Assembly (NCBI RefSeq): GCF_024347615.1
Contig: NZ_AP025508.1
Span: forward strand, 3,410,001 to 3,474,000
Direction: 5' to 3'
Source of the DNA: Vibrio splendidus
GTDB taxonomy: Bacteria; Pseudomonadota; Gammaproteobacteria; Enterobacterales; Vibrionaceae
Length of the DNA: 64,000 nt
Positions within the stretch are counted from its first letter, which is position 1, and each line of letters opens with the position of its first letter. Of the stretch, positions 1-64,000 are shown in pieces. The notes under the pieces were generated by a model. The model was not told the DNA's origin and ran no database searches. It was given only the letters and a program-made list of their open reading frames with translations. A program made the translations under genes and the position numbers.

Positions 1-429
1 ATCAACCAAGGGTTTCCACCTTAGCCCAGATTCCAATTCCCGATACCCAACTTCGGAAACTCTCAACTCATCGCGCTATAACTCATTCGTCCCACATAAC
101 CGCGACACCAAGCCAAGACGAATTCAGTTCACCACCAACTCCATGCCAAGATGGTTATTTTTTAGACAAAATAGGACGCCACGCTATAAGTAATTACTGT
201 GTAGGTTTCGTGTCCGGTTAAGGAACCACCATTCGCTAACCTAACTTCTCGCCCAAATTCATACGTGATTCATGCTGTAATGGGTTCTAGCCTTGGTATT
301 ACCGAGTCTAATATGAATATCAACCCATGAACTTAGGGCTGGTTTCGAGAGTTTCAGTGGTGGTGATTGGAATTGATGGGGTTGAGAGGGATGATGGGGT
401 TATGAGCATCTATCACTAATTGGAACTAT
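1..429. other. left-edge non-coding DNA
   Basis: No convincing reading frame is seen on either strand. The stretch is AT-rich with many in-frame stops. Its only recognisable structure is a stem-loop element near 174-219, listed separately, whose right arm matches three others downstream. Confidence 0.5.
174..219. repeat. dispersed stem-loop element, copy 1 (degenerate)
   Basis: The right arm reads GTAGGTTTCGTGTCC and matches the right arm of the copies at 1056, 4363 and 13372 (consensus TTAGGnnTnGTGTCC). The left arm begins with GGAC but is otherwise decayed. This is the weakest copy of the family and was recognised only through the others. Confidence 0.4.
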
Positions 430-576
430 CTAGTTATGTTTCTCGTACAGCTTAGCCTCAAAAGCATTAGCCTTAACCTCAATCTCGTTACGTTCTTGGT
501 GCAGGAGAGCTAATTTAGCTTGGTCTGATTCTATTTTTATCTCAGCATTGAGTTTGTCTAGGTATTGGGCTAAGGA
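430..576 (-). pseudogene. C-terminal remnant of a coiled-coil protein
   Basis: On the minus strand a 48-codon open frame runs from a TAA at 577-579 to a TAG at 430-432, with no usable start codon. It encodes a Leu/Glu/Lys-rich heptad-like helix (QYLDKLNAEIKIES, then LLHQERNEIEVKANAFEAKL). The amphipathic pattern looks like the tail of a coiled-coil protein whose front has been lost, so it is read as a relic. The family is not recognised, and chance cannot be excluded at this length. Confidence 0.3.
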
Positions 577-632
577 TTAGATATTCTTCATCGGAATCAT
601 TTCTATATGACTTTGGTTGCTGAATGTAAGAT

Positions 633-666
633 AAAAAAATAGCACTACTCATGAACGAAGTAGTGC
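633..666 (-). terminator. Rho-independent terminator
   Basis: GCACTACT and AGTAGTGC pair perfectly around a 9-nt loop. On the minus strand the hairpin is followed by a TATTTTTTTATC tail. No gene upstream of it could be supported. Confidence 0.6.
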
Positions 667-820
667 CTATGCAATAAATCGATAGGTATCTTTTACGCAA
701 GAAAGGATTTAGATGTAAATAGGAGCATTTACATATTCTATTGAAACATGGTACGACTTGATAATTTGAATTTTTATTGTTTATTTTCAACAGCTTGTAT
801 TTTTAATTTATCCCAGAAAT

Positions 821-847
821 GAAAAAGCCACCTCCGAAGAGATGGCT
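821..847 (-). terminator. Rho-independent terminator
   Basis: On the minus strand the stem AGCCAtCTC / GAGgTGGCT closes a TTCG tetraloop and is followed by TTTTTC, a textbook shape. The gene it once served is not visible. Confidence 0.65.
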
Positions 848-1055
848 ATTCAAGTATATCGAAACAGCAAGTATTCAAATCCATTTGAAATGAACTATTC
901 TCACAAAGCAGTCACGCACAGTAAGATAAACAACATGTTTCGTTGATTAATTTACATCACCCCAGTTAAGGCACAACGTTTGACTTATAGAAATTAAATA
1001 CCAATTCAAAAAATCACATACCATTGGTCAATATCTTATCAATTAAGTGAAGCAT

Positions 1056-1113
1056 AACCGGAAAACGGCCAAAATCCCTATTAGTAACTCTTATTTAGGG
1101 TTTGTGTCCGGTT
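1056..1113. repeat. dispersed stem-loop element, copy 2
   Basis: Outer arms AACCGGA / TCCGGTT are perfect. Inner arms around TCCCTA / TAGGG also pair. The right half TTTAGGGTTTGTGTCC is the family consensus. It lies just before the first gene of the 1.2-4.2 kb stretch. Confidence 0.5.
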
Positions 1114-1218
1114 CGCGGATGTGGGGATATTCACGATAGATTTACCCCCGGATGATGGTATAAAAAGCTTTAGTTAGTTAAAATTAATATATCTTTTCCA
1201 TACCTATGCGTAGCTGTT

Positions 1219-1512
1219 ATGAAAAAATATAAAGAAAATTCTACATCTGACGATACCAATCAAACTAGGTTAAAAGAATTAACTCGCTGGAGTAAGCATG
1301 CGAGGTCTAGAGAGCGCACCAATTACAATACAAGTAATGTCATCAACCATCAGCCCAAAATATCAAAAGAGCGCCTCAACCAAGCTCTCTTAGACTATAC
1401 ATCAGGCAATTTTCAATCTAAAGAAGAGGTAGCGATAAAGCACAAAATATCAACACAAACCTTAATTAAATATGCAAGACTGCGGGACGTTGTCAACGTA
1501 TCCTTTATTTAA
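1219..1512 (+). CDS. small HTH-like hypothetical protein
   Basis: A 97-residue basic protein. The first half is polar and probably disordered. Residues 50-90 (starting RLNQALLDYTSGNFQSKEEV) look like a helix-turn-helix of the kind found in transposase-associated or Psq-type proteins: a helix, a short turn, then VAIKHKISTQTLIKYARLR as a plausible recognition helix. No strong Shine-Dalgarno sequence precedes the ATG. It stands alone, 230 bases before the next gene on the same strand. A small DNA-binding protein is an inference from this pattern. Confidence 0.5.
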   Translation: MKKYKENSTSDDTNQTRLKELTRWSKHARSRERTNYNTSNVINHQPKISKERLNQALLDYTSGNFQSKEEVAIKHKISTQTLIKYARLRDVVNVSFI

Positions 1513-1740
1513 AAAGTAGCTGAGAGCGTTGAGGGGGACTATCTACACAAGATGCTTGTGACTTACCTTGAGAAGTATTTGAAAACGTTACAGTACAAAA
1601 AGTGAAAGGTAATGACATAGAAGTGTAACGAGCACTTGCTCGCTCTCGCTTCAAAATATGCAATTAAGTGATCTTTTATTGTACAAATTAGAGCGACTCT
1701 TTCTGTTAAACTGATTTTTTACCGAAAATAAACGCTCGCT

Positions 1741-2337
1741 ATGAATCAAAACCTTCAACACTACTACATGCTTGAGAAGCTAGTAACGAACTCCTTAACC
1801 GCTTTGTACCTCGAAATTTCAACCCAGAAAGGTTATTGGACGGTCAAGAAAAGAAACGATTACTTAATCAAGTTCTTAAAATCTCGAAGCAAAATGCCCA
1901 AATTTACGGTATGTAAAAAAGACATCAAGGCAATGCTAGTGGTAGGCAGGAACGCTAAGGGGAATCTCGAAAAGAAGCTATGGGAACTGAATCAGATCAG
2001 CCTTAACTACAAAGCAAACCTAACTCAAGCTGACGAGCTCTACATACTGCTGACAGATTTGTTCGAACAATACCAGTTTCCATCCTTGCTTGAACAAGGC
2101 AGTAACCAAAGAGAAACCGATGTAATCTATATGAAAGAAAAAAGATTAAAGCAAGGGTTTGATGAAAACAATAAGCAAATTAAACCTTTAACGATAACCG
2201 TTAAAACAGCTAGATTAAAAGAGCTTATTGACGCTGTACAAGCTAAAGGAACATATCGTGTTGAGGTCGAAAGCGAGGATGAACAAGGTACAGTTCAATT
2301 ACTAATACATAGAAGTAATCATTATTCACAAGACTAA
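1741..2337 (+). CDS. DUF2913-like protein of unknown function
   Basis: A 198-residue soluble protein with no signal peptide or membrane segment. The first 80 residues resemble the DUF2913 family of vibrios: a helix with LVTNSLTALYLE, a basic stretch RNDYLIKFLKSR, then CKKDIKAMLVVGR followed by GNLEKKLWEL. The C-terminal part is not recognised. DUF2913 proteins have no known function and occur in mobile DNA and integron-rich regions. The assignment is from memory of the family and is moderate. The gene is preceded by 228 bases of AT-rich DNA and is probably transcribed alone. Confidence 0.55.
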   Translation: MNQNLQHYYMLEKLVTNSLTALYLEISTQKGYWTVKKRNDYLIKFLKSRSKMPKFTVCKKDIKAMLVVGRNAKGNLEKKLWELNQISLNYKANLTQADELYILLTDLFEQYQFPSLLEQGSNQRETDVIYMKEKRLKQGFDENNKQIKPLTITVKTARLKELIDAVQAKGTYRVEVESEDEQGTVQLLIHRSNHYSQD

Positions 2338-2401
2338 ATAATTTAAACATAATGAATCATATTTCATGTAGCCAGTTGAATCGAGGATAAACTATTTAAG
2401 G

Positions 2402-2560
2402 TTACCTGAAGAGGTTATTTATAAAATTCAATTCATCTTCTGACACCAATGCTTCCCCGGAACTTTTCTCATTTAACTTCAGCTCAATTTCGCGCTTTAG
2501 CACCACAAGCTCTTTATTCGACAAATTATCAAGGGCTTTCTTAACTGAATCAATCAACAT
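2402..2560 (-). CDS. 52-residue hypothetical protein
   Basis: A short frame starts at ATG 2558-2560 (MLIDSVKKALDNLSN...) and ends ...NNLFR at TAA 2402-2404. It is strongly helical with a charged heptad-like middle (KELVVLKREIELKLNEK), which is not random-looking. A purine-rich AAAGGA lies about 12 bases upstream, and a TATATAA-like box precedes that. It converges on the DUF2913-like gene. Function unknown; it might be a small regulator or an antitoxin-like helix protein, but nothing specific supports that. Confidence 0.4.
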   Translation of the reverse strand: MLIDSVKKALDNLSNKELVVLKREIELKLNEKSSGEALVSEDELNFINNLFR

Positions 2561-3006
2561 TATTACACAGTATCCTTTGGTCTCTTCTTATATAAATTGA
2601 GCTAACAACGACCACCGCCTTACAGCACAGCGTTTACCTGTGAAGGGGTGTAATTATACTCTTAATATTTTCACAGCCACGTAAGGAAAAGGTTGAAAAT
2701 AAAACCTTAAATTTCAAAACAAGTTGCATGAGCATAGGAGTGTAACGAGGTAAATGCGATTCGTAGTTATGGGGTAGGGTCTATAACTACTGTTGTTGGT
2801 GGGTTAAGAGCTAAATCTTAGAAACAGTCTTTAGCAATGTATATTGCTGTCGTTATTACAACAGTATCACTAGTCTAATCAAAACGGCTAAAGCATTGAA
2901 ATATAACCAAAGAATGACAGCAATCGTTCCACTCACTGCTACCACCAGTTCTGAAATAGAAAGCCAGACCCCTTACGGAATCTGGCTCTGTAAGTGTTGC
3001 GCGATA
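2561..3006. other. non-coding stretch
   Basis: No frame of interest on either strand. Near its right end is the terminator of the following minus-strand gene (2952-2987). Confidence 0.5.
2952..2987 (-). terminator. terminator of the 3007-3333 gene
   Basis: AGCCAGA / TCTGGCT form a perfect 7-bp stem, and the minus strand continues TTTCTATTTC. It sits just after the stop of the minus-strand gene. Confidence 0.6.
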
Positions 3007-3333
3007 CTACGCTACTAGTTTTCCAGTATGTTCTCGGTTGTACTCTTCTAGCATGGAAACTGCTTCTTCAGCCTCGATAGGATGGAAAATCAATGTCATA
3101 TTGACCATTGGGTACTTACGCACTAACCATGATATGAGTGGCAACATACGTGGCGTTACAGGCAGTTTAGATTCCAGTAGCTTACGTCCCTTCGAATTAG
3201 CCAAATCTTGTTTAGTGACACCTTCAATACCGTCAGCTTCAAACATAGCGACCATCTTATCGTAATGACCTCGTGGAGCGCGTTTTGGTGCTTCTGGTAG
3301 TCCCCATTTGCCCTGAGTGATAGCTCGTAACAT
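3007..3333 (-). CDS. hypothetical protein downstream of nuclease relic
   Basis: An unrecognised, basic 108-residue protein (MLRAITQGKWGLPEAP...). A longer frame begins at 3354, but the ATG at 3331-3333 is preceded by AAGG at a good distance, so the shorter start is preferred. It begins 15 bases after the stop of the broken nuclease gene on the same strand and is followed by a clear terminator, so the two probably formed one transcript. The sequence has short helices and a hydrophobic segment (MLPLISWLV, too short and interrupted for a membrane anchor). Function unknown; it may be a partner of the nuclease or itself a fragment. Confidence 0.5.
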   Translation of the reverse strand: MLRAITQGKWGLPEAPKRAPRGHYDKMVAMFEADGIEGVTKQDLANSKGRKLLESKLPVTPRMLPLISWLVRKYPMVNMTLIFHPIEAEEAVSMLEEYNREHTGKLVA

Positions 3334-3347
3334 CTGTACCTTGAATA

Positions 3348-4156
3348 TCAACAATCACAGGTGTAACGACACTTCGGATAAGTTGAGCAGCCATAGAAGC
3401 TCTTACCTGAATTAACGCCCCTTTTAGCAACACGCATCACAAGCTTAGATTGGCAACTAGGACAAACTCTATGTTGAACAGCTGACACGGCCTCAGACTC
3501 AGGTATTACTGGTTTATCCAGAAAACTACGTCCAACTTCGACCATGTGGACCAGTTCACTACCGTTAACCAACCACAAGCGCTTATCGACAGCGAAGGCA
3601 ATCGCTTCTGAAGTAAAGTCGCCTGATGTAACAATAATCATCTTACTGGCATTGTTAGCGACCATACTCTTAGAACTTGTACGCCTACTTTACGTGCCTT
3701 CCAGTGCTTACATTGTACAAGACTTAACTCCCCTTCTTTCGTCAGCCAAATATCAACACCACCATCGGGCTTCTGAGAGAAAGATTGTTTGACCTTATAT
3801 CCTTGAAATTTAAAGTACTCACCAATGTAACTTTCAAACTCAATCCAACTTAAGTCATTCAACGGTGAAGTGTTCTTGCGAACTTTAATTTGAGAACTTG
3901 TCGTTAGATAACTTTGCTTTCTTTTGTACTGTTTAAAGAAAGCTATCGGCGCAGGGAGTAAAAATAGAAAGGTAAAATAGGGGGCCATCAAAGGAAGGTT
4001 GGGAGCCATAGCGTTAAAGATAAAATTATCACTGCTAGCTGCTAAGCTAGGTAATAGATATGAGAGCCCTAGGTATATAACACCAGCGAGCAACACACTA
4101 AGCCACCATGGAGCATCCATTAAGCGCCATATAATTCCATCTTTACGTCGTGCCAT
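3348..4156 (-). pseudogene. frameshifted Mrr-like restriction endonuclease with zinc finger
   Basis: Two minus-strand frames together make one protein. The first (3638-4156) has two membrane helices near residues 17-37 and 55-75, then the nuclease core DGGVDIWL ... SLVQCKHWK, a PD-(D/E)xK signature of the Mrr_cat fold. The second (3348-3665) continues with NNASKMIIVTSGDFTSEAIAFA, the usual next block of that fold, and ends with a topoisomerase-type C4 zinc finger (CPSC ... CSTYPKC). At the junction near 3665 the expected residues between VQVLR and MVANN are missing and the frame changes, which fits a short deletion. It was probably a membrane-anchored DNA-cleaving defence protein and is now inactive unless the two halves can work separately. 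Confidence 0.7.
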
Positions 4157-4362
4157 TTAACTCTCTACCAATAAGCATTTGAGTGCATTAAAACACAAAT
4201 GATAGATAGTGAGAATAATAAATAGCTCCCGGCGCCCTGCACCAAATTAGTGCCACCTAACCCCCGAATTGGATTAGGCTGTTCATAACACGTTTACAAG
4301 GGCTCAAAGACGGATCAAGACATCTTATCCTGCTAGATGTGTTAGCAAAATCATCGCTAAAA

Positions 4363-4406
4363 TGGACACCAAACCTAACAGATAATCTAATTAGGCTTCG
4401 TGTCCA
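4363..4406. repeat. dispersed stem-loop element, copy 3
   Basis: Arms TGGACAC / GTGTCCA are perfect and the inner AAACCTAA / TTAGGCTT nearly so. This is the cleanest copy of the family. It lies 20 bases beyond the 3' end of the HTH repressor gene and marks the left end of the replication-like module. Confidence 0.6.
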
Positions 4407-4425
4407 CTTACATGCAAACTCGCGT

Positions 4426-5016
4426 CTACTCTTTCGCTCTATCTTCAACGAACGCTTCATCCCACAAGCCGCCCCGTAACTCAACATCCTCTACATGACC
4501 AAACTTGTCAGCAAACAAAACCGTGGCATGTAACTCATGCTCTTGTCTTTTAGCTGAGATTTGTTGATCTGTTAGGTCTTTATATTGCTTTAAGCTCTTT
4601 TGTTCACGTGTCCACTTGTTATTCAGAGCCGTCGCCTTTTCCTCAATCCAGTTTTTTTTGCGCATTGCATCTTGTTCAATTGGCAATGCTTCCGTCACGA
4701 CTTGATACCCCGCACCTATTAGATCTTTCTTCATGTGGTCTATATAGGTAAAAAGCTCCCCTAATGAAAGCCCCTTGGCTTCACACAAGGTATGAAGCTG
4801 CGCGATGTTAAATGCCGAACTACCACTTTCCAGACGAGAATAAAACGCACCTTTAACGCCAAGTAAATCGGCATATTCTGCTTGTTTGGTTTTAGTTTTA
4901 ACTCTTTTCGTTAAACCCATACCCAACACAAAATCGCAGCCATACATTCTTAGATCTTTTACCGCTTCTGATATCAGCGTAAAGATACTTACTTTTCCTA
5001 CGACCTTTGACTTCAT
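4426..5016 (-). CDS. HTH (XRE-like) repressor with helical tail
   Basis: A 196-residue protein whose residues 43-90 form a lambda-repressor-like helix-turn-helix (KQAEYADLLGVKGAFYSRLE ... LHTLCEAKGLSLGELF). The remaining 100 residues are charged and helical with no known domain. It is transcribed away from the operon that starts at 5156, and the 140-base gap holds a good promoter. That divergent layout is the classic one for a phage-like or plasmid-like repressor that controls the replication operon and itself. The region upstream of the HTH may mean the true start is M24 or M33 rather than M1. The role as repressor is inferred from position. Confidence 0.7.
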   Translation of the reverse strand: MKSKVVGKVSIFTLISEAVKDLRMYGCDFVLGMGLTKRVKTKTKQAEYADLLGVKGAFYSRLESGSSAFNIAQLHTLCEAKGLSLGELFTYIDHMKKDLIGAGYQVVTEALPIEQDAMRKKNWIEEKATALNNKWTREQKSLKQYKDLTDQQISAKRQEHELHATVLFADKFGHVEDVELRGGLWDEAFVEDRAKE

Positions 5017-5077
5017 ACTTGCCTCTCTAACTCAGAATTGAAATTTTAACGCTGCGGGAATTTTTTTCAATTATTTA

Positions 5078-5107
5078 TTGACATAACTGAGCTACAAGTC
5101 GTAATCT
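5078..5107 (+). promoter_or_regulatory. promoter of the replication-like operon
   Basis: TTGACA at 5078-5083 is followed after 18 bases by TAATCT at 5102-5107. It reads toward the operon beginning at 5156 and lies in the divergent gap with the HTH repressor, a sensible place for repression. A second possible -10 (TATAAT) lies about 25 bases further on. Confidence 0.5.
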
Positions 5108-5155
5108 TTACCTGAAAAGCTTACCCTATAGTTATAATTTCAAGTAGAGAATAAT

Positions 5156-5794
5156 ATGAATGACATTCTAAAAACTATGGTTACGGATGAAGACAACTCT
5201 AACCAAGAGTACCTCTTGCACGGCAAACGCATAGCCTATGTTGCGGCTTGCTTAGCTTACAACCGTAAAGAATTACCACTGCATTGGGTTCGTTTGTTTA
5301 CGGAAAATGAGGATCTCTCTTACGGTGATGGAGGGGGAACACCTATTGCCGTCATGACGGTACAACGCGTAGCAGAATATGAAAACAAAGGCGATGAACA
5401 CATTGAATTCTATTTCAATGAAAAATTACATTTAGCCTCTAACACCATTAGCCGTGAAGGCGACGTGTTAACCATTGATACCGTTCATCAATTAGGTCAC
5501 GCAAGAAAGATATTTACCTGCACACATGACTTAAGCACCACTCAAAGCATACCTAATTCAATTTATGAGGCAGTGGGCTACGCAAGTAAAGATCTGCCTT
5601 TTTACCACCCGCATGCCATCGAATTCTTTTGTGCCTCCACTTTTTCATTGGCCAGCGAATGCTTCGACTATGTTGATTTTGCTGATGGTCAGTCATTTTA
5701 CTTTGATGCTGAACGTGCATTAACCAATGATTTCTCCCAATCAGATTCGTGGGAGCACCTGATTGATGCGCTAGAACCGATTGATACGCCTTAA
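5156..5794 (+). CDS. hypothetical protein, first gene of replication-like operon
   Basis: A 212-residue acidic soluble protein (starts MNDILKTMVTDEDN) with no recognisable domain, signal peptide or membrane segment. AGAG lies a few bases before the ATG. It heads a same-strand run of four genes with gaps of 59, -1 and 50 bases, so it is almost certainly co-transcribed with the Cys4 protein, helicase and polymerase. Position suggests a replication accessory or initiator role, but no motif supports this. The acidic composition would also fit a DNA-mimic or protein-interaction role. The family is not recognised. Confidence 0.6.
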   Translation: MNDILKTMVTDEDNSNQEYLLHGKRIAYVAACLAYNRKELPLHWVRLFTENEDLSYGDGGGTPIAVMTVQRVAEYENKGDEHIEFYFNEKLHLASNTISREGDVLTIDTVHQLGHARKIFTCTHDLSTTQSIPNSIYEAVGYASKDLPFYHPHAIEFFCASTFSLASECFDYVDFADGQSFYFDAERALTNDFSQSDSWEHLIDALEPIDTP

Positions 5795-5853
5795 CGCCTT
5801 AACCACTCAAACAGAAAAAACTTCCTTTAAAAACTAGATAGAGAATAAGAAAC

Positions 5854-6480
5854 ATGACAACTGAACAAAAAACAATAAGCAATCATGGGCGCAACCAGAA
5901 AGGCACACATGAAGATATCTTTGGGCCTGATGCTGCTAACCTGCCCACATACGCTCAACCAGATTTCCTCTTTAACACCCGTTTGAACGAGGATGGATGT
6001 ACGATCTCTTTCGTGATGAATACTTTTGAAAAAGTGTTCTTCCATTACCTAGACACACCTGAATTTAAAGGTTTTGCGCAATGCAATGGCTGCAAGGATT
6101 GCTCGCTATGCGAGGCAGGCATTAAGCTAGACCATCGCATTTTGACACCGGTGTATAACTTCTTCGAAGGACGCATGGAAGTTCTGGCTATTCCACCAGC
6201 AATGAAGCCAACATCTCTAGCTCCGCAGCTAAAGCCGTTATTTAGCAAGAGTGGCCTGATGATTAGCATCACGAAAAATGGCTACCAGTACGAAGTGACT
6301 TCAGCTGATATCATGGAAGGTATGGGCATCGACGGCGATAAGGTATTGGCATTTAAAAATGCCTACGACAATAACGAGTTTTCGCTAGCAGACATCTACG
6401 AAATAAAAAGCAACGAAGAGCTTGAAGACATTTCGCAAATTAAGACACGCCTATTCCTGAAGCGTGGCCGCGCAGCCTAA
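5854..6480 (+). CDS. Cys4 protein, possible ssDNA-binding protein
   Basis: A 208-residue protein with an evenly spaced cysteine cluster at residues 77, 80, 83 and 86 (CNGCKDCSLC), able to hold zinc or an Fe-S centre, followed by HRILTPVYNFFEGRMEVLAIPP, which has the beta-strand pattern of an OB-fold-like core. The tail is acidic in part (SNEELEDISQ) but ends basic (LFLKRGRAA). A zinc-containing single-strand DNA binder in the style of phage gp32 would fit its place directly before helicase and polymerase genes. This is inference: no strict family match was recognised. Its TAA overlaps the helicase ATG (TAATG), which implies translational coupling. Confidence 0.55.
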   Translation: MTTEQKTISNHGRNQKGTHEDIFGPDAANLPTYAQPDFLFNTRLNEDGCTISFVMNTFEKVFFHYLDTPEFKGFAQCNGCKDCSLCEAGIKLDHRILTPVYNFFEGRMEVLAIPPAMKPTSLAPQLKPLFSKSGLMISITKNGYQYEVTSADIMEGMGIDGDKVLAFKNAYDNNEFSLADIYEIKSNEELEDISQIKTRLFLKRGRAA

Positions 6481-8321
6481 TGACTGGTGACAACCAACTG
6501 ATTGACGAGGCTGAGGGCCTCGTTAACTTCAGACTTAAAGAAAGCGCTGAGGTTATTCTTCAGCACTGCCTAGAGCACCAGAACGTTGTCGTTAACTGGC
6601 AAGTTGGTGTCGGTAAGTCCTATAACATGGATCAAGTGCTCGAAGCAGCCATTCGACAAGGCCAATACGATCTTGTGATTGTCATGGCTCCTACCCGTAA
6701 GATCATCGATGAGCGTAAGATCATCGATGAGCGTAAGTTCATCGTAAACCCTCCTAATGACATTGAAGTTATCAATATCCGCCCACGTCCAGTCAACCTG
6801 TGCGGCGAAGAACGCAACAAAGTATGGCAATCTTATGAAGCAAGGAATTTAAGTCACCTTGGTAAACGTCACTGCTGTGATTTGTGTCCTAAGCGCTCAG
6901 AGTGCTTCTGGCCTAGCCAATATGGGAAAGACCTGCAAGGTAAGCAGGTAGTGTTTGCAACCCAAACGCACCTTGAGCGAAACCCGTACTTCATTACTCA
7001 TGTAAAACAGCAATCTAACGCTAGGAAAGTGCTGGTCATATTTGATGAAGCCAATGTCAGCCTAGCTAATTATAGCCGTACTCTTACCGTAAGCTCTATT
7101 CGCCAACTCATGGAAGCAACGAGTAAATCAGATGTATCAAGCAAGCATAAATCAGTTATTAGTCACTATTTAAGCTGTCTACTAGATGCACCTAGTGAAG
7201 ATTTACAAGATAAAAACGCTTGGCACTTCCCTCGCCTAAGCACTAATGACATGACGCAGATCTTAACCATTGGCGACGAGATCTTTGGTGATTCATTCCA
7301 CAACATCATTTACGACTTACAAGCTTTTGGCGATTCCAGTGCTGAATCTCGCGAGAAATTACCGAACGGTGATATCCGCTTTCCCGCATCTCCTTTGACC
7401 TCTACAAGTGATGTACTGCTCTACAGTGGTACCAGCCACCTATCCATTTTAAAGATGCGGTTAGGTATTGATTTCTACTCACCTTACGACAATTACGAGT
7501 TTAAAGGTGAAGGGACGACTTGGTTGAATCTTGCTTCCGCTACGGGTGCTAGTTCTAATTTCATTAAGAACGCACCACAAATCTTAGACGCATTCACGCA
7601 GCTAACAATACTACGCATACGTGAAGGTAAACGAATTCTACTTGTCTCGAAAAAATCTCATGTTGGCTACTGCGTGAAAGCAATGAACCAGATGTTAGTA
7701 GAACAAGGTGTAAACGATATCCGTGTAGTTCACGGTGAGCATTACGTGGAGAATCCCGATATAACATTGGTTCCTGTCATCCACTATGGCGTGATTGGTA
7801 TTAACCAGTTTGAAGAGTTTGATTGTTGCTATTGCCTTAACAGCTACTACGTGAAGCAAGGAACGCTCAGTGATTCAATACAAGACCTTCGGGCTGATAG
7901 TGAGCGAATTGATGTAGCAATTACATACTCGAAAAAGCCACGTCGTCGCTATGGCGTCGTGGCTGATGATAAATACCGATTTACAGATGTAGCCGAGGTA
8001 GTGAACCCAATGCTACAAACCCTAGAAATGGGTTGTGTCATTCAAGCTGTGGGCCGTGTACGTCCATTCACTAAGACTCGTGAAGTTATTACCTTTCAGA
8101 GCAATGACCCTTTAGGTACGACTTACGACAAAGAGTTCTCGAACTTAGCAGAATTGCGCAAGCACTTCGGACTAGCGACCAAGCGTACACGTAGCAGTCA
8201 TTCTACGGCTGATAATGTTAGAGCTCTCAGCGCCAAAAGCCTCAAACAAGCTGAAATAGCAGAGCAGTTGGGTATCAGTGTGCGCACTGTCCGCCGCCAT
8301 CAATCCAATATGAAAGCCTGA
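6480..8321 (+). CDS. SF2-like helicase with Cys cluster and C-terminal HTH
   Basis: A 613-residue ATPase. Walker A is GVGKS at residues 43-47, a motif Ia-like MAPTR at 69-73, and a DEAD-type Walker B FDEAN at 188-192. Between them are cysteines at about 108, 132, 133, 136 and 142 (HCCDLCPKRSEC), the position where XPD/DinG helicases carry their Fe-S domain. A helicase C-terminal region with QAVGRVRPF (motif VI-like) is near residue 525. The last 30 residues form a helix-turn-helix (QAEIAEQLGISVRTVRRH). Translation is coupled to the previous gene. It probably unwinds DNA for the polymerase encoded next. An 18-bp tandem duplication lies in motif Ia. Confidence 0.75.
   Translation: MTGDNQLIDEAEGLVNFRLKESAEVILQHCLEHQNVVVNWQVGVGKSYNMDQVLEAAIRQGQYDLVIVMAPTRKIIDERKIIDERKFIVNPPNDIEVINIRPRPVNLCGEERNKVWQSYEARNLSHLGKRHCCDLCPKRSECFWPSQYGKDLQGKQVVFATQTHLERNPYFITHVKQQSNARKVLVIFDEANVSLANYSRTLTVSSIRQLMEATSKSDVSSKHKSVISHYLSCLLDAPSEDLQDKNAWHFPRLSTNDMTQILTIGDEIFGDSFHNIIYDLQAFGDSSAESREKLPNGDIRFPASPLTSTSDVLLYSGTSHLSILKMRLGIDFYSPYDNYEFKGEGTTWLNLASATGASSNFIKNAPQILDAFTQLTILRIREGKRILLVSKKSHVGYCVKAMNQMLVEQGVNDIRVVHGEHYVENPDITLVPVIHYGVIGINQFEEFDCCYCLNSYYVKQGTLSDSIQDLRADSERIDVAITYSKKPRRRYGVVADDKYRFTDVAEVVNPMLQTLEMGCVIQAVGRVRPFTKTREVITFQSNDPLGTTYDKEFSNLAELRKHFGLATKRTRSSHSTADNVRALSAKSLKQAEIAEQLGISVRTVRRHQSNMKA
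6696..6731 (+). repeat. 18-bp in-frame tandem duplication in the helicase gene
   Basis: CGTAAGATCATCGATGAG occurs twice without interruption and adds a second RKIIDE to the protein just after motif Ia. A third, diverged partial unit (CGTAAGTTCATCG) follows. The perfect identity points to a recent slippage event. Confidence 0.85.
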
Positions 8322-8371
8322 CTCCATTAACTATGGGGGAATAATTCCCCCCTCTTACGAGGATTATACAA

Positions 8372-10339
8372 GTGGACTTACTTCCAGGAATTGAGCAACA
8401 CTTTGCACCAGCCAAGGAAAAGAAAACATCTATCTCTGTATTACCTAGAAACCCTAACTTTACCAGTGGGGGGACTACACATATCAATACACAGCAGGGA
8501 GTGGTTGACTTCATTGACCTAACGTTACAACTCCCTATCAGCCACATTGGTGTTGATTGCAAATATAGTTATAGTACTACTCATGTAACCTTACCCAATG
8601 GTTACGAAAAACATGATATTTCAGCGATTCATCCAACTAAGCTGTGCCTGTCACTTTGCACTAATGATATGGTATCGATAGAGCAGCATACATTCATCAT
8701 TGATTTAGTATCAGGTATTGACGTCAGTCCACTACAAGCACTGTTTGACTTACCAGCAACCTTTGTTGCTTACGATGCTAACAAACTGGTGCATTGCCTC
8801 TGGGCTTTAGAGCTTAATGAACCATTCCGTATCTGGGACATACTGATTGCAGAGAAAGCTCGCTACCTTGGCCTGCATCAGTTCAATAAATGTGAAGAAT
8901 TTGACAACTTAGTGGCCAAAATCGAGGCTAAAGATAGCTTTGCTGTGGAACGTGAGAATTTCTATGGCTTTAAAGCAACTCATTCCCGTTACTACCTAGA
9001 GTTCCCGTTGACTGGGTATACCGGAACGTTGTGCGAAGAAGTCGCTAAATTATACTTGTTACAAGTTCAAGCTGTTGTAATACAAGGTATCCATAACCAC
9101 CTACTGGAAGTCGAAATGCCTTGGATTGTTACCAATGCAGCAATGGAGCGAAATGGCGTCCTTGTGTCTCGTGAGCAATGCATGAAAGTTCTAAACGGGA
9201 CAAAGGCTAAACTTGCTCAGTGGAAGTCCGAACTTGAAGTCTATGGCTTAGCAAACCCTAGCAGCACTGATGAGAAGATCGCCTTCTTTAACGCTCTTGG
9301 CTTGCTACATCACTTTAAAGAAGGCAACGACTATAGCTTCGACCGTGAAATGCTAAGTGCTAACTACGACTTACATCCCGCCATCAAGTTGTTAGCAAAA
9401 TACTCGAATATGGTTTCAATTTCTAAGGATGTAATATTAGAGCGAGGAATAATTGGCTCTGACGGTCGCATCCATCCAGTACACAAGCACCTAGATACCG
9501 TAACAGGCCGACAAGCAACAATGGCTCCTAACCTCCTAGGGTTACCTGCCGTTCTTCGCCCCATCGTTGTTGCACCTGAAGGCTATGGTATTGGCGAGGT
9601 TGATCTTGCTCAGATTGAGGTAGCGATAACGGCTGCTGTGTATAACGATAAAGACTTGATAAAGAAGTATAATGCAGGAGATTTATACACAGCATTAGCT
9701 CAAGAGTTCTATTTAGATGAACTACCGATGGAGTTCCAATCCTGTACACCTGACATATTCAAAGAACACCACAGCGATAAGCGTAACGTGATGAAAGAGT
9801 GTACTTTAGGACTCATTTATGGAATCACAGCCTACGGCTTATCTAAGAAACTCAAAGTTCACGAGGTTAAAGCCCAGCAGTTAATGGATAAGTTTCTCAA
9901 TATGTTTCCTACCCTCGGTAAGTCTATGGATTTAGCACCACAATATGGTTTTATTCGTGGCTATGTGAGTACAGCAACGGGTCTACAACGGTTACGTCCC
10001 CAAGATACTGAACGTAACCGCAAAGAAAAGAATTGGATGGTCAACATGCCAGTGCAAGGCACTGCTGCAGCCTTGTTTAAAGTCTCGGGCAATCGTCTAC
10101 ATCAATTATATAAGCGCCATAATGCTAAGTTGATTGTCGCATTACATGATGCTTTTGTGTTTGAGGCCCCAGCAGAAGAATTAAAGGGAGTTGCGAGCCT
10201 GACGTCTCAGGTAATGATTCAGGTCATTCAGGAGCGCTACCCTCAACTAAACATCCGAACAGACATCAATACGTTACAACCTACATGTTGGAATAAAGAT
10301 GGCAATGTAAACACCATTGAAGAGTGGCTACACAAGTGA
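8372..10339 (+). CDS. family A DNA polymerase
   Basis: A 655-residue PolA-type polymerase. Motif A is GEVDLAQIEVAI near residue 411, motif B is KECTLGLIYG near 474, and motif C is ALHDAF near 590, so all catalytic carboxylates are present. The first 200 residues sit where the 3'-5' exonuclease would be, but the usual DxE, N/D and D motifs are only faintly recalled (GVDCKYS, VAYDANKL, RIWDILIAEKA), so proofreading may be reduced or absent. There is no 5' nuclease domain. It starts at GTG 8372 with GAGG nine bases before. Unlike the host polA it belongs to a mobile replication cluster, as in T7-like phages. Confidence 0.85.
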   Translation: MDLLPGIEQHFAPAKEKKTSISVLPRNPNFTSGGTTHINTQQGVVDFIDLTLQLPISHIGVDCKYSYSTTHVTLPNGYEKHDISAIHPTKLCLSLCTNDMVSIEQHTFIIDLVSGIDVSPLQALFDLPATFVAYDANKLVHCLWALELNEPFRIWDILIAEKARYLGLHQFNKCEEFDNLVAKIEAKDSFAVERENFYGFKATHSRYYLEFPLTGYTGTLCEEVAKLYLLQVQAVVIQGIHNHLLEVEMPWIVTNAAMERNGVLVSREQCMKVLNGTKAKLAQWKSELEVYGLANPSSTDEKIAFFNALGLLHHFKEGNDYSFDREMLSANYDLHPAIKLLAKYSNMVSISKDVILERGIIGSDGRIHPVHKHLDTVTGRQATMAPNLLGLPAVLRPIVVAPEGYGIGEVDLAQIEVAITAAVYNDKDLIKKYNAGDLYTALAQEFYLDELPMEFQSCTPDIFKEHHSDKRNVMKECTLGLIYGITAYGLSKKLKVHEVKAQQLMDKFLNMFPTLGKSMDLAPQYGFIRGYVSTATGLQRLRPQDTERNRKEKNWMVNMPVQGTAAALFKVSGNRLHQLYKRHNAKLIVALHDAFVFEAPAEELKGVASLTSQVMIQVIQERYPQLNIRTDINTLQPTCWNKDGNVNTIEEWLHK

Positions 10340-10439
10340 AGACACTAGCTTATTTTTCCCCCAAAGTGCGTTGCGATCGATACCAGTACGGATTGTAGAG
10401 AGCATACTTTGAAATACTTGATATAATACCGGCAAAAAG

Positions 10440-10825
10440 AAAGACCTGACTCTATCACTTCCCAAGGCTAACGGTTCAAGAGTACCTATTCCCTTCTAGA
10501 AAATTTAGTAAACGTCACGGGTATATCTCAGGTGACACTCTGCATCATGCTCTAGCAAAGCTGTTTGGCAATCAGGGTTACATCAAAAAAACCAAGCGAG
10601 AACTGCCCAAAATAATCGGTAATAAAGAGATTGTTCACTTTATTATTCACGATTTAAGGAGGACTTGACATGTCGTAGCTTATTAGCAGAATTGAGAGTT
10701 CCCCTCATATTGCAGAGAAATGCCTAAACTACAAGCTTAGAGGGGTAGAAGCTGTTTATGACTATTTTGACGAGCGGAAAGAAGCGTTACGTAAACTAGC
10801 TCAGTTAGTTACGAGCATAACCTAA
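10440..10825 (+). pseudogene. C-terminal remnant of a tyrosine recombinase
   Basis: The plus strand encodes in pieces the end of a phage-type integrase: YLFPSRKFSKRHGYISGDTL, then VHFIIHDLRRT (the HxLRRT catalytic box), then in shifted frames CRSLLAELRV, PHIAEKCLNYKLRGVE and AVYDYFDERKEALRKL, which contains the tyrosine region. At least two frame changes and a stop after HDLRRT destroy it, and the front half is missing. It follows the polymerase gene by 100 bases, so the module may once have carried its own integrase. The intact integrase at 21 kb is a different protein. Confidence 0.75.
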
Positions 10826-10835
10826 TTTCTTAGTT

Positions 10836-11540
10836 TTATGCTCGATTTTGATAATACTGAGTCGTATAGTCACAAAGTTGACTATGAATACTTGGGGCAG
10901 ACATATCAACTTCGGCTTTTATTGATGGCTCAGAACTTTGTGTTGAAGCTGCTATTTCCTGTGGTAAAAATCTTGATTTCCCTATATTTCCAATTTGAGC
11001 TTTCAAGAACTCCAATGTGACTACATCTGGGTTTTGTTGATGCAAGTGATGTAGGTAATTAAAAACTTTCTTTTGAAAGCTTGTATGGACCTCATCGGCA
11101 GCAGGCCAAGTGTCCCAATCTATAAGTTGAATACCACAAGAGAGAAAAACTTCAACAACAAACGTAGCGCATGTGAAACCAATAGTACTATCATATTGAT
11201 CATTTAACTTTCCGGTTTCAGGATCTAAACAATAGACCGCATGATCTAAACCATAGCGAATTTGGCTGTCTTTATTCTCTTCGGCGATATGAAGAAGGTG
11301 AGCAAGTATCACTTGCTTTCGAAATGAATGGAAATCATCCCCTAAATCTAGCCATATATACTTGTCTGATGGCTGCTCTATCAATTCACCTTTATGTTCA
11401 CCGACGTGCATGAGCATAACACCATCTTCACCATGAAATAATATGGCTATATGATTCTGTTCGCCAGGATATTGAGCCAAAGCTACACCTACCGCATCAA
11501 CCTCAGAGAATGGGTTATCTTTTGGAGAATTTATTTGCAT
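10836..11540 (-). CDS. possible permuted papain-like hydrolase (NlpC/P60-related)
   Basis: A 234-residue soluble protein, last gene of a four-gene operon. The order of candidate catalytic residues, His45 in LMHVGEH first and Cys124 in GFTCATFVVEVFLSCG later, resembles permuted papain-fold (YaeF/YiiX or LRAT-like) hydrolases, where a strand carrying His precedes the Cys helix. HIAILFHGEDG, typical of the first strand, precedes the His. There is no signal peptide, so it would act in the cytoplasm. Substrate unknown: amide, thioester or peptide bonds are possible. It starts 6 bases after the stop of the previous gene. The assignment is a fold guess by eye. Confidence 0.5.
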   Translation of the reverse strand: MQINSPKDNPFSEVDAVGVALAQYPGEQNHIAILFHGEDGVMLMHVGEHKGELIEQPSDKYIWLDLGDDFHSFRKQVILAHLLHIAEENKDSQIRYGLDHAVYCLDPETGKLNDQYDSTIGFTCATFVVEVFLSCGIQLIDWDTWPAADEVHTSFQKKVFNYLHHLHQQNPDVVTLEFLKAQIGNIGKSRFLPQEIAASTQSSEPSIKAEVDMSAPSIHSQLCDYTTQYYQNRA

Positions 11541-11546
11541 GTAAGT

Positions 11547-12134
11547 CTAAATCAAACCTTTAAGAATCTCATCGGCATCGAGCTCATGAATCGTTAACGA
11601 TGCTTTTACTTTATCGACAGCTAAAGACCAACTGCTAAGCTTATTCCTTGCAGGGTAAGCAGCACTGATAAACGCAATCATAGCTGTAGGGCTCAATTTA
11701 TTCACTTCCATCTCAAGAAGAATATCACTAACTGTCGAGTACTGTTTTTCGGAAAATAGTCGCTTAATCCCTGATATCAAAGGCAGTACTTCTTTAGCTG
11801 TATGTGCCGAGTTCCCAATATCATAAAAGTCTTTTAACCAAGGTAGCTTCTGTACAACAGAGTCATCTAATAGAACATTTGTCTTATTAAACTCAGCCCA
11901 AATCGTACTATCTTCATATTGATTTTGAATAGACGACGCAATATCTGGGGTAGTTTGAAAGCCAGATACCATAAATAGTGAAGCTGTAATTGCAGCAACA
12001 GCAACTTTACTCAGCGTATCACTATTCGATTCGTTCAGGTTTGAGGGCTTCGTATAGCTGCTCAGTAAGGCACCATTGGAAAAAGTCTCTAGCCTTGATG
12101 TTGGCTGCTGATAAGAATTTGCTTGCAGCGTCAT
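11547..12134 (-). CDS. small membrane protein in TIGR04255 operon
   Basis: An unrecognised protein of about 195 residues starting MTLQANSYQQ at 12134, with GGGA about 11 bases before the ATG. A longer start at 12170 is possible. Residues 38-55 (SKVAVAAITASLFMVSGF) are a probable single membrane helix or uncleaved signal; the rest is helical. Its first 38 codons overlap the end of the TIGR04255 gene in another frame by 113 bases, an unusually long overlap, and imply translational coupling. It lies 6 bases before the hydrolase-like gene. It could anchor the complex at the membrane; no function is known. Confidence 0.6.
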   Translation of the reverse strand: MTLQANSYQQPTSRLETFSNGALLSSYTKPSNLNESNSDTLSKVAVAAITASLFMVSGFQTTPDIASSIQNQYEDSTIWAEFNKTNVLLDDSVVQKLPWLKDFYDIGNSAHTAKEVLPLISGIKRLFSEKQYSTVSDILLEMEVNKLSPTAMIAFISAAYPARNKLSSWSLAVDKVKASLTIHELDADEILKGLI

Positions 12135-12810
12135 AATCAAAAATCCCTTCGTTATAGTAATCGCTATCAATCATAAAGCACTGCTCTTGAGATTGAGCGT
12201 GATTAACAATTGTACAACTTACATTCATTTTTGCGTTTTTATCAATACTATCAAGTGCTATAGAAAAATTAGATTGAGCTCCTAAAATCTTACTCTTAGA
12301 TAACTCTTGATCTTCAAATACTGATACCAGAGGAGCATTAAGCAGTTCATTCCATGAATGGCTTATATAGTCCTCACCGAGCAAACTTCTTTGAATAACA
12401 TCTTTGTATCGCAGGCCAACGCGCTTAATAGGAAGCATCATACCAAGTTCAACTAGTGCGCTATGAAGGCAATCTATATAGCCAAAGAAAGCTTCTTTCG
12501 ACTCATACTTAGTCGTAACAAAAGCAATAGAGTCAGTGTTAATTATGGCTCGAACTGTTTCATCAAGTGATGCAAATTCATACACAGGGTTCTCTATTTG
12601 AGTTACCGACTGAGTATCTGCATTCACATCCAAGCTAACATTTTTAGATCTCTTAAATAAAGGAAGTCTATCCTTTATTAAAGTATGTAGCTTAACGAGT
12701 CTATCAGCATCCTCGATTCCATCTACTTGAGATACAAAAACAAACTGGCATACGACTTCAACCAAGGGATCATTATGGAACCTTACCCGAGGCTTATCTT
12801 CAAAAGGCAT
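12022..12810 (-). CDS. TIGR04255 family protein
   Basis: A 262-residue protein with the hallmark start of the sporadically distributed TIGR04255 family: basic PRVRFHNDPLVEVVCQFVF at residues 7-25, then IKRVGLRYKDVI near 135 (family consensus GLRYxN), and a closing DFFQWCLTEQLYEALKP like the family's F(E/D)W-xT-xxL-xxLKP tail. Members have no known activity and are scattered among bacteria, often in variable DNA. It starts 16 bases after the regulator gene's stop and overlaps the next gene. Recognition is good, function open. Confidence 0.7.
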   Translation of the reverse strand: MPFEDKPRVRFHNDPLVEVVCQFVFVSQVDGIEDADRLVKLHTLIKDRLPLFKRSKNVSLDVNADTQSVTQIENPVYEFASLDETVRAIINTDSIAFVTTKYESKEAFFGYIDCLHSALVELGMMLPIKRVGLRYKDVIQRSLLGEDYISHSWNELLNAPLVSVFEDQELSKSKILGAQSNFSIALDSIDKNAKMNVSCTIVNHAQSQEQCFMIDSDYYNEGIFDYDAASKFLSAANIKARDFFQWCLTEQLYEALKPERIE

Positions 12811-12826
12811 TTGGCGATCAACTCTC

Positions 12827-13165
12827 TCAAATGGGACATGTAAATAGTGTTAGTATCTGAACATAATATACCACTGCGCCTAAAAAGTCCTTAGTAAATG
12901 GTTGATCTATGCGCAAAAATGATGTTTGAAACAGCTGCTGTCGTTTTTGATATCTCCTAGCTTTATTTTCAATAGAACTAACTCGATTAAAAATAGTCCT
13001 AACATCAACCCCAAGCTCTTTTGCTACTTCTATGTGTGAATTCTTTCTAAGTATCAAATCTAAAACTTCACGTTCCTTATCTGACAAGTTATTCAAAGAC
13101 AACTGATTTTCAATCAATGCATCTTCAGGAGATTGTCTATTAATAGATTCAACTACTGCTTCCAT
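12827..13165 (-). CDS. LuxR/sigma-4-type HTH regulator
   Basis: A 112-residue protein whose residues 26-71 (LSDKEREVLDLILRKNSHIE ... VDVRTIFNRVSSIENKAR) form a LuxR/GerE-like or sigma-70 region 4-like helix-turn-helix. The 40-residue tail ends in a hydrophobic stretch (FLGAVVYYVQILTLF). The frame stays open for about 30 codons before the ATG without a start codon, so an upstream non-standard start cannot be excluded. As first gene of the four-gene operon it probably sets expression of the unit. Confidence 0.6.
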   Translation of the reverse strand: MEAVVESINRQSPEDALIENQLSLNNLSDKEREVLDLILRKNSHIEVAKELGVDVRTIFNRVSSIENKARRYQKRQQLFQTSFLRIDQPFTKDFLGAVVYYVQILTLFTCPI

Positions 13166-13371
13166 TTCATCTAAGCTTTCAAACCTTACTCTCTTCCCGT
13201 TTGAACTGTTGACTCTGCTATCTCCAATTAACTTACCTACATCATTGTCATCGCTATATTCATGCTTTTACTTATCAGAGCTTTCCATACTTGAGCTAAT
13301 TCGCTTTTGGCTATTTTAGCTCTGCCAGCAACTCATTTATGTCCAAAAACAATTCAGCATCCATAAAACAA

Positions 13372-13431
13372 GTAAAAAGCGGACTCGAAACCTTTAAATA
13401 TATTACTTTAGGCCCAGTGTCCGCTTTTTAC
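13372..13431. repeat. dispersed stem-loop element, copy 4
   Basis: Perfect 13-bp arms GTAAAAAGCGGAC / GTCCGCTTTTTAC enclose a 34-base loop with the family motif TTAGGCCCAGTGTCC on the right and AAACCT on the left. The A/T ends could also make it a two-way terminator. It lies beyond the start of the TIGR04255 operon. Copies 3 and 4 enclose the replication module and that operon (9 kb). Confidence 0.6.
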
Positions 13432-13732
13432 TCACATAGCGATACGCTCTTGATACACCATCTGTGGTTTTATCTCGCGCCAACCTTGTGGAACCAACGT
13501 TTGATATAAGTCTTGAATTGCTTGCGACCAAAGGAATCGTAACCACCTTTATTGGCTAGACCATTGCGGAAGCAAGACCAAAAATAGTTACGTAGGTAAG
13601 CGCTGCCTTTCATCGGCCATACTTTTTCTCGTATTGATAAATACTGTCTTCAAGCACAGTCAAATATGCACTCATATTGCCGTTCTTAAGTTCACTTGTG
13701 TTGTGCTCGATAATCTTACTGAAGTTTTCCAT
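13432..13732 (-). pseudogene. broken small gene, two frameshifts
   Basis: From ATG 13730-13732 the minus strand reads MENFSKIIEHNTSELKNGNM, then SAYLTVLEDSIYQYEKKYG and a stop. The next frame continues VWPMKGSAYLRNYFWSCFRN and GLANKGGYDSFGRKQFKTYI, and a third frame ends LVPQGWREIKPQMVYQERIAM. Each part looks coding and they join naturally, so a protein of about 100 residues has been broken twice. The family is not recognised. It abuts stem-loop copy 4. Confidence 0.6.
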
Positions 13733-13759
13733 GACTTTATCCTACATGATTAATTTAAA

Positions 13760-13801
13760 GTAATCCCTGTACAGTGAGGTGCTATCGTACAGGGTTATTA
13801 C
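13760..13801. repeat. inverted repeat upstream of broken gene
   Basis: CCCTGTAC / GTACAGGG pair perfectly around a 14-base spacer, with partly matched flanks (GTAAT / ATTAC). It lies just before the start of the broken 13432-13732 gene and after the 13806-13902 fragment, so it may be an operator or an attenuating hairpin. Confidence 0.45.
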
Positions 13802-13805
13802 TTTG

Positions 13806-13902
13806 TTAAGAGCCACGGACAAAACTTGAAATACGGTAAAAGGCTTTATCTGCCCGCACAGACAATGCCATTTTGCGATATGGTTTGTTCTTGTCGCTAT
13901 CG
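13806..13902 (-). pseudogene. C-terminal gene fragment
   Basis: An open frame ending at TAA 13806-13808 reads DSDKNKPYRKMALSVRADKA, then FYRISSFVRGS. It has no start and is cut at an A-rich tract near 13903. The composition is coding-like and it directs into the broken gene downstream, so both look like leftovers of one older operon. Confidence 0.4.
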
Positions 13903-13936
13903 AAAAAAAAAACAGGGAAACATGCGTCCCTGTTTT
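13902..13936. terminator. two-way terminator
   Basis: ACAGGGA / TCCCTGT pair around AACATGCG, with an A10 run on the left and TTTTATT on the right. For the minus strand it closes the gene at 13946-14140. Confidence 0.75.
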
Positions 13937-13945
13937 ATTGTGTAA

Positions 13946-14140
13946 CTAGTCCTCTAGTACCTCATCAATCAAAATTCCCGCTGAAAATCCACAAATTGTC
14001 CCTATTAACATCCCATACGGCCCACCAAATCGAAGTCCGATCGCGCCGCCAAGCTGGGCAGCTTTGAATCCTAACTCCTTCCTACTTTTAGATAGAGTCT
14101 CTGATCCTTTTTGTGGTTCAGAATAGTTGTCTTTATCCAC
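13946..14140 (-). CDS. small glycine-zipper membrane protein
   Basis: A 64-residue protein with a charged N-terminal third and one hydrophobic glycine-rich stretch from residue 31 (GGAIGLRFGGPYGMLIGTIC, then GFSAGILID) with GxxxG-like spacing, fitting one or two helices packed in a membrane. AAGGGAG lies about 11 bases before the ATG. It is followed by a strong terminator. Bacteriocin-like, toxin or glycine-zipper stress proteins have this form, but the sequence does not decide among them. Confidence 0.55.
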   Translation of the reverse strand: MDKDNYSEPQKGSETLSKSRKELGFKAAQLGGAIGLRFGGPYGMLIGTICGFSAGILIDEVLED

Positions 14141-14165
14141 GTACTGACTCCCTTCCTATAGATAT

Positions 14166-14196
14166 GAAAAAGGCGACACCATTACTGATATCGCCT
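14166..14196 (-). terminator. terminator of the zinc-ribbon gene
   Basis: AGGCGA / TCGCCT stem with a 14-base loop. The minus strand continues TTTTTC. It lies 15 bases after the stop of the 14211-14339 gene, supporting that gene as real. Confidence 0.65.
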
Positions 14197-14210
14197 CTAT
14201 GCTTCGCCTA

Positions 14211-14339
14211 TTAAATAAAGCGTATATTTTTACACATATAACACCGAAACTTTTTCTTCTTTCGATATATAATACTTTCTAGCCAAGTTCTTTTCACTCG
14301 GTCTATAAGTTCTGTTTCGCCGCATTTTTTACATTCAAT
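14211..14339 (-). CDS. zinc-ribbon small protein, apparent ATT start
   Basis: A 42-residue frame encodes (M)ECKKCGETELIDRV ... KKKKFRCYMCKNIRFI, with two CxxC pairs spaced as in a zinc ribbon. The frame is open only after a TAG seven codons upstream, and no ATG, GTG or TTG lies before the first CxxC. ATT at 14337-14339 sits exactly 8 bases after a perfect AGGAGG (14348-14353), so initiation at ATT, as in infC, is the simplest reading. A terminator follows directly. It probably binds DNA, RNA or a protein partner through zinc. Confidence 0.55.
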   Translation of the reverse strand: MECKKCGETELIDRVKRTWLESIIYRKKKKFRCYMCKNIRFI

Positions 14340-14478
14340 AAGACTCCCCTCCTAATTAAAAATAATCTAATCACATCTGTACAGTTTTGGTTGAATTTCC
14401 CAATTGAAAAATCAGAACCTTTCGTTGAAACGCTAGGCTTAAACCAACGTTGAGCTAAATTGACCAATACAACAAACC

Positions 14479-14733
14479 TTATTGTGCTTTACCTTTCGGG
14501 GTATCTGAGGCGCATTTCGCCGTATCCATTACTTTTCCATTCATGGTTCCACAGGCATCGGCATACCACTCAATGCGAGCTCCCGACAGAGTGTAAACTT
14601 GTTTCCCTGCTGTTCCATTCCAGGATTTTTCTATCTTCGAGATATCGCCCGGATTACCACTGAACGTACCACCTGCGAATGCCGGAGATGCGAATAGCGA
14701 AGTTAGACCTAGCAGGATGATTGATTTTTTCAT
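14479..14733 (-). CDS. small secreted (periplasmic) protein
   Basis: An 84-residue protein with a clear Sec signal peptide: MKK, a hydrophobic core (SIILLGLTSLFASP) and cleavage probably at AFA|GG (residue 20). The mature part has two cysteines (DACGTMNGKVMDTAKC) that may form a disulphide, and aromatic residues in a short repeat-like SWNG/EWYA pattern. It would act in the periplasm or outside. AAGGAAA precedes the ATG. No family recognised. Confidence 0.65.
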   Translation of the reverse strand: MKKSIILLGLTSLFASPAFAGGTFSGNPGDISKIEKSWNGTAGKQVYTLSGARIEWYADACGTMNGKVMDTAKCASDTPKGKAQ

Positions 14734-14991
14734 TGTTGTTTTCCTTAAATACGTAATGACGCCGCTTATAAGAGACGGCGTTAACGTGATTGATGATTAG
14801 TTTAAAGAGGGTGAACGACAGGGTGTGTCGCTCAGATATAGAAATATTGAAATGATTGATGAATGCCTTGTAAGGCATACCTTGAGATAACTAATGAAAG
14901 CTATAGCAATATCAGTAACCTTATGAAAATCAGCTAGAAATAATCAGGTTCTTTCCGACCATGACACCACCTGACGAGTGACCTATCTACA

Positions 14992-15882
14992 ATGCGTAGA
15001 ATGAAAGAGCATGACAAACTAGCGAAACGACTTGGCATTATCCTTACCCGTTTGAATACAGGTGAGAAGTTGCATCTAGATGATTTAAGTCGTGAATTTG
15101 GGGTAGCAAGAAGGACGTTAAATCGTGACTTCAATGAACGGTTAAATTACCTACCTATACAACGTGACGGAGCTTGTTACTCGTTAGACCCTAAGTTCTT
15201 AGGCAGACAGACCAATAATGAGCTATCTCTCCTACTGTTAAACATGGGATTCGATACGTTGTTTTCGGGTAAGCACTATCTAAGTAATGGCGTATTAAAC
15301 AACAAAACCACACCACCCTTTCTCTTCAAGAACCCACAAATCGAGGACATTAGTGAATGTGCTTCGGTGTTCGAGAAACTTATCGAATCGATACAACGAC
15401 GAAACGTGATTAGCTTTAGCCATGAAGGAAAAACCTACGATGAGTTCCACAGCTACAAATTAGTAAATGACTCTGGCTACTGGTACATCGCTGGGACACA
15501 GAGAAACTGCCTAGAGCCTCTCAGAGTGGCTAAGATTCGTGAGTTAGTGCGTTACGAGGATAAATACTCTCCTGACCCTAGCGTTGAGCAGAAGCTAACT
15601 GGTTGTGGATATGAAGATGAACGACTCAATCCCGTTGAAGTCCTTATACAGATGAGCGCTAAAGTCGTGGAAGCTTTCTTAAATGAAGGTAATGCCGATG
15701 ACTTCAGGGTGTTAAAAGAGTTAAGTTCAGGGCAAGTGCTTGTTAGTCACCAAACCAAGAACATTCCAGAGTTACTACGCCAACTTAAAACGTGGCTACC
15801 TCATGTGGAGGTGCTCTCACCTGATTGGATACGTTACTTGTTGAAGCAAGTGCTCCAAGTTTATATGGACTCAACCAAGTAG
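14992..15882 (+). CDS. WYL-domain transcriptional regulator
   Basis: A 296-residue protein. Residues 5-60 form a DeoR/HTH_11-like winged helix (LDDLSREFGVARRTLNRDF). The middle region carries the WYL-domain strand SGYWYIAGTQRN with conserved LEPLRVAKIRELV after it, and a C-terminal WCX-like extension follows. WYL proteins sense nucleotides or nucleic acid and often control defence or DNA-damage genes in mobile islands (BrxR/CapW type). M4 at 15001 is an alternative start. It stands alone between a divergent secreted-protein gene and a non-coding gap, so its target is not evident. Confidence 0.75.
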   Translation: MRRMKEHDKLAKRLGIILTRLNTGEKLHLDDLSREFGVARRTLNRDFNERLNYLPIQRDGACYSLDPKFLGRQTNNELSLLLLNMGFDTLFSGKHYLSNGVLNNKTTPPFLFKNPQIEDISECASVFEKLIESIQRRNVISFSHEGKTYDEFHSYKLVNDSGYWYIAGTQRNCLEPLRVAKIRELVRYEDKYSPDPSVEQKLTGCGYEDERLNPVEVLIQMSAKVVEAFLNEGNADDFRVLKELSSGQVLVSHQTKNIPELLRQLKTWLPHVEVLSPDWIRYLLKQVLQVYMDSTK

Positions 15883-16209
15883 AAGGCACTGAGCTGATTG
15901 AAGTACGTCGCTGGGCTTGTTGATGGTTCGTTGAGATGAAATGCAACCACCAAGACATAATGTTGTTTCTGCTCTCTGTTGTAGTCGCTCCATGTCATAA
16001 AGATACCACTATACAGCGCTTTTTAAGCTTTCGATGTTAGATATGGGAACTGGGGTGTTTTACCAAACTTAAAACCGATACCAGTTAAGGGAAGGCTCAA
16101 AACGATGCTGTTTTTCAGCGAACGGTGACTAACTAATAAATAACTGCACTTTGAGCAGGTTGAATATATAGGGGTATTACTATGAGAACTGATGCTAGAA
16201 CTCTGCTTC
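15883..16209. other. non-coding stretch after WYL gene
   Basis: No supported gene; the minus-strand frame at 16023-16211 has low-quality composition and runs into the direct repeat. No terminator or promoter of note is seen. Confidence 0.45.
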
Positions 16210-16354
16210 AAATCACTGAATCCAGTCCATATCTGTTTATCGTCGATATCACCAATGTTGCTGTGGTGGTTATCTTGAGCCAGATAACTTGGTTATTTTA
16301 ATGAGAATGTTTTAATGGATTGAACTTGTCATTGAGCTTAGATGTGACAAGTTC
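16210..16354. repeat. 145-bp direct repeat, copy 1
   Basis: Starting AAATCACTGAATCCAGTCCA and ending with the hairpin GAACTTGTCA / TGTGACAAGTTC, this stretch recurs with few changes at 17923-18068. Each copy sits directly beyond the 3' end of a minus-strand gene, so it may act as a terminator or 3' untranslated element. Confidence 0.85.
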
Positions 16355-16380
16355 CTATTCCAATCAATGCTTGTCTCTGG

Positions 16381-17085
16381 CTATGTGGACTTACTACACG
16401 AGGTAGGTATAGCTTGTATATTTTGGGTTAAATGGAGAACAATGCTTAAACTCGAAAATGTTATAATGCAGTAAGCTAAAAGCTCTAGGCCCTCTTCCGA
16501 AATATTTTTCACATCACGAATATAATGTTCCCCCATCACACCCTGCCAAAAACTCCCCATCCCCCAAAGTCGAGAGAATACGAGCAAAAGCATCAACCCG
16601 ATAATTAACACATTCATGTGCGGGGAAGCTAATATTAATGCCAACTGTTCAAGAGTTCGTCGCCCATTCTGAATAGCATACAAGATAGCACAACAGGCGA
16701 GCCCCATCGCAGGATAAACCCACGCACCATGGGTTAACTTATCAAACCAAAAATCCATCTCTCGAATAAATAGAACACCAAAAAATGCACAAATTAACAC
16801 TGATGCATGTTTAATATCACACCTCTCCTTGGCTAAATAAGCAAAAGATAATGACGTTACAAGTAATAAGATTTGCTGTAGCGTTTCAGTAACCGACATT
16901 TCACCAACCCCCCCCCCCCCCAAAGCGACAAAATCAAATCTAACCACCAAGTTAACAACAAGACTGATAATTAAGGTACATAAAGTCGTTTTACTTCGTT
17001 TAAGGAACACTTTATTTATTGAGTCTTCTATATTAAATTCCGTTTGACTAAGTGAAACTTTATACCTTTTAACGGTATTTTTCAT
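16381..17085 (-). CDS. multi-pass membrane protein with G14 tract
   Basis: A 234-residue protein with about six hydrophobic helices (for example residues 35-55, 66-82, 92-108, 123-138, 157-173 and 206-222). An uninterrupted run of 14 G on the coding strand encodes Gly56-59, at the loop before helix 2. Gain or loss of one G would truncate the protein after about 60 residues. The start overlaps the stop of the upstream membrane gene (17085), so the two are translated together. No transport family is recognised; conserved charged motifs (REMDFWFDKLTHGAW) sit between helices. Confidence 0.65.
   Translation of the reverse strand: MKNTVKRYKVSLSQTEFNIEDSINKVFLKRSKTTLCTLIISLVVNLVVRFDFVALGGGGVGEMSVTETLQQILLLVTSLSFAYLAKERCDIKHASVLICAFFGVLFIREMDFWFDKLTHGAWVYPAMGLACCAILYAIQNGRRTLEQLALILASPHMNVLIIGLMLLLVFSRLWGMGSFWQGVMGEHYIRDVKNISEEGLELLAYCIITFSSLSIVLHLTQNIQAIPTSCSKST
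16908..16921 (-). repeat. G14 homopolymer in coding sequence
   Basis: Fourteen C on the plus strand, hence 14 G in the mRNA sense, inside a reading frame. It is the longest G/C homopolymer seen in the window and is in frame as given. Confidence 0.9.
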
Positions 17086-17342
17086 TACCTTTCATTTCCA
17101 ATGAGAAAACCTTGAATCATACCAACATGAACAAACCAAAAGCTGAAAAGTGCAAGAAAATATTCAACAAGAAACAAATGCAGGTTATTGCGATAAAGCC
17201 CCCAAAAGTAAAATAAATATACGCCATAGCTAAACCTAAACATTCGCTCCCATTGCTTCCAGATAGCAATGGGAGCCTTTAATAACAAAACACCAGACAA
17301 TCTCATCCTTACCCACCTTGAATAGATCTCAACATTTTTCAA
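17085..17342 (-). CDS. small membrane protein of duplicated block
   Basis: An 85-residue protein (MKNVEIYSRWVRMRLSG...) with two hydrophobic helices around residues 38-55 and 57-78 rich in Phe, Leu and Tyr. Its ATG lies 38 bases from a divergent small gene, and its stop overlaps the next gene's start. Codons 16-40 (GVLLLKAPIAIWKQWERMFR...) are repeated almost exactly at 19109-19182, where a stop breaks the frame, so this gene existed twice. Function unknown; it is probably a partner of the larger membrane protein. Confidence 0.6.
   Translation of the reverse strand: MKNVEIYSRWVRMRLSGVLLLKAPIAIWKQWERMFRFSYGVYLFYFWGLYRNNLHLFLVEYFLALFSFWFVHVGMIQGFLIGNER
17223..17296. repeat. 74-bp direct repeat, copy 1 (inside gene)
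   Basis: Matches 19109-19182 at nearly every base. Part of the coding region of the small membrane protein at 17085-17342. It includes the hairpin GCTCCCATTGC / GCAATGGGAGC. Confidence 0.85.
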
Positions 17343-17430
17343 CTAAGAACACACCCTTGTCGTAAAAGTAAAGTTACACTTGCAACGTGATGGTTACATT
17401 TACAATGCGACAGTTACAGTGAGAGGATGT

Positions 17431-17652
17431 ATGTTAAAGAAGTGGACTGACTTACGACTAAATAGTCCCTGTCTAAGCTTGTGTTTGGAGGCTGTAATTT
17501 TAGTCGCTGCCATTCTATCTGTTTTGGTTCCTTTCTTAATGGAAAGCATCCATCTCATACTGTTATCAACCTTGTGGTTAGCCGTTTTCTCGTCATTAAT
17601 TTTCATGTTAACTCTGAGCGACACTCTCCTACTAAATCGTATTAAACTGTAA
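17431..17652 (+). CDS. small two-helix membrane protein
   Basis: A 73-residue protein starting MLKKWTDLRLNSPC, chosen over an upstream ATG at 17380 because GAGAGG lies just before 17431 and the positively charged start suits a membrane protein. Two hydrophobic helices cover about residues 17-36 and 40-60. It is the only plus-strand gene in this part and is divergent from the small membrane protein gene. Function unknown. Confidence 0.45.
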   Translation: MLKKWTDLRLNSPCLSLCLEAVILVAAILSVLVPFLMESIHLILLSTLWLAVFSSLIFMLTLSDTLLLNRIKL

Positions 17653-17843
17653 AGGTAGGACACGCTCATAGCCCCTCCAACACGGCGCAACGGATGTACA
17701 ATCCTTGAGTTATGTTTATAAATTAAGTGCTAATACCCCATCACACATTCACCCATATGAATTGATGAACAGGACAAAACCACGGAGCATTTTTCCTTTA
17801 CTCGCTCCGGTCACGTTCCTGTCCATCACAACACTAATAAGCG
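17653..17843. other. short non-coding gap with nested stem-loop
   Basis: No gene is seen. A bulged stem-loop is present: GGACA (17772-17776) and CGGAGC (17783-17788) pair with GCTCCG (17804-17809) and TGTCC (17820-17824). It may end the plus-strand gene but lacks a T-run. Confidence 0.4.
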
Positions 17844-17911
17844 CTATGCCTCTTCAGCCATTACCTTAATCTCATCGAAGCAGTCCATCGATAGTTACGA
17901 CAGAAAATTAC
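17844..17911 (-). pseudogene. C-terminal remnant of a second DUF2787 gene
   Basis: The minus strand reads NFLS, stop, LSMDCFDEIKVMAEEA and TAG. This copies the end of the intact DUF2787 protein at 19444 (NFLSYIGMDCFDEIKV). It lies directly before direct-repeat copy 2 and shows that the whole block was duplicated. Confidence 0.7.
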
Positions 17912-17922
17912 TATCTCTAATT

Positions 17923-18068
17923 AAATCACTGAATCCAGTCCATATCTGTTTATCGTCGATATCACCAATGTGGCAGTGGTGGTTATCTTAAGCCAGATAA
18001 CTTGGTTGTTTTAGTGAGAGTGGTTTTAATGGATTGAACTTGTCATTGAGCTTATAAATGACAAGTTC
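17923..18068. repeat. 145-bp direct repeat, copy 2
   Basis: Nearly identical to 16210-16354. It lies 24 bases beyond the stop of the TetR-like gene and ends with GAACTTGTCA ... TGACAAGTTC, a stem that could terminate that gene. Confidence 0.85.
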
Positions 18069-18091
18069 AATCAAAATTGTAAGACGCACCA

Positions 18092-18598
18092 TTACTTTAA
18101 TATTTTTTGATACGTTGCAATGATTTCTTCTGTTGTGAAATTAGCCTCATTTCGAGACAGCATAATCCCAGGATGAGCAAATAAGCTAACCAGCGCTACT
18201 CGGTAAAGCTCATAGTTTTCTTTTTCAATATCTTCGCAGAGTCTAAAGTAAGAATAGATAACTTCATTGAGATCATTCTTAACGTCTTCATTCTTAGAGA
18301 GTAGGTCGTGAATTGAAAGTGCGTACATATGGTGTTCGATAAAAATCGACGAATAAACCAGCACTAGCTTTTTAAAGTTTAAGTCCTTGATAAGAAGACA
18401 CCTTTCACTTATTACATATGCGTAAGACTCTAGTAAAAGCTGCTCTTTATTCTCATAATAGTAATAAAGTAGTGATGCGGGAACCTTAGCTGACTTAGCA
18501 ATCGCCGTAACCCTAACATCGTTATAGTGATACTTGGAAAAGTATACTAACGAACTCTCCATAATTCTTTTTTTCTTGATGCTTTCTTTAACTTTCAT
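18092..18598 (-). CDS. TetR/AcrR family regulator
   Basis: A 168-residue protein with an N-terminal TetR helix-turn-helix: IMESSLVYFSKYHYNDVRVT, then AIAKSAKVPASLLYYYYENKEQLL. The C-terminal ligand-binding half is divergent. The ATG at 18596-18598 is preferred over an upstream one at 18625 because GAGGTGAG lies 6 bases before it. The gene is AT-rich with an AT-rich upstream gap, a sign of transfer. It occupies the position that the multi-pass membrane protein holds in the sister block. No obvious target gene is adjacent. Confidence 0.75.
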   Translation of the reverse strand: MKVKESIKKKRIMESSLVYFSKYHYNDVRVTAIAKSAKVPASLLYYYYENKEQLLLESYAYVISERCLLIKDLNFKKLVLVYSSIFIEHHMYALSIHDLLSKNEDVKNDLNEVIYSYFRLCEDIEKENYELYRVALVSLFAHPGIMLSRNEANFTTEEIIATYQKILK

Positions 18599-18847
18599 AT
18601 TTCTCACCTCAATCGCATAACACAACTGTAACAGTTTGAATTATCAGTTGCATTATTCAAAAGATGCGAAAGTAGCTCCCTAAAAATAGCATTCTTATTG
18701 TTTATATAAATAAGCACGAATTTGAAATTAACTTCCATCAAGAACAATAAAATGTATAATTTAATGTAAAAATAAATAGATATAATTAAAGATATTAAAA
18801 TAAAATAATTACAAACCCATACAAAATAATCACACAAGACCGAGATT

Positions 18848-19000
18848 TTATACAAGGCGTGGCTGCAATATCTTCGTCCAAATGTTACTCACGCCCCATT
18901 TAACCGTGAATTCCGAAAACTCACATTCATCGCACTCGTAGTGAAACACCCATTTTGACCTTGTTTCTAATGCCAAAAGTGAAAGTATCCAAGTTTTCAC
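18848..19000 (-). CDS. possible 50-residue protein or relic
   Basis: A frame from GTG 18998-19000 (MKTWILSLLALETRSKWVFH...) to TAA at 18848-18850 has a coding feel with a CxxC pair (YECDECEFSEF). The frame is open further upstream without a start, so it may be the tail of a lost gene. No clear ribosome binding site. Low confidence. Confidence 0.25.
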   Translation of the reverse strand: MKTWILSLLALETRSKWVFHYECDECEFSEFTVKWGVSNIWTKILQPRLV

Positions 19001-19108
19001 TCCGAGCTGTAAACATCGAATTAAGGTGCGCTCTTGGCGCTGTAATTAGAACGGATGACTATGGAAAATCTCCGGGGAAGTTGTTCTCAATACCTCTATA
19101 CGTTACGC

Positions 19109-19182
19109 GCCATAGCTAAACCTAAACACTCACTCCCATTGCTTCCAGATAGCAATGGGAGCCTTTAATAACAAAACACCAG
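19109..19182 (-). pseudogene. remnant of small membrane protein gene (repeat copy 2)
   Basis: Reads GVLLLKAPIAIWKQWE, stop, VFRFSYGA on the minus strand, matching residues 17-41 of the intact gene at 17085-17342 apart from the stop. Only this central piece survives. Confidence 0.75.
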
Positions 19183-19320
19183 TGAGAACCAAGCAAACTC
19201 GTTAAAATTAGAACTCCCTTCCTTGGTGTTTCCACCGTCCATTGCAGTCCAGCGACTTAACCCTCTCTGAATCCCGACAGCAACGTTTAAGTAATCCGTT
19301 GTAGAACGTTACCCCAATGA

Positions 19321-19370
19321 AAAAGGCTTCCCATCACACCATGAGTTACATGGAGCAATAGGAAGCCTTG
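19321..19370 (-). terminator. terminator of the DUF2787 gene
   Basis: AAGGCTTCC / GGAAGCCTT form a 9-bp stem with a 29-base loop and a T5 tail on the minus strand. It lies about 75 bases after the gene. Confidence 0.6.
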
Positions 19371-19443
19371 ATTTCACTAGGGTGTGAGAGGCGGATTTTA
19401 TGGTGCATACATGGTGCTTTCAACTTGATTGGTTAGTGATGGA

Positions 19444-19872
19444 CTAATCCACCGTGACTTTTATCTCATCAAAGCAGTCCATTCCGATGTAGCTTAGAAA
19501 GTTGGTTTCCCACATCGAATAGAACTCAGCGACACTGGATTCAGTAATGGAAACTTCACCCATGTATCGGATGTAAGCCACCCCATGACCAAAATCAAAG
19601 TCGATTTCTTTCTCTAGTTCAGGCATCAATCCACAGTAACTAAAGTCAGTGATGTAATCAAAAAACCATTGGTCATTAAGCCTAGTGATACGAATCTCGA
19701 CAGGGTGATAGCCACCATTTTCTGGGCTGTAAGATTTCTGACGGAAAGAAAAGACGATCGATTGGATCATAGGTGTCCATTTGCCTGATTCGCTGATCAC
19801 TCGGTTTAAAGTATCTTGAAGATCGACACTGACAGGTAAAGTCAGCTTATTCTTTGAAAAGCATAGTTTCAT
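19444..19872 (-). CDS. DUF2787 family protein
   Basis: A 142-residue protein with the family's features: IVFSFRQKSYSPENGGYHPV, then EIRITRLNDQWFFDYITDFS, YCG..PELEKEIDFDF, and a closing FLSYIGMDCFDEIKVTVD. DUF2787 proteins are common in vibrio mobile DNA and have no known function. No signal peptide or membrane helix. A degenerate copy of its C-terminus is at 17844-17911. The gene is followed by its own terminator and preceded by two same-strand hypothetical genes of the integrase-proximal operon. Confidence 0.8.
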   Translation of the reverse strand: MKLCFSKNKLTLPVSVDLQDTLNRVISESGKWTPMIQSIVFSFRQKSYSPENGGYHPVEIRITRLNDQWFFDYITDFSYCGLMPELEKEIDFDFGHGVAYIRYMGEVSITESSVAEFYSMWETNFLSYIGMDCFDEIKVTVD

Positions 19873-19974
19873 AATAAATTCTCTTTTAGTTTGCTAAGGA
19901 AGCACTCTTGTTAAATGCTCGGTATGAAAAGCCAGAGTTGGCTTAGTGGATAAGGATTGATGTGAGTTTCGAGG

Positions 19975-20475
19975 TTATTTAGCTTCGTTTTCACCGTCCA
20001 CTAATGACAGGAGTTCATCACGACGTTGCTCGTAGTCAGGCGCAAGAACGTGGAGAAATACCGATTTCTCTGACGGCAGGATAAGTAATAACCCACGCAG
20101 TGCCGCCGCCATAAACCCAGCATTATTAGCAGACCCACCTTTGAACACAGATTTAAGTACAGTGCTTTTAAACGGCTTGTCGTCTTGCTCATTTAACACA
20201 GCGACGATATCTTCAAAGGCTGCCCACTCTTTACTATGAAGACCGCCACCTTCATTACCCGAAAGTCTAAGGAATAGAGCATTTAGATCATCATGTACCG
20301 AAAGCTCATAGAACACATGATTCTGAGTTTTCGGTGATAACTTTTTCGCTTTGCCTTCGAGCACGATATTAGTGAAATGGTCTACTGGATTATCGTCAGT
20401 AACCGTGACTTGTTCAGTACCCCCTAATACTTCAGGTTGAACGACTTCTTCTTTTTGATTGGTTTTACGTGCCAT
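19975..20475 (-). CDS. conserved-looking hypothetical protein
   Basis: A 166-residue soluble protein (MARKTNQKEEVVQPE...). The first 45 residues are polar and acidic and probably disordered. The rest is helical with a glycine-rich centre (FKGGSANNAGFMAAALRGLL). GGAGG lies just before the ATG. It sits between the DUF2787 gene (102 bases downstream) and another hypothetical gene (45 bases upstream), all on one strand, so an operon is likely. No family recognised. Confidence 0.6.
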   Translation of the reverse strand: MARKTNQKEEVVQPEVLGGTEQVTVTDDNPVDHFTNIVLEGKAKKLSPKTQNHVFYELSVHDDLNALFLRLSGNEGGGLHSKEWAAFEDIVAVLNEQDDKPFKSTVLKSVFKGGSANNAGFMAAALRGLLLILPSEKSVFLHVLAPDYEQRRDELLSLVDGENEAK

Positions 20476-20520
20476 GGGACACCTCCATACGATTAGTGAC
20501 TATTAAGATTAAATTCGAGA

Positions 20521-20904
20521 TTAAGATTCAGCTTGATCAGCAAGCTTGACGACAGGGAACGTTGGACTGTTTATTGGAGCGCAGCAATACACTCCACTAC
20601 CAACCGTAGTGACAATGGCAACAGCAAGTAGCCAAGGGCATTCATCATCGTTTAGTAATAAAACCCATTCAGGGTAGTTAGTAACAAAACGTAGAAAGCT
20701 TTGATCACCTTCCGATTCTTTACTCAAGGTTTCATCGGTATCGGACTCCTCAATCAAGTACAAAGTCGTACCGACCTCATCCCAGAACGCTTTCGTACTT
20801 TCTTCATCACCGAATGGTTCTATTAGATGCTCTAGCAGTTTTGCTTTCACACCATCAGGCATTGGCAATGATTGAATATCTTCAAACTTGTTTACATTTT
20901 TCAT
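20521..20904 (-). CDS. hypothetical protein
   Basis: A 127-residue acidic protein starting MKNVNKFEDIQSLPMPDGVK, with AGGAGAAAA shortly before the ATG. A hydrophobic segment near residues 91-105 (LLAVAIVTTVGSGVY) could be a membrane helix or a buried core, and a CC pair follows it. A strong terminator lies upstream, so this gene starts a new transcript that includes the two genes below it. The family is not recognised; acidic small proteins of this kind in islands include antitoxins and anti-defence proteins. Confidence 0.6.
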   Translation of the reverse strand: MKNVNKFEDIQSLPMPDGVKAKLLEHLIEPFGDEESTKAFWDEVGTTLYLIEESDTDETLSKESEGDQSFLRFVTNYPEWVLLLNDDECPWLLAVAIVTTVGSGVYCCAPINSPTFPVVKLADQAES

Positions 20905-20925
20905 AATTATTTTCTCCTAATAATG

Positions 20926-20966
20926 AAAAAGCCCCTGTTTAGCTCATCGCTAAACAGGGGCTTTTC
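20926..20966. terminator. strong two-way terminator
   Basis: A 16-bp perfect stem, AAAAGCCCCTGTTTAG / CTAAACAGGGGCTTTT, around a 7-base loop. It ends the integrase transcript (minus strand). Confidence 0.9.
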
Positions 20967-21005
20967 TAATGTCATTTCTAAATTAATTGGGTAAACCTAA
21001 CTTCT

Positions 21006-22259
21006 TCATTCCCAACGTATCTCTGGTTTCGCAGTCACCATATCCGACAAACGAGAACCAATTTCTCGCCTACGTCCAACGGTCAATTTTGAGTAGCGCC
21101 TTGTGGATGAAAGGTCAGCGTGATTCAACTGCTTGGCTATGTCGTGTAACGAGACTCCTTGGCTAGCTAACAAACTCCCAACCGTATGACGAGCACTGTG
21201 TAGGGTTAGATTCGCTTTATCACCGGGTATGTCAGGCAGTCCCATCTTGGCTTTGATAGCCTTGAAGGCATGCCTAGGCTGCCCTACAGATTTACCCCTT
21301 TTACGTCCAGGAAAGAGATAGGGGTTATTCGTCACATGAGGCACTGACCTCAAAATCTCAAGCATGTAATCACTCAAATAAATAACATGGCTACTACCAT
21401 TTTTCGTTTGCGGAATAGTGAGTGTTTTCTCCTCCCAATTCACATCGGATTTTAATCTCAATCGTAATTCACTATCGCGTAATCCGGTCAAAAACAGAAT
21501 AATTAGGTATGCCCCAATACTTTTATCTTCATGATTGAGAGCATGACCTATGAACTCTTTCAGCTGTACTTCGGTAAAGTAACCAGTGCGGACGTTGTCT
21601 TCTTTCAACAAGCTGACCTTATCAGCAACCAACGGCGCGTCCATCAACTTGTAAGCCTGACGGTTCACCGTTTTCAACAGCGCTAATACACGATTAATCG
21701 TAGCTACAGCATAAGGTTTCCCTGTTGTCTTACTTATAGCTCCCTGCATTTCCATTTGGATCTTAACGATATGTGCCGCCGATAATTCATTAATGGGAAC
21801 ATGAAATATCGACTTAGCATGACGGAACCTCGCTTGATCATCTTTCCAGCTTCGCTTTTGCTTAGCCAGTGGTAAATAGACTTCATTAAAGAACCGTTCA
21901 AGGGTCATAGAATTATCGACCTTTTCAGTATCACGCTCGATCTTCGGATCAATACCCTCAAGAATTTGCTGCCGATATTCTTTCGCTTTCTTGCGCAAGG
22001 TGATTAGGTCAGTGTCATTGAACCGCCCTAGACCGATCGACGCCTTGCGACCAGTTACAGGGCTAGTAAACCTGAATATGAACCTAATTGAACCTGTTCT
22101 CTTCCCCACCAAACACCGTACACCAACAGGTAAGCCGGAGTCTTTCATTGCGGATAGATTGACTTCATAATCGGTGGATTTAGCGTTGGCTGGATTTGGT
22201 TTTAGGTTGTTGAGGAAAGTGGTGGTGAGTCGTTGTGACTTGAGAACTGTTGTCTTCAT
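21006..22259 (-). CDS. tyrosine recombinase / phage-type integrase
   Basis: A 417-residue integrase, full length for the P4-like family. Residues 1-110 hold an arm-binding domain, 118-215 the core-binding SAM-like domain (ERFFNEVYLPLAKQKRSWKD), and the catalytic domain shows Arg261 (TGLRDSE), a Lys near 286, His354-x-x-Arg357 (LHSARHTVG), His380 and Tyr389 (RRYSKL), so it should be active. It cuts and rejoins DNA at an attachment site, probably a tRNA end. It ends the mobile part before the AbgT gene. The nearby tRNA-Leu is 7.6 kb away rather than adjacent, so the element's exact ends are unclear. Confidence 0.9.
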   Translation of the reverse strand: MKTTVLKSQRLTTTFLNNLKPNPANAKSTDYEVNLSAMKDSGLPVGVRCLVGKRTGSIRFIFRFTSPVTGRKASIGLGRFNDTDLITLRKKAKEYRQQILEGIDPKIERDTEKVDNSMTLERFFNEVYLPLAKQKRSWKDDQARFRHAKSIFHVPINELSAAHIVKIQMEMQGAISKTTGKPYAVATINRVLALLKTVNRQAYKLMDAPLVADKVSLLKEDNVRTGYFTEVQLKEFIGHALNHEDKSIGAYLIILFLTGLRDSELRLRLKSDVNWEEKTLTIPQTKNGSSHVIYLSDYMLEILRSVPHVTNNPYLFPGRKRGKSVGQPRHAFKAIKAKMGLPDIPGDKANLTLHSARHTVGSLLASQGVSLHDIAKQLNHADLSSTRRYSKLTVGRRREIGSRLSDMVTAKPEIRWE

Positions 22260-22360
22260 TCAAACCTCCATTAACTAGATATTCAATTAGTTAATATGTG
22301 TTTGAATCGGTTTTTGGTTCGGGCGACAGAAAACGTTCAAAAAAACAGGTCTATTTACAT

Positions 22361-22390
22361 AAAGCACACCCGACGTTAAGTGTGCTTTTT
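22361..22390 (-). terminator. terminator of the AbgT gene
   Basis: AAAGCACAC / GTGTGCTTT stem with a 10-base loop. The T-rich flank is clearest on the plus strand, but its place just after the stop at 22409 suits the minus-strand gene. Confidence 0.6.
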
Positions 22391-22408
22391 TATGCTATAA
22401 GATCTCAA

Positions 22409-23995
22409 TTAAGGAGTATAATACGTTAACGCTCCAGGACCAACTGGCAGACCAAATACAAACACCCATACATAGAATAAAATACTCCAACCAACCATGA
22501 AGCAGATGGAATATGGAAGCATAGTTGCAATCAAAGTGCCGATCCCTAGGTTCTTCGTATAACGCGTTGCCACTGCAAGGATAAGACCGAAGTAGCTCAT
22601 CATTGGAGTAATGATGTTGGTTGTTGAATCACCGATACGGTAAGCAGCTTGAATCGTTTCAGGCGCGTAACCAACAAGCATTAACATTGGAACGAAGATA
22701 GGTGCTGTTACTGCCCACTGAGCAGAAGCCGAACCGATCATCAAGTTAATAAATCCACACATTAATATGAATGCGAAGAACAGCATTGGACCTGTTAGAC
22801 CAATATCTTGTAGGAAACTTGCACCTGCTACAGCGAATACTTGACCGAAGTTCGTCCACTTAAAGAACGCAACAAACTGAGCTGCAAAGAACACAAGTAC
22901 AATGTACATGCCCATTGAAGACATAGACTTAGACATTGCATTGATTACATCACGGTCTGTTTTCATTGTGCCGGTAACTTTACCGTAAACAAAACCAGGA
23001 ACGGCGAAAAATACGAAGATGAACGCTACGATACTTTTCAAGAATGGAGAACCTGAAACCGTACCTGCTGCGGAACGTAGAACACCATCAGCTGGGACAA
23101 TCGTCCAAGCAAGAAGCGCAGAAACCGCTAGCACTGCGATACCCGCAAGCTTAAGACCTTTCTTCTCAACGTCTGTTAGCTTGCCCATTGAATCATTTGA
23201 TAAATCTTCAGACGCGTCTTCATCGTTGTATTTACCCAATTTTGGTTCAACAATCTTCTCAGTTACAAAGGCACCTGTAATCGCGATGAAGAAAGTAGAA
23301 ACAAACATGAAGTACCAGTTTGATTCAGGACCAACGCTGTAAGTCGGGTCGATCATTTGAGCTGCTGTTTCTGTAATACCAGAAAGCAGAGGGTCAACCG
23401 TACCGATTAAAAGGTTTGCAGAATAACCACCAGATACGCCAGCAAATGCTGCTGCTAGACCTGCTAATGGGTGACGACCCAAAGAGTGGAAAAGCATAAC
23501 TGCAAGAGGGATAAGTACAACATAACCAAGTTCTGAAGCAGTGTTCGAGATGATACCAGCAAAAACTACGGTTACTGTAACCATGCGCTGAGACGCACCC
23601 ATTACCATACCACGCATCGCCGCAGATAATAAACCTGAGTGCTCAGCAATAGCTACACCCAACATTGCAACAAGTACGGTACCTAAAGGTGCAAAACCAA
23701 CAAAGTTTTTAACTAGATTAGTCACTATAAGTTGTAGACCTTCGGCATTAAGTAAACTTACAACATGTATCATACCATCAACCGTTCGACCTTTAGCACC
23801 TTCAGGTCGAGGATCTAAAACTGAAACTTCAAAGTACCCAGCGATACCTGAAGTAACTAAGATTGCGACACAGAAGATTGCAAAAAGAGTGATCGGGTGG
23901 GGTAATAGATTCCCCAAATATTCAACACCATCTAAAAATCGAGTAAAAACTGTTCTTTTGGGTAATTTACTTTTTATTGAAGCAGATGAATTCAC
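22409..23995 (-). CDS. abgT: AbgT family transporter (p-aminobenzoyl-glutamate type)
   Basis: A 528-residue inner-membrane protein with about 12 hydrophobic helices and the family motifs: HPITLFAIFCV after the first helix, FAPLGTVLVAMLGVAIAEHS, FAGVSGGYSANL, and near the end SAQWAVTAPIFVPMLM and GDSTTNIITPMM. AbgT proteins take up p-aminobenzoyl-glutamate, a folate breakdown product, by ion coupling; some export sulfonamides. No abgA/abgB hydrolase genes are next to it. The start is GTG at 23993-23995 behind GGAGGAG. It stands alone between the integrase and the IS630-like HTH gene. Confidence 0.85.
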   Translation of the reverse strand: MNSSASIKSKLPKRTVFTRFLDGVEYLGNLLPHPITLFAIFCVAILVTSGIAGYFEVSVLDPRPEGAKGRTVDGMIHVVSLLNAEGLQLIVTNLVKNFVGFAPLGTVLVAMLGVAIAEHSGLLSAAMRGMVMGASQRMVTVTVVFAGIISNTASELGYVVLIPLAVMLFHSLGRHPLAGLAAAFAGVSGGYSANLLIGTVDPLLSGITETAAQMIDPTYSVGPESNWYFMFVSTFFIAITGAFVTEKIVEPKLGKYNDEDASEDLSNDSMGKLTDVEKKGLKLAGIAVLAVSALLAWTIVPADGVLRSAAGTVSGSPFLKSIVAFIFVFFAVPGFVYGKVTGTMKTDRDVINAMSKSMSSMGMYIVLVFFAAQFVAFFKWTNFGQVFAVAGASFLQDIGLTGPMLFFAFILMCGFINLMIGSASAQWAVTAPIFVPMLMLVGYAPETIQAAYRIGDSTTNIITPMMSYFGLILAVATRYTKNLGIGTLIATMLPYSICFMVGWSILFYVWVFVFGLPVGPGALTYYTP

Positions 23996-24205
23996 CTGTC
24001 TCCTCCTTGTGATTATTCATATGAATTGAGTTAAGCGTATTTAAACTATAAATTCTCGTACACTGTTTAATAAAAAACACATCCAACGAAATTTTATAAA
24101 CATTAACTGTAAGAGGGATTGAAATAAAACCTAAAGATTTCAAGAAAAGGGAATTAGGATGGCATTCATTGAGCAACCATCATTATATTTATATCAATTA
24201 TTAAC

Positions 24206-24670
24206 TTATCTAGTTAATCGTCGCTTAAACTCTTCCAATGACTGTGTAGGTCGCTTAGATCGGCTAATTATAAAACTGAAACCTAGGGCATGTACTAAAC
24301 GATATACATTACGTGAAGCATAGCTCACATTAAACTCTGTTTTGATGTATCGCCTGACATCCTCAGCCATAAACAACCGGACTTGGTCATTTACAAAGTT
24401 ACTCTCAAGATATTCAGATAATCTCGATAACTGTTCTTCCTTGAGTAGAGTTGGTCTACCTGTCTGTTTCTTTGATTTTAACCCGTCAAGACCATGATTG
24501 TGATAGTTTTTAATCCATGCATTCACACTATCTTTTGAAACTCCGATCAACTGAGCAATTTGAACTCGATTATGACCTAACTCAAAGTAATGAACCGCAA
24601 GGTATCGAGTTTTTAGTCTTGAATCTGAAAGTGATAAAGCAAGATTTTTTATTTCATCAGGTGTGAGCAT
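24206..24670 (-). CDS. IS630-type HTH protein, transposase fragment or orphan regulator
   Basis: A 154-residue protein matching the DNA-binding half of IS630-family transposases: HTH residues 34-60 (NRVQIAQLIGVSKDSVNAWIK) and linker HGLDGLKSKKQTGRP, then a second winged-helix region (DVRRYIKTEFNVSYASRNVY) and LGFSFIISRSKRP. It ends just where the DDE catalytic domain should begin, with no sign of that domain downstream. Either the element is truncated or, given its divergent place before the TonB receptor gene, it has become a regulator. AT-rich flanks have no recognised terminal repeats. Confidence 0.7.
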   Translation of the reverse strand: MLTPDEIKNLALSLSDSRLKTRYLAVHYFELGHNRVQIAQLIGVSKDSVNAWIKNYHNHGLDGLKSKKQTGRPTLLKEEQLSRLSEYLESNFVNDQVRLFMAEDVRRYIKTEFNVSYASRNVYRLVHALGFSFIISRSKRPTQSLEEFKRRLTR

Positions 24671-24913
24671 TGTTGGTATATTTATTATCAGTGTTGAAAA
24701 AAATAGGTTTAGATAAGGCAGAGTCAGTTTAAATGTATAGAGGTGAATGCCAAGAGAAACTATTCAGAAGTAATACGATGGAATCCACAAAACCAATAAT
24801 ATTAACTCCACTCATAAAAATAAAGAATACAAATGTAAATAATGTAAATAAGATGAATTCTCATTTGCAATCTGAAACAATGAAAAATCAATACATTATT
24901 TTAAAGTACTTCT

Positions 24914-26947
24914 ATGAAGTTAAAATTATTATCAGTCGCTATTACCACGGCTCTTATACCTTTTACAACCCAAGCGGCGGATGAAACCGTTGTCGTTATC
25001 GGTTCCGCTCTTGATCAACTTGTTCAGACAGAAATCAATTCAGATATCCTTGAAAAGAAACAAGCATCGGACATCAAAGATGTTCTGAACACCATGCCTA
25101 GCGTAACGGTAGACGGAAACGCACGTTACTCTCGAAAAGTATTTGTACGTGGTATGGAAGACAAATTTTCCGTAGTGACTATTGATGGAGCTCGCCAAGA
25201 AGGCCAACTATTCCACCACTCAGGCGACCAAGCGATTGATCCTGCAATGCTTAAACGCGCCGAAATTGAACTCGGTGGTAACTCTGCGTTATCTGGCTCA
25301 GGTACGATTAACGGTTCATTTAGCTACGAAACCAAAGATCCTAGCGATCTTCTTAAGCCGGGCGAAAGTGTCGGTGCACGAGTAAAAACGAGCTATCAAA
25401 CGGCTTATGAGCGTTTCGCGACCAATGTCGCTGTGTATGCAAAAGTGAACGACAAGCTACAGTTCATGGGTATTGCAAACTACTCAGAAGATGGTGATCT
25501 GCATATTCCCGATCAGGAAGCTGTAACGTCCAAGCAGGGCGAGCTTAAATCTGGTATGGCTAAGGTTATTTTCATCCCGAACGATGCCAACGAATTTAAA
25601 CTGACCTTCAACCGTTACAACGATGGCGGTAAGCGTCAACTTTCTGGTGAGAAGGCAGGTGCACTGTATGCTGATGATGAACACAACTACCACTCACTAA
25701 ATCGCGATACAGTGACACTTCAGCACGAATACGATGCAGGCAGTGATTTGGTTCATCTGAAAACTAACGTCTACTACAACCGTCAGTACATGGACCGCGA
25801 TGCTCTAACTGAAGAATACGGCGATTGGAAGAAAGTTAATGGTTCTTGGAAGTTCACTAAAGACGGTGACTTATCTATCCCTGATCGTGAATACAACGTG
25901 ACGACCATCGGTGGTGACATTCGTAACATTTCTTGGGTTGGTGAGCATGAGCTTACTTACGGTCTTGATGGTTACAAAGCTGAACAATGGATTGATGCTG
26001 GCGATGGCGTTTATCAAAGCGGTTCAAAGCAAGGCGAAACCAAGAAGTACGGTATGGATGGCGGCACAGTTACCGCTTACGGCCTTTACGTGCAAGATAT
26101 GTATGAGTTCAGCGATTTCCGTTTAACCACAGGTCTGCGTTACGACGTTCACAAGTTGGGCGGTGTTTACACGGGTGATTTTGATCAGCTGTCTCCAAAG
26201 TTCAAGGGGGAATACCAAACGACGGATAACCTAAAACTTCGTGTAGGTTACGGTCGCCTGTTTAAAGGTGCATCACTACCAGAAACGCTAACGATGAAAG
26301 CAGCACCCGATGTTGACCAGTCTGATACCAAGGCGATGACCGGTAACAACTACGAAGCGGGCTTTGATTACGAGCTAACACGTTTGCTTGCGGCTGATTA
26401 CGCTATCTTAGGTTTCACAGCTTACACCTACAACCTTGATAATCAAATGCACCCAACCAAAAACAACTCAACATTAGCTAACCAGTATGATGTTGAAGTG
26501 TGGGGTGTTGAAACGGTATTAAGCTATGAGCTAGATGCGTTAAGTGTTTACGCTAACCATTCGTACTCAGATGGCGAGCAAAAGAGCCTGAAAAATGGCA
26601 AGACAAGCCACATGAATAAAACCGGTATTCATAACTTTAAGGCTGGTTTTAACTACAGCATAAACAGTGAGTTTGTGTTTGGTTGGGATTCACGCTTTGT
26701 ACCGGGTAATGATTACACGGATGAAGATGGTGATGAAATTAAACGCGCAGGTTTCGCAACTCATAACATCTGGGCGGCTTACACACCTACGTTTGCTAAA
26801 GATCTAGAAGTGAATCTTGGTGTCGATAACCTACTTGATAAGAAGTACGCAGAGCATACTGGCTTTGGTATCTCTTGGGGCTCAGATAAATACACCAGCT
26901 ACGAAGCGGGTCGTAACTTTAAAGCGTCAATTGCTTACAGCTTCTAA
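24914..26947 (+). CDS. TonB-dependent outer-membrane receptor
   Basis: A 677-residue receptor with a signal peptide (MKLKLLSVAITTALIPFTTQA|A, cleavage near residue 22), TonB-box-like ETVVVIG, a plug domain (residues about 38-150, with VFVRGMEDKFSVVTIDGARQ) and a 22-strand barrel ending in aromatic Phe (SIAYSF). The plug and the ARQEGQLFHHSGDQ stretch resemble the haem/haemoglobin/transferrin class. Uptake of haem, a siderophore or another iron chelate, driven by TonB-ExbBD, is likely. No transport genes are adjacent. Upstream there is a half-matching Fur-like sequence near 24848-24868, not strong. A hairpin follows the gene. Confidence 0.85.
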   Translation: MKLKLLSVAITTALIPFTTQAADETVVVIGSALDQLVQTEINSDILEKKQASDIKDVLNTMPSVTVDGNARYSRKVFVRGMEDKFSVVTIDGARQEGQLFHHSGDQAIDPAMLKRAEIELGGNSALSGSGTINGSFSYETKDPSDLLKPGESVGARVKTSYQTAYERFATNVAVYAKVNDKLQFMGIANYSEDGDLHIPDQEAVTSKQGELKSGMAKVIFIPNDANEFKLTFNRYNDGGKRQLSGEKAGALYADDEHNYHSLNRDTVTLQHEYDAGSDLVHLKTNVYYNRQYMDRDALTEEYGDWKKVNGSWKFTKDGDLSIPDREYNVTTIGGDIRNISWVGEHELTYGLDGYKAEQWIDAGDGVYQSGSKQGETKKYGMDGGTVTAYGLYVQDMYEFSDFRLTTGLRYDVHKLGGVYTGDFDQLSPKFKGEYQTTDNLKLRVGYGRLFKGASLPETLTMKAAPDVDQSDTKAMTGNNYEAGFDYELTRLLAADYAILGFTAYTYNLDNQMHPTKNNSTLANQYDVEVWGVETVLSYELDALSVYANHSYSDGEQKSLKNGKTSHMNKTGIHNFKAGFNYSINSEFVFGWDSRFVPGNDYTDEDGDEIKRAGFATHNIWAAYTPTFAKDLEVNLGVDNLLDKKYAEHTGFGISWGSDKYTSYEAGRNFKASIAYSF

Positions 26948-26959
26948 TATTACTTAAAC

Positions 26960-26990
26960 TATCCCCTCTCCTTATTCTGTTGAGGGGATA
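26960..26990 (+). terminator. hairpin after the TonB receptor gene
   Basis: TATCCCCTC / GAGGGGATA pair perfectly around a 13-base loop just after the stop. The T-tail is weak (AAATTA), so a terminator is likely but not certain. Confidence 0.5.
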
Positions 26991-27053
26991 AATTACCCCA
27001 CCTTTACAATAGTTAGTCTTCTTGTATTACGGATCAAGTAAGGCCAAGGGTAA

Positions 27054-28034
27054 TTAAGATGTAATCACTTGAGGCATTACTCCAATACCTAACTGTTCTT
27101 TGGTGGAAGGTGACAGCTCATCAACTCTATCGTAAATCCAGTCAACGAGTTTCTCACCGTCCATCACAGAAACATTTTCACGCTTAGCAAATTCTAAGGT
27201 AGAGTCAGCCACGGTAGCTGTAGTAATAAGCCATTTATCAACATGCTCATCTTCTTCGATAGCTGCAAGTTGACGAATTCCCCACCCACTAGTTTCACCT
27301 CTATGGTGCTTAACTTGAATAAACACTCGATTACTCGATACAGGGTCAGTGCGACTTGCTTCAATATCAACGTCAGAAATGTCTGAGATCTTATTTTTAG
27401 CAGCGATATGAGCAGAATACCCCTCCAACTCCATCAGTTCTTTAACCAACCTCTCCAAACCATAACCACCACTTTCTAGCGTAGTTGAACCGCTTCTAAG
27501 CTTTGCAAGTAATGTTTCTTTAAAGTCAGCAACTTGCTTATCTTTCTGTTGTTGAAAAATACTATCAAAGCAAACTTGGTTGTTGGCTTTTAGCTGAGTT
27601 ACATACTCTTCAATCTCACCAGAAAACTCATTCAAAGAAGCAATTGTCATTCTGATTTTCAATCGACTTTCCAATGCCTGAGATAATTTGGAACGCGGGA
27701 TCTTAATAGCTAAACCACTTTCGTCCTTGAAGTAGTCAACATTAATACGGTTAGCACCATAGCCACCATTCTCATCAAAGGATTTACCTTCTCGAACAAT
27801 CCCAATAACGACCGCACGATACACAGGAACTACGATTATATCTCCGGGCTTAGTATGGAAAAATCGAGAGATTTGGTTTCTTTGTCGACCAAGGTTGATC
27901 TGTTCATCTTCAACGAATTTCATTAAATCTTTAAAGTCACTGAAAGACGACATTTCAATACAGTCCCACCCGTACCCAGCTAAATTTTTAGAAATCAATT
28001 CACTTGGGCTTCGAACCAAAATTATCTTACTCAC
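27054..28034 (-). CDS. Mrr-type restriction endonuclease
   Basis: A 326-residue protein. Residues about 189-290 carry the Mrr_cat nuclease fold: Glu195 (YGLERLV), Asp221/223 (DVDIEASR), Gln240-x-Lys242 (FIQVKHH) and the closing ATVADSTLEFAKRENVSVMD. The first half (residues 20-150) is a separate domain with DIIVVPVYRAVVIGIVREG, possibly a SMART/PUA-like module that reads modified bases or binds DNA. It probably cleaves modified or foreign DNA as a solitary type IV-like enzyme. No methylase gene is nearby. It converges on the TonB receptor gene. Confidence 0.75.
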   Translation of the reverse strand: MSKIILVRSPSELISKNLAGYGWDCIEMSSFSDFKDLMKFVEDEQINLGRQRNQISRFFHTKPGDIIVVPVYRAVVIGIVREGKSFDENGGYGANRINVDYFKDESGLAIKIPRSKLSQALESRLKIRMTIASLNEFSGEIEEYVTQLKANNQVCFDSIFQQQKDKQVADFKETLLAKLRSGSTTLESGGYGLERLVKELMELEGYSAHIAAKNKISDISDVDIEASRTDPVSSNRVFIQVKHHRGETSGWGIRQLAAIEEDEHVDKWLITTATVADSTLEFAKRENVSVMDGEKLVDWIYDRVDELSPSTKEQLGIGVMPQVITS

Positions 28035-28639
28035 ACTTTTTCCTTAAAGCTCATGAGAACTCGCACACAAAGCTTCATCGCAAGAACCACCAACATATTA
28101 ATACTCTATCTGAAACCTAGCTCCCAGTTCATCTCACCACATTCACGCAATCAACTAGCCACCGATACCACCGCCTAAATCAAAATCCATACATCGCATA
28201 GCAATCGCACCAGCAATATAGATTTATTCGCCCAGCAGTACCTGACTCAGTAATCTCACCCACTTCCCTACAGAAACGCTCCTGACAATCACTCAGAGGG
28301 CTGACAACAGCAAAGTTAACCCATCGAACGTTAGTAATAACGATACTGAATCATAGCGTTAGAATCGTTTCTGGTGGCTGTACTGAAATTAGTTAGTGGG
28401 TTTACAAAGAGAATATCGAGTCATTTACATATAAAAATACATGGCTAATAAGATACCCACTTTTTCTTGTAATCCGGGGGTATGCTTGATCAGGTTACTT
28501 TACATCCTGAGTTATTAAACTGCTATCAAAGACTAGGTATAGTAAGGTAAGCGTCCAATCTCAAACCTAGCTAAAAAAAAGGGGGGGAAACCAGAGTGAA
28601 GCGCGTGTTTTTACTCCTTCTAGTTGTCATTGTTACACG
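28035..28639. other. 605-bp non-coding gap
   Basis: No gene, tRNA or terminator is recognised. It contains an A8G7 run at 28573-28587 that is not in a coding region. Its length and mixed composition suggest decayed DNA. Confidence 0.45.
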
Positions 28640-29371
28640 TTACTCTTCCATTAGTATCTTCATCATCTGTTCATGGTGGTCTAGAAAGTCTTTAGTGGTA
28701 GCGTAATGCTCAGTGTTTTCATAAGCCACCTCATATATTCCCGTTTCTGAAAATTGATATATCTTGGCTCTAGGGTACGCTAATAAAATTGGGGAGTGCG
28801 TAGCGATTATAAACTGTGAATTTTCTTCTACTAGCTGATGTATGGCAGATATCGCAGCCATCTGACGTGAAGGTGATAGTGCTGCCTCAGGTTCATCCAT
28901 GATATATAAGCCGTTACCACGAAACTTATTTATTAATGTTGCCATAAATGATTCGCCGTGGGATTGCTGGTGAAGAGATTTCCCCCCATAACCTTGTAAA
29001 TATCCAGTTTCATCCATCAGTGTCGCGACATTATAGAAGCTCTCTGCCCGAAGAAAATAACCGTCTCTGGGATGTTTAAAACTCTTTATAGATTTGATGA
29101 ATTCGTGCAATTCTGAATGTGTACGGCTCGTCGAGAAAGTTGAATTCTTAGTCCCTCCTTCTGGGTTAAACCCTTGCGAAACTGCAATCGCTTCGATAAG
29201 AGTAGATTTCCCGGTCCCATTCTCACCTACGAAGAACGTGACATCAGGATGAAATTCTAGATGATCTAACTCCTTGACGGCAGGAATACAGAAAGGGTAT
29301 GTATCAAAACTAACGATATTATTTCGCTTTAACTGTATTTCTCTAAGATAAGGTCTGTCTTCTAAGAGCAT
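28640..29371 (-). CDS. AAA/ABC-type ATPase, solitary
   Basis: A 243-residue ATPase of the SMC/RecF/ABC kind: Walker A GENGTGKST (residues 49-57), the signature QQSHGESF near 134-141, Walker B LYIMDEPEAAL near 154-164, and a His switch in IIATHSPILL near 190. No DNA-binding arms or nuclease domain are present. Proteins of this form occur as stand-alone OLD-like or defence ATPases and in toxin systems with a second gene, but no partner lies next to it. The Mrr-like gene is 605 bases away on the same strand. Function open. Confidence 0.75.
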   Translation of the reverse strand: MLLEDRPYLREIQLKRNNIVSFDTYPFCIPAVKELDHLEFHPDVTFFVGENGTGKSTLIEAIAVSQGFNPEGGTKNSTFSTSRTHSELHEFIKSIKSFKHPRDGYFLRAESFYNVATLMDETGYLQGYGGKSLHQQSHGESFMATLINKFRGNGLYIMDEPEAALSPSRQMAAISAIHQLVEENSQFIIATHSPILLAYPRAKIYQFSETGIYEVAYENTEHYATTKDFLDHHEQMMKILMEE

Positions 29372-29796
29372 ATTTTCCTTGTGTCACATCTTAATTAAAC
29401 GGCGAATTTGTTTCCCTAAGATATAATATTAACTCAAAAATGCACCTGACTAATCGCACAAAGTTCGACTTCCCCCCTTTGTGATTGATTACTGATGTAT
29501 ATCCCCAGCGCGCTAGTGACACACTACCCAACAACGCCCATGATAAAAGGCTTAACAACAACCCCATAAAAACGATCTTTTCGCAACCAAAGGCCACATT
29601 AAAAATTCATAGCACCGTAAAGTCACCATGGTCGTACCATGGTTCTCAGACTCTACAGCCCTTGGAGATACTGGCTTGCAAGATTGTAGAAGTTTGCATT
29701 TTTTGGATTTACTAGGATTCCCTTGAGCACAGAGTCAACATGTGATGAACCATAGATGCACCATAGTTCGTTATGGAAGTAATTTATTTCAGACAT
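29372..29796. other. non-coding stretch before the tRNA locus
   Basis: No supported gene. Minus-strand and plus-strand frames here (29391-29597 and 29485-29715) lack ribosome binding sites and coding character. A short direct repeat, ACCATGGTcgtACCATGGT, lies at about 29626-29643. Confidence 0.45.
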
Positions 29797-29826
29797 AAAA
29801 AAAGCCGCTATAGAGAGCGACTGGCT
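29797..29826 (-). terminator. terminator after the tRNA-Leu remnant
   Basis: On the minus strand AGC ... CGCT pairs with AGCG and GCT, followed by seven T. It overlaps the altered 3' end of the tRNA remnant by three bases. Confidence 0.55.
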
Positions 29827-29924
29827 GGTATTACTTAATTATTGAGACTTGAAATGCTAATGATATAGTATTGATTTACAACGGATTTTGAATCCGTCGT
29901 GTATACCAATTTCACCATACCGGC
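29824..29924 (-). pseudogene. tRNA-Leu(CAA) remnant, 3' half replaced
   Basis: From 29924 leftward the minus strand gives a normal leucine tRNA: acceptor strand GCCGGTA, D arm GTGAAATTGGTATACAC, anticodon arm ACGGATTCAAAATCCGT with anticodon CAA. Beyond it the variable arm and T stem are lost; only TTCAAGTC of the T loop remains, followed by 16 foreign bases and TACCAGC, which pairs with the acceptor strand at six of seven positions. No CCA follows. Total 101 bases instead of about 87. It cannot fold a T arm, so it is probably not functional. Such 3' damage is typical of integration and excision at a tRNA gene. Confidence 0.75.
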
Positions 29925-29958
29925 ATTATCTTGGGGCGTTGCCCTTTCGATGTCTGGC

Positions 29959-29986
29959 ATTATACGTATGCGAACTGATGTGGCAA
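29959..29986 (-). promoter_or_regulatory. intact promoter of the tRNA-Leu remnant
   Basis: On the minus strand TTGCCA (29981-29986), a 16-base spacer and TATAAT (29959-29964) stand about 34 bases before the tRNA 5' end. This is a strong tRNA-type promoter that has survived the loss of its gene's 3' half. Confidence 0.65.
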
Positions 29987-30119
29987 GTATAAAAACTTGA
30001 ATTCATGTGTGTTTGCCGATAATTTCGCCACTAAGTCATAAGCTGTGCGTCATGTCTCTTTTCACGCCAAGCCTTAGACTATATTCTGACGCCTAAATTT
30101 TTGAAGAAGTAATAACACC

Positions 30120-30596
30120 ATGACATCAACAAACACAATGCCACCAGCAGGAGTAATGCGCCGATTTGGTGCCTTGTTCTATGACGCCCTTATCGTAATC
30201 GCTATTGAGATGCTGGCGGCTGGCGTCATTGTCGCTCTGCTGCATGCGCTCATGGCACTTGGCGTTTTTAACCATAGCGGTTATGCCGATGTTAGTGACT
30301 TCTTGAGCAACCACCCTATTTGGAGCCCTGCATATACCTTTTACTTAGTTGTAGTTTGGGTGTACTTCTTTGTGTTCTTTTGGACAAGAGCAGGTCAAAC
30401 GCTAGGAATGCGAGCTTGGAAACTGCGCATTCAAAACAAAGATGGCTCCGCTATTACTGTAACCCAAGCTCTGATTCGCTTAGGAACCTCAGGATTTGGA
30501 TTAGCAAACTTATGTGTTCCATTCGATCCTCAGAAACGTGGCTTTCACGACATCTGGGCGAAGACCGAAGTAGTAGTGCTACCACAAGCACGATAA
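30120..30596 (+). CDS. RDD family membrane protein
   Basis: A 158-residue inner-membrane protein. The RDD signature is present as RRFGALFYDALIVIAIEML (Arg-Asp-Asp positions conserved in modified form), with helices at about residues 18-45, 67-95 and 115-130, and the family's GQTLGMRAWKLRIQNKDGS before the third. RDD proteins may be transporters or ion-handling proteins, but the function here is unknown. It converges on lptG across a strong two-way terminator and is the first clear core gene after the tRNA locus. Confidence 0.8.
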   Translation: MTSTNTMPPAGVMRRFGALFYDALIVIAIEMLAAGVIVALLHALMALGVFNHSGYADVSDFLSNHPIWSPAYTFYLVVVWVYFFVFFWTRAGQTLGMRAWKLRIQNKDGSAITVTQALIRLGTSGFGLANLCVPFDPQKRGFHDIWAKTEVVVLPQAR

Positions 30597-30624
30597 CGCG
30601 ATTAAACCTGCTACAGTCAAGATC

Positions 30625-30656
30625 AAAAAAGGAAGGCGTTATGCCTTCCTTTTTTC
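30625..30656. terminator. two-way terminator between RDD gene and lptG
   Basis: AAAAAAGGAAGGC / GCCTTCCTTTTTT around GTTAT, closing convergent transcripts. Confidence 0.9.
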
Positions 30657-30659
30657 TAT

Positions 30660-31730
30660 TTACAGTTTACGCCTCAAGAGCATTATGGCTATTCCGAGGA
30701 ATACCACGCTAGGGGCTAGCGCACCAAAGGCCGGTGGTATTTGATAAACCAAACTGACCGGACCAAAGAACTCACTGGATATATAGAAGGTAAAACCTGC
30801 AATAACCCCCGAAAGAATCCTAGCTCCCATAGTCACACTTCGTAGTGGACCAAAGATAAACGACAATGCCATCAACATCATGACCGCTATCGAAATCGGC
30901 TGAGTTATCTTTCTCCATAAAGCGAGTTCATAACGTGATGCATCTTGCTCCGAGGCTTTAAGGTAGGAAACATAATCGTACAACCCACTTAAAGACAGTT
31001 CTTCTGGTTTAACTGTTACGATCGCAAGCTTATCCGGAGCGAGTGATGTTTCCCAAGTATAAGTTGGTAAGCTTTCTTTGGTAATCTGAAGCTCATTTTC
31101 GAAAGACGTGATCTCTACATCGTTCATAGTCCAAACGTTGTTGCCAACGTAATCGACTTCTTTTGAGTATATAGCTGTTTTCAAAGCCTTGTTCTCATCA
31201 AAGCGCCACATATTCATACCATATAACTTCTGATCATCGATTTTGACAATGAAAATGAAGTCATTGGCATCACGTGCCCATACCCCACTTTGGGTAGAGA
31301 TAATATTACCACCAGCAATCGATATAGTTCTTAAGTCACGAGCCATCTTCTGTGCTTGAGGCGCCCCCCATTGACCAAGAAGAGTCACCACGATCATTAA
31401 TGGAATTGCGGTTTTGAGTACCGATAGGCCAATATCTAACTTAGAGAAACCCGCCGCCTGCATCACCACCAGCTCAGAACTCGCAGCAAGCATACCCAAT
31501 CCAATCAATGCACCAAGTAATGCGGCCATTGGAAAGAACATCTCGATATCACGAGGAACACTTAATAGAACGAAATACAGCGCTTGTAGTAGATCATAGG
31601 TACCACGACCAACCTTTCTCAACTGCTCTACGTACTTGATAATTCCAGAGAGACCAACAAACGTCACCAATACCAGAGACGTCGTTGCGATGATGGTTCT
31701 GCCTATATATAAATCGAGAATCTTAAACAC
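30660..31730 (-). CDS. lptG: LPS export permease LptG
   Basis: A 356-residue inner-membrane protein of the YjgP/YjgQ family, six helices with a large periplasmic beta-jellyroll loop (about residues 125-260). Start MFKILDLYIGRTIIATTSLV and the coupling-helix stretch SSELVVMQAAG fit the family. With LptF it forms the transmembrane pair of the LptB2FG ABC transporter, which lifts lipopolysaccharide from the inner membrane. It is cotranscribed with lptF, 3 bases apart. The ATPase lptB is encoded at 55.7 kb in this window. Confidence 0.9.
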   Translation of the reverse strand: MFKILDLYIGRTIIATTSLVLVTFVGLSGIIKYVEQLRKVGRGTYDLLQALYFVLLSVPRDIEMFFPMAALLGALIGLGMLAASSELVVMQAAGFSKLDIGLSVLKTAIPLMIVVTLLGQWGAPQAQKMARDLRTISIAGGNIISTQSGVWARDANDFIFIVKIDDQKLYGMNMWRFDENKALKTAIYSKEVDYVGNNVWTMNDVEITSFENELQITKESLPTYTWETSLAPDKLAIVTVKPEELSLSGLYDYVSYLKASEQDASRYELALWRKITQPISIAVMMLMALSFIFGPLRSVTMGARILSGVIAGFTFYISSEFFGPVSLVYQIPPAFGALAPSVVFLGIAIMLLRRKL

Positions 31731-31733
31731 GGC

Positions 31734-32840
31734 TTAAGCTAACCTTTTATTCTTGAATTTTTCTTTCAAACGCCTTACTGGCACGCTATCCATAAAGTTT
31801 GCACCAATTGCGACAAATAACAATAACGCATTAATTGGCCACATGCCGACTACCGCAGGGATACTCCCCTCTTCAATCGAAGATTTGGTTGCACTGATTG
31901 CTAAGAAATAGGTTAGGTAAATTAGAATAGCAGGCCCAATTTTAGCGAAACGACCTTGTCGAGGGTTCACCGCAGACAGTGGCACAACAAGCATGGTCAA
32001 CAATGGAATACAAAGTACCAATGAAATTCGCCATTGTAATTCCGCTTTCGCACTGTTTTCTGGATTACCAATCAGTTCGAGTGTAGGAATGGCTTCCCAA
32101 TCTCGACCTTTTTTCTCAACTTCACGCTGACCAATTAAGCCTTCGTACTCTTCAAAGTGCGTCACCATATAATCAAGACGTGTCGGAACCCCTTCATGAC
32201 GAGTGCCGTCATACATAACGATGACTTGGCGACCATCGCTCAGTTCTTTGACATCACCCGACTTAGAAAACATCACACTAGGCAATACCGAATCACGTGG
32301 GCGCATTTGAGCAACGAACACATTTTCTAACTTATTACCGTCGATATCATCAATGAAAACGACAGAAGAACCATCCGGCGTACCTTCAAACTTACCTTTA
32401 GGAAGTAAATCAACGCTATTTTCTGCAGCCACTTCTTCATACATTTGCTCAACTTTGTCTTGCGACCAAGGAGATAACCAAAATGAGTTGAAAGCGGCAA
32501 CTGATGCGGTTATCAAAGCCAAATAAAGCGCAGATTGGATAAGGAATTTATTACCAATACCCGTAGCGTTCATTACGACTATTTCACTTTCAGCGTAAAG
32601 ACGGCCAAAAGTAAGCAAAATACCAATATAGATACTGAGTGGAAGCATCAATAAACCCATCGCTGGCATATTTAGACCAACAATCGACAATATGAGGCTC
32701 GCAGGAATATCACCATCAGAGGCGTCCGCTAAAACACTGATGAATTTTTGGCTGAGAAACACGAGAAAGAGAACAAAAAAGATCGCAAATTGGCTCTTGA
32801 TTGTCTCGCGGATCAAATATCTAACAATAATCACGCTCAA
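31734..32840 (-). CDS. lptF: LPS export permease LptF
   Basis: A 368-residue inner-membrane protein, the LptG partner. It begins MSVIIVRYLIRETIKSQFAI, carries the coupling motif SEIVVMNATG near residue 85, a periplasmic domain of about 150 residues, and three C-terminal helices. It has the usual length. It heads the lptF-lptG operon and diverges from pepA across 186 bases, the conserved arrangement in gamma-proteobacteria. It acts at the inner membrane in lipopolysaccharide export with LptB, LptC and LptA. Confidence 0.9.
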   Translation of the reverse strand: MSVIIVRYLIRETIKSQFAIFFVLFLVFLSQKFISVLADASDGDIPASLILSIVGLNMPAMGLLMLPLSIYIGILLTFGRLYAESEIVVMNATGIGNKFLIQSALYLALITASVAAFNSFWLSPWSQDKVEQMYEEVAAENSVDLLPKGKFEGTPDGSSVVFIDDIDGNKLENVFVAQMRPRDSVLPSVMFSKSGDVKELSDGRQVIVMYDGTRHEGVPTRLDYMVTHFEEYEGLIGQREVEKKGRDWEAIPTLELIGNPENSAKAELQWRISLVLCIPLLTMLVVPLSAVNPRQGRFAKIGPAILIYLTYFLAISATKSSIEEGSIPAVVGMWPINALLLFVAIGANFMDSVPVRRLKEKFKNKRLA

Positions 32841-33026
32841 ATTACCTATACAAAACTTGTTTTTTTGATTGAATCACTATAATTTCCCGTTGAACCTTTT
32901 ATTTTTTTAAATTTTTAGCTAAGTGTTAGCGTTCTTCTTTAAGGTTAGTTCCATTATAGGATCCAACAAGTAAGAACCCATTATCTAACATTTAGTTCGA
33001 TTTGTCTTCAGGATGTAGGAGTACGC

Positions 33027-34547
33027 ATGGAGTTCAGTGTAAAAAGTGGCAGCCCAGAGAAACAGCGCAGCGCATGTATCGTTGTCGGTGTATTCGAACC
33101 GCGCCGCCTTTCTCCAGTAGCCGAGCAATTAGATAAGATTAGCGATGGCTACATTAGTTCACTGCTTCGTCGCGGTGATCTAGAGGGTAAACCTGGCCAG
33201 ATGCTGCTACTGCATCAAGTACCTGGTGTACTTTCAGAACGTGTTCTACTGGTAGGCTGTGGTAAAGAACGTGAGCTAGGCGAGCGTCAATACAAAGAAA
33301 TCATCCAAAAAACCATCAGCACACTAAACGAAACTGGTTCTATGGAAGCAGTATGTTTCCTTACAGAACTTCACGTTAAAGGTCGCGACACTTACTGGAA
33401 AGTTCGTCAAGCGGTAGAAGCGACTAAAGATGGTCTTTACACATTCGACCAATTTAAGAGCAACAAACCAGAGACTCGCCGTCCATTGCGTAAATTGGTA
33501 TTCAACGTACCAACTCGTCGCGAGCTAAGCCTTGGCGAAAAAGCGATTTCTCATGGTCTTGCTATTGCTTCAGGTGTGAAAGCATCTAAAGATCTTGGCA
33601 ACATGCCACCAAACATCGCAAACCCTGCTTACTTAGCTTCTCAAGCTCGTCGTTTAGCTGACGATTATGAGACAGTAAAGACTAAGATCATCGGTGAAGA
33701 AGAGATGGAAAAGCTGGGTATGACTTCATACTTAGCTGTAGGTCGTGGCTCTAAGAACGAATCTATGATGTCTATCATGGAATACAAAGGCGCTGCTGAC
33801 CCAAATGCAAAACCTATCGTTCTAGTCGGTAAAGGTCTTACTTTCGATTCAGGCGGTATCTCGCTTAAGCCAGGTGAAGGCATGGATGAGATGAAGTACG
33901 ACATGTGTGGTGCTGCATCTGTATTCGGCACAATGAAAGCACTGGCGAAACTTAACTTGCCAATCAACGTTGTTGGTATCCTTGCAGGCTGTGAAAACAT
34001 GCCAGGTAGCAATGCTTACCGCCCAGGTGACATTCTAACAACCATGTCAGGCCAAACCGTTGAAGTATTAAATACTGATGCAGAAGGTCGCTTGGTTCTA
34101 TGTGATGCCCTAACTTACGTTGAGCGCTTTGAACCAGATTGTGTTGTTGATGTTGCTACGCTAACTGGCGCATGTGTTATCGCTCTAGGTCACCACATCA
34201 GTGGCGTTCTATCTAACCACAACCCACTGTCTCATGAACTTGTTAATGCTTCAGAGCAAGCAAGTGACCGCGCATGGCGTCTACCTATGGCAGACGAGTA
34301 CCATGAGCAGCTGAACAGTCCGTTTGCTGATATGGCAAACATCGGTGGCCGCCCAGGCGGTACTATCACCGCAGGTTGCTTCCTGTCTAAATTCACTAAG
34401 AAGTACCACTGGGCTCACATCGACAGTGCAGGTACTGCTTGGAAGTCAGGTGCAGCGAAAGGCTCGACAGGTCGTCCTGTCTCAATGCTAGTCCAATTCT
34501 TATTGAACCGCAGCGGCCAAGAGACTGAAGAGCAATCTTCAAAATAA
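33027..34547 (+). CDS. pepA: leucyl aminopeptidase PepA
   Basis: A 506-residue cytosolic aminopeptidase of peptidase family M17, usual length. The C-terminal catalytic half has the two-metal site: [20 protein letters not shown] with Lys and Asp ligands, and the family signature [14 protein letters not shown] near residues 350-363. It cleaves N-terminal amino acids, preferring leucine. In E. coli it also binds DNA as XerA and controls carAB. GATGTAGGAG precedes the ATG. It is followed by a clear terminator. Confidence 0.95.
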
Positions 34548-34550
34548 TGA

Positions 34551-34573
34551 AAAGGGCCTACGGGCCCTTTTTT
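34551..34573 (+). terminator. pepA terminator
   Basis: AAAGGGCC / GGCCCTTT around TACG with a T-tail, right after pepA. Confidence 0.9.
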
Positions 34574-34653
34574 AATAAGCGCTATTTGTTAGACCCTGTT
34601 AACCAAGTAATATTGATATCCACGATTTTCAGTTCAAGTTTCGAGTGTTAAGT

Positions 34654-35103
34654 ATGCAGACTGCCACATTTTACATTGTGCCCTCAGACAGCCCGCAAAC
34701 CAGCGAAGATGGTTTTGCTCACTATGTGCTGTTTCTTGCTCAGCACTTTGCTAAACAAGGCGCTAAACTTTATCTCAACTGCAATGACAAAGAACATGCC
34801 GAACGTATCGCTGAGGTTTTCTGGCAGGTCGAACCCAATGAATTTATTGCACATAACTTAGTTGGCGAAGGCCCAAAGTATTCAACCAACATCGAAATTG
34901 GCTATCAAGGCGTAAAACATAATTGGAATCGCCAACTGGTAATAAATCTGGCCGATAATAATACAACCTTTGCGAACGCCTTTGCTCAGGTGATAGACTT
35001 CGTTCCTTGCGAAGAAAAAGCTAAGCAACTCGCTCGAGAAAGGTATAAAATTTACCGTCAGGCTGGATATCAGCTACAAACTATCGAGATTCAACATCCA
35101 TAG
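34654..35103 (+). CDS. holC: DNA polymerase III subunit chi, HolC
   Basis: A 149-residue protein starting MQTATFYIVPSDSP. A GTG nine bases earlier is possible, but ATG is preferred because family members start just before the ATFY strand. Features include HYVLFLAQHFAKQGAKLYLN, then RIAEVFWQVEPNEFIAHNLV and a C-terminal REKYK-type helix (RERYKIYRQAGYQLQ). Chi links the clamp loader, through psi, to single-strand binding protein. It lies between pepA and valS as in E. coli. Confidence 0.9.
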   Translation: MQTATFYIVPSDSPQTSEDGFAHYVLFLAQHFAKQGAKLYLNCNDKEHAERIAEVFWQVEPNEFIAHNLVGEGPKYSTNIEIGYQGVKHNWNRQLVINLADNNTTFANAFAQVIDFVPCEEKAKQLARERYKIYRQAGYQLQTIEIQHP

Positions 35104-35206
35104 TCAAACCTCATAGTTAAAGCTATCTTTGGATTTAGATTCAAGAAGCTTCACTTATGAAGTTTGACCACGATTAACCATTCACAGTATCCGTTATAAG
35201 AGCACT

Positions 35207-38080
35207 ATGGAAAAGACATACAACCCAACATCAATCGAACAAGCTCTGTATAAGACTTGGGAAGAGAAAGGCTACTTTAAGCCACACGGTGACACATCAA
35301 AAGAAGCTTACAGCATCATGATCCCGCCACCGAACGTCACTGGCAGCCTACACATGGGTCACGCGTTCCAAGATACGATCATGGATACGCTTATCCGTGC
35401 TCAACGTATGAAAGGCAAAAATACTCTTTGGCAAGTGGGTACTGACCACGCTGGTATCGCCACTCAAATGGTTGTTGAGCGTAAGATCGCTGCTGAAGAA
35501 GGCAAAACAAAACACGACTACGGCCGTGAAGCTTTCATCGACAAGATCTGGGAATGGAAAGGCGAATCAGGTGGCACGATCACTCAACAACTTCGTCGTC
35601 TTGGTGCTTCTGTAGATTGGGATCGTGAGCGATTCACTATGGATGACGGCCTATCGGCTGCGACTCAAGAAGTGTTTGTTCGTCTATACGAAGAAGACCT
35701 AATCTACCGTGGTAAGCGTCTAGTAAACTGGGATCCTAAACTGCACACTGCTATTTCTGATCTTGAAGTTGAAAACAAAGACAAAAAAGGTTTCATGTGG
35801 CACTTCCGCTACCCACTAGCGAACGGTGTTAAAACGGCTGATGGCAAAGACTACATCGTCGTTGCTACTACACGTCCAGAAACCATGCTTGGTGATACAG
35901 GCGTTGCGGTTAACCCTGAAGATCCTCGCTACAAAGATCTTATCGGTAAAGAAATCCTGCTTCCTATCGTTAATCGTCTTATCCCTATCGTAGGAGATGA
36001 GCACGCTGACATGGATAAAGGCACGGGTTGTGTAAAAATCACGCCAGCTCATGACTTTAACGATTACGAAGTGGGCAAGCGCCATAGCCTACCAATGATC
36101 AACATCCTAACGTTCAACGGTGATATCCGTGATGCGGCTGAAATTTTCACAACTAACGGTGAAGAGAGCGATGTGTATTCAACAGAGCTTCCTGCTAAAT
36201 ACCAAGGCATGGAACGTTTTGCTGCTCGTCGTGCAACGGTTGCTGAATTTGAAGAGCTAGGCCTACTTGAAGAAATCAAAGATCACGATCTAACCGTTCC
36301 TTACGGTGACCGTGGTGGTGTGGTTATCGAACCAATGCTGACTGACCAATGGTACGTGCGTACAGCACCTCTTGCTGCGCCTGCTGTTAAAGCCGTTGAA
36401 GATGGTGAGATCCAATTCGTACCTAAGCAATATGAAAACATGTACTTCGCGTGGATGCGTGACGTGCAAGACTGGTGTATCTCTCGTCAACTTTGGTGGG
36501 GCCACCGTATCCCAGCATGGTACGACAACGATGGTAAAGTTTACGTAGGTCGCACTGAAGAAGAAGTTCGTGAAAAGAACAACCTTTCACCGGTAATTGT
36601 TCTTAAGCAAGACAACGACGTTCTTGATACCTGGTTCTCTTCTGCACTTTGGACGTTCGGCACACAAGGCTGGCCTGAAGATACTGAAGCAATGAAAACA
36701 TTCCACCCATCAGAAGTACTAGTATCTGGTTTTGATATTATCTTCTTCTGGGTTGCTCGTATGATCATGATGACCATGCACTTCGTGAAAGACGAAGATG
36801 GCAAGGCTCAAGTACCTTTCAAAACAGTTTACATGACGGGCCTTATCCGTGATGAAAACGGCGACAAGATGTCTAAGTCGAAAGGTAACGTACTTGACCC
36901 AATCGATATGATTGACGGCATCGGCCTTGAAGAGCTAGTAGAAAAGCGTTGTGGCAACATGATGCAACCTAAACTGGCTGCTAAGATCGAAAAAGCTACG
37001 CGTAAAACTTTCGAAGATGGTATCGAACCGTACGGTACTGATGCACTGCGTTTCACTCTTGCAGCTATGGCTTCAACTGGCCGTGACATCAACTGGGACA
37101 TGAAGCGTCTTGAAGGTTACCGTAACTTCTGTAACAAGCTATGGAACGCAAGCCGTTACGTACTGATGAATACAGAAGAGCACGATTGTGGCATGTCACT
37201 GTCTGTTGAAGACCGTGCAAACATGGAATTCTCTCTAGCAGACAAGTGGATTGAATCTCAGTTTGAAGTTGCAGCGAAAGAGTTTAACGCTCACCTAGAC
37301 AACTACCGTCTAGACATGGCGGCGAACACGCTTTACGAATTCATCTGGAACCAATTCTGTGACTGGTACCTAGAGCTAACGAAACCTGTTCTTTGGAAGG
37401 GTACTGAAGCTCAACAACAAGCGACTCGTTACACGCTTATCACGGTTCTAGAGAAGACTCTACGTCTTGCTCACCCTGTTCTTCCTTACATCACTGAATC
37501 TATCTGGCAGAGCGTTAAGCCGCTAGTAGACGGCGTTGAAGGCGAGACCATCATGACTCAAGCGCTTCCTCAGTTTAATGAAGCTAACTTCAATGCTGAG
37601 ATCGTTGACGACATCGAATGGGTTAAAACTTTCATCACAGCTATCCGTAACCTACGTGCGGAATACGACATTGCACCAAGCCAAGGCTTAGAGGTAATGA
37701 TCAAAGTCGCTGATGAGAAAGATGCAACTCGTATCGAAGCAAATAAGATCGTTCTTACTTCTCTAGCTAAGCTAGACGATATTAAAGTTCTAGCAGACGG
37801 CGAAGCGACTCCAGCTTGCGCAACTAAGCTTGTTGGCAAATCTGAGCTGATGATCCCAATGGCGGGTCTTATCGACAAAGATGCTGAGCTTGCTCGTCTA
37901 GATAAAGAAGTAGCGAAGACTCACGGTGAGATTAAGCGTATCGAAGGTAAGCTAGGTAACGAAGGTTTTGTTGCTAAAGCACCTGAAGCGGTTATCACGA
38001 AAGAGCGTGAAAAGCTTGAAGGTTACCAAGAGACTCTTGTTAAGCTTGAAGAGCAAAAAGCGACAATCGCTGCACTTTAA
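35207..38080 (+). CDS. valS: valyl-tRNA synthetase
   Basis: A 957-residue class I synthetase of usual length. The HIGH-type motif is [13 protein letters not shown] (residues 39-51), and the KMSKS loop is KMSKSKGN near 554-561. The editing domain lies between about 190 and 340 ([15 protein letters not shown]). The C-terminal 60 residues form the coiled coil that clamps tRNA ([20 protein letters not shown]). It charges tRNA-Val with valine in the cytosol. A terminator follows. It shares no operon break with holC. Confidence 0.97.
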
Positions 38081-38121
38081 AACTGATTGAACGAGAAGGC
38101 TTCGAACTTCTCGCTCTAAAT

Positions 38122-38156
38122 AGAAAGGTTGGTCTTCGTGACCAACCTTTTTTTAT
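38122..38156 (+). terminator. valS terminator
   Basis: AAAGGTTGGTC / GACCAACCTTT around TTCGT with a T7 run, about 45 bases after valS. Confidence 0.9.
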
Positions 38157-38243
38157 GCCTCTCACTCCAAGTCTTGTCGTCCGTCACTTATTTATTGATA
38201 GTTTTTACCTATCAAATTAATCTCTACTTCCCATTAGATTTAA

Positions 38244-38258
38244 TGATAATAATTCTCA
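38244..38258 (+). promoter_or_regulatory. probable Fur box
   Basis: TGATAATAATTCTCA matches the 7-1-7 Fur consensus (TGATAATnATTATCA) at 13 of 14 informative positions, about 43 bases before the DUF2061 gene. Iron-dependent repression of that gene is inferred. Confidence 0.65.
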
Positions 38259-38300
38259 ATAATAGCTCTATCGAAACAACACAACGATTGAGTAATTATC

Positions 38301-38705
38301 ATGAAAAAGACACTAACCTTTGCCGCATTACATTTTACTATCGCATTTAGTGTCGCTTACGTACTCACAGGCGACATCTTAATTGGCAGCTTAATTGCCA
38401 TGATTGAGCCCTCTGTGAATACTGTGGCCTTCTATTTTCATGAAAAGGCTTGGGCTCAAGTTCCAGCGCTTAAAGCTCGTCAGTGGATGACTAAATTAAA
38501 AACAGCAAGCTTCGCTACTATCCACTTTAGTGTTGCCTTTACCGTTGTCTACTTATTGACTGGCGATGCCTTTGTTGGTGGTGTGATGGCAACGTTAGAA
38601 CCCGCTTTGAATACCGTGGCTTACTACTTCCATGAGAAAGTTTGGCTACGAAAAGCAGAAAGCCAAACAACACAGCCACAGTTTTGTTTGCACCAACACG
38701 CTTAA
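38301..38705 (+). CDS. tandem DUF2061 membrane protein
   Basis: A 134-residue protein built of two copies of the DUF2061 unit: residues 8-50 (LHFTIAFSVAYVLTGDILIG ... YFHEKAW) and 73-115 (IHFSVAFTVVYLLTGDAFVG ... YFHEKVW). Each unit has a pair of hydrophobic helices joined by TGD. The family's function is unknown. A good Fur box lies upstream, so it may be made under iron limitation. The basic, His-ended tail (LHQHA) may touch metal. Transcribed alone. Confidence 0.8.
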   Translation: MKKTLTFAALHFTIAFSVAYVLTGDILIGSLIAMIEPSVNTVAFYFHEKAWAQVPALKARQWMTKLKTASFATIHFSVAFTVVYLLTGDAFVGGVMATLEPALNTVAYYFHEKVWLRKAESQTTQPQFCLHQHA

Positions 38706-38721
38706 CCTAGAGAGTTTATTG

Positions 38722-38768
38722 TTGACATAGTTGCGGCTCGCAATTAAATTATAGTTGTACATCGCAAC
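38722..38768 (+). promoter_or_regulatory. promoter with paired operators of MarR/GNAT gene
   Basis: TTGACA at 38722-38727, then 17 bases, then TAAATT at 38745-38750. Two 15-bp imperfect palindromes overlap or flank it: GTTGCGGCTCGCAAT (38730-38744, in the spacer) and GTTGTACATCGCAAC (38754-38768). They share the GTTGnnnnnCGCAAy pattern and are good candidates for binding by the MarR domain encoded just downstream, giving self-repression. Confidence 0.6.
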
Positions 38769-38784
38769 CATATTGAGAGGCAAC

Positions 38785-39690
38785 ATGACTTCAGCACAAC
38801 TTAGAGAATTATCACGTCAGCTCGTTCGACAGCTTGGAATGCTCGACAAAGATTGTGGTGATATTGCCCTACCTCCGATTCAAGCGCATACGCTTATCGA
38901 ACTAGAGCAGCAGCCATTAACCGTGAATCAATTAGCGGATAAGCTCAATATTGATAAGTCCAACGCCAGTAGAGCAGTCAATAATCTAGCGAAGAACTCG
39001 TTAATCCAAACCTCGCCACACCCCAACGATAAGCGCAGTGTTGTTGCTTCAGTAACAGAGCAAGGGATAAACACTCTTGCCAAACTTCACAATCAACAAA
39101 ATCAATTTTATGACTCGGTACTTGAGCGTTTAACGGAAGCGGAAACTCAACAAGTTTCGGGGGGAATCGAGCACTACCTTAAAGCACTGCAACAAAGCCA
39201 CGCTTCAAGTGATGTGGTGGTTCGTCCCCTACAACAGCAAGACAACACCGTAGTGGCCAATGTAATTCGCCAAGTCTCTTATGAGAATGGGCTAACCGAA
39301 GATAAAGGTTATGGTGTAGCAGATCCCACCTTAGAAGACATGTTCAGCGTTTATAACAATGAAAGATCTCAGTATTGGGTAATTGAACTTGATGGAAAGG
39401 TTGTCGGTGGTGGTGGATTTGCACCATTAGCAGGTATGCCAGAAGTCTGTGAACTGCAAAAGATGTACTTCTTGCCAGAAACAAGAGGCAAAGGCTTAGC
39501 TAAGAGGTTGGTTAATATGTCGATGGAGAAAGCTAAGGAACTGGGTTATCAACATATGTATCTAGAAACGACCGAATGCCTTAATGCTGCCGTTAAACTT
39601 TACGAAAAATTGGGCTTTGAACACCTTGATTCAGCTTGGGGAGAAACAGGCCATGACGCTTGTGAGGTTGTCATGGCCAAAACGCTATAA
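38785..39690 (+). CDS. MarR regulator fused to GNAT acetyltransferase
   Basis: A 301-residue bifunctional protein. Residues 30-125 form a MarR winged helix (LNIDKSNASRAVNNLAKNSL, wing HPNDKRSVVASVTEQG). Residues 148-301 form a GNAT fold with VVGGGGFAPL and the acetyl-CoA loop LPETRGKGLAKRLV, ending ECLNAAVKLYEKLGFE. The ATG at 38785 is preferred (GAGAGGCAAC before it) over an earlier frame start at 38755. It probably represses itself and modifies an unknown small molecule or protein. No adjacent gene reveals a substrate. It is a common vibrio arrangement. Confidence 0.85.
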   Translation: MTSAQLRELSRQLVRQLGMLDKDCGDIALPPIQAHTLIELEQQPLTVNQLADKLNIDKSNASRAVNNLAKNSLIQTSPHPNDKRSVVASVTEQGINTLAKLHNQQNQFYDSVLERLTEAETQQVSGGIEHYLKALQQSHASSDVVVRPLQQQDNTVVANVIRQVSYENGLTEDKGYGVADPTLEDMFSVYNNERSQYWVIELDGKVVGGGGFAPLAGMPEVCELQKMYFLPETRGKGLAKRLVNMSMEKAKELGYQHMYLETTECLNAAVKLYEKLGFEHLDSAWGETGHDACEVVMAKTL

Positions 39691-39784
39691 TGTGTTTTTG
39701 AAATAGGGTTAGCGTCGGCAGTTCATCAGATGATAAGCAAGTGAGCGAATTGATTCCTTACGTAACGGGCCAATTAAATAACCG

Positions 39785-40582
39785 CTAACTACGCAAAAAA
39801 TTACTGACGCAAGAAGCTGGATTCAAGGCGACAAAAGAGCTCTCTTCCTGCCCATCAAGTACCACTTCTAACGAGTATAAATGTTTAGGGTTAGGATTCT
39901 CAATATCAAAAATGATCGGCGCCTCAACCTGGAAAACAACACCCGTATGTTCTGCTCGCACATCTATCGGCATCACCAATGTCATACCATTAAACTTGAT
40001 TGATGCCGATATTAGCCCCGGCTTTAGCGTTTGATAGATAACATCCACTTTGAACTCACAACCACCACCGTAATGCCAGATCTGCTCTGTCACAACTTGC
40101 TCAAGCTTGACGTGACGAACGAACTGCAGATATGGCGCTTGCCAGATTCCGATACGAGAATCCGATTTAGAGACAGCCGGTGAAGAGACTGACTCATCCA
40201 TATCCTCTTCAAGCAACAGGCTCTCCTCTTCTTCAAGGAAAAGAATCTCAAAACGGTTGCGACCAGACTGCATGTAAGGTCGAATATCTTTACGATATTC
40301 GACTTGGCTACCATCACAATCAAACACGGCAACGCCATTGAGTCGCACTTCCGCAAAGTAATCAACACCTGCCATTACTAACTCAACAAACGGGCACGCC
40401 AACATCGCATCATCCACTTCGATGTCATGCATCAGGTGCCACTCTTGCTCTGCGATTTCACTTTCACTCAAGCTATCAGGAAGCTTTGAACTTAACGGAG
40501 CCGGAAAGGTAATGTCATCTTGTGGAATAGAGAGATCCGTTAGTGGCGATATTTGCCAAAGACCATCGAGAGGTAATCGCAT
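39785..40582 (-). CDS. glycoside hydrolase family 2-like sugar-binding domain protein
   Basis: A 265-residue protein resembling only the N-terminal galactose-binding and Ig-like domains of family 2 glycosidases: DGLWQISPL at residues 6-14, then ELVMAGVDYFAEVRLNGVAV, SQVEYRKDIRPY and a mid region GIWQAPYLQFV. The catalytic TIM barrel is absent, so it is unlikely to cleave sugars. An acidic low-complexity loop (EEEESLLLEEDMDESVSS) interrupts the first domain. It is cytosolic by lack of a signal peptide. It may bind a glycan or be a vestigial protein. Convergent with the MarR/GNAT gene. Confidence 0.65.
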   Translation of the reverse strand: MRLPLDGLWQISPLTDLSIPQDDITFPAPLSSKLPDSLSESEIAEQEWHLMHDIEVDDAMLACPFVELVMAGVDYFAEVRLNGVAVFDCDGSQVEYRKDIRPYMQSGRNRFEILFLEEEESLLLEEDMDESVSSPAVSKSDSRIGIWQAPYLQFVRHVKLEQVVTEQIWHYGGGCEFKVDVIYQTLKPGLISASIKFNGMTLVMPIDVRAEHTGVVFQVEAPIIFDIENPNPKHLYSLEVVLDGQEESSFVALNPASCVSNFLRS

Positions 40583-40660
40583 AGCATTCCTTGAGCTAGA
40601 TCAATTTTGACCGCATTATAATGAATGAATGCATATAAAGACATTTATTTTTCTGAGGAT

Positions 40661-40691
40661 AAAAAATGCCAGCTCAAGGCTGGCATTTTTT
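40661..40691. terminator. two-way terminator after rraB
   Basis: AAAAAATGCCAGC / GCTGGCATTTTTT around TCAAG. It closes rraB on the minus strand. Confidence 0.9.
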
Positions 40692-40706
40692 AAAACTGGG
40701 AAGAAA

Positions 40707-41123
40707 TTACTCTTCGTCTTCATCATCTTCGTCTGGGTAGATAGCATCTTCACCTTCGTAGTAAGTGCCCCAACCGTCGTAGATAATGTCAAACTTCTCT
40801 GCAAGATTTACAAGCTTCTCAACTTGCTCATCAATCGCTTCTGCATTCAGAGTACACTGCATCGTTGCATCACAACAAAGTAGCTTGTTGCCATCTTCGT
40901 CTTCTGTCTCTTCAGCTTCAAGCACTTCAAAGCCCATTTTGAATGCTTCAACAACGGCTTTCTCAAGTACTGCGAAATCTTCAGCAAAAAGGTGATGCTC
41001 GATATCGTATAGAGCTTCAGGATCGCTACCATCTTCGATTAGTGCTTCAATGATGTCGCGAGTCTCTCCTTTTTGAAATTCAATTAATTCCGCTACTGAT
41101 AGATATTCATCTTCGTGAGACAT
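40707..41123 (-). CDS. rraB: RNase E inhibitor protein RraB
   Basis: A 138-residue strongly acidic protein of the RraB (YjgD) family: [20 protein letters not shown], the pattern [12 protein letters not shown], and a tail of Asp and Glu (DEDDEDEE). It binds RNase E and lowers its activity, changing which mRNAs are degraded. Length and ending fit the family. It is transcribed alone and diverges from the arcA side. In E. coli rraB lies beside argI and pyrBI, the same neighbourhood as here. Confidence 0.9.
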
Positions 41124-41265
41124 GTGTCTGCTCCAGAGTGTTGACTATGAAAAGATCAAATTTGATTGCCACGAAATATGGCATGGATCGTCTAGAAAAG
41201 CCACCTAGATCAGGTATAGAAGAGTAAGTTTATCGCTAGATAACAAAGGGGATATCAATTAAAAA

Positions 41266-41364
41266 GTGAAATCAAAATCACAGAAACAAATTTTCAACAT
41301 ATTATTAACTATCGTGTGTTTTAGCATTTCATTTTTATTGTTACTTTTCGCCTTACTTCTCTAA
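41266..41364 (+). CDS. possible 32-residue single-helix membrane protein
   Basis: A GTG-started frame reads MKSKSQKQIFNILLTIVCFS, then ISFLLLLFALLL and TAA. A basic N-terminus followed by an unbroken hydrophobic helix is a typical small inner-membrane protein. A purine-rich GGGGAT lies about 13 bases before the GTG, somewhat far. It lies in the long gap between rraB and arcA. No known family; it could also be chance. Confidence 0.35.
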   Translation: MKSKSQKQIFNILLTIVCFSISFLLLLFALLL

Positions 41365-41700
41365 AACTGAGTGGTTAGTCATATCAAATGCATACTGACG
41401 ATCACTTCATTGGTGCATAAGATCTCATTTAAAAGTAGATAATTGCATAAATTTTGAATGAAAAATCAAGTTCACCAAGCAAAATGGATTATCGAATTAC
41501 TGAAATTTGAGCATAGAACCGCAAAAAGTTTGTTCTAGCATTGAGTCTTTCAATTGGATTTTAATATTACTAATTTTTAATTAATTAGCATTAAAAACCA
41601 ATAGTTGAGAAATAACACAACCTTTACACAATTTTCAAAACTTGCATATTACGAACAAGCTTGTCATAAATAGACGCTGGATTAATAGTAAGGATGCAAA
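41365..41700. other. arcA upstream region
   Basis: AT-rich and probably the control region of arcA. A possible degenerate ArgR box, TGCATAAATTTTGAATGA, lies near 41443-41462. No gene is seen and no sure promoter could be chosen. Confidence 0.4.
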
Positions 41701-42921
41701 ATGAGTAAGCTGTACGTTGGCTCCGAAGTCGGTCAATTAAGACGAGTTCTCCTAAATCGACCTGAAAGGGCACTCACCCACCTCACCCCTTCTAACTGTC
41801 ATGAGTTACTCTTTGATGATGTACTTGCAGTAGAAGCAGCAGGTGAAGAACACGATGCATTTGCAACAACACTTCGTAACCAAGACGTTGAAGTGTTATT
41901 ACTGCATGACCTACTGGTTGAGACTCTCGCTGTAGCTCAAGCTCGTGAGTGGCTACTGACTACTCAAATCTCTGATTTCCGTTACGGCCCTACATTCGCT
42001 CGTGATTTAAGAGAATACCTTGCTCAAATGGACAATGAGCACTTAGCCACGATCCTACTTGGTGGTTTAGCCTACTCTGAACTTCCTATTAAATCTTCTT
42101 CAATGCTACCGAAGATGCACCGCCCGCTTGATTTCGTTATTGAGCCGCTACCAAACCATCTATTTACCCGCGATACTTCTTGTTGGGTTTATGGAGGTGT
42201 CTCTCTTAACCCTATGATGATGCCTGCTCGTCAACGAGAAACGAATCACTTGCGAGCAATTTACCGCTGGCACCCTGTATTCGCAGGCCAAGATTTCATT
42301 AAGCACTTCGGTGATGAAGATCTTCACTATGACAATGCGAATATTGAAGGTGGAGATGTTCTGGTTATCGGTAAAGGTGCCGTGCTTATCGGTATTTCAG
42401 AGCGTACTAAGCCACAAGGTGTTGAAAACCTAGCCGCTAGTTTATTCAAATCCGGTCAAGCTAAAGAAGTGATTGCGATTGATTTACCTAAGCACCGCTC
42501 TTGTATGCACCTTGATACGGTAATGACACACATGGATATCGACACATTCTCAGTCTATCCAGAGATCGTTCGTAAAGACCTAGATACTTGGCGCTTAACG
42601 CCGAAAGAAAATGGCGAAATGCGAGTAGAGAAAGCTGAAAACTACCTAACAGCGATTGAAGGCGCACTGGACCTCGATCAACTGAAGATTATCACAACCG
42701 GTGGTGATAACTACGAAGCTGAACGTGAGCAGTGGAATGACGCTAACAACGTACTGACGGTGAAACCGGGTACGGTTATCGGTTATGAGCGTAATGTTTA
42801 CACCAATGAGAAATACGACAAAGCAGGTATCGAAGTTCTGACGATTCCGGGCAATGAGCTAGGTCGTGGCCGAGGTGGCGCTCGCTGTATGAGTTGTCCT
42901 ATCGAAAGAGACGGTATCTAA
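41701..42921 (+). CDS. arcA: arginine deiminase
   Basis: A 406-residue enzyme that turns arginine into citrulline and ammonia. The guanidino-group-modifying fold is seen in [20 protein letters not shown], then [20 protein letters not shown], the His-bearing [14 protein letters not shown] and the catalytic Cys in [10 protein letters not shown] near residue 398. Length fits. It is followed by argF, so the two together convert arginine to citrulline and onward to ornithine and carbamoyl phosphate or the reverse. AAGG lies before the ATG. It has its own terminator, so argF has a separate promoter. Confidence 0.95.
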
Positions 42922-42960
42922 GCCACAAAACTCAATAAAACGAACACACTAACTTATCTA

Positions 42961-42988
42961 GGCCAGTACCATTGTACTGGCCTTTTTT
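42961..42988 (+). terminator. arcA terminator
   Basis: GGCCAGTAC / GTACTGGCC around CATT, then T6. Confidence 0.9.
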
Positions 42989-43077
42989 ATTAAATTAATA
43001 AAATAAATATTCACAAATACAGCATTTTTATGTTTAACTGAGTTCTTCATTGATTCTACATACGCAAGGAGCGAGAG

Positions 43078-44082
43078 ATGGCCTTTAATCTTCGCAATCG
43101 TAACTTTCTAAAACTTCTCGACTTTACTCCTAAAGAGATTCAGTTTTTACTCGACCTGTCTGCCGACCTTAAAAAAGCTAAGTATGCAGGTACAGAGCAG
43201 AAAAAGCTTAACGGTAAAAACATCGCTTTGATCTTTGAAAAAGCATCCACTCGAACTCGATGTGCCTTTGAGGTAGCTGCTTTTGATCAAGGCGCTCAAG
43301 TCTCTTATTTAGGCCCTTCTGGTTCTCAGATTGGTCAGAAAGAATCAATGAAAGATACGGCGCGTGTATTAGGTCGCATGTACGATGGCATTGAATACCG
43401 AGGGTTTGGCCAAAGCATTGCCGAAGACCTAGGCGCTTATGCTGGTGTACCGGTTTGGAATGGCTTAACCGATGAGTTCCACCCTACTCAGATCTTGGCT
43501 GATTTCCTCACTATGCTTGAGCATGGTCGCGGTAAACATCTACACCAAATCAGCTTTGCTTACCTTGGTGATGCACGTAACAACATGGGTAACTCTCTGT
43601 TAGTGGGTGCCGCGAAAATGGGCATGGATATTCGCCTTGTCGCACCAAAAGCATTTTGGCCAGAAGAGCACCTTGTCGAAGAGTGCCAAGCTATCGCGCA
43701 AAGTACAGGTGCAAAAATCACGCTGACAGAAGACGTTGCCGAAGGTGTGAAAGGCTGTGATTTCCTTTACACCGATGTTTGGGTTTCTATGGGGGAAGCG
43801 CCAGAAGCTTGGGACGAACGTGTTGCTGTCATGACACCTTACCAAGTGAATATGGATGTCATTAAGCTCACAGGTAACCCTCAAGTGAAATTCATGCATT
43901 GCCTGCCCGCTTTCCACAACAATGAAACCGTGATCGGCCAGCAAGTTGCAGACAAATATGGAATGAACGGCTTAGAAGTCACTGACGAAGTCTTTGAATC
44001 GGATTACTCAATTGTATTTGATGAAGCAGAGAATCGCATGCATACCATTAAAGCAGTAATGGTTGCGACTCTGGGCCAATAG
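43078..44082 (+). CDS. argF: ornithine carbamoyltransferase
   Basis: A 334-residue trimeric enzyme joining carbamoyl phosphate and ornithine to citrulline. The carbamoyl-phosphate site [16 protein letters not shown] is near residues 56-71, the ornithine-side [10 protein letters not shown] near 133-142, and MHCLPAFHN near 273-281. Length is typical. AAGGAGCGAGAG precedes the ATG. The AT-rich gap upstream (about 42990-43040) has TAAATATTCA-like halves that could be ArgR boxes. Next to arcA it may act in catabolism as well as synthesis. Confidence 0.95.
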
Positions 44083-44119
44083 CGAATACTGAAAGTAAAC
44101 AAAAGCTTGATGTAATCGC

Positions 44120-44147
44120 TTGCGCTCACAAATTGAAAGCGTATAAT
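44120..44147 (+). promoter_or_regulatory. pyrBI promoter
   Basis: TTGCGC (44120-44125), a 16-base spacer and a perfect TATAAT (44142-44147). Transcription would start near 44155, giving a leader with the peptide frame and attenuator. Confidence 0.65.
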
Positions 44148-44176
44148 TCTCGGCAATTTGTCTGAGAGTAGTGAAA

Positions 44177-44290
44177 ATGACGCCAAGCAATGTTGTGATA
44201 AAACATAATAAAATTGTGAAAACACCAAATATTGCTCGCAAGCTAGCATGCTTGCCAGGCCGTCTATTCTGCTTTTCAGCACTTTTTTAA
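44177..44290 (+). CDS. pyrL: pyrBI leader peptide PyrL
   Basis: A 37-residue frame [20 protein letters not shown] ... RLFCFSALF ends with TAA at 44288-44290, inside the attenuator hairpin. A run of T-rich codons (CTA TTC TGC TTT TCA GCA CTT TTT) precedes the stop. In the E. coli pyrBI model, low UTP makes RNA polymerase pause at the U-run, letting ribosomes follow closely and prevent the terminator from folding. The sequence differs from E. coli but the layout is the same. Confidence 0.75.
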
Positions 44291-44316
44291 AGCCTCCCAT
44301 TATGGGGGGCTTTTTT
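44289..44316 (+). terminator. pyrBI attenuator
   Basis: AAAGCCTCCC / GGGGGGCTTT (one G-T pair) around ATTAT, followed by TTTTTT. It overlaps the leader-peptide stop and lies 33 bases before pyrB. Confidence 0.85.
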
Positions 44317-44348
44317 ATGGCCAATACATTATTGTGGGGAAGAAGATC

Positions 44349-45278
44349 ATGGCGAATTCGCTCTATCAAAAGCACATCATCTCAATTCCAGAGCTTTCTC
44401 GTGAAGAGCTAGAATTAATTGTTCAAACGGCAGGTCAGCTAAAGGCTGAACCAAACCCAGAACTCATCAAGAACAAAGTTGTTGCCAGCTGCTTCTTCGA
44501 ACCTTCAACGCGAACTCGTCTCTCTTTTGAAACGGCTATTCAACGCATCGGTGGTGATGTGATTGGTTTCGACAGTGGTGGTAACACCTCACTGGCGAAG
44601 AAAGGCGAAACGCTAGCGGACTCGGTACAGGTTATCTCTTCATACGTTGATGCTTACGTAATGCGTCATCCTCAAGAAGGTGCTGCGCGTCTGGCTTCTG
44701 AGTTTTCTAACGGTGTACCGGTTATTAACGCAGGTGACGGCGCAAACCAACACCCAACACAAACGCTATTAGACCTATTCTCTATCGCTGAGACACAAGG
44801 CCGCCTAGACAATCTCAACGTTGCATTCGTTGGTGACCTTAAGTACGGCCGTACGGTTCACTCGTTGACTCAAGCGCTAGCGAAGTTCGATAACATCTGT
44901 TTCTACTTCGTGGCACCTGAAGCACTGGCGATGCCAGACTACATTTGCGAAGAACTTGATGAAGCGGGTATCAAGTATCAACTGCTGACAGACATGGAAG
45001 ATGTCATTCCAGAACTTGATGTCTTGTACATGACTCGAGTTCAAAAAGAGCGCTTCGATGAATCGGAATACGCGCACATCAAATCAGCGTACATCCTGAC
45101 TGCTCCGATGCTGGAAAATGCACGTGATAACCTAAAGGTTCTTCACCCTCTTCCTCGTGTTGATGAAATTACTGTCGATGTCGATAAAACACCTTACGCT
45201 TACTACTTCCAGCAAGCAGAGAACGGTGTTTACGCACGTGAAGCACTGCTAGCCCTTGTTCTTAACGAAACGCTGTAG
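44349..45278 (+). CDS. pyrB: aspartate carbamoyltransferase, catalytic chain
   Basis: A 309-residue catalytic subunit starting [13 protein letters not shown]; an earlier in-frame ATG at 44334 lies in the attenuator region and is not used. The carbamoyl phosphate loop [14 protein letters not shown] is near residues 50-63, and [10 protein letters not shown] near 134-143. It makes carbamoyl-aspartate, the first committed step of pyrimidine synthesis. It is in an operon with pyrI, 12 bases apart, controlled by the upstream attenuator. Confidence 0.97.
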
Positions 45279-45290
45279 AGGAGAGATATC

Positions 45291-45752
45291 ATGTCTAAAG
45301 AGACTCAATTAAAAGTTGAAGCAATCAAGAACGGAACGGTTATCGACCATATCCCAGCCAACATCGGGATCAAGGTACTCAAACTGTTCGACATGCATAA
45401 CTCAAATCAGCGAGTAACGATTGGCCTAAACCTGCCATCTTCTGCTCTAGGCGGCAAAGACTTACTCAAGATAGAGAATGTGTTTATCACTGAAGAGCAG
45501 GCGAGCAAGTTAGCACTTTACGCACCTCACGCAACGGTAAACCAAATCGAAGATTACGAAGTGGTTAAGAAGCTACCACTAGAACTTCCTGAGCAAATCA
45601 ACGATGTGTTTGAGTGTCCAAACACCAACTGTATTACTCACAATGAGCCCGTAGAAAGCAGCTTTAAGATCTTTGAAAAGAAAGAAGATATTCGATTGAA
45701 GTGTAAGTACTGCGAAAAAGTATTCTCTCGTGAGATCGTGACAGAAAGATAA
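45291..45752 (+). CDS. pyrI: aspartate carbamoyltransferase, regulatory chain
   Basis: A 153-residue regulatory subunit. The nucleotide-binding domain starts [15 protein letters not shown]. The zinc domain has Cys in FECPNTNCI and KCKYCEKVF (four Cys), which holds the subunit to PyrB. CTP and UTP inhibit, ATP activates the holoenzyme. GAGGAGAGAT precedes the ATG. It ends the pyrBI operon with a hairpin downstream. Confidence 0.97.
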
Positions 45753-45790
45753 CGTCATACGGCAACGCCGATCGAACGCAAAAACTATTC

Positions 45791-45817
45791 AATACCTCGC
45801 CTGTGCGGGGTATTTTG
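45791..45817 (+). terminator. pyrBI terminator
   Basis: AATACCtCGC / GCGgGGTATT around CTGT, then TTTTG. Confidence 0.8.
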
Positions 45818-45887
45818 CTCTTTACCTATCCTGAGTTTGAAGGCACACTAAAAATTGCTTTTTATCCAATAACTGACGGAATAACCA

Positions 45888-46277
45888 ATGACTAAAGTAC
45901 TTCACACAGAATCTGCTCCAACTGCAATCGGCCCATACGTACAAGGTGTTGACCTTGGCAATATGGTTCTGACTTCTGGTCAAATCCCAGTAAACCCAGC
46001 AACTGGTGAAGTATCTGCTGATATCGCAGAGCAAGCTCGCCAATCTCTAGACAACGTTCAAGCAGTTGTTGAAGCTTCTGGCCTGACTGTAAAAGACATC
46101 GTAAAATTAACGGTATTCGTTAAAGACCTAAACGACTTCGGCACAGTAAACGAAGTTTACGGTAAGTTCTTTGATGAGCACGGCGTTGCAAATTACCCTG
46201 CACGTTCATGTGTTGAAGTAGCTCGTCTACCAAAAGATGTAGGTATCGAGATCGAAGCTATTGCGGTTCGCAAATAG
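45888..46277 (+). CDS. ridA: RidA family imine/enamine deaminase
   Basis: A 129-residue protein of the YjgF/YER057c/UK114 family: SAPTAIGPYVQGVDLGNMVL, TSGQIPVNPATGE and a C-terminal PARSCVEVARLPKDVGIEIE. The conserved Arg and the Pro-rich end form the active-site clefts of the trimer. It breaks down reactive 2-aminoacrylate imines made by PLP enzymes. It follows pyrBI in many gamma-proteobacteria. It has its own terminator. Confidence 0.95.
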   Translation: MTKVLHTESAPTAIGPYVQGVDLGNMVLTSGQIPVNPATGEVSADIAEQARQSLDNVQAVVEASGLTVKDIVKLTVFVKDLNDFGTVNEVYGKFFDEHGVANYPARSCVEVARLPKDVGIEIEAIAVRK

Positions 46278-46345
46278 TTTTTTACCTATAGAATAAACGG
46301 TTTCTAGTAAACAAGTTGGCATAACGCTGAGCGTTTATCAGATAC

Positions 46346-46376
46346 AAAAAAGGTTGCCCAATTGGCAACCTTTTTT
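46346..46376. terminator. ridA / plsC two-way terminator
   Basis: AAAAAAGGTTGCC / GGCAACCTTTTTT around CAATT between convergent genes. Confidence 0.9.
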
Positions 46377-46401
46377 ATTGTTCATCATTTCACTTAGATG
46401 A

Positions 46402-47148
46402 TTACTTCTTATTAAGCTCAATCACTTCTTTGTCTAACTCTTCAAGCTTAGCAGCCATCTGCTCACGGGCTAAGTTAGCCAGTTGACGAACATTAGACTT
46501 ATCGTAATCTTCAGTGCTGATTGGTGGTAGCATTTCCACAATCACATGACCATTGTTCCAACGATTCAGCTTCACGCCACCTGTTGAGCTGCACACGATA
46601 GGAATAATAGGTAAGCCAGCGCCAATCGCAGCATGGAAAGCACCCGTTTTAAATGGCAACAAACCACGACCACGAGAACGAGTCCCCTCAGGGAACATCC
46701 ATACTGAAACATCACTCTCTTTTAGACTAGTAACCACTTGATCGATCGTACCTACCGCTTTGCTGCGGTTAGCTCGGTCAATTAGGATATTCCCCGTCAA
46801 CCAGTACAACTGACCAAAAAGAGGCATCCACGCTAGGCTTTTCTTACCAACAGTCACGACTTTAGGTGTTACCGCTGATGAAATCGTAAATAGATCCCAG
46901 CTGTTTTGGTGGTTTGCGACATAAACATGTTGGCCACGAGAGTAAGCATCTTCCGGGATGCGAAGCTCTAACTTCATGCCAAAGATTTTCGACATGCGAC
47001 CGAAATAACGGCCAAAGGTAAATACGTGTTTCGGGTTACGTGGGCTTAATAGACAATAGCCACAACCAAATACAAACATAAGAATCGCAAATATCGCCAC
47101 TGCGAAAATACGTAATATTGCTATCATTTTGCTCCTCACAACCGCCAA
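46402..47148 (-). CDS. plsC: 1-acyl-sn-glycerol-3-phosphate acyltransferase
   Basis: A 248-residue membrane-bound enzyme. One N-terminal helix (residues 9-35), the NHxxxxD catalytic motif at His80-Asp85 (NHQNSWD), and the substrate motif FPEGTRSRG near 153. It makes phosphatidic acid from lysophosphatidic acid. Vibrios often carry more than one plsC; this paralogue stands alone here between ridA and murA. Length is in range. Confidence 0.85.
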   Translation of the reverse strand: MAVVRSKMIAILRIFAVAIFAILMFVFGCGYCLLSPRNPKHVFTFGRYFGRMSKIFGMKLELRIPEDAYSRGQHVYVANHQNSWDLFTISSAVTPKVVTVGKKSLAWMPLFGQLYWLTGNILIDRANRSKAVGTIDQVVTSLKESDVSVWMFPEGTRSRGRGLLPFKTGAFHAAIGAGLPIIPIVCSSTGGVKLNRWNNGHVIVEMLPPISTEDYDKSNVRQLANLAREQMAAKLEELDKEVIELNKK

Positions 47149-47208
47149 GTTGATTCATCTATTCACACAAAATAGGCAATAGATTCACTTGCGGTAAATA
47201 CAACTATA

Positions 47209-47239
47209 AAAAAGCCGAAACCAAGGTTCCGACTTTTAT
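47209..47239 (-). terminator. murA operon terminator
   Basis: On the minus strand AAAAGTCGGAACC / GGTTTCGGCTTTT with a T-rich tail, 39 bases after murA. Confidence 0.75.
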
Positions 47240-47277
47240 GTTTTCATCTTACTGATTCATGAATCCACTAACCTAAG

Positions 47278-48806
<1,529 letters not shown>

Positions 48807-48819
48807 AAATAGCTCCTGC

Positions 48820-49128
48820 CTAATTTTTTATGTGTTCTGCCATCATTGGCTGGATATTGCTCAATTGGAACAACGTTCGTAATTGTTCTGGCACGAAACT
48901 GAGCATTATATGACAGTTTTGATTTTTTGCATGCTCTAATAAGTGAATTAGCATCACCATTCCTGCTGAATCGACTCGATTTATATGGCTAAGGTCAATT
49001 TCAACGCTCGATTCCGTCGTTTGCCACTTTTCCAATATACGCCAGATTGCAGGGACACTGTCTCGGTCTATGTCACCGAGCAGCTGATACTCTTTAGAGC
49101 TTAGTGCTTGCCATTGAGAGTGGCTCAT
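48820..49128 (-). CDS. mlaB: phospholipid ABC transporter STAS subunit MlaB
   Basis: A 102-residue cytosolic STAS-domain protein: [20 protein letters not shown] then [20 protein letters not shown] with the conserved DSAG loop. It binds MlaF and stabilises the MlaFEDB complex that moves phospholipids between membranes. Its ATG overlaps the stop of mlaC, showing translational coupling. Confidence 0.88.
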
Positions 49129-49823
49129 TATTTATTACTCTCAAAACGAATCGGTTGTGCTGCCAATTTCTCTAATTCATCGGCAACTTGTAAGATGCCT
49201 TCTTGACGAATTTTAGTATTCCACTCTGATTGCTTGCTCGATAATAGGCTAATACCTTCAGCAACCATATCAAACGCCTTCCACTCGCCCGACTTCTTGT
49301 CTTTGCGTAACTTAAATTCAAGCTTAATGTTTGGTCGCGGCGTATCTATGATACTAACCTTAATACTGGTAATACGACTATCTGCTTTGATTTTTGGTTC
49401 TGGACCAAATTCAATCGTCTGATCTGTGTACTGAGTCAGTACTTGAGCATAAGAAGATACAAGGTATTTACGGAACGCATCGATAAACACGCCTACGTCT
49501 TTTCTATCCGCGCCTTTCAAGTTTGGACCTAGCAGTTTAAGAGCCGCATATTGAGCATTAACATAGGGCATCAACTCTTCTTCCACAATGACCTTCAATA
49601 ACTCAGGATCTTGCTGGATATTCTCTTGCTCACTCTTCAAACGATCAAATGCCACTTCAGCAACTTGCGTCATCATCTGATAAGGCTGAGTGCGATCAAT
49701 CGATTCTGAAGCAAAAACTTGAGCAGAAACAAGTGAAGCCATTGCGACCATAAACATTGATTTCAAGTAACCGATAGCTTTTAAATGACTAATATCTTTT
49801 AAATGACTAATAGTTTTCAACAT
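49128..49823 (-). CDS. mlaC: phospholipid-binding periplasmic protein MlaC
   Basis: A 231-residue periplasmic lipid carrier. The start at 49823 is preferred because AAGGAG stands 7 bases upstream and mlaD ends five bases before it; a frame reaching back to 49883 is inside mlaD. The signal peptide ends ...AMASLVSAQVFA|S. The mature protein has DAFRKYLVSSYAQVLTQYTD and the family's C-terminal GISLLSSKQSEWNTKIRQEG. MlaC ferries phospholipid between the outer-membrane MlaA and the inner-membrane complex. The signal N-region holds an 18-bp tandem repeat. Confidence 0.92.
   Translation of the reverse strand: MLKTISHLKDISHLKAIGYLKSMFMVAMASLVSAQVFASESIDRTQPYQMMTQVAEVAFDRLKSEQENIQQDPELLKVIVEEELMPYVNAQYAALKLLGPNLKGADRKDVGVFIDAFRKYLVSSYAQVLTQYTDQTIEFGPEPKIKADSRITSIKVSIIDTPRPNIKLEFKLRKDKKSGEWKAFDMVAEGISLLSSKQSEWNTKIRQEGILQVADELEKLAAQPIRFESNK
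49778..49813 (-). repeat. 18-bp tandem repeat in the mlaC signal peptide
   Basis: Two near-identical units beginning CTTTTAAATGACTAATA give ISHLKDISHLK in the N-region before the hydrophobic core. The frame is kept. Confidence 0.85.
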
Positions 49824-49827
49824 CATC

Positions 49828-50319
49828 TTACTCCTTAGCTTCGCTGTCATCAGAGCCACCAACGCTATACAGCACTTGGCCAATCAAATCTTCTAGTACC
49901 AATGCTGACTTGGTGTCTTCAATAGAATCACCATCAACCAACATCTCTTCATCATCAAAAATGAAGCCAGGAACCAGGCTGATGTACTGCTCACCGATTA
50001 AGCCAGACGTTAAGATTTGAGCACTAGAGGTATCTGGAAATTGTGAGTACTTCGCATCAATAGATAATTCAACGACAGGAAGGTAACTCTCGGTATCAAG
50101 CTCAATACTTTTAACTCGACCGACAACGACACCACCCACCTTCACTGGAGAGCGAACTTTTAGGCTACCAATGTTGTCAAAGGTCGCTTTTAGATTGTAA
50201 GTATGGTTCGAACCTAAGCCTTTTACGTCAGCGACTTGAAAGATCATGATTAAGATTGCGCAAATTCCGACAATAACAAAGGTGCCGACCCATAATTCTA
50301 ATTTTCGAGTTTGTTGCAT
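49828..50319 (-). CDS. mlaD: MCE-domain protein MlaD
   Basis: A 163-residue inner-membrane protein: N-terminal helix at residues 8-27 (LWVGTFVIVGICAILIMIF) and MCE domain with KATFDNIGSLKVRSPVKVGG then VVVGRVKSIELD. It forms the hexameric ring that guides phospholipid to MlaC. It overlaps or abuts mlaE and mlaC. Confidence 0.93.
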   Translation of the reverse strand: MQQTRKLELWVGTFVIVGICAILIMIFQVADVKGLGSNHTYNLKATFDNIGSLKVRSPVKVGGVVVGRVKSIELDTESYLPVVELSIDAKYSQFPDTSSAQILTSGLIGEQYISLVPGFIFDDEEMLVDGDSIEDTKSALVLEDLIGQVLYSVGGSDDSEAKE

Positions 50320-50321
50320 GA

Positions 50322-51101
50322 TTAATTCCCAAACATCAATGCGGTAAGAACAAAATCTAGCCCTAATACCGCTAGAGAAGAGTGCACTACAGTGCGTGTG
50401 GTTGCCTGACTAATACCTTCTGAGGTCGGTACCGCATCATAACCATTAAAAAGTGCGATCCAAGTTACTGTGATAGCAAAGACCATACATTTGATCGTGC
50501 TGTTACCAATATCTCGACCTAGCTCAACGGAAGACTGCATCGCAGACCAGAAACTGCCGTGGTCAATGCCCTTCCAATCGACACCAACCAACTGAGCCCC
50601 CCAAATCCCGACCGCCATAAAGATCATCGCGAGCAGTGGCATTGAGATAAGCCCGGCCCAAAGGCGTGGCGCTATAATGCGTTTGAGAGGATCGACGGCC
50701 ATCATTTCAAGGCTAGAGATCTGTTCGGTTGCTTTCATTAAGCCGATCTCAGCCGTTAATGCTGAACCTGCGCGGCCTGCAAACAATAATGCAGTCACCA
50801 CTGGGCCCAACTCACGTAACAATGAAAGCGCGACCATTTGACCAAGGTTACCTTCAGCACCGTAGTCGATTAACACGACATAGCCTTGCAGGCTGAGCAC
50901 CATGCCAATAAACAAACCCGAAACTAAAATGATAGCTAATGACTGAACACCAACGCTATAAAGTTGTTTAACGAATAAAGGGAAATTCTTTAGTCTCGGG
51001 ATGCCAAACAAAGCCCCAAATAACATCAGGCTTGCTCGACCAAATGACTCACAGATCGCAAGTGTTCGCTTACCGACACCCGCAATAGCTTTAACAATCA
51101 T
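50322..51101 (-). CDS. mlaE: phospholipid ABC transporter permease MlaE
   Basis: A 259-residue permease with about five helices. Family motifs are [40 protein letters not shown] and the C-terminal [20 protein letters not shown]. It pairs with MlaF ATPase and the MlaD ring. It is cotranscribed two bases from mlaD. Confidence 0.93.
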
Positions 51102-51102
51102 A

Positions 51103-51897
51103 TTAAAACAAATCCTCTTTTAAGCTCTTCGCAGGAAATCTAAACGGCACAGGGCCATCCGCGTCACCTTGCAAAAATTGCTGCACTCTCGGATCGCTGT
51201 TGTTGTACAACTCATCAGGCGCACCAGCAGCAATGATTTTTCCATCAGCCATCAGATAAACCCAATCGGCAATACTCATCACCTCAGGCACATCGTGGGA
51301 AACGACAATAGAGGTTAAGCCTAGGGCTTGATTGAGATTACGGATCAGCTCAACTAAGACGCCCATAGTGATCGGGTCTTGGCCAACAAATGGTTCATCG
51401 TACATGATGAGTTCAGGATCCAGTGCGATCGCACGGGCCAACGCAGCACGTCTCGCCATCCCACCAGACAATTCACTCGGCATCAATTGCGCAGCACCTC
51501 GTAACCCTACGGCTTCAAGCTTAAGTAATACGATGGTACGAATGAATTTTTCGTTAAGTTCAGTATGCTCTCGCAGCGGAAACGCCACATTATCAAAGAC
51601 ATTAAGATCAGTAAAAAGTGCACCCGATTGGAAAAGCATGCTCATTTTCTTGCGGGCTTGATATAGCTTACGACGTGATAATGCAGGGATATTGTCGCCA
51701 TCAAACCAAATTTCGCCCTCATCTGGCGGTAATTGTCCGCCAATCAAACGCAGCAAGGTCGTTTTACCGATCCCTGACGGGCCCATGATTGCGGTTATTT
51801 TTCCCTGAGGCACCTCTAAACTGATGTCATCAAAGATAACGCGCTCACCGCGTGAGAAGCTGAGGTTCTTAACTTTCACAAGCTCAGTGTTCAACAT
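51103..51897 (-). CDS. mlaF: phospholipid ABC transporter ATPase MlaF
   Basis: A 264-residue ATPase: Walker [11 protein letters not shown] (residues 38-47), signature [16 protein letters not shown] near 143, Walker B LIMYDEPF near 165, and the His switch VVSHDVPE near 197. It powers lipid movement by MlaFEDB. It heads the operon mlaF-E-D-C-B-ibaG-murA, whose promoter would lie in the gap shared with yrbG. Confidence 0.93.
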
Positions 51898-52162
51898 ATT
51901 TTTGTTGTTTCCTTGCTTTAAAATACGCCAATTATGGCTGCAATAATAATGAGTCTACTTTAGAATTAAAAGCACTGTTCAATTAATTCATATTAAACAG
52001 GAATCTATGCAGGGATTTGAAAGCATTAGAAAATTATCTATTGAGCTCTCTTTCTTGCCTGCTAACTGGTAATTAATTTGCCGAGTGACTTCCCTTTTAT
52101 CTAGCAACAGGTCAAAATTAGCGGTTAATTCTCCGTTTTTTATTAATTTTTTAGGAATCATC

Positions 52163-53128
52163 ATGCTTGAAGCGATTGCGCTTCTTATTATCGGTCTAGG
52201 TTTTTTGGTGTGGAGTGCAGATAAGCTGGTTTACGGCGCCGCTGCTCTTGCTCGCAACTTTGGTATCTCACCATTAGTTATCGGTATGACGATTCTAGCA
52301 ATGGGGTCTTCGGCTCCTGAAATGATGGTTTCAGCAACAGCTGCTCTTGATGGAAAAACAGATACGGCTGTAGGTAACGTTCTCGGTTCAAACATCGCCA
52401 ACATCGCACTGATTTTGGGTATTACAGCGCTTATCAAACCGCTATCAATTAGCTCTGGTGTGATTCGCCGTGAACTACCATTGATGATTGGTGTCACTCT
52501 ACTAGCGGGCGCTTTGCTGTGGGACAACCATTTAGGATTCTACGAAGGCGTATTATTGTTTGTTCTTTTTGCCGCATTCTTATTCGCGATGCTGCAAATC
52601 AGCCGCAGTGAGAAAAAGAACGGCGATGCCTTCCTTGAAGAACAAGAATCTGAAGTTCCTGAAGGCGTGAGCAACCCTAAAGCCGCAATGTGGGTGGTAG
52701 TTGGTCTGATTATTCTGCCTCTAGCTGCCAACATGTTGGTTGATAACGCGGTTGTTATCGCGAAGTTCTTTGGCATGAGCGACCTTGTGATTGGTTTAAC
52801 CATTATTGCCGTTGGTACAAGTCTGCCTGAGCTAGCAGCATCACTTGCTGGCGTAATGAAGGGTGAGGATGATATGGCCGTGGGTAATATCATTGGCTCG
52901 AACGTATTCAACATCCTTGCTGTTATGGGTATCCCTGGCATCCTCAACCCTTCAGTCTTGAGCGAGTTTGCGATGGGTCGTGATTTCTGGGTAATGCTAG
53001 GTGTATCGCTACTGCTTGTCGTCATGGCGCTAGGTAAATCACGTAGTGTGAATCGTATTGAAGGCGGTGTGTTAATAGTGACATTCGTGGCCTACCAAGC
53101 TTACCTACTTATGAACATGTCAGCTTAA
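52163..53128 (+). CDS. yrbG: calcium/sodium antiporter YrbG family
   Basis: A 321-residue inner-membrane exchanger starting MLEAIALLIIGLGFLVWSAD; the earlier frame start at 52085 is not used since AGGAAT stands just before 52163. Two inverted halves carry the alpha repeats: GMTILAMGSSAPEMMVSATA and GLTIIAVGTSLPELAASLAG. It probably exchanges sodium and calcium. In E. coli it is also adjacent to kdsD and mla, as here. Mean of ten hydrophobic helices. Confidence 0.93.
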   Translation: MLEAIALLIIGLGFLVWSADKLVYGAAALARNFGISPLVIGMTILAMGSSAPEMMVSATAALDGKTDTAVGNVLGSNIANIALILGITALIKPLSISSGVIRRELPLMIGVTLLAGALLWDNHLGFYEGVLLFVLFAAFLFAMLQISRSEKKNGDAFLEEQESEVPEGVSNPKAAMWVVVGLIILPLAANMLVDNAVVIAKFFGMSDLVIGLTIIAVGTSLPELAASLAGVMKGEDDMAVGNIIGSNVFNILAVMGIPGILNPSVLSEFAMGRDFWVMLGVSLLLVVMALGKSRSVNRIEGGVLIVTFVAYQAYLLMNMSA

Positions 53129-53162
53129 TTATTGATTTAACTTCCCGTACTTGGAGTATTTA

Positions 53163-54134
53163 ATGTCTCAGTCATTCGATTATCGCAGTGTTGCAAAGCA
53201 AGTTTTGGAAACCGAAGTTGCAGGTCTTACTCAATTGGACCAATATTTTAATGATGACTTTTGCAATGCTTGCGACCTTATCCTGAACAACAAAGGAAAA
53301 GTGGTTGTGATGGGCATGGGAAAATCTGGCCACATCGGCAAAAAAATAGCAGCAACACTAGCAAGTACTGGCACATCCGCTTTCTTCGTACACCCAGGGG
53401 AAGCTGCGCACGGTGACTTAGGAATGATCGGGGCTGGCGATGTCGTGATAGCAATATCCAACTCTGGCGAATCAGGTGAAATCCTAAGCTTATTCCCGGT
53501 ATTGAAGCGTTTGAACATCAAGATTATCAGCATGACAGGTAAGCCAGCATCAAACATGGCGACTTTGTCTGATATTCATTTACAAATATCAGTGCCAGAA
53601 GAAGCGTGTCCATTAGGGCTTGCACCAACAACCAGTACAACGGCTACCTTGGTGATGGGTGATGCATTAGCCGTCGCACTGTTACAAGCCAGAGGATTTA
53701 CTGCGCAAGATTTTGCTTTGTCCCACCCTGGCGGCGCTTTGGGTCGACAACTATTATTGAAGCTTGAAGATATCATGCATACGGGCGATGCACTCCCAGT
53801 GGTAGCACCGGAAGCATTGGTACGAGACGCTCTTTTGGAGATATCTCAAAAAGGCTTGGGGATGACGGCAGTCGTAGGTGAAGACGGTCTAATGGCCGGT
53901 ATTTTTACTGATGGTGATTTGCGCCGTATCCTAGACAAGCGCATCGATATCCATGATACGCAGATCGGCGACGTGATGACGCTAAATCCGACGGTAGCAG
54001 AACCAAACATGCTCGCGGTTGAGGGTTTGAACTTGATGCAAGCTAAGAGCATCAATGGCCTAATGCTGTGCCATGAAGGCAAACTAGTCGGAGCGTTAAA
54101 CATGCATGACTTACTGAAAGCAGGAGTAATGTAA
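53163..54134 (+). CDS. kdsD: arabinose-5-phosphate isomerase
   Basis: A 323-residue enzyme starting MSQSFDYRSVAK; the earlier TTG at 53151 is inside the Shine-Dalgarno GGAG. A SIS domain occupies residues 35-180 (GMGKSGHIGKKIAATLASTG, SNSGESGEIL) and two CBS domains the rest (IMHTGDALPVVAPEALV, VMTLNPTVAEPNMLAVEG). It turns ribulose-5-phosphate into arabinose-5-phosphate for Kdo synthesis. Its stop overlaps the kdsC start (TAATG). Confidence 0.95.
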   Translation: MSQSFDYRSVAKQVLETEVAGLTQLDQYFNDDFCNACDLILNNKGKVVVMGMGKSGHIGKKIAATLASTGTSAFFVHPGEAAHGDLGMIGAGDVVIAISNSGESGEILSLFPVLKRLNIKIISMTGKPASNMATLSDIHLQISVPEEACPLGLAPTTSTTATLVMGDALAVALLQARGFTAQDFALSHPGGALGRQLLLKLEDIMHTGDALPVVAPEALVRDALLEISQKGLGMTAVVGEDGLMAGIFTDGDLRRILDKRIDIHDTQIGDVMTLNPTVAEPNMLAVEGLNLMQAKSINGLMLCHEGKLVGALNMHDLLKAGVM

Positions 54135-54691
54135 TGACACAGACAGTCGAAACTCTATACGGCACGGTAGATTCAGAAGTGTTTGCCGTAGCGAAAGAGA
54201 TTAAATTGCTTATTTGCGATGTCGATGGCGTATTCTCAGATGGTCGCATCTACATGGGCAACAACGGTGAAGAACTGAAAACCTTCCACACTCGTGATGG
54301 CTATGGCATTAAGTCACTGATGAACGCCGGTATCGAAATCGCGATCATCACTGGCCGTAAATCTCAAATTGTTGAGAATCGAATGACCGCTCTCGGTATT
54401 AAGCTTATTTACCAAGGTCAGGATGATAAAGTTAAGGCATACCAAGATATTTGCGATAAGCTTTCTGTAAATCCTGAAAATACGGGCTACATCGGAGACG
54501 ATCTGATCGACTGGCCTGTGATGGAAAAAGTTGGCTTGAAAGTATGTGTTGCAGATGGTCATCCACTACTTGCAAAGCGTGCAAATTACGTGACAACCAT
54601 TAACGGTGGTCACGGTGCGGTACGTGAAGTTTGCGACCTTATTTTACAAGCAAGAAATGAACTCGACGTGCATAAAGGTTTAAGCATATGA
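54134..54691 (+). CDS. kdsC: Kdo-8-phosphate phosphatase
   Basis: A 185-residue HAD-family phosphatase without a cap. Motif I LLICDVDGVFSDG (Asp nucleophile near residue 29), motif II AIITGRKS, and motif III YIGDDLIDWPVM. It releases phosphate from Kdo-8-phosphate to give Kdo for lipopolysaccharide. It is coupled at both ends: TAATG with kdsD and ATGA with lptC. Confidence 0.95.
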   Translation: MTQTVETLYGTVDSEVFAVAKEIKLLICDVDGVFSDGRIYMGNNGEELKTFHTRDGYGIKSLMNAGIEIAIITGRKSQIVENRMTALGIKLIYQGQDDKVKAYQDICDKLSVNPENTGYIGDDLIDWPVMEKVGLKVCVADGHPLLAKRANYVTTINGGHGAVREVCDLILQARNELDVHKGLSI

Positions 54692-55251
54692 GTTTTACTC
54701 GTATTATCTATTTAATACTAATATTTATTGCCTCTTGGTCGACCTATTACTTGTACGACAAAGAGCAAACATCAACGATACAAGTGGCTCCAAATTTGGA
54801 GCTGCCCGCGTTTAGTGGCAAAAGTCTAAACAACATTAGCTATGACGAAAGCGGTATTCGTAGCTATCAGGTTGAATCGACGTATTTAGAGCACTACTCA
54901 GTGGTTGGCGATACGCACTTTCAAAACCCGGTTCTTTCGGTATTCCGAGAAGGGCACACGATTGAATGGCAAGTCACCGCTGATCGCGCGATTATGGATG
55001 AGAATCAAGTTGTCACGTTTTATGACAACGTCGTGGCAAAGAACCTGTTGCCAGAAGCCAGCTTCGATACAATGACCACAGATAAAATGGTTGTTGAGCT
55101 GCCTAGCCGAGATTTTTATTCAGAGACTCCGGTCCATATGATCGGTACATTTTTTGAAACTGAGGGACAAGCAATGAAAGGTAACTTCGGTACCAACAAT
55201 GCAACCCTCTTTAATTCTGTTCAAGGTAGATATGAAACTCTTACACCTTAG
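54688..55251 (+). CDS. lptC: LPS export protein LptC
   Basis: A 187-residue bitopic inner-membrane protein. Helix at residues 5-21 (RIIYLILIFIASWSTYYLY), then a periplasmic beta-jellyroll (EWQVTADRAIMDENQVVTFY with the LptC/LptA fold). It receives lipopolysaccharide from LptFG and hands it to LptA. Its start lies in the kdsC end and its end overlaps lptA by about 20 bases. Confidence 0.93.
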   Translation: MSFTRIIYLILIFIASWSTYYLYDKEQTSTIQVAPNLELPAFSGKSLNNISYDESGIRSYQVESTYLEHYSVVGDTHFQNPVLSVFREGHTIEWQVTADRAIMDENQVVTFYDNVVAKNLLPEASFDTMTTDKMVVELPSRDFYSETPVHMIGTFFETEGQAMKGNFGTNNATLFNSVQGRYETLTP

Positions 55252-55726
55252 TTTATTCGCTTTGACCCTTGCGGCGCCTAATGTCTATGCCCTTTCTTCG
55301 GATAGCGAGCAACCTGTCTACATTGACTCAGACAGCCAGCAATTGGATATGAAAAGTAACCAAGTGACTTTCCTTGGTGATGTAAACCTTAAGCAAGGCA
55401 GCATCAATATCAATGCCGATAAGGTTATTGTTACCCGCAACGCCGTAAACGGTGAGATTGAAGAAATTCAAGGCTTCGGTAAGCCAGCGACCTTCTCTCA
55501 ACTGACTGACGACGGGAAGACACTCTACGGTGAAGCTGATGACTTACATTACCAGCTTGTTGCCGACAAATTGATCATGACTAAGAATGCAATGCTATCT
55601 CAAGATGGCAGCATCATTCGTGGCTCTAAGATCACCTACCAGATCGGCTCTCAAAAATTAGTCGCTGACAGTGGTGAAAACAAACGAGTGTCAACGGTTT
55701 TACAACCAACGGAAGTGAATAAGTAA
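55232..55726 (+). CDS. lptA: LPS export protein LptA
   Basis: A 164-residue periplasmic protein starting [20 protein letters not shown] with signal cleavage near residue 20. CAAGGTAG precedes this ATG, which is preferred to the upstream frame start at 55199. OstA-type jellyroll repeats [20 protein letters not shown] and [10 protein letters not shown] are seen. It bridges LptC to LptD across the periplasm. It overlaps lptC by 20 bases and is followed in three bases by lptB. Confidence 0.93.
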
Positions 55727-55728
55727 CG

Positions 55729-56454
55729 ATGGCTGTTCTTAAAGCAAAAAACCTAGCGAAAACCTACAGCAAGCGCAAAGTTGTTACCGATGTAAGCTTG
55801 CAGGTAGAGTCAGGCCAGATCGTTGGTCTGCTTGGCCCTAACGGTGCGGGGAAAACGACCTCTTTCTATATGATAGTTGGCCTGGTTGCGCGTGATGAAG
55901 GTACTATCAGCATTGACGACCGTGACATCAGTATCTTGCCAATGCACAGCCGTTCTCGTCTTGGTATCGGTTACCTACCGCAAGAAGCATCGATTTTCCG
56001 TAAGTTGTCTGTTGAGAACAACATCATGGCCGTTTTACAAACCCGTGATGAGATGACTAACGAACAGCGCCAAGATAAGCTGGAAGACCTTCTAGAAGAA
56101 TTTCACATCCAACATATCCGCACCAGTAATGGTATGGCTCTGTCAGGTGGTGAGCGTCGTCGTGTGGAGATTGCTCGAGCTCTAGCAGCAAACCCGCAAT
56201 TCATTCTGCTGGATGAACCGTTTGCCGGTGTTGACCCGATCTCAGTTATCGATATCAAGAAAATCATTGTTCACCTACGTGATCGCGGCTTGGGCGTTTT
56301 GATTACCGATCACAACGTTCGTGAAACATTAGATGTGTGTGAAAAAGCTTACATCGTAAGCCAAGGACACCTGATCGCTGAGGGTACTCCTGAAGATGTT
56401 CTCAATAACGAACAAGTTAAACAAGTTTATCTAGGCGAACAATTCCGTCTATGA
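55729..56454 (+). CDS. lptB: LPS export ATPase LptB
   Basis: A 241-residue ATPase: Walker [14 protein letters not shown] (residues 35-47), signature [16 protein letters not shown] near 140, Walker [14 protein letters not shown] near 160, His switch ITDHN near 197. It drives LptFG encoded at 30.7-32.8 kb. It is the last gene of kdsD-kdsC-lptCAB, with rpoN starting 55 bases later. Confidence 0.95.
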
Positions 56455-56508
56455 TTATATAGAGAGTATCGAGAGTTCTAAGAATAATAACTAGGTAAGT
56501 CACACTGA

Positions 56509-57969
56509 ATGAAACCCTCATTACAACTTAAGCTAGGCCAACAGTTAGCAATGACTCCTCAATTGCAGCAAGCGATTCGTTTGTTGCAATTGTCTACTTT
56601 AGATTTGCAGCAAGAGATTCAAGAAGCACTTGAATCTAATCCACTACTCGATGTCGAAGAAGGCAATGAAGATACGCCTACATCGGAAGAGAAACCTAGC
56701 AGTGACGAGAAAGAAACAGTTGAAGCCACAGAGCAAGATTTACCTGATAGTTCAGACTTAATCGAAAAATCAGAAATTGGCAACGAACTAGAAATCGACA
56801 CAACTTGGGAAGACGTCTACAGCGCAAACACAGGTAACACTGGTATTGCGATTGATGACGACATGCCTGTTTATCAAGGCGAAACGACTCAAAGCCTACA
56901 CGATTACCTACTTTGGCAACTCGACCTAACACCATTCTCTGAAACTGACCGAAGCATTGCTTTCGCGCTGATTGATGCCATTGATGACTATGGCTACCTC
57001 ACCGTATCTTGTGAAGATATCCTTGAAAACTTCGATAGCGAAGAAGTAGAGCTTGATGAGATTGAAGCCGTCCGCAAACGAGTTCAGCAGTTTGACCCGC
57101 TGGGTGTCGGTTCAGTGAACCTACAAGATTGCTTGTTACTGCAACTGGCAACCTTTCCCCAGGATACCCCTTGGCTTAACGAAGCTAAGTTAGTACTTAC
57201 TAGCCACATCGACCAACTCGGTAACCGCGATTACAAATTAGTCATCAAAGAAACCAAGCTGAAAGAAGCGGAACTACGTGAGGTTCTGCAGCTGATTCAG
57301 CAACTGGATCCTCGACCTGGCAGTAAGATTACACCGGACGAAACTGAATATGTGGTTCCAGACGTAACGGTGTTCAAAGATCTTGGAAAGTGGTTAGTCA
57401 CCATTAACCCTGATAGTGTCCCTAAGCTGAAAGTAAATCAGCAATATGCCGCTCTTGGTAGCAAGGGCAGCAGCGCAGACAACCAATTCATTCGCTCAAA
57501 TTTGCAAGAAGCAAAATGGCTAATCAAAAGCTTAGAAAGCCGAAATGAGACGCTACTCAAAGTTGCGCGATGCATTGTTGAACATCAGCGTGATTTCTTC
57601 GAACATGGCGAAGAAGCGATGAAGCCAATGGTTCTGAATGATGTTGCGTTAGCCGTTGATATGCACGAATCCACGATCTCTCGTGTGACGACTCAAAAAT
57701 TCATGCACACGCCACGTGGCATCTTCGAACTCAAATACTTTTTCTCAAGCCATGTCAGCACTGACAATGGCGGTGAATGTTCATCTACAGCAATTCGCGC
57801 ACTCATTAAGAAGCTTGTCGCAGCGGAAAATACCGCGAAGCCTCTCAGTGACAGTAAGATTGCTGCTTTACTGGCTGACCAAGGAATTCAGGTAGCTAGA
57901 CGTACCATAGCGAAATACCGTGAGTCTCTGGGCATTGCCCCATCGAGTCAGCGTAAACGCCTGTTATAG
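56509..57969 (+). CDS. rpoN: RNA polymerase sigma-54 factor
   Basis: A 486-residue sigma-54. Region I is [20 protein letters not shown] with the Q/L-rich activator-binding part. An acidic region II spans about 55-120. Region III has the core-binding and DNA-binding parts, with the [23 protein letters not shown] and the RpoN box [16 protein letters not shown] near 460. It directs transcription of nitrogen, flagellar and other sigma-54 genes. It is followed by hpf, ptsN, rapZ and npr as usual. Confidence 0.97.
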
Positions 57970-58041
57970 GCTAATTTAGTTAGCTATTTAGTTAACTATT
58001 AATTTAGTTATAACCTGGCAACCAACTGAAAAGGAAAGTCT

Positions 58042-58329
58042 ATGCAAATCAATATTCAAGGCCATCACGTTGATCTTACCGATTCAATGCAAGACTATGT
58101 TCGCACTAAATTCGACAAACTTGAGCGCTTCTTTGATCATATCAATAGCGTTCAGGTTGTTTTAAAAGTTGAGAAAATCAATCAAATCGCGGAAGCTACC
58201 CTGCATATAAATCAGGGGGAAATCCATGCGACAGCAACTGATGAAAGCATGTATGCCGCGATTGATTCATTGGTTGATAAACTCGTCCGCCAACTCAACA
58301 AGCACAAAGAAAAGCTAAGTAGTCACTAA
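58042..58329 (+). CDS. hpf: ribosome hibernation promoting factor
   Basis: A 95-residue short-form HPF: QINIQGHHVDLTDSMQDYVR, then KFDKLERFFDHINSVQVVLK and ATDESMYAAIDSLVDKLVRQ. It helps 70S ribosomes form inactive 100S dimers in stationary phase. It sits 72 bases after rpoN and 1 base before ptsN; AAGGAAAG precedes the ATG. Confidence 0.95.
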   Translation: MQINIQGHHVDLTDSMQDYVRTKFDKLERFFDHINSVQVVLKVEKINQIAEATLHINQGEIHATATDESMYAAIDSLVDKLVRQLNKHKEKLSSH

Positions 58330-58330
58330 C

Positions 58331-58792
58331 ATGCAATTAAGCGAAGTACTTTCATTGGACTGCACCAAAAGTGCAGTCCAATGCACAAGCAAAAAAAGAG
58401 CCCTTGAGCTCATCAGTCAGATCGCTGCAGAAAGCTGCGGTCAAGATTCAACAGAACTGTTTGAGTGCATGTTGAGCCGTGAAAAAATGGGCAGTACTGG
58501 TATTGGTAATGGTATCGCTATTCCTCATGCTCGTATGAATGTCAGTGATAAAGCGATAGCTGTATTACTACAATGCCAAGACCCAATCGAATTTGATGCG
58601 ATTGATAATCGTCCTGTCGACCTACTATTTGCCCTGCTTGTTCCAAGTGAACAGTGCAAGGAACATCTAAAAACCCTTTCATGTATGGCAGAACGACTTA
58701 ACGACAAGCAGACTCTTAAAAAGTTGCGTAATGCTCAAAGCGATCAAGAGCTTTACGACATAATGATCCAAGTGCCAACTTGCGAGCAATAA
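58331..58792 (+). CDS. ptsN: nitrogen PTS enzyme IIA
   Basis: A 153-residue EIIA-Ntr. The phosphorylated His66 is in [13 protein letters not shown]. PtsN receives phosphate from NPr and, in E. coli, regulates potassium uptake, among others. It is cotranscribed with hpf and rapZ. Confidence 0.95.
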
Positions 58793-58793
58793 C

Positions 58794-59663
58794 ATGCGAT
58801 TAATCGTTGTGAGTGGCCAATCTGGGGCCGGTAAAAGTGTTGCGTTACGAGTCCTTGAAGACTTGGGGTATTACTGTGTTGATAATCTTCCAGTAAACCT
58901 GCTAAGCGACTTCGTCGAATCGGTACGCGAGATCAATCAAAACGTCGCTGTTAGCATTGATATTCGCAACCTACCGAAAGAACCGCAGTTAGTTACAGAG
59001 ACTCTAGAACAACTAGAAGCCGCCACTGATATTGATGTGAACGTTTTGTTCCTAGACGCAAGCAAGCAAACGCTACTCAACCGCTACAGCGAAACACGCA
59101 GAATCCACCCTTTATCGATCGGTCAGGAAAAGTTATCTCTTGAGCAAGCGATTGATTTAGAAAAGACACTCCTAACACCTCTCGCAGAGCAAGCCAGCAT
59201 TGTGATTGACAGCAGTGACTGCAACCTCTATGAATTGAGCGAAAAGGTTCGATTTAAAGTTGAAGGCAAAGAGAAGCAAGAGCTGATCATTGTCTTTCAA
59301 TCTTTCGGCTTCAAATACGGCCTACCAAGTGATGCCGACTATGTGTTTGATGTTCGCTTTTTGCCGAATCCTCACTGGGAACCCGCACTGCGACCATTAA
59401 CGGGTCTTGATGCACCCATTCACTCTTTTCTTGAAAAACATTCAGAAGTTCTTGAACTCAAGCAGCAAATTCAAGGCTTTGTTGAGCAGTGGTTGCCAAT
59501 GCTAGAGAAGAATAATCGCAGCTATCTAACGGTCGCGATTGGTTGTACTGGCGGTAAACACCGCTCGGTTTACCTAACTCAGAAAATTGGTGAATACTTC
59601 GAACAACTTGGCCATCAAGTTCAAATCAGACACGCCTCCCTAGAGAAGCACCAACAGGGCTAA
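58794..59663 (+). CDS. rapZ: RNase adaptor protein RapZ
   Basis: A 289-residue protein with Walker A GQSGAGKS at residues 8-15, DIRNLP near 62, and the C-terminal domain [20 protein letters not shown] near 245. In E. coli it brings the sRNA GlmZ to RNase E and so controls amino-sugar synthesis. It starts 1 base after ptsN. Confidence 0.95.
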
Positions 59664-59665
59664 CC

Positions 59666-59941
59666 ATGGAATTAACTCGAACTGTACTGATCCAAAATCG
59701 CTTGGGTCTTCACGCTAGAGCAGCCGTAAAATTGGTTGAGCTTGCACAAAGCTTTGATGCAACCATCACTATCCATAGTGAAGAAGATAAAACGGCAACA
59801 GCAGACAGTGTGATGGGGCTACTTATGCTGGAGTCGGCGCAAGGGCAACACATCACCATCCAAGCCGCAGGCACCGATTCACAGCAAGCGCTTGATGCCG
59901 TTTGTCACCTAATTGAAGACCGGTTTGATGAAGGCGAGTAG
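59666..59941 (+). CDS. npr: nitrogen PTS phosphocarrier NPr
   Basis: A 91-residue HPr-like protein with the active His16 in [17 protein letters not shown]. It passes phosphate to PtsN (58.3 kb). It ends the rpoN-to-npr cluster. No terminator of strength is seen in the gap before mgtE. Confidence 0.93.
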
Positions 59942-60089
59942 CAAAAACGCTTCACTCACAACATCTAGAACTCAAACCACGCATCAACCAATATTAATTC
60001 TTAGTTCTACCTAAGTTAATGATTTAAATAAGCCCCAGAATTAAGTTACTATTCCAAGCATTGTTAGAATAATGAGATAGGAGGAAAAT

Positions 60090-61445
60090 ATGGCAGAGCA
60101 ATTAGAATTCGACCAAGCTCACCAAACCCTCCAAGAAGTCAGCGAAGCCCTAGAAAACGGCCGATTTGTTCACGTACGCCGACAACTTCAGGATATGGAA
60201 CCTGAGGATATTGCACACCTTTTAGAAGCCTCCCCTCGCAAAAGTCGTGACGTACTCTGGCAACTCACCGACCCTGAAGACTACGGTGAAATTCTTGATG
60301 AACTAAACGAAGACGTCAAAGATGCTCTTGTGTCGAAAATGGCACCAGAGACCTTGGCAGAAGCAACAGAAGGCATGGAAACCGATGACGTCGCGTACGT
60401 ACTTCGAAGCCTACCTGACGATGTTTCTCGCGAAGTCCTTTCTCAAATGGACTCCGTTGATCGTGCTTTAGTTGAAACCGCACTATCGTACCCAGAAGAT
60501 TCAGCGGGTGCGTTAATGAACACCGACGTAATCACGATACGTGGTGATGTCGATGTTGAGGTCGTACTGCGTTATTTACGTATGCGTGGTGAATTACCTG
60601 ACGCTACCGATGCATTGTATGTTATCGATGACGACGAACGCCTCATTGGTAACCTATCGCTCAGCACACTGATTACGACTCAGCCTGATGTGTCTGTTTC
60701 AGAAGTGATGGAAGATGCCGACGAAGCGATCGCAGTTGAAACCAGTGCCTCTGATATCGCCAGCCTGTTCGAACGTCGTAACTGGGTGTCAGCTCCTGTT
60801 GTCGATGTAAATCAACACCTTGTCGGTCGTATCACGATCGATGATGTGGTTGATGTTATCCGTGAAGATGCCGAACACTCAATGATGAGTATGGCGGGTA
60901 TGGACGATGACGAAGATACCTTCGCACCGGTCGTCAAATCTGCTCGTCGTCGTAGTGTATGGCTAGGCGCAAACGTTTTGGCAGCACTCGCGGCAGCGTC
61001 TGTGTCTAACATGTTTGAGGCGACACTGAATGAGATGGCCGCGATTGCTGTTTTGATGACTATCGTACCGTCCATGGGTGGGGTTGCAGGTAACCAAACC
61101 GTCGCTCTAGTGATTCGTGGTTTAGCGCTTGGTCACATTGGTGACAGTAACAAACGCGAACTGCTACTCAAAGAAGCCTCTATCGGCTTCCTTAACGGCA
61201 TTCTATGGGCCGTTATCATTGGCGGCATAGTGGTTGCTTGGAAAGGCAATTGGATCTTGGGAGGCATCATCTCAGCAGCGATGATGACAAACTTGATTGT
61301 CGCGGGTATCGCCGGTGTAACCATTCCTGTGATGCTGAAGAAGATGAATATCGACCCTGCCCTTGCAGGCGGTATGGCTCTGACCACAGTAACCGATGTG
61401 ATTGGCCTATCGGTATTCTTAGGCCTAGCCACCATTCTTATCTAA
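60090..61445 (+). CDS. mgtE: magnesium transporter MgtE
   Basis: A 451-residue transporter: cytosolic N domain (residues 1-130), CBS pair (about 135-255, starting SAGALMNTDVITIRGDVDVE), then five helices with the signature PSMGGVAGNQTVALVIRG and ending ALTTVTDVIGLSVFLGLATI. The cytosolic part closes the channel when magnesium is plentiful. GGAGG is before the ATG. A strong two-way terminator follows. Confidence 0.95.
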   Translation: MAEQLEFDQAHQTLQEVSEALENGRFVHVRRQLQDMEPEDIAHLLEASPRKSRDVLWQLTDPEDYGEILDELNEDVKDALVSKMAPETLAEATEGMETDDVAYVLRSLPDDVSREVLSQMDSVDRALVETALSYPEDSAGALMNTDVITIRGDVDVEVVLRYLRMRGELPDATDALYVIDDDERLIGNLSLSTLITTQPDVSVSEVMEDADEAIAVETSASDIASLFERRNWVSAPVVDVNQHLVGRITIDDVVDVIREDAEHSMMSMAGMDDDEDTFAPVVKSARRRSVWLGANVLAALAAASVSNMFEATLNEMAAIAVLMTIVPSMGGVAGNQTVALVIRGLALGHIGDSNKRELLLKEASIGFLNGILWAVIIGGIVVAWKGNWILGGIISAAMMTNLIVAGIAGVTIPVMLKKMNIDPALAGGMALTTVTDVIGLSVFLGLATILI

Positions 61446-61504
61446 CTCATGCTTATCTAGTGTGAATAAACAGATAGCCTATTCTAAGATGGGATGCTGA
61501 ATAC

Positions 61505-61532
61505 AAAAAGGGAGCCAGAGGCTCCCTTTTTA
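61505..61532. terminator. mgtE / pmbA two-way terminator
   Basis: AAAAAGGGAGCC / GGCTCCCTTTTT around AGAG. Confidence 0.9.
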
Positions 61533-61593
61533 ATAGGTCAGATTTACGCTTCAGGTTTAAGTCTCATGTTTAAACTACAACAAATTAAGTAAA

Positions 61594-62937
61594 TTACTCA
61601 CCCGCGACTTTCATCGATTCAAGCAAGATAGAACCGGTTTGAATTTGTGAACGAGTTTCAACGTCGTTACCTACCGCTACAATCTGAGTGAACATATCTT
61701 TTAGATTGCCTGCGATCGTCACTTCCGATACTGGGTATTGGATCTCTCCGTTCTCAACCCAGAAACCTGCAGCACCACGAGAATAATCACCTGTCACGGT
61801 ATTAACGCCTTGACCCATCACTTCAGTCACAAGGAAGCCTGTGCCTAACTCTTTTAGCATCTGCTCAAAGTTTTGACCGGTCGATTTAACGAACCAGTTA
61901 TGAATACCACCCGCATGACCTGTTGGCGTCATATCCATTTTACGTGCGGCGTAGCTCGTTAGCAGGTAAGTTGCTAACACACCGTCGGTGATGATTTCAC
62001 GATCTTGAGTGTAAACACCTTCGCTATCGAATGGGCTTGAAGCCAAACCACGTAAGATATGCGGACGCTCAGAGATATTGAACCAATCTGGCAAAATTTT
62101 CTGACCTAGATGATCCAGTAAGAACGAAGACTTACGGTAAAGGTTACCACCGCTAATTGCCATCACAAGGTGGCCAATTAGACCTGTAGCAACATCGTTC
62201 GCGAACATAATTGGATATTGGCCTGTTGGTAGCTTTTTAGCATCCAAACGGCTGATGGTTTTTTCTGCCGCTTCTTGACCAACACGCTCAGGCGCCCATA
62301 GCTCATCACGATGACGTGCAACGGTGTAGCTGTAGTCACGTTCCATTTCACCATTAGCGCCTTGTCCAATCACACAGCAGCTCGTGCTATGGCGACTTGA
62401 GGCGTAGCTTGCTAGTAAGCCATGGCTGTTACCATAAACCTTAACACCATAATGACTGTCGTAGCTTGCACCATCACTTTGCTTGATCTTGTCGCTATAA
62501 GCTAGCGCTTGCTTCTCAGCAGCAATTGCAATCTCAGCGGCATAGTCAGGGTTTGGTTCATCAGGGTGGAAAAGATCCAAATCTGGAATTTCTTTTACCA
62601 TGTATTCTTTTGCTGCAGGACCTGCAAATGGGTCTTCAGAAGTATACTGAGCGATATCAAGCGCAGCCGCGACTGTTTGAGCAATTGCCTTTTCACTCAG
62701 ATCAGATGTAGATGCGCTGCCTTTTTTCTGGCCGCGGTAAACAGTAATACCTAGAGCACCATCACTATTAAATTCAACGTTTTCCACTTCACACATACGT
62801 GTTGAAACACTTAAACCCGTTGACTTAGTAATAGCGACCTCAGCTGCGTCTGCACTCACTGATGCCATATCCAACGCTTTAGCTACTGCGGCTTCTAGCT
62901 CAACTCTTTGCTGGGCGACTTGCTGTTTTACATCCAT
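61594..62937 (-). CDS. pmbA: metalloprotease PmbA (TldE)
   Basis: A 447-residue protein of the TldD/PmbA family: [20 protein letters not shown], then [20 protein letters not shown] and the closing [20 protein letters not shown]. TldD/TldE heterodimers cleave peptides such as microcin B17 and CcdA; this is the non-catalytic-metal partner. It diverges from yjgA, as in E. coli. Confidence 0.95.
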
Positions 62938-63055
62938 ATCTATTCTAATTTTTTAGGTCAATATTACGTAGGATAACAAGAATTTCGCTTTCTCCCCAAG
63001 ATTCTTGCTAAAATAGGCAATATATTCGTTTGAGATAGTGACATAGGCAGAAAAG

Positions 63056-63580
63056 ATGGCTCGCAAAAACCAAAAAGCCCCATGGGAACCAGAAGAAGAA
63101 ATCATCTGGGTAAGTAAGACAGAAATGAAAACGGACATGGATGCCCTGCAAAAGCTGGGAGAAGAGCTTGTTGAACTAAAGCCTTCTATTCTTGATAAGT
63201 TCCCTTTGTCTGAAGACCTGGCACAAGCGATTAAAGATGCACAACGCTTTAAAAATGAAGCAAAGCGCCGTCAGCTTCAATACATTGGTAAAGTAATGCG
63301 CAATGTAGATCCAGAGCCAATTCAAGCGGCTTTAGATAAAATTCGCAACAAACACTCTCAAGCAACAGTTGAACTACACAAACTAGAACAACTGCGTGAC
63401 CGCGTTGTTGCAGAAGGCGATGCTGCCATTTCTGACGTTATGGAAATGTACCCTGAAGCAGACCGTCAACGTCTTCGTCAGCTAGCTCGCCAAGCTAACA
63501 AAGAGAAATCAGCGAACAAACCAGCGAAGTCTTCTCGCGAGATCTTCCAAATCTTAAAAGAGCTAAAGCAAGGCGACTAA
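63056..63580 (+). CDS. yjgA: ribosome-associated protein YjgA (DarP)
   Basis: A 174-residue, charged alpha-helical DUF615 protein: [20 protein letters not shown], then [20 protein letters not shown] and the C-terminal [17 protein letters not shown]. It binds late 50S ribosomal precursors. It is divergent from pmbA. A terminator follows. Confidence 0.93.
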
Positions 63581-63610
63581 TCTTCGTCTCCCTTTGCTCA
63601 GAAAGATAAT

Positions 63611-63639
63611 AAAAGACCTAGCACATGCTAGGTCTTTTT
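63611..63639 (+). terminator. yjgA terminator
   Basis: AAAAGACCTAGC / GCTAGGTCTTTT around ACAT, followed by another T and G. Confidence 0.9.
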
Positions 63640-63688
63640 GTTTTCGACTGACTCTATATCAAAAGCCATCAAGACCAATACTCAGTCG

Positions 63689-64000
63689 TCACTCACCCGC
63701 TTTAACAAACGAGCTTAATTCTTGCTGTGGATGAGCAGCTGTCAGTACCTCTATCGAGTCTTCAACCAACACCTTACCTAGCGCCACAAAAATAAACTTA
63801 TTCGCGATACTGCGTGCATCACCTAAATGGTGAGTCACCATCAATACCGTAATATTTCGTTCTGCCGCTAATCGCTTCACTAAGCTAAGCATCTCCTCGC
63901 GCAGCAAAGGATCAAGCGCAGAGAAAGGTTCATCAAGCAACCAGATATCATGAGGCTGAACAAAACAGCGGGCTAACGCGACACGCTGGCGCTGGCCACC
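63689..64000 (-). CDS. thiQ: thiamine ABC transporter ATPase, partial
   Basis: The C-terminal 103 residues only; the frame runs off the right edge. It begins with the ABC signature GGQRQRVALARCFV, then Walker B WLLDEPFSALDP and the His switch VLMVTHHLGDA. The sequence is closest to ThiQ, the ATPase for thiamine uptake with ThiP and ThiB. The rest of the gene and probably thiP and thiB lie beyond the edge. Confidence 0.8.
   Translation of the reverse strand, partial: GGQRQRVALARCFVQPHDIWLLDEPFSALDPLLREEMLSLVKRLAAERNITVLMVTHHLGDARSIANKFIFVALGKVLVEDSIEVLTAAHPQQELSSFVKAGE

Follow-up and report, generated by a model that had tools for sequence, protein, structure and literature searches.

Pipolin polymerases (piPolBs) start DNA synthesis without a primer (PMC7385651), and S. 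epidermidis is among the hosts of plasmid pipolins (PMC9710591). The CCPol-MP pair of SCCmec, consisting of a family A polymerase (PolA) and a small partner, also starts DNA without a primer (PMC7581432). Pairs of PolA and a single-strand DNA-binding protein (SSB) are found across Bacillota. Replication of the excised element, second-strand synthesis after transfer and defence have been named as options for these pairs, and a shorter thumb helix was proposed as the priming signature of their polymerases (PMC10061031). The passages cited describe the role of the pipolin and SCC polymerases for their own elements as unclear or unknown (PMC9710591, PMC10061031). TV-Pols are PolAs of mobile elements; some lie beside helicases and some beside lambda-type integrases in integration hot spots. 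They were predicted to be prim-pols by in-situ displacement; in the cited passages they lack nuclease domains and come with either a D5-like helicase or an N-terminal helical domain (PMC2579912). Viral PolAs of the Leu762 type lie next to superfamily II helicases of the SNF2-like kind (PMC6302109). PICMI satellites integrate at fis and carry int, AlpA and a DUF3987/DUF5906 primase (PMC10803314).

In this study, a window of 64,000 nucleotides from Vibrio splendidus was analysed, which lies inside the 3.87-Mb contig of a two-contig genome of 5.88 Mb. The window holds an operon with an SSB, a helicase and a PolA, referred to here as the trio (Table 1). The trio lies on an island of 46.6 kb in tRNA-Leu(CAA), and the island borders were directly observed as 338-bp direct repeats at 99.1% identity. 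The intact tRNA-Leu(CAA) was located at C1:3393209-3393293, and its first 46 nt were repeated inside the window. The 338-bp repeat spans the anticodon arm of the tRNA, its 5' half and the start of a gene, by eye that of an RDD-family membrane protein. The same repeat arrangement was found in genomes G043 and G205, with lengths of 331 bp and 328 bp. The trio islands at loci L003 and L004 (about 19.6 kb and 18.3 kb) had repeats of 105 bp and 77 bp in the other half of the same tRNA. The integrated state, the tyrosine integrase and the repeats in tRNA-Leu(CAA) ruled out a free plasmid, and the plasmid-like element considered in an earlier note on this DNA proved to be a tyrosine-integrase island. 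A recognisable prophage was rejected as well. In line with what that note had said of the neighbourhood, no structural, packaging or lysis match was obtained at E ≤1e-3 for the 20 island proteins scanned against PHROG.

Table 1. Positions of the trio operon, the island ends, the backbone and the cargo genes (window coordinates unless stated)
Feature	Position	Strand	Remark
Cro/CI-type HTH regulator	4426..5016	-	divergent from trio operon; BetR/HTH_3, E ~2e-4
212-aa protein, no family assigned	5156..5794	+	first gene of operon
Zinc-type SSB	5854..6480	+	gp32-like predicted fold
SF2 helicase, DinG/XPD-like predicted fold, C-terminal HTH	6480..8321	+	
Family A DNA polymerase (PolA), Leu762 type	8372..10339	+	N-terminal region with faded exonuclease-like motifs
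84-aa conserved backbone protein	14479..14733	-	signal-like N-terminus by eye; matches in 7 related islands; no Pfam
HTH-WYL-WCX regulator, backbone module	14992..15882	+	
DUF2787 protein, backbone module	19444..19872	-	
x19975, backbone protein, island-family marker	19975..20475	-	
x20521, backbone protein	20521..20904	-	
Tyrosine integrase, type A	21006..22259	-	sole island site matched by three tyrosine-integrase queries
Cargo: Mrr-type endonuclease frame, split in two here	3348..4156	-	
Cargo: TIGR04255 family protein	12022..12810	-	
Right terminal direct repeat, 338 bp	29879..30216	.	opens with tRNA-Leu(CAA) nt 46-1 at 29879-29924
Left terminal direct repeat	G000 (window's genome) C1:3393248-3393585		outside window, about -16.75 kb

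The five open reading frames of the operon region were placed as the earlier note described, and their order was directly observed. The note had proposed a self-contained replication module with a repressor, a Cys4 protein, a helicase and a family A polymerase. Replication-type genes did form a conserved set, and SSB, helicase and PolA are a conserved unit on a mobile element. Co-occurrence of close homologues had been expected and was found: the order SSB-helicase-polymerase was kept at 12 of 13 loci in named genomes, from Vibrio and Shewanella to Planctomycetota. At the thirteenth locus (L013), only the polymerase was found, on a contig of 3.6 kb in which it begins at base 240. The conserved core comprises three genes and not four, because not all relatives have the HTH gene and the 212-aa protein. 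In blastp searches, relatives of the HTH protein were found at 4 of 15 other loci (G043, G205, L004 and G063) and relatives of the 212-aa protein at 5 of 15, plus a partial match in L005, with some loci ending short on the upstream side. The HTH gene and the 212-aa protein thus appear to be local additions to the trio. The 212-aa protein had no match in Pfam, PHROG, NCBIfam or PADLOC. The module cannot be called self-contained, since no primase or initiator was present among the island ORFs examined. The region between the HTH gene and the operon showed no near-perfect palindrome at the threshold used. A 29-nt inverted repeat at 72% was observed there.

PolA clearly belongs to family A (PF00476, E 4e-44). 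A small family of relatives was found, ranging from 93% to about 28–33% identity and mostly full length, with housekeeping-type Pol I next in the list. A second matching locus in the host genome had 30% identity only. In the alignment with host Pol I, motif A and the R/K/Y residues of motif B were retained, Leu occupied the position of E. coli F762, and motif C was HDA, not HDE. By motif, the exonuclease-like signatures DTE and YAAxDA were kept in several distant relatives and lost in the window PolA and its nearest relatives. No exonuclease domain was named by Pfam in the family. In six family members, the alignment with host Pol I showed a gap of two residues close to the junction of thumb and palm, which, as a feature of the alignment only, is compatible with a shorter thumb.

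When solved structures were searched by sequence only, the Cys protein (best E 0.19, to an unrelated protein) and the helicase (just its HTH matched) both went unidentified, so fold models were needed. The SSB has the conserved residues H64, C77, C83 and C86. Its predicted model resembled gp32 at middling Z, and the assignment of an OB fold rests on that model; T4/RB69 gp32 was absent from the 21 sequences matched by the SSB profile in the PDB sequence search. The resemblance of the predicted fold to an SSB agrees with the earlier suggestion that the four-cysteine protein could bind single-stranded DNA. In the fold search with the helicase, ranks 1–15 were all DinG, XPD/TFIIH or CasDinG entries, with 340–495 residues aligned. 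Four cysteines (C108, C133, C136 and C142) lie between motif I and the DE box and were conserved in 14–15 of 15 sequences. The predicted fold and these cysteines place the helicase in the DinG/XPD superfamily. The profile probability of the trio helicase to two host DinG-like proteins was low (7 and 30). At least 57 relatives with the C-terminal HTH were found, and databases name this family "response regulator" or hypothetical.

Some of these matches bear on a phage origin. The trio could be a phage-derived early region or part of a satellite, with the island replicating upon infection by a helper phage and being packaged by it. The SSB model also resembled phage proteins, including one of Listeria phage P70 and D11 of Vibrio phage phi 3, and the PolAs that covered most of the query in INPHARED were from Listeria phages, at about 25% identity (about 28% for the best-covering matches in plasmid records). 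However, P70 has a different set of annotated replication genes, with a DnaC-like loader, a helicase, a primase and a polymerase, and a pattern-based scan of IMG/VR gave no PolA relative. The WYL regulator, DUF2787, x19975 and x20521 matched PHROG families without an assigned function, whereas the last three and the helicase had no match in 50,697 phage records; the helicase was also without a match in 72,556 plasmid records. Together with the lack of packaging and structural matches noted above, this makes the satellite origin unlikely.

Besides the trio, the island carries a second conserved module, made up of the WYL regulator, DUF2787, x19975, x20521 and the tyrosine integrase. A compact form of the island was seen in another genus. 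It consisted of the trio, one gene, DUF2787, x19975, x20521, the integrase, one gene and tRNA-Leu(CAA), counting ORFs of ≥75 aa and ignoring one ORF that overlaps the tRNA. The trio region of the window was 91.6% identical to that of G043 over 7.0 kb, and its integration module was 91% identical to those of G205 and G046. The window integrase is of the type found elsewhere on the opposite side of the tRNA. Judged from these sequences, the window island is a mosaic with a type-A integrase inside type-B-like ends, so this copy may be immobile.

Among congeneric genomes, the polymerase and the helicase were found in the same 7 of 227. The helicase was present in 5 of 150 genomes of the family sample and in 1 of 369 of the class sample, the window's own; the polymerase was present in 10 of 247 genomes of the family sample, one of them a fragment. 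The polymerase of G063 was in two pieces, with a TAG. The trio was inherited as a unit across distant lineages: the distance matrices of SSB, helicase and polymerase correlated with r of 0.96–0.97 over 14–15 loci (0 of 2000 permutations; L013 and L007 left out, and G063 for the polymerase). In the six gammaproteobacterial islands alone, r was 0.95 between helicase and polymerase (1 of 2000) and 0.59 between the SSB and both of them (56 and 93 of 2000). The matrices of x19975 and the integrase also correlated (r 0.97, six loci, 55 of 2000). Between trio and integrase there was no correlation (r -0.12 to 0.01, six loci), and between trio and x19975 it was weakly positive (r 0.28–0.30, 8–9 loci). 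On this basis, we read the trio and the backbone as two modules with largely separate histories.

The marker x19975 was found at 39 places in 30 of 227 congeneric genomes. In 8 of the 13 x19975 genomes whose island stretches were examined, a related protein of 896–964 aa was found there, and all five scanned copies passed the Pfam cut-off for DNA_pol_B_2. This protein (PolB) had a relative in the polymerase encoded by an 8-kb plasmid of S. epidermidis (E 4e-26); it is called pipolin-like here on the basis of its Pfam family and this similarity. PolB was present in 15 of 227 congeneric genomes. All 15, as well as all seven genomes with the PolA trio, fell within the 30 x19975 genomes, and each of the 7 PolA and 16 PolB places lay 3.0–12.3 kb from an x19975. 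The naive hypergeometric chances of this co-occurrence were 3.6e-7 for PolA and 1.5e-15 for PolB, for genomes that are not phylogenetically independent. The integration modules of a PolA island and a PolB island were 91% identical in DNA. The trio appears to be one of two alternative polymerase units: PolB takes its place in sister islands with the same integration module.

In G205, a PolB island and a PolA island stood in tandem, flanking tRNA-Leu. Broken PolB copies were found in G205 (one in-frame TAA) and in G209 (five pieces). A second tyrosine recombinase was found near PolB in G226 (by Pfam), in G112, G194 and G038 (by weak similarity) and in G205; the PolB unit may therefore be nested as an element of its own. 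The swap of polymerases between sister islands suggests that the island needs a polymerase of its own. Members of the island family can lack a polymerase, as 15 of the 39 x19975 places had neither PolA nor PolB within 25 kb.

The exchange also bears on whether the trio is defence or DNA-repair cargo, like the restriction systems around it. Type I restriction genes lay beside distant trios (HsdR in L008 and HsdM in L010), the backbone WYL regulator matched CRISPR-associated WYL models (E 1.9e-16), and defence is among the options raised for PolA-SSB pairs (PMC10061031). PADLOC, however, gave the trio only an RT-associated PolA model (E 2e-35), which in our judgement might match any family A polymerase, and weak helicase matches. 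The substitution by PolB fits replication better than a specific defence, and a defence or repair role is highly improbable.

With a probability of about 0.6, the trio serves an integrative element as an exchangeable module for self-replication and is, in this reading, a PolA counterpart of pipolins resembling the PolA-SSB primase of SCC. The tyrosine integrase would cut the island out of tRNA-Leu(CAA) at the anticodon region, and the island's own PolA would copy the excised circle or its single-stranded form. The gp32-like SSB would coat the template, and the DinG/XPD-like helicase, with its presumed activity and a presumed 5' to 3' polarity as in DinG and XPD, would open the duplex. The pair of PolA and SSB would prime itself, no primase having been seen among the island ORFs examined. 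Since piPolBs and the SCCmec PolA with its SSB-like partner start without a primer, self-priming is, by analogy, the most likely reason for a PolA and an SSB without a primase. The trio of a Gemmataceae genome (L007) has a serine recombinase and a Prim-Pol protein in its vicinity, so priming may come from elsewhere in other backbones.

The gp32-like SSB and a self-priming polymerase fit equally well with a role after transfer. The trio would then make the second strand of an island entering as single-stranded DNA by natural transformation or conjugation, giving the integrase a duplex, without multiplication of a circle. Such a role has been proposed for PolA-SSB pairs (PMC10061031), and origin-like arrays were not found, with no iteron-like array in three stretches searched or by tandem-repeat search over 1–30500. 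A helicase is unnecessary for simple second-strand synthesis, however, and no relaxase was present among the Pfam-scanned island proteins, a subset of the ORFs. A second-strand role is accordingly quite unlikely. Short inverted repeats exist in the window, for example a perfect 14-nt pair at 13371–13432. One LexA-like match was found in the window against 0.89 expected, and Rfam gave no match in 1–31000.

The trio island is real and conserved, and it matched no phage or plasmid system in the collections searched. To that extent the undescribed type considered in the earlier note was supported, whereas the element itself is an integrated island. The literature searched contained no description of the trio or of the exchange of PolA and PolB in these islands. 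The exchange of two unrelated polymerases within a single island family amounts to a natural experiment, and the function of the slot must be achievable by both. Tentatively, and with the odds somewhat against it, the island family might select a self-priming replicase of any fold, either a primer-independent PolB or a convergent PolA prim-pol with SSB and DinG-like helicase. In that case, the PolA trio would serve as a portable cassette for self-replication that crosses phyla, with a composition not described in the literature searched. The trio also provides a specific candidate primase-polymerase of the PolA-SSB type in Vibrionaceae, and it points to a helicase family hidden under uninformative database names.

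Compared with the described systems, a PICMI satellite was rejected, as the site is tRNA-Leu(CAA) and no such primase or AlpA was present among the Pfam-scanned ORFs. Set against the published description of TV-Pols, the trio has a predicted DinG/XPD fold in its helicase and exonuclease-like motifs in PolA relatives, which carry no exonuclease Pfam domain; the TV-Pol set includes a Vibrio sp. sequence (PMC2579912). The viral Leu762 PolAs with SNF2-like helicases are a parallel of class, not of kind (PMC6302109).

The trio resembles SCCmec CCPol-MP-Cch2 and the Bacillota PolA-SSB pairs in having a PolA, a small OB-fold SSB-like partner (here from the predicted model at middling Z) and a helicase in one operon on integrative elements, and in an exonuclease domain that is partial in some, as far as described in PMC7581432 and PMC10061031. 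By the same descriptions, the gene order is SSB-helicase-Pol in the window and Pol-SSB-helicase in those systems, the helicase has a predicted DinG/XPD fold instead of COG3378/DUF927, and the SSB is predicted to be zinc/gp32-like, unlike theirs. The recombinase is a tyrosine and not a large serine enzyme, although the distant L007 has a serine recombinase nearby, and the hosts are Pseudomonadota and Planctomycetota instead of Bacillota.

The likeness to pipolins lies in the integrative island with a tyrosine recombinase, att repeats in a Leu-tRNA gene (as in E. coli pipolins) and its own polymerase with variable cargo (PMC7385651, PMC9710591); the window island has the integrase and the 338-bp repeats starting in tRNA-Leu(CAA), and its sister islands carry a related PolB. 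The window island differs in that its polymerase belongs to family A and has a gp32-like SSB and a DinG/XPD-like helicase as partners, and no PolB profile match was obtained in the window's genome at E up to 1e-20. The trio island is best read as the PolA counterpart of pipolins, with SCC-like features.

The SSB profile search returned 165 relatives, of which the best 120 were listed (P0178-P0297). These relatives outnumbered those of the helicase (at least 57), and many of them may sit in contexts other than the trio of SSB, helicase and PolA genes. Among the matches listed, short metagenomic contigs were the source of many. Both Hydrogenedentes trio loci carried a gene for a protein of 827-839 aa upstream of the trio; a Pfam scan of this protein from the two loci gave no match. 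In one of them (L010), the trio was followed by HsdM.

A tandem-repeat search found 2.7 copies of an 18-bp repeat in the helicase gene of the window. The repeat added six residues that were absent in the aligned relatives, and the predicted helicase model was weak at the repeat-encoded stretch (residues 74-79). The database names of four helicase relatives (P0122-P0124 and P0155) were "DNA-binding response regulator" or "HTH transcriptional regulator", perhaps because of a C-terminal HTH.

In three islands, those of the window's genome and of the related genomes G043 and G205, part of the tRNA-Leu (about nt 33-58) recurred as an inverted copy about 380 bp in from the left end. This piece may belong to the attachment site. 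A chaperone-usher fimbrial cluster, with Usher, PapD and Fimbrial matches, was also present in the left portion of the island in the window's genome. The gene of an Mrr-type endonuclease with a zinc ribbon was broken into two frames in the window copy; its counterpart in G043 was a single 273-aa ORF.

Coordinates of the features described
Feature	Sequence	Position	Position in G000 C1
827-839 aa protein	L010 (Hydrogenedentes)	4621-7104	
827-839 aa protein	L011 (Hydrogenedentes)	2794-5313	
18-bp repeat	window	6696-6744	
Inverted tRNA-Leu piece	L016 (island left part)	2671-2697	3393671-3393697
Fimbrial cluster	L016	8510-13745	
Mrr-type endonuclease	window	3348-4156	
Second tyrosine recombinase	L080	9666-10832	
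Integration set	L113 (Aeromonas plasmid)	11953-15059	

Besides the backbone integrase, some PolB islands encoded a second tyrosine recombinase near PolB; weaker matches were obtained in G112, G194 and G038. An Aeromonas plasmid carried an x19975-like protein together with DUF2787 and a site-specific integrase. Therefore, the integration module reaches beyond Vibrionaceae and Shewanella.
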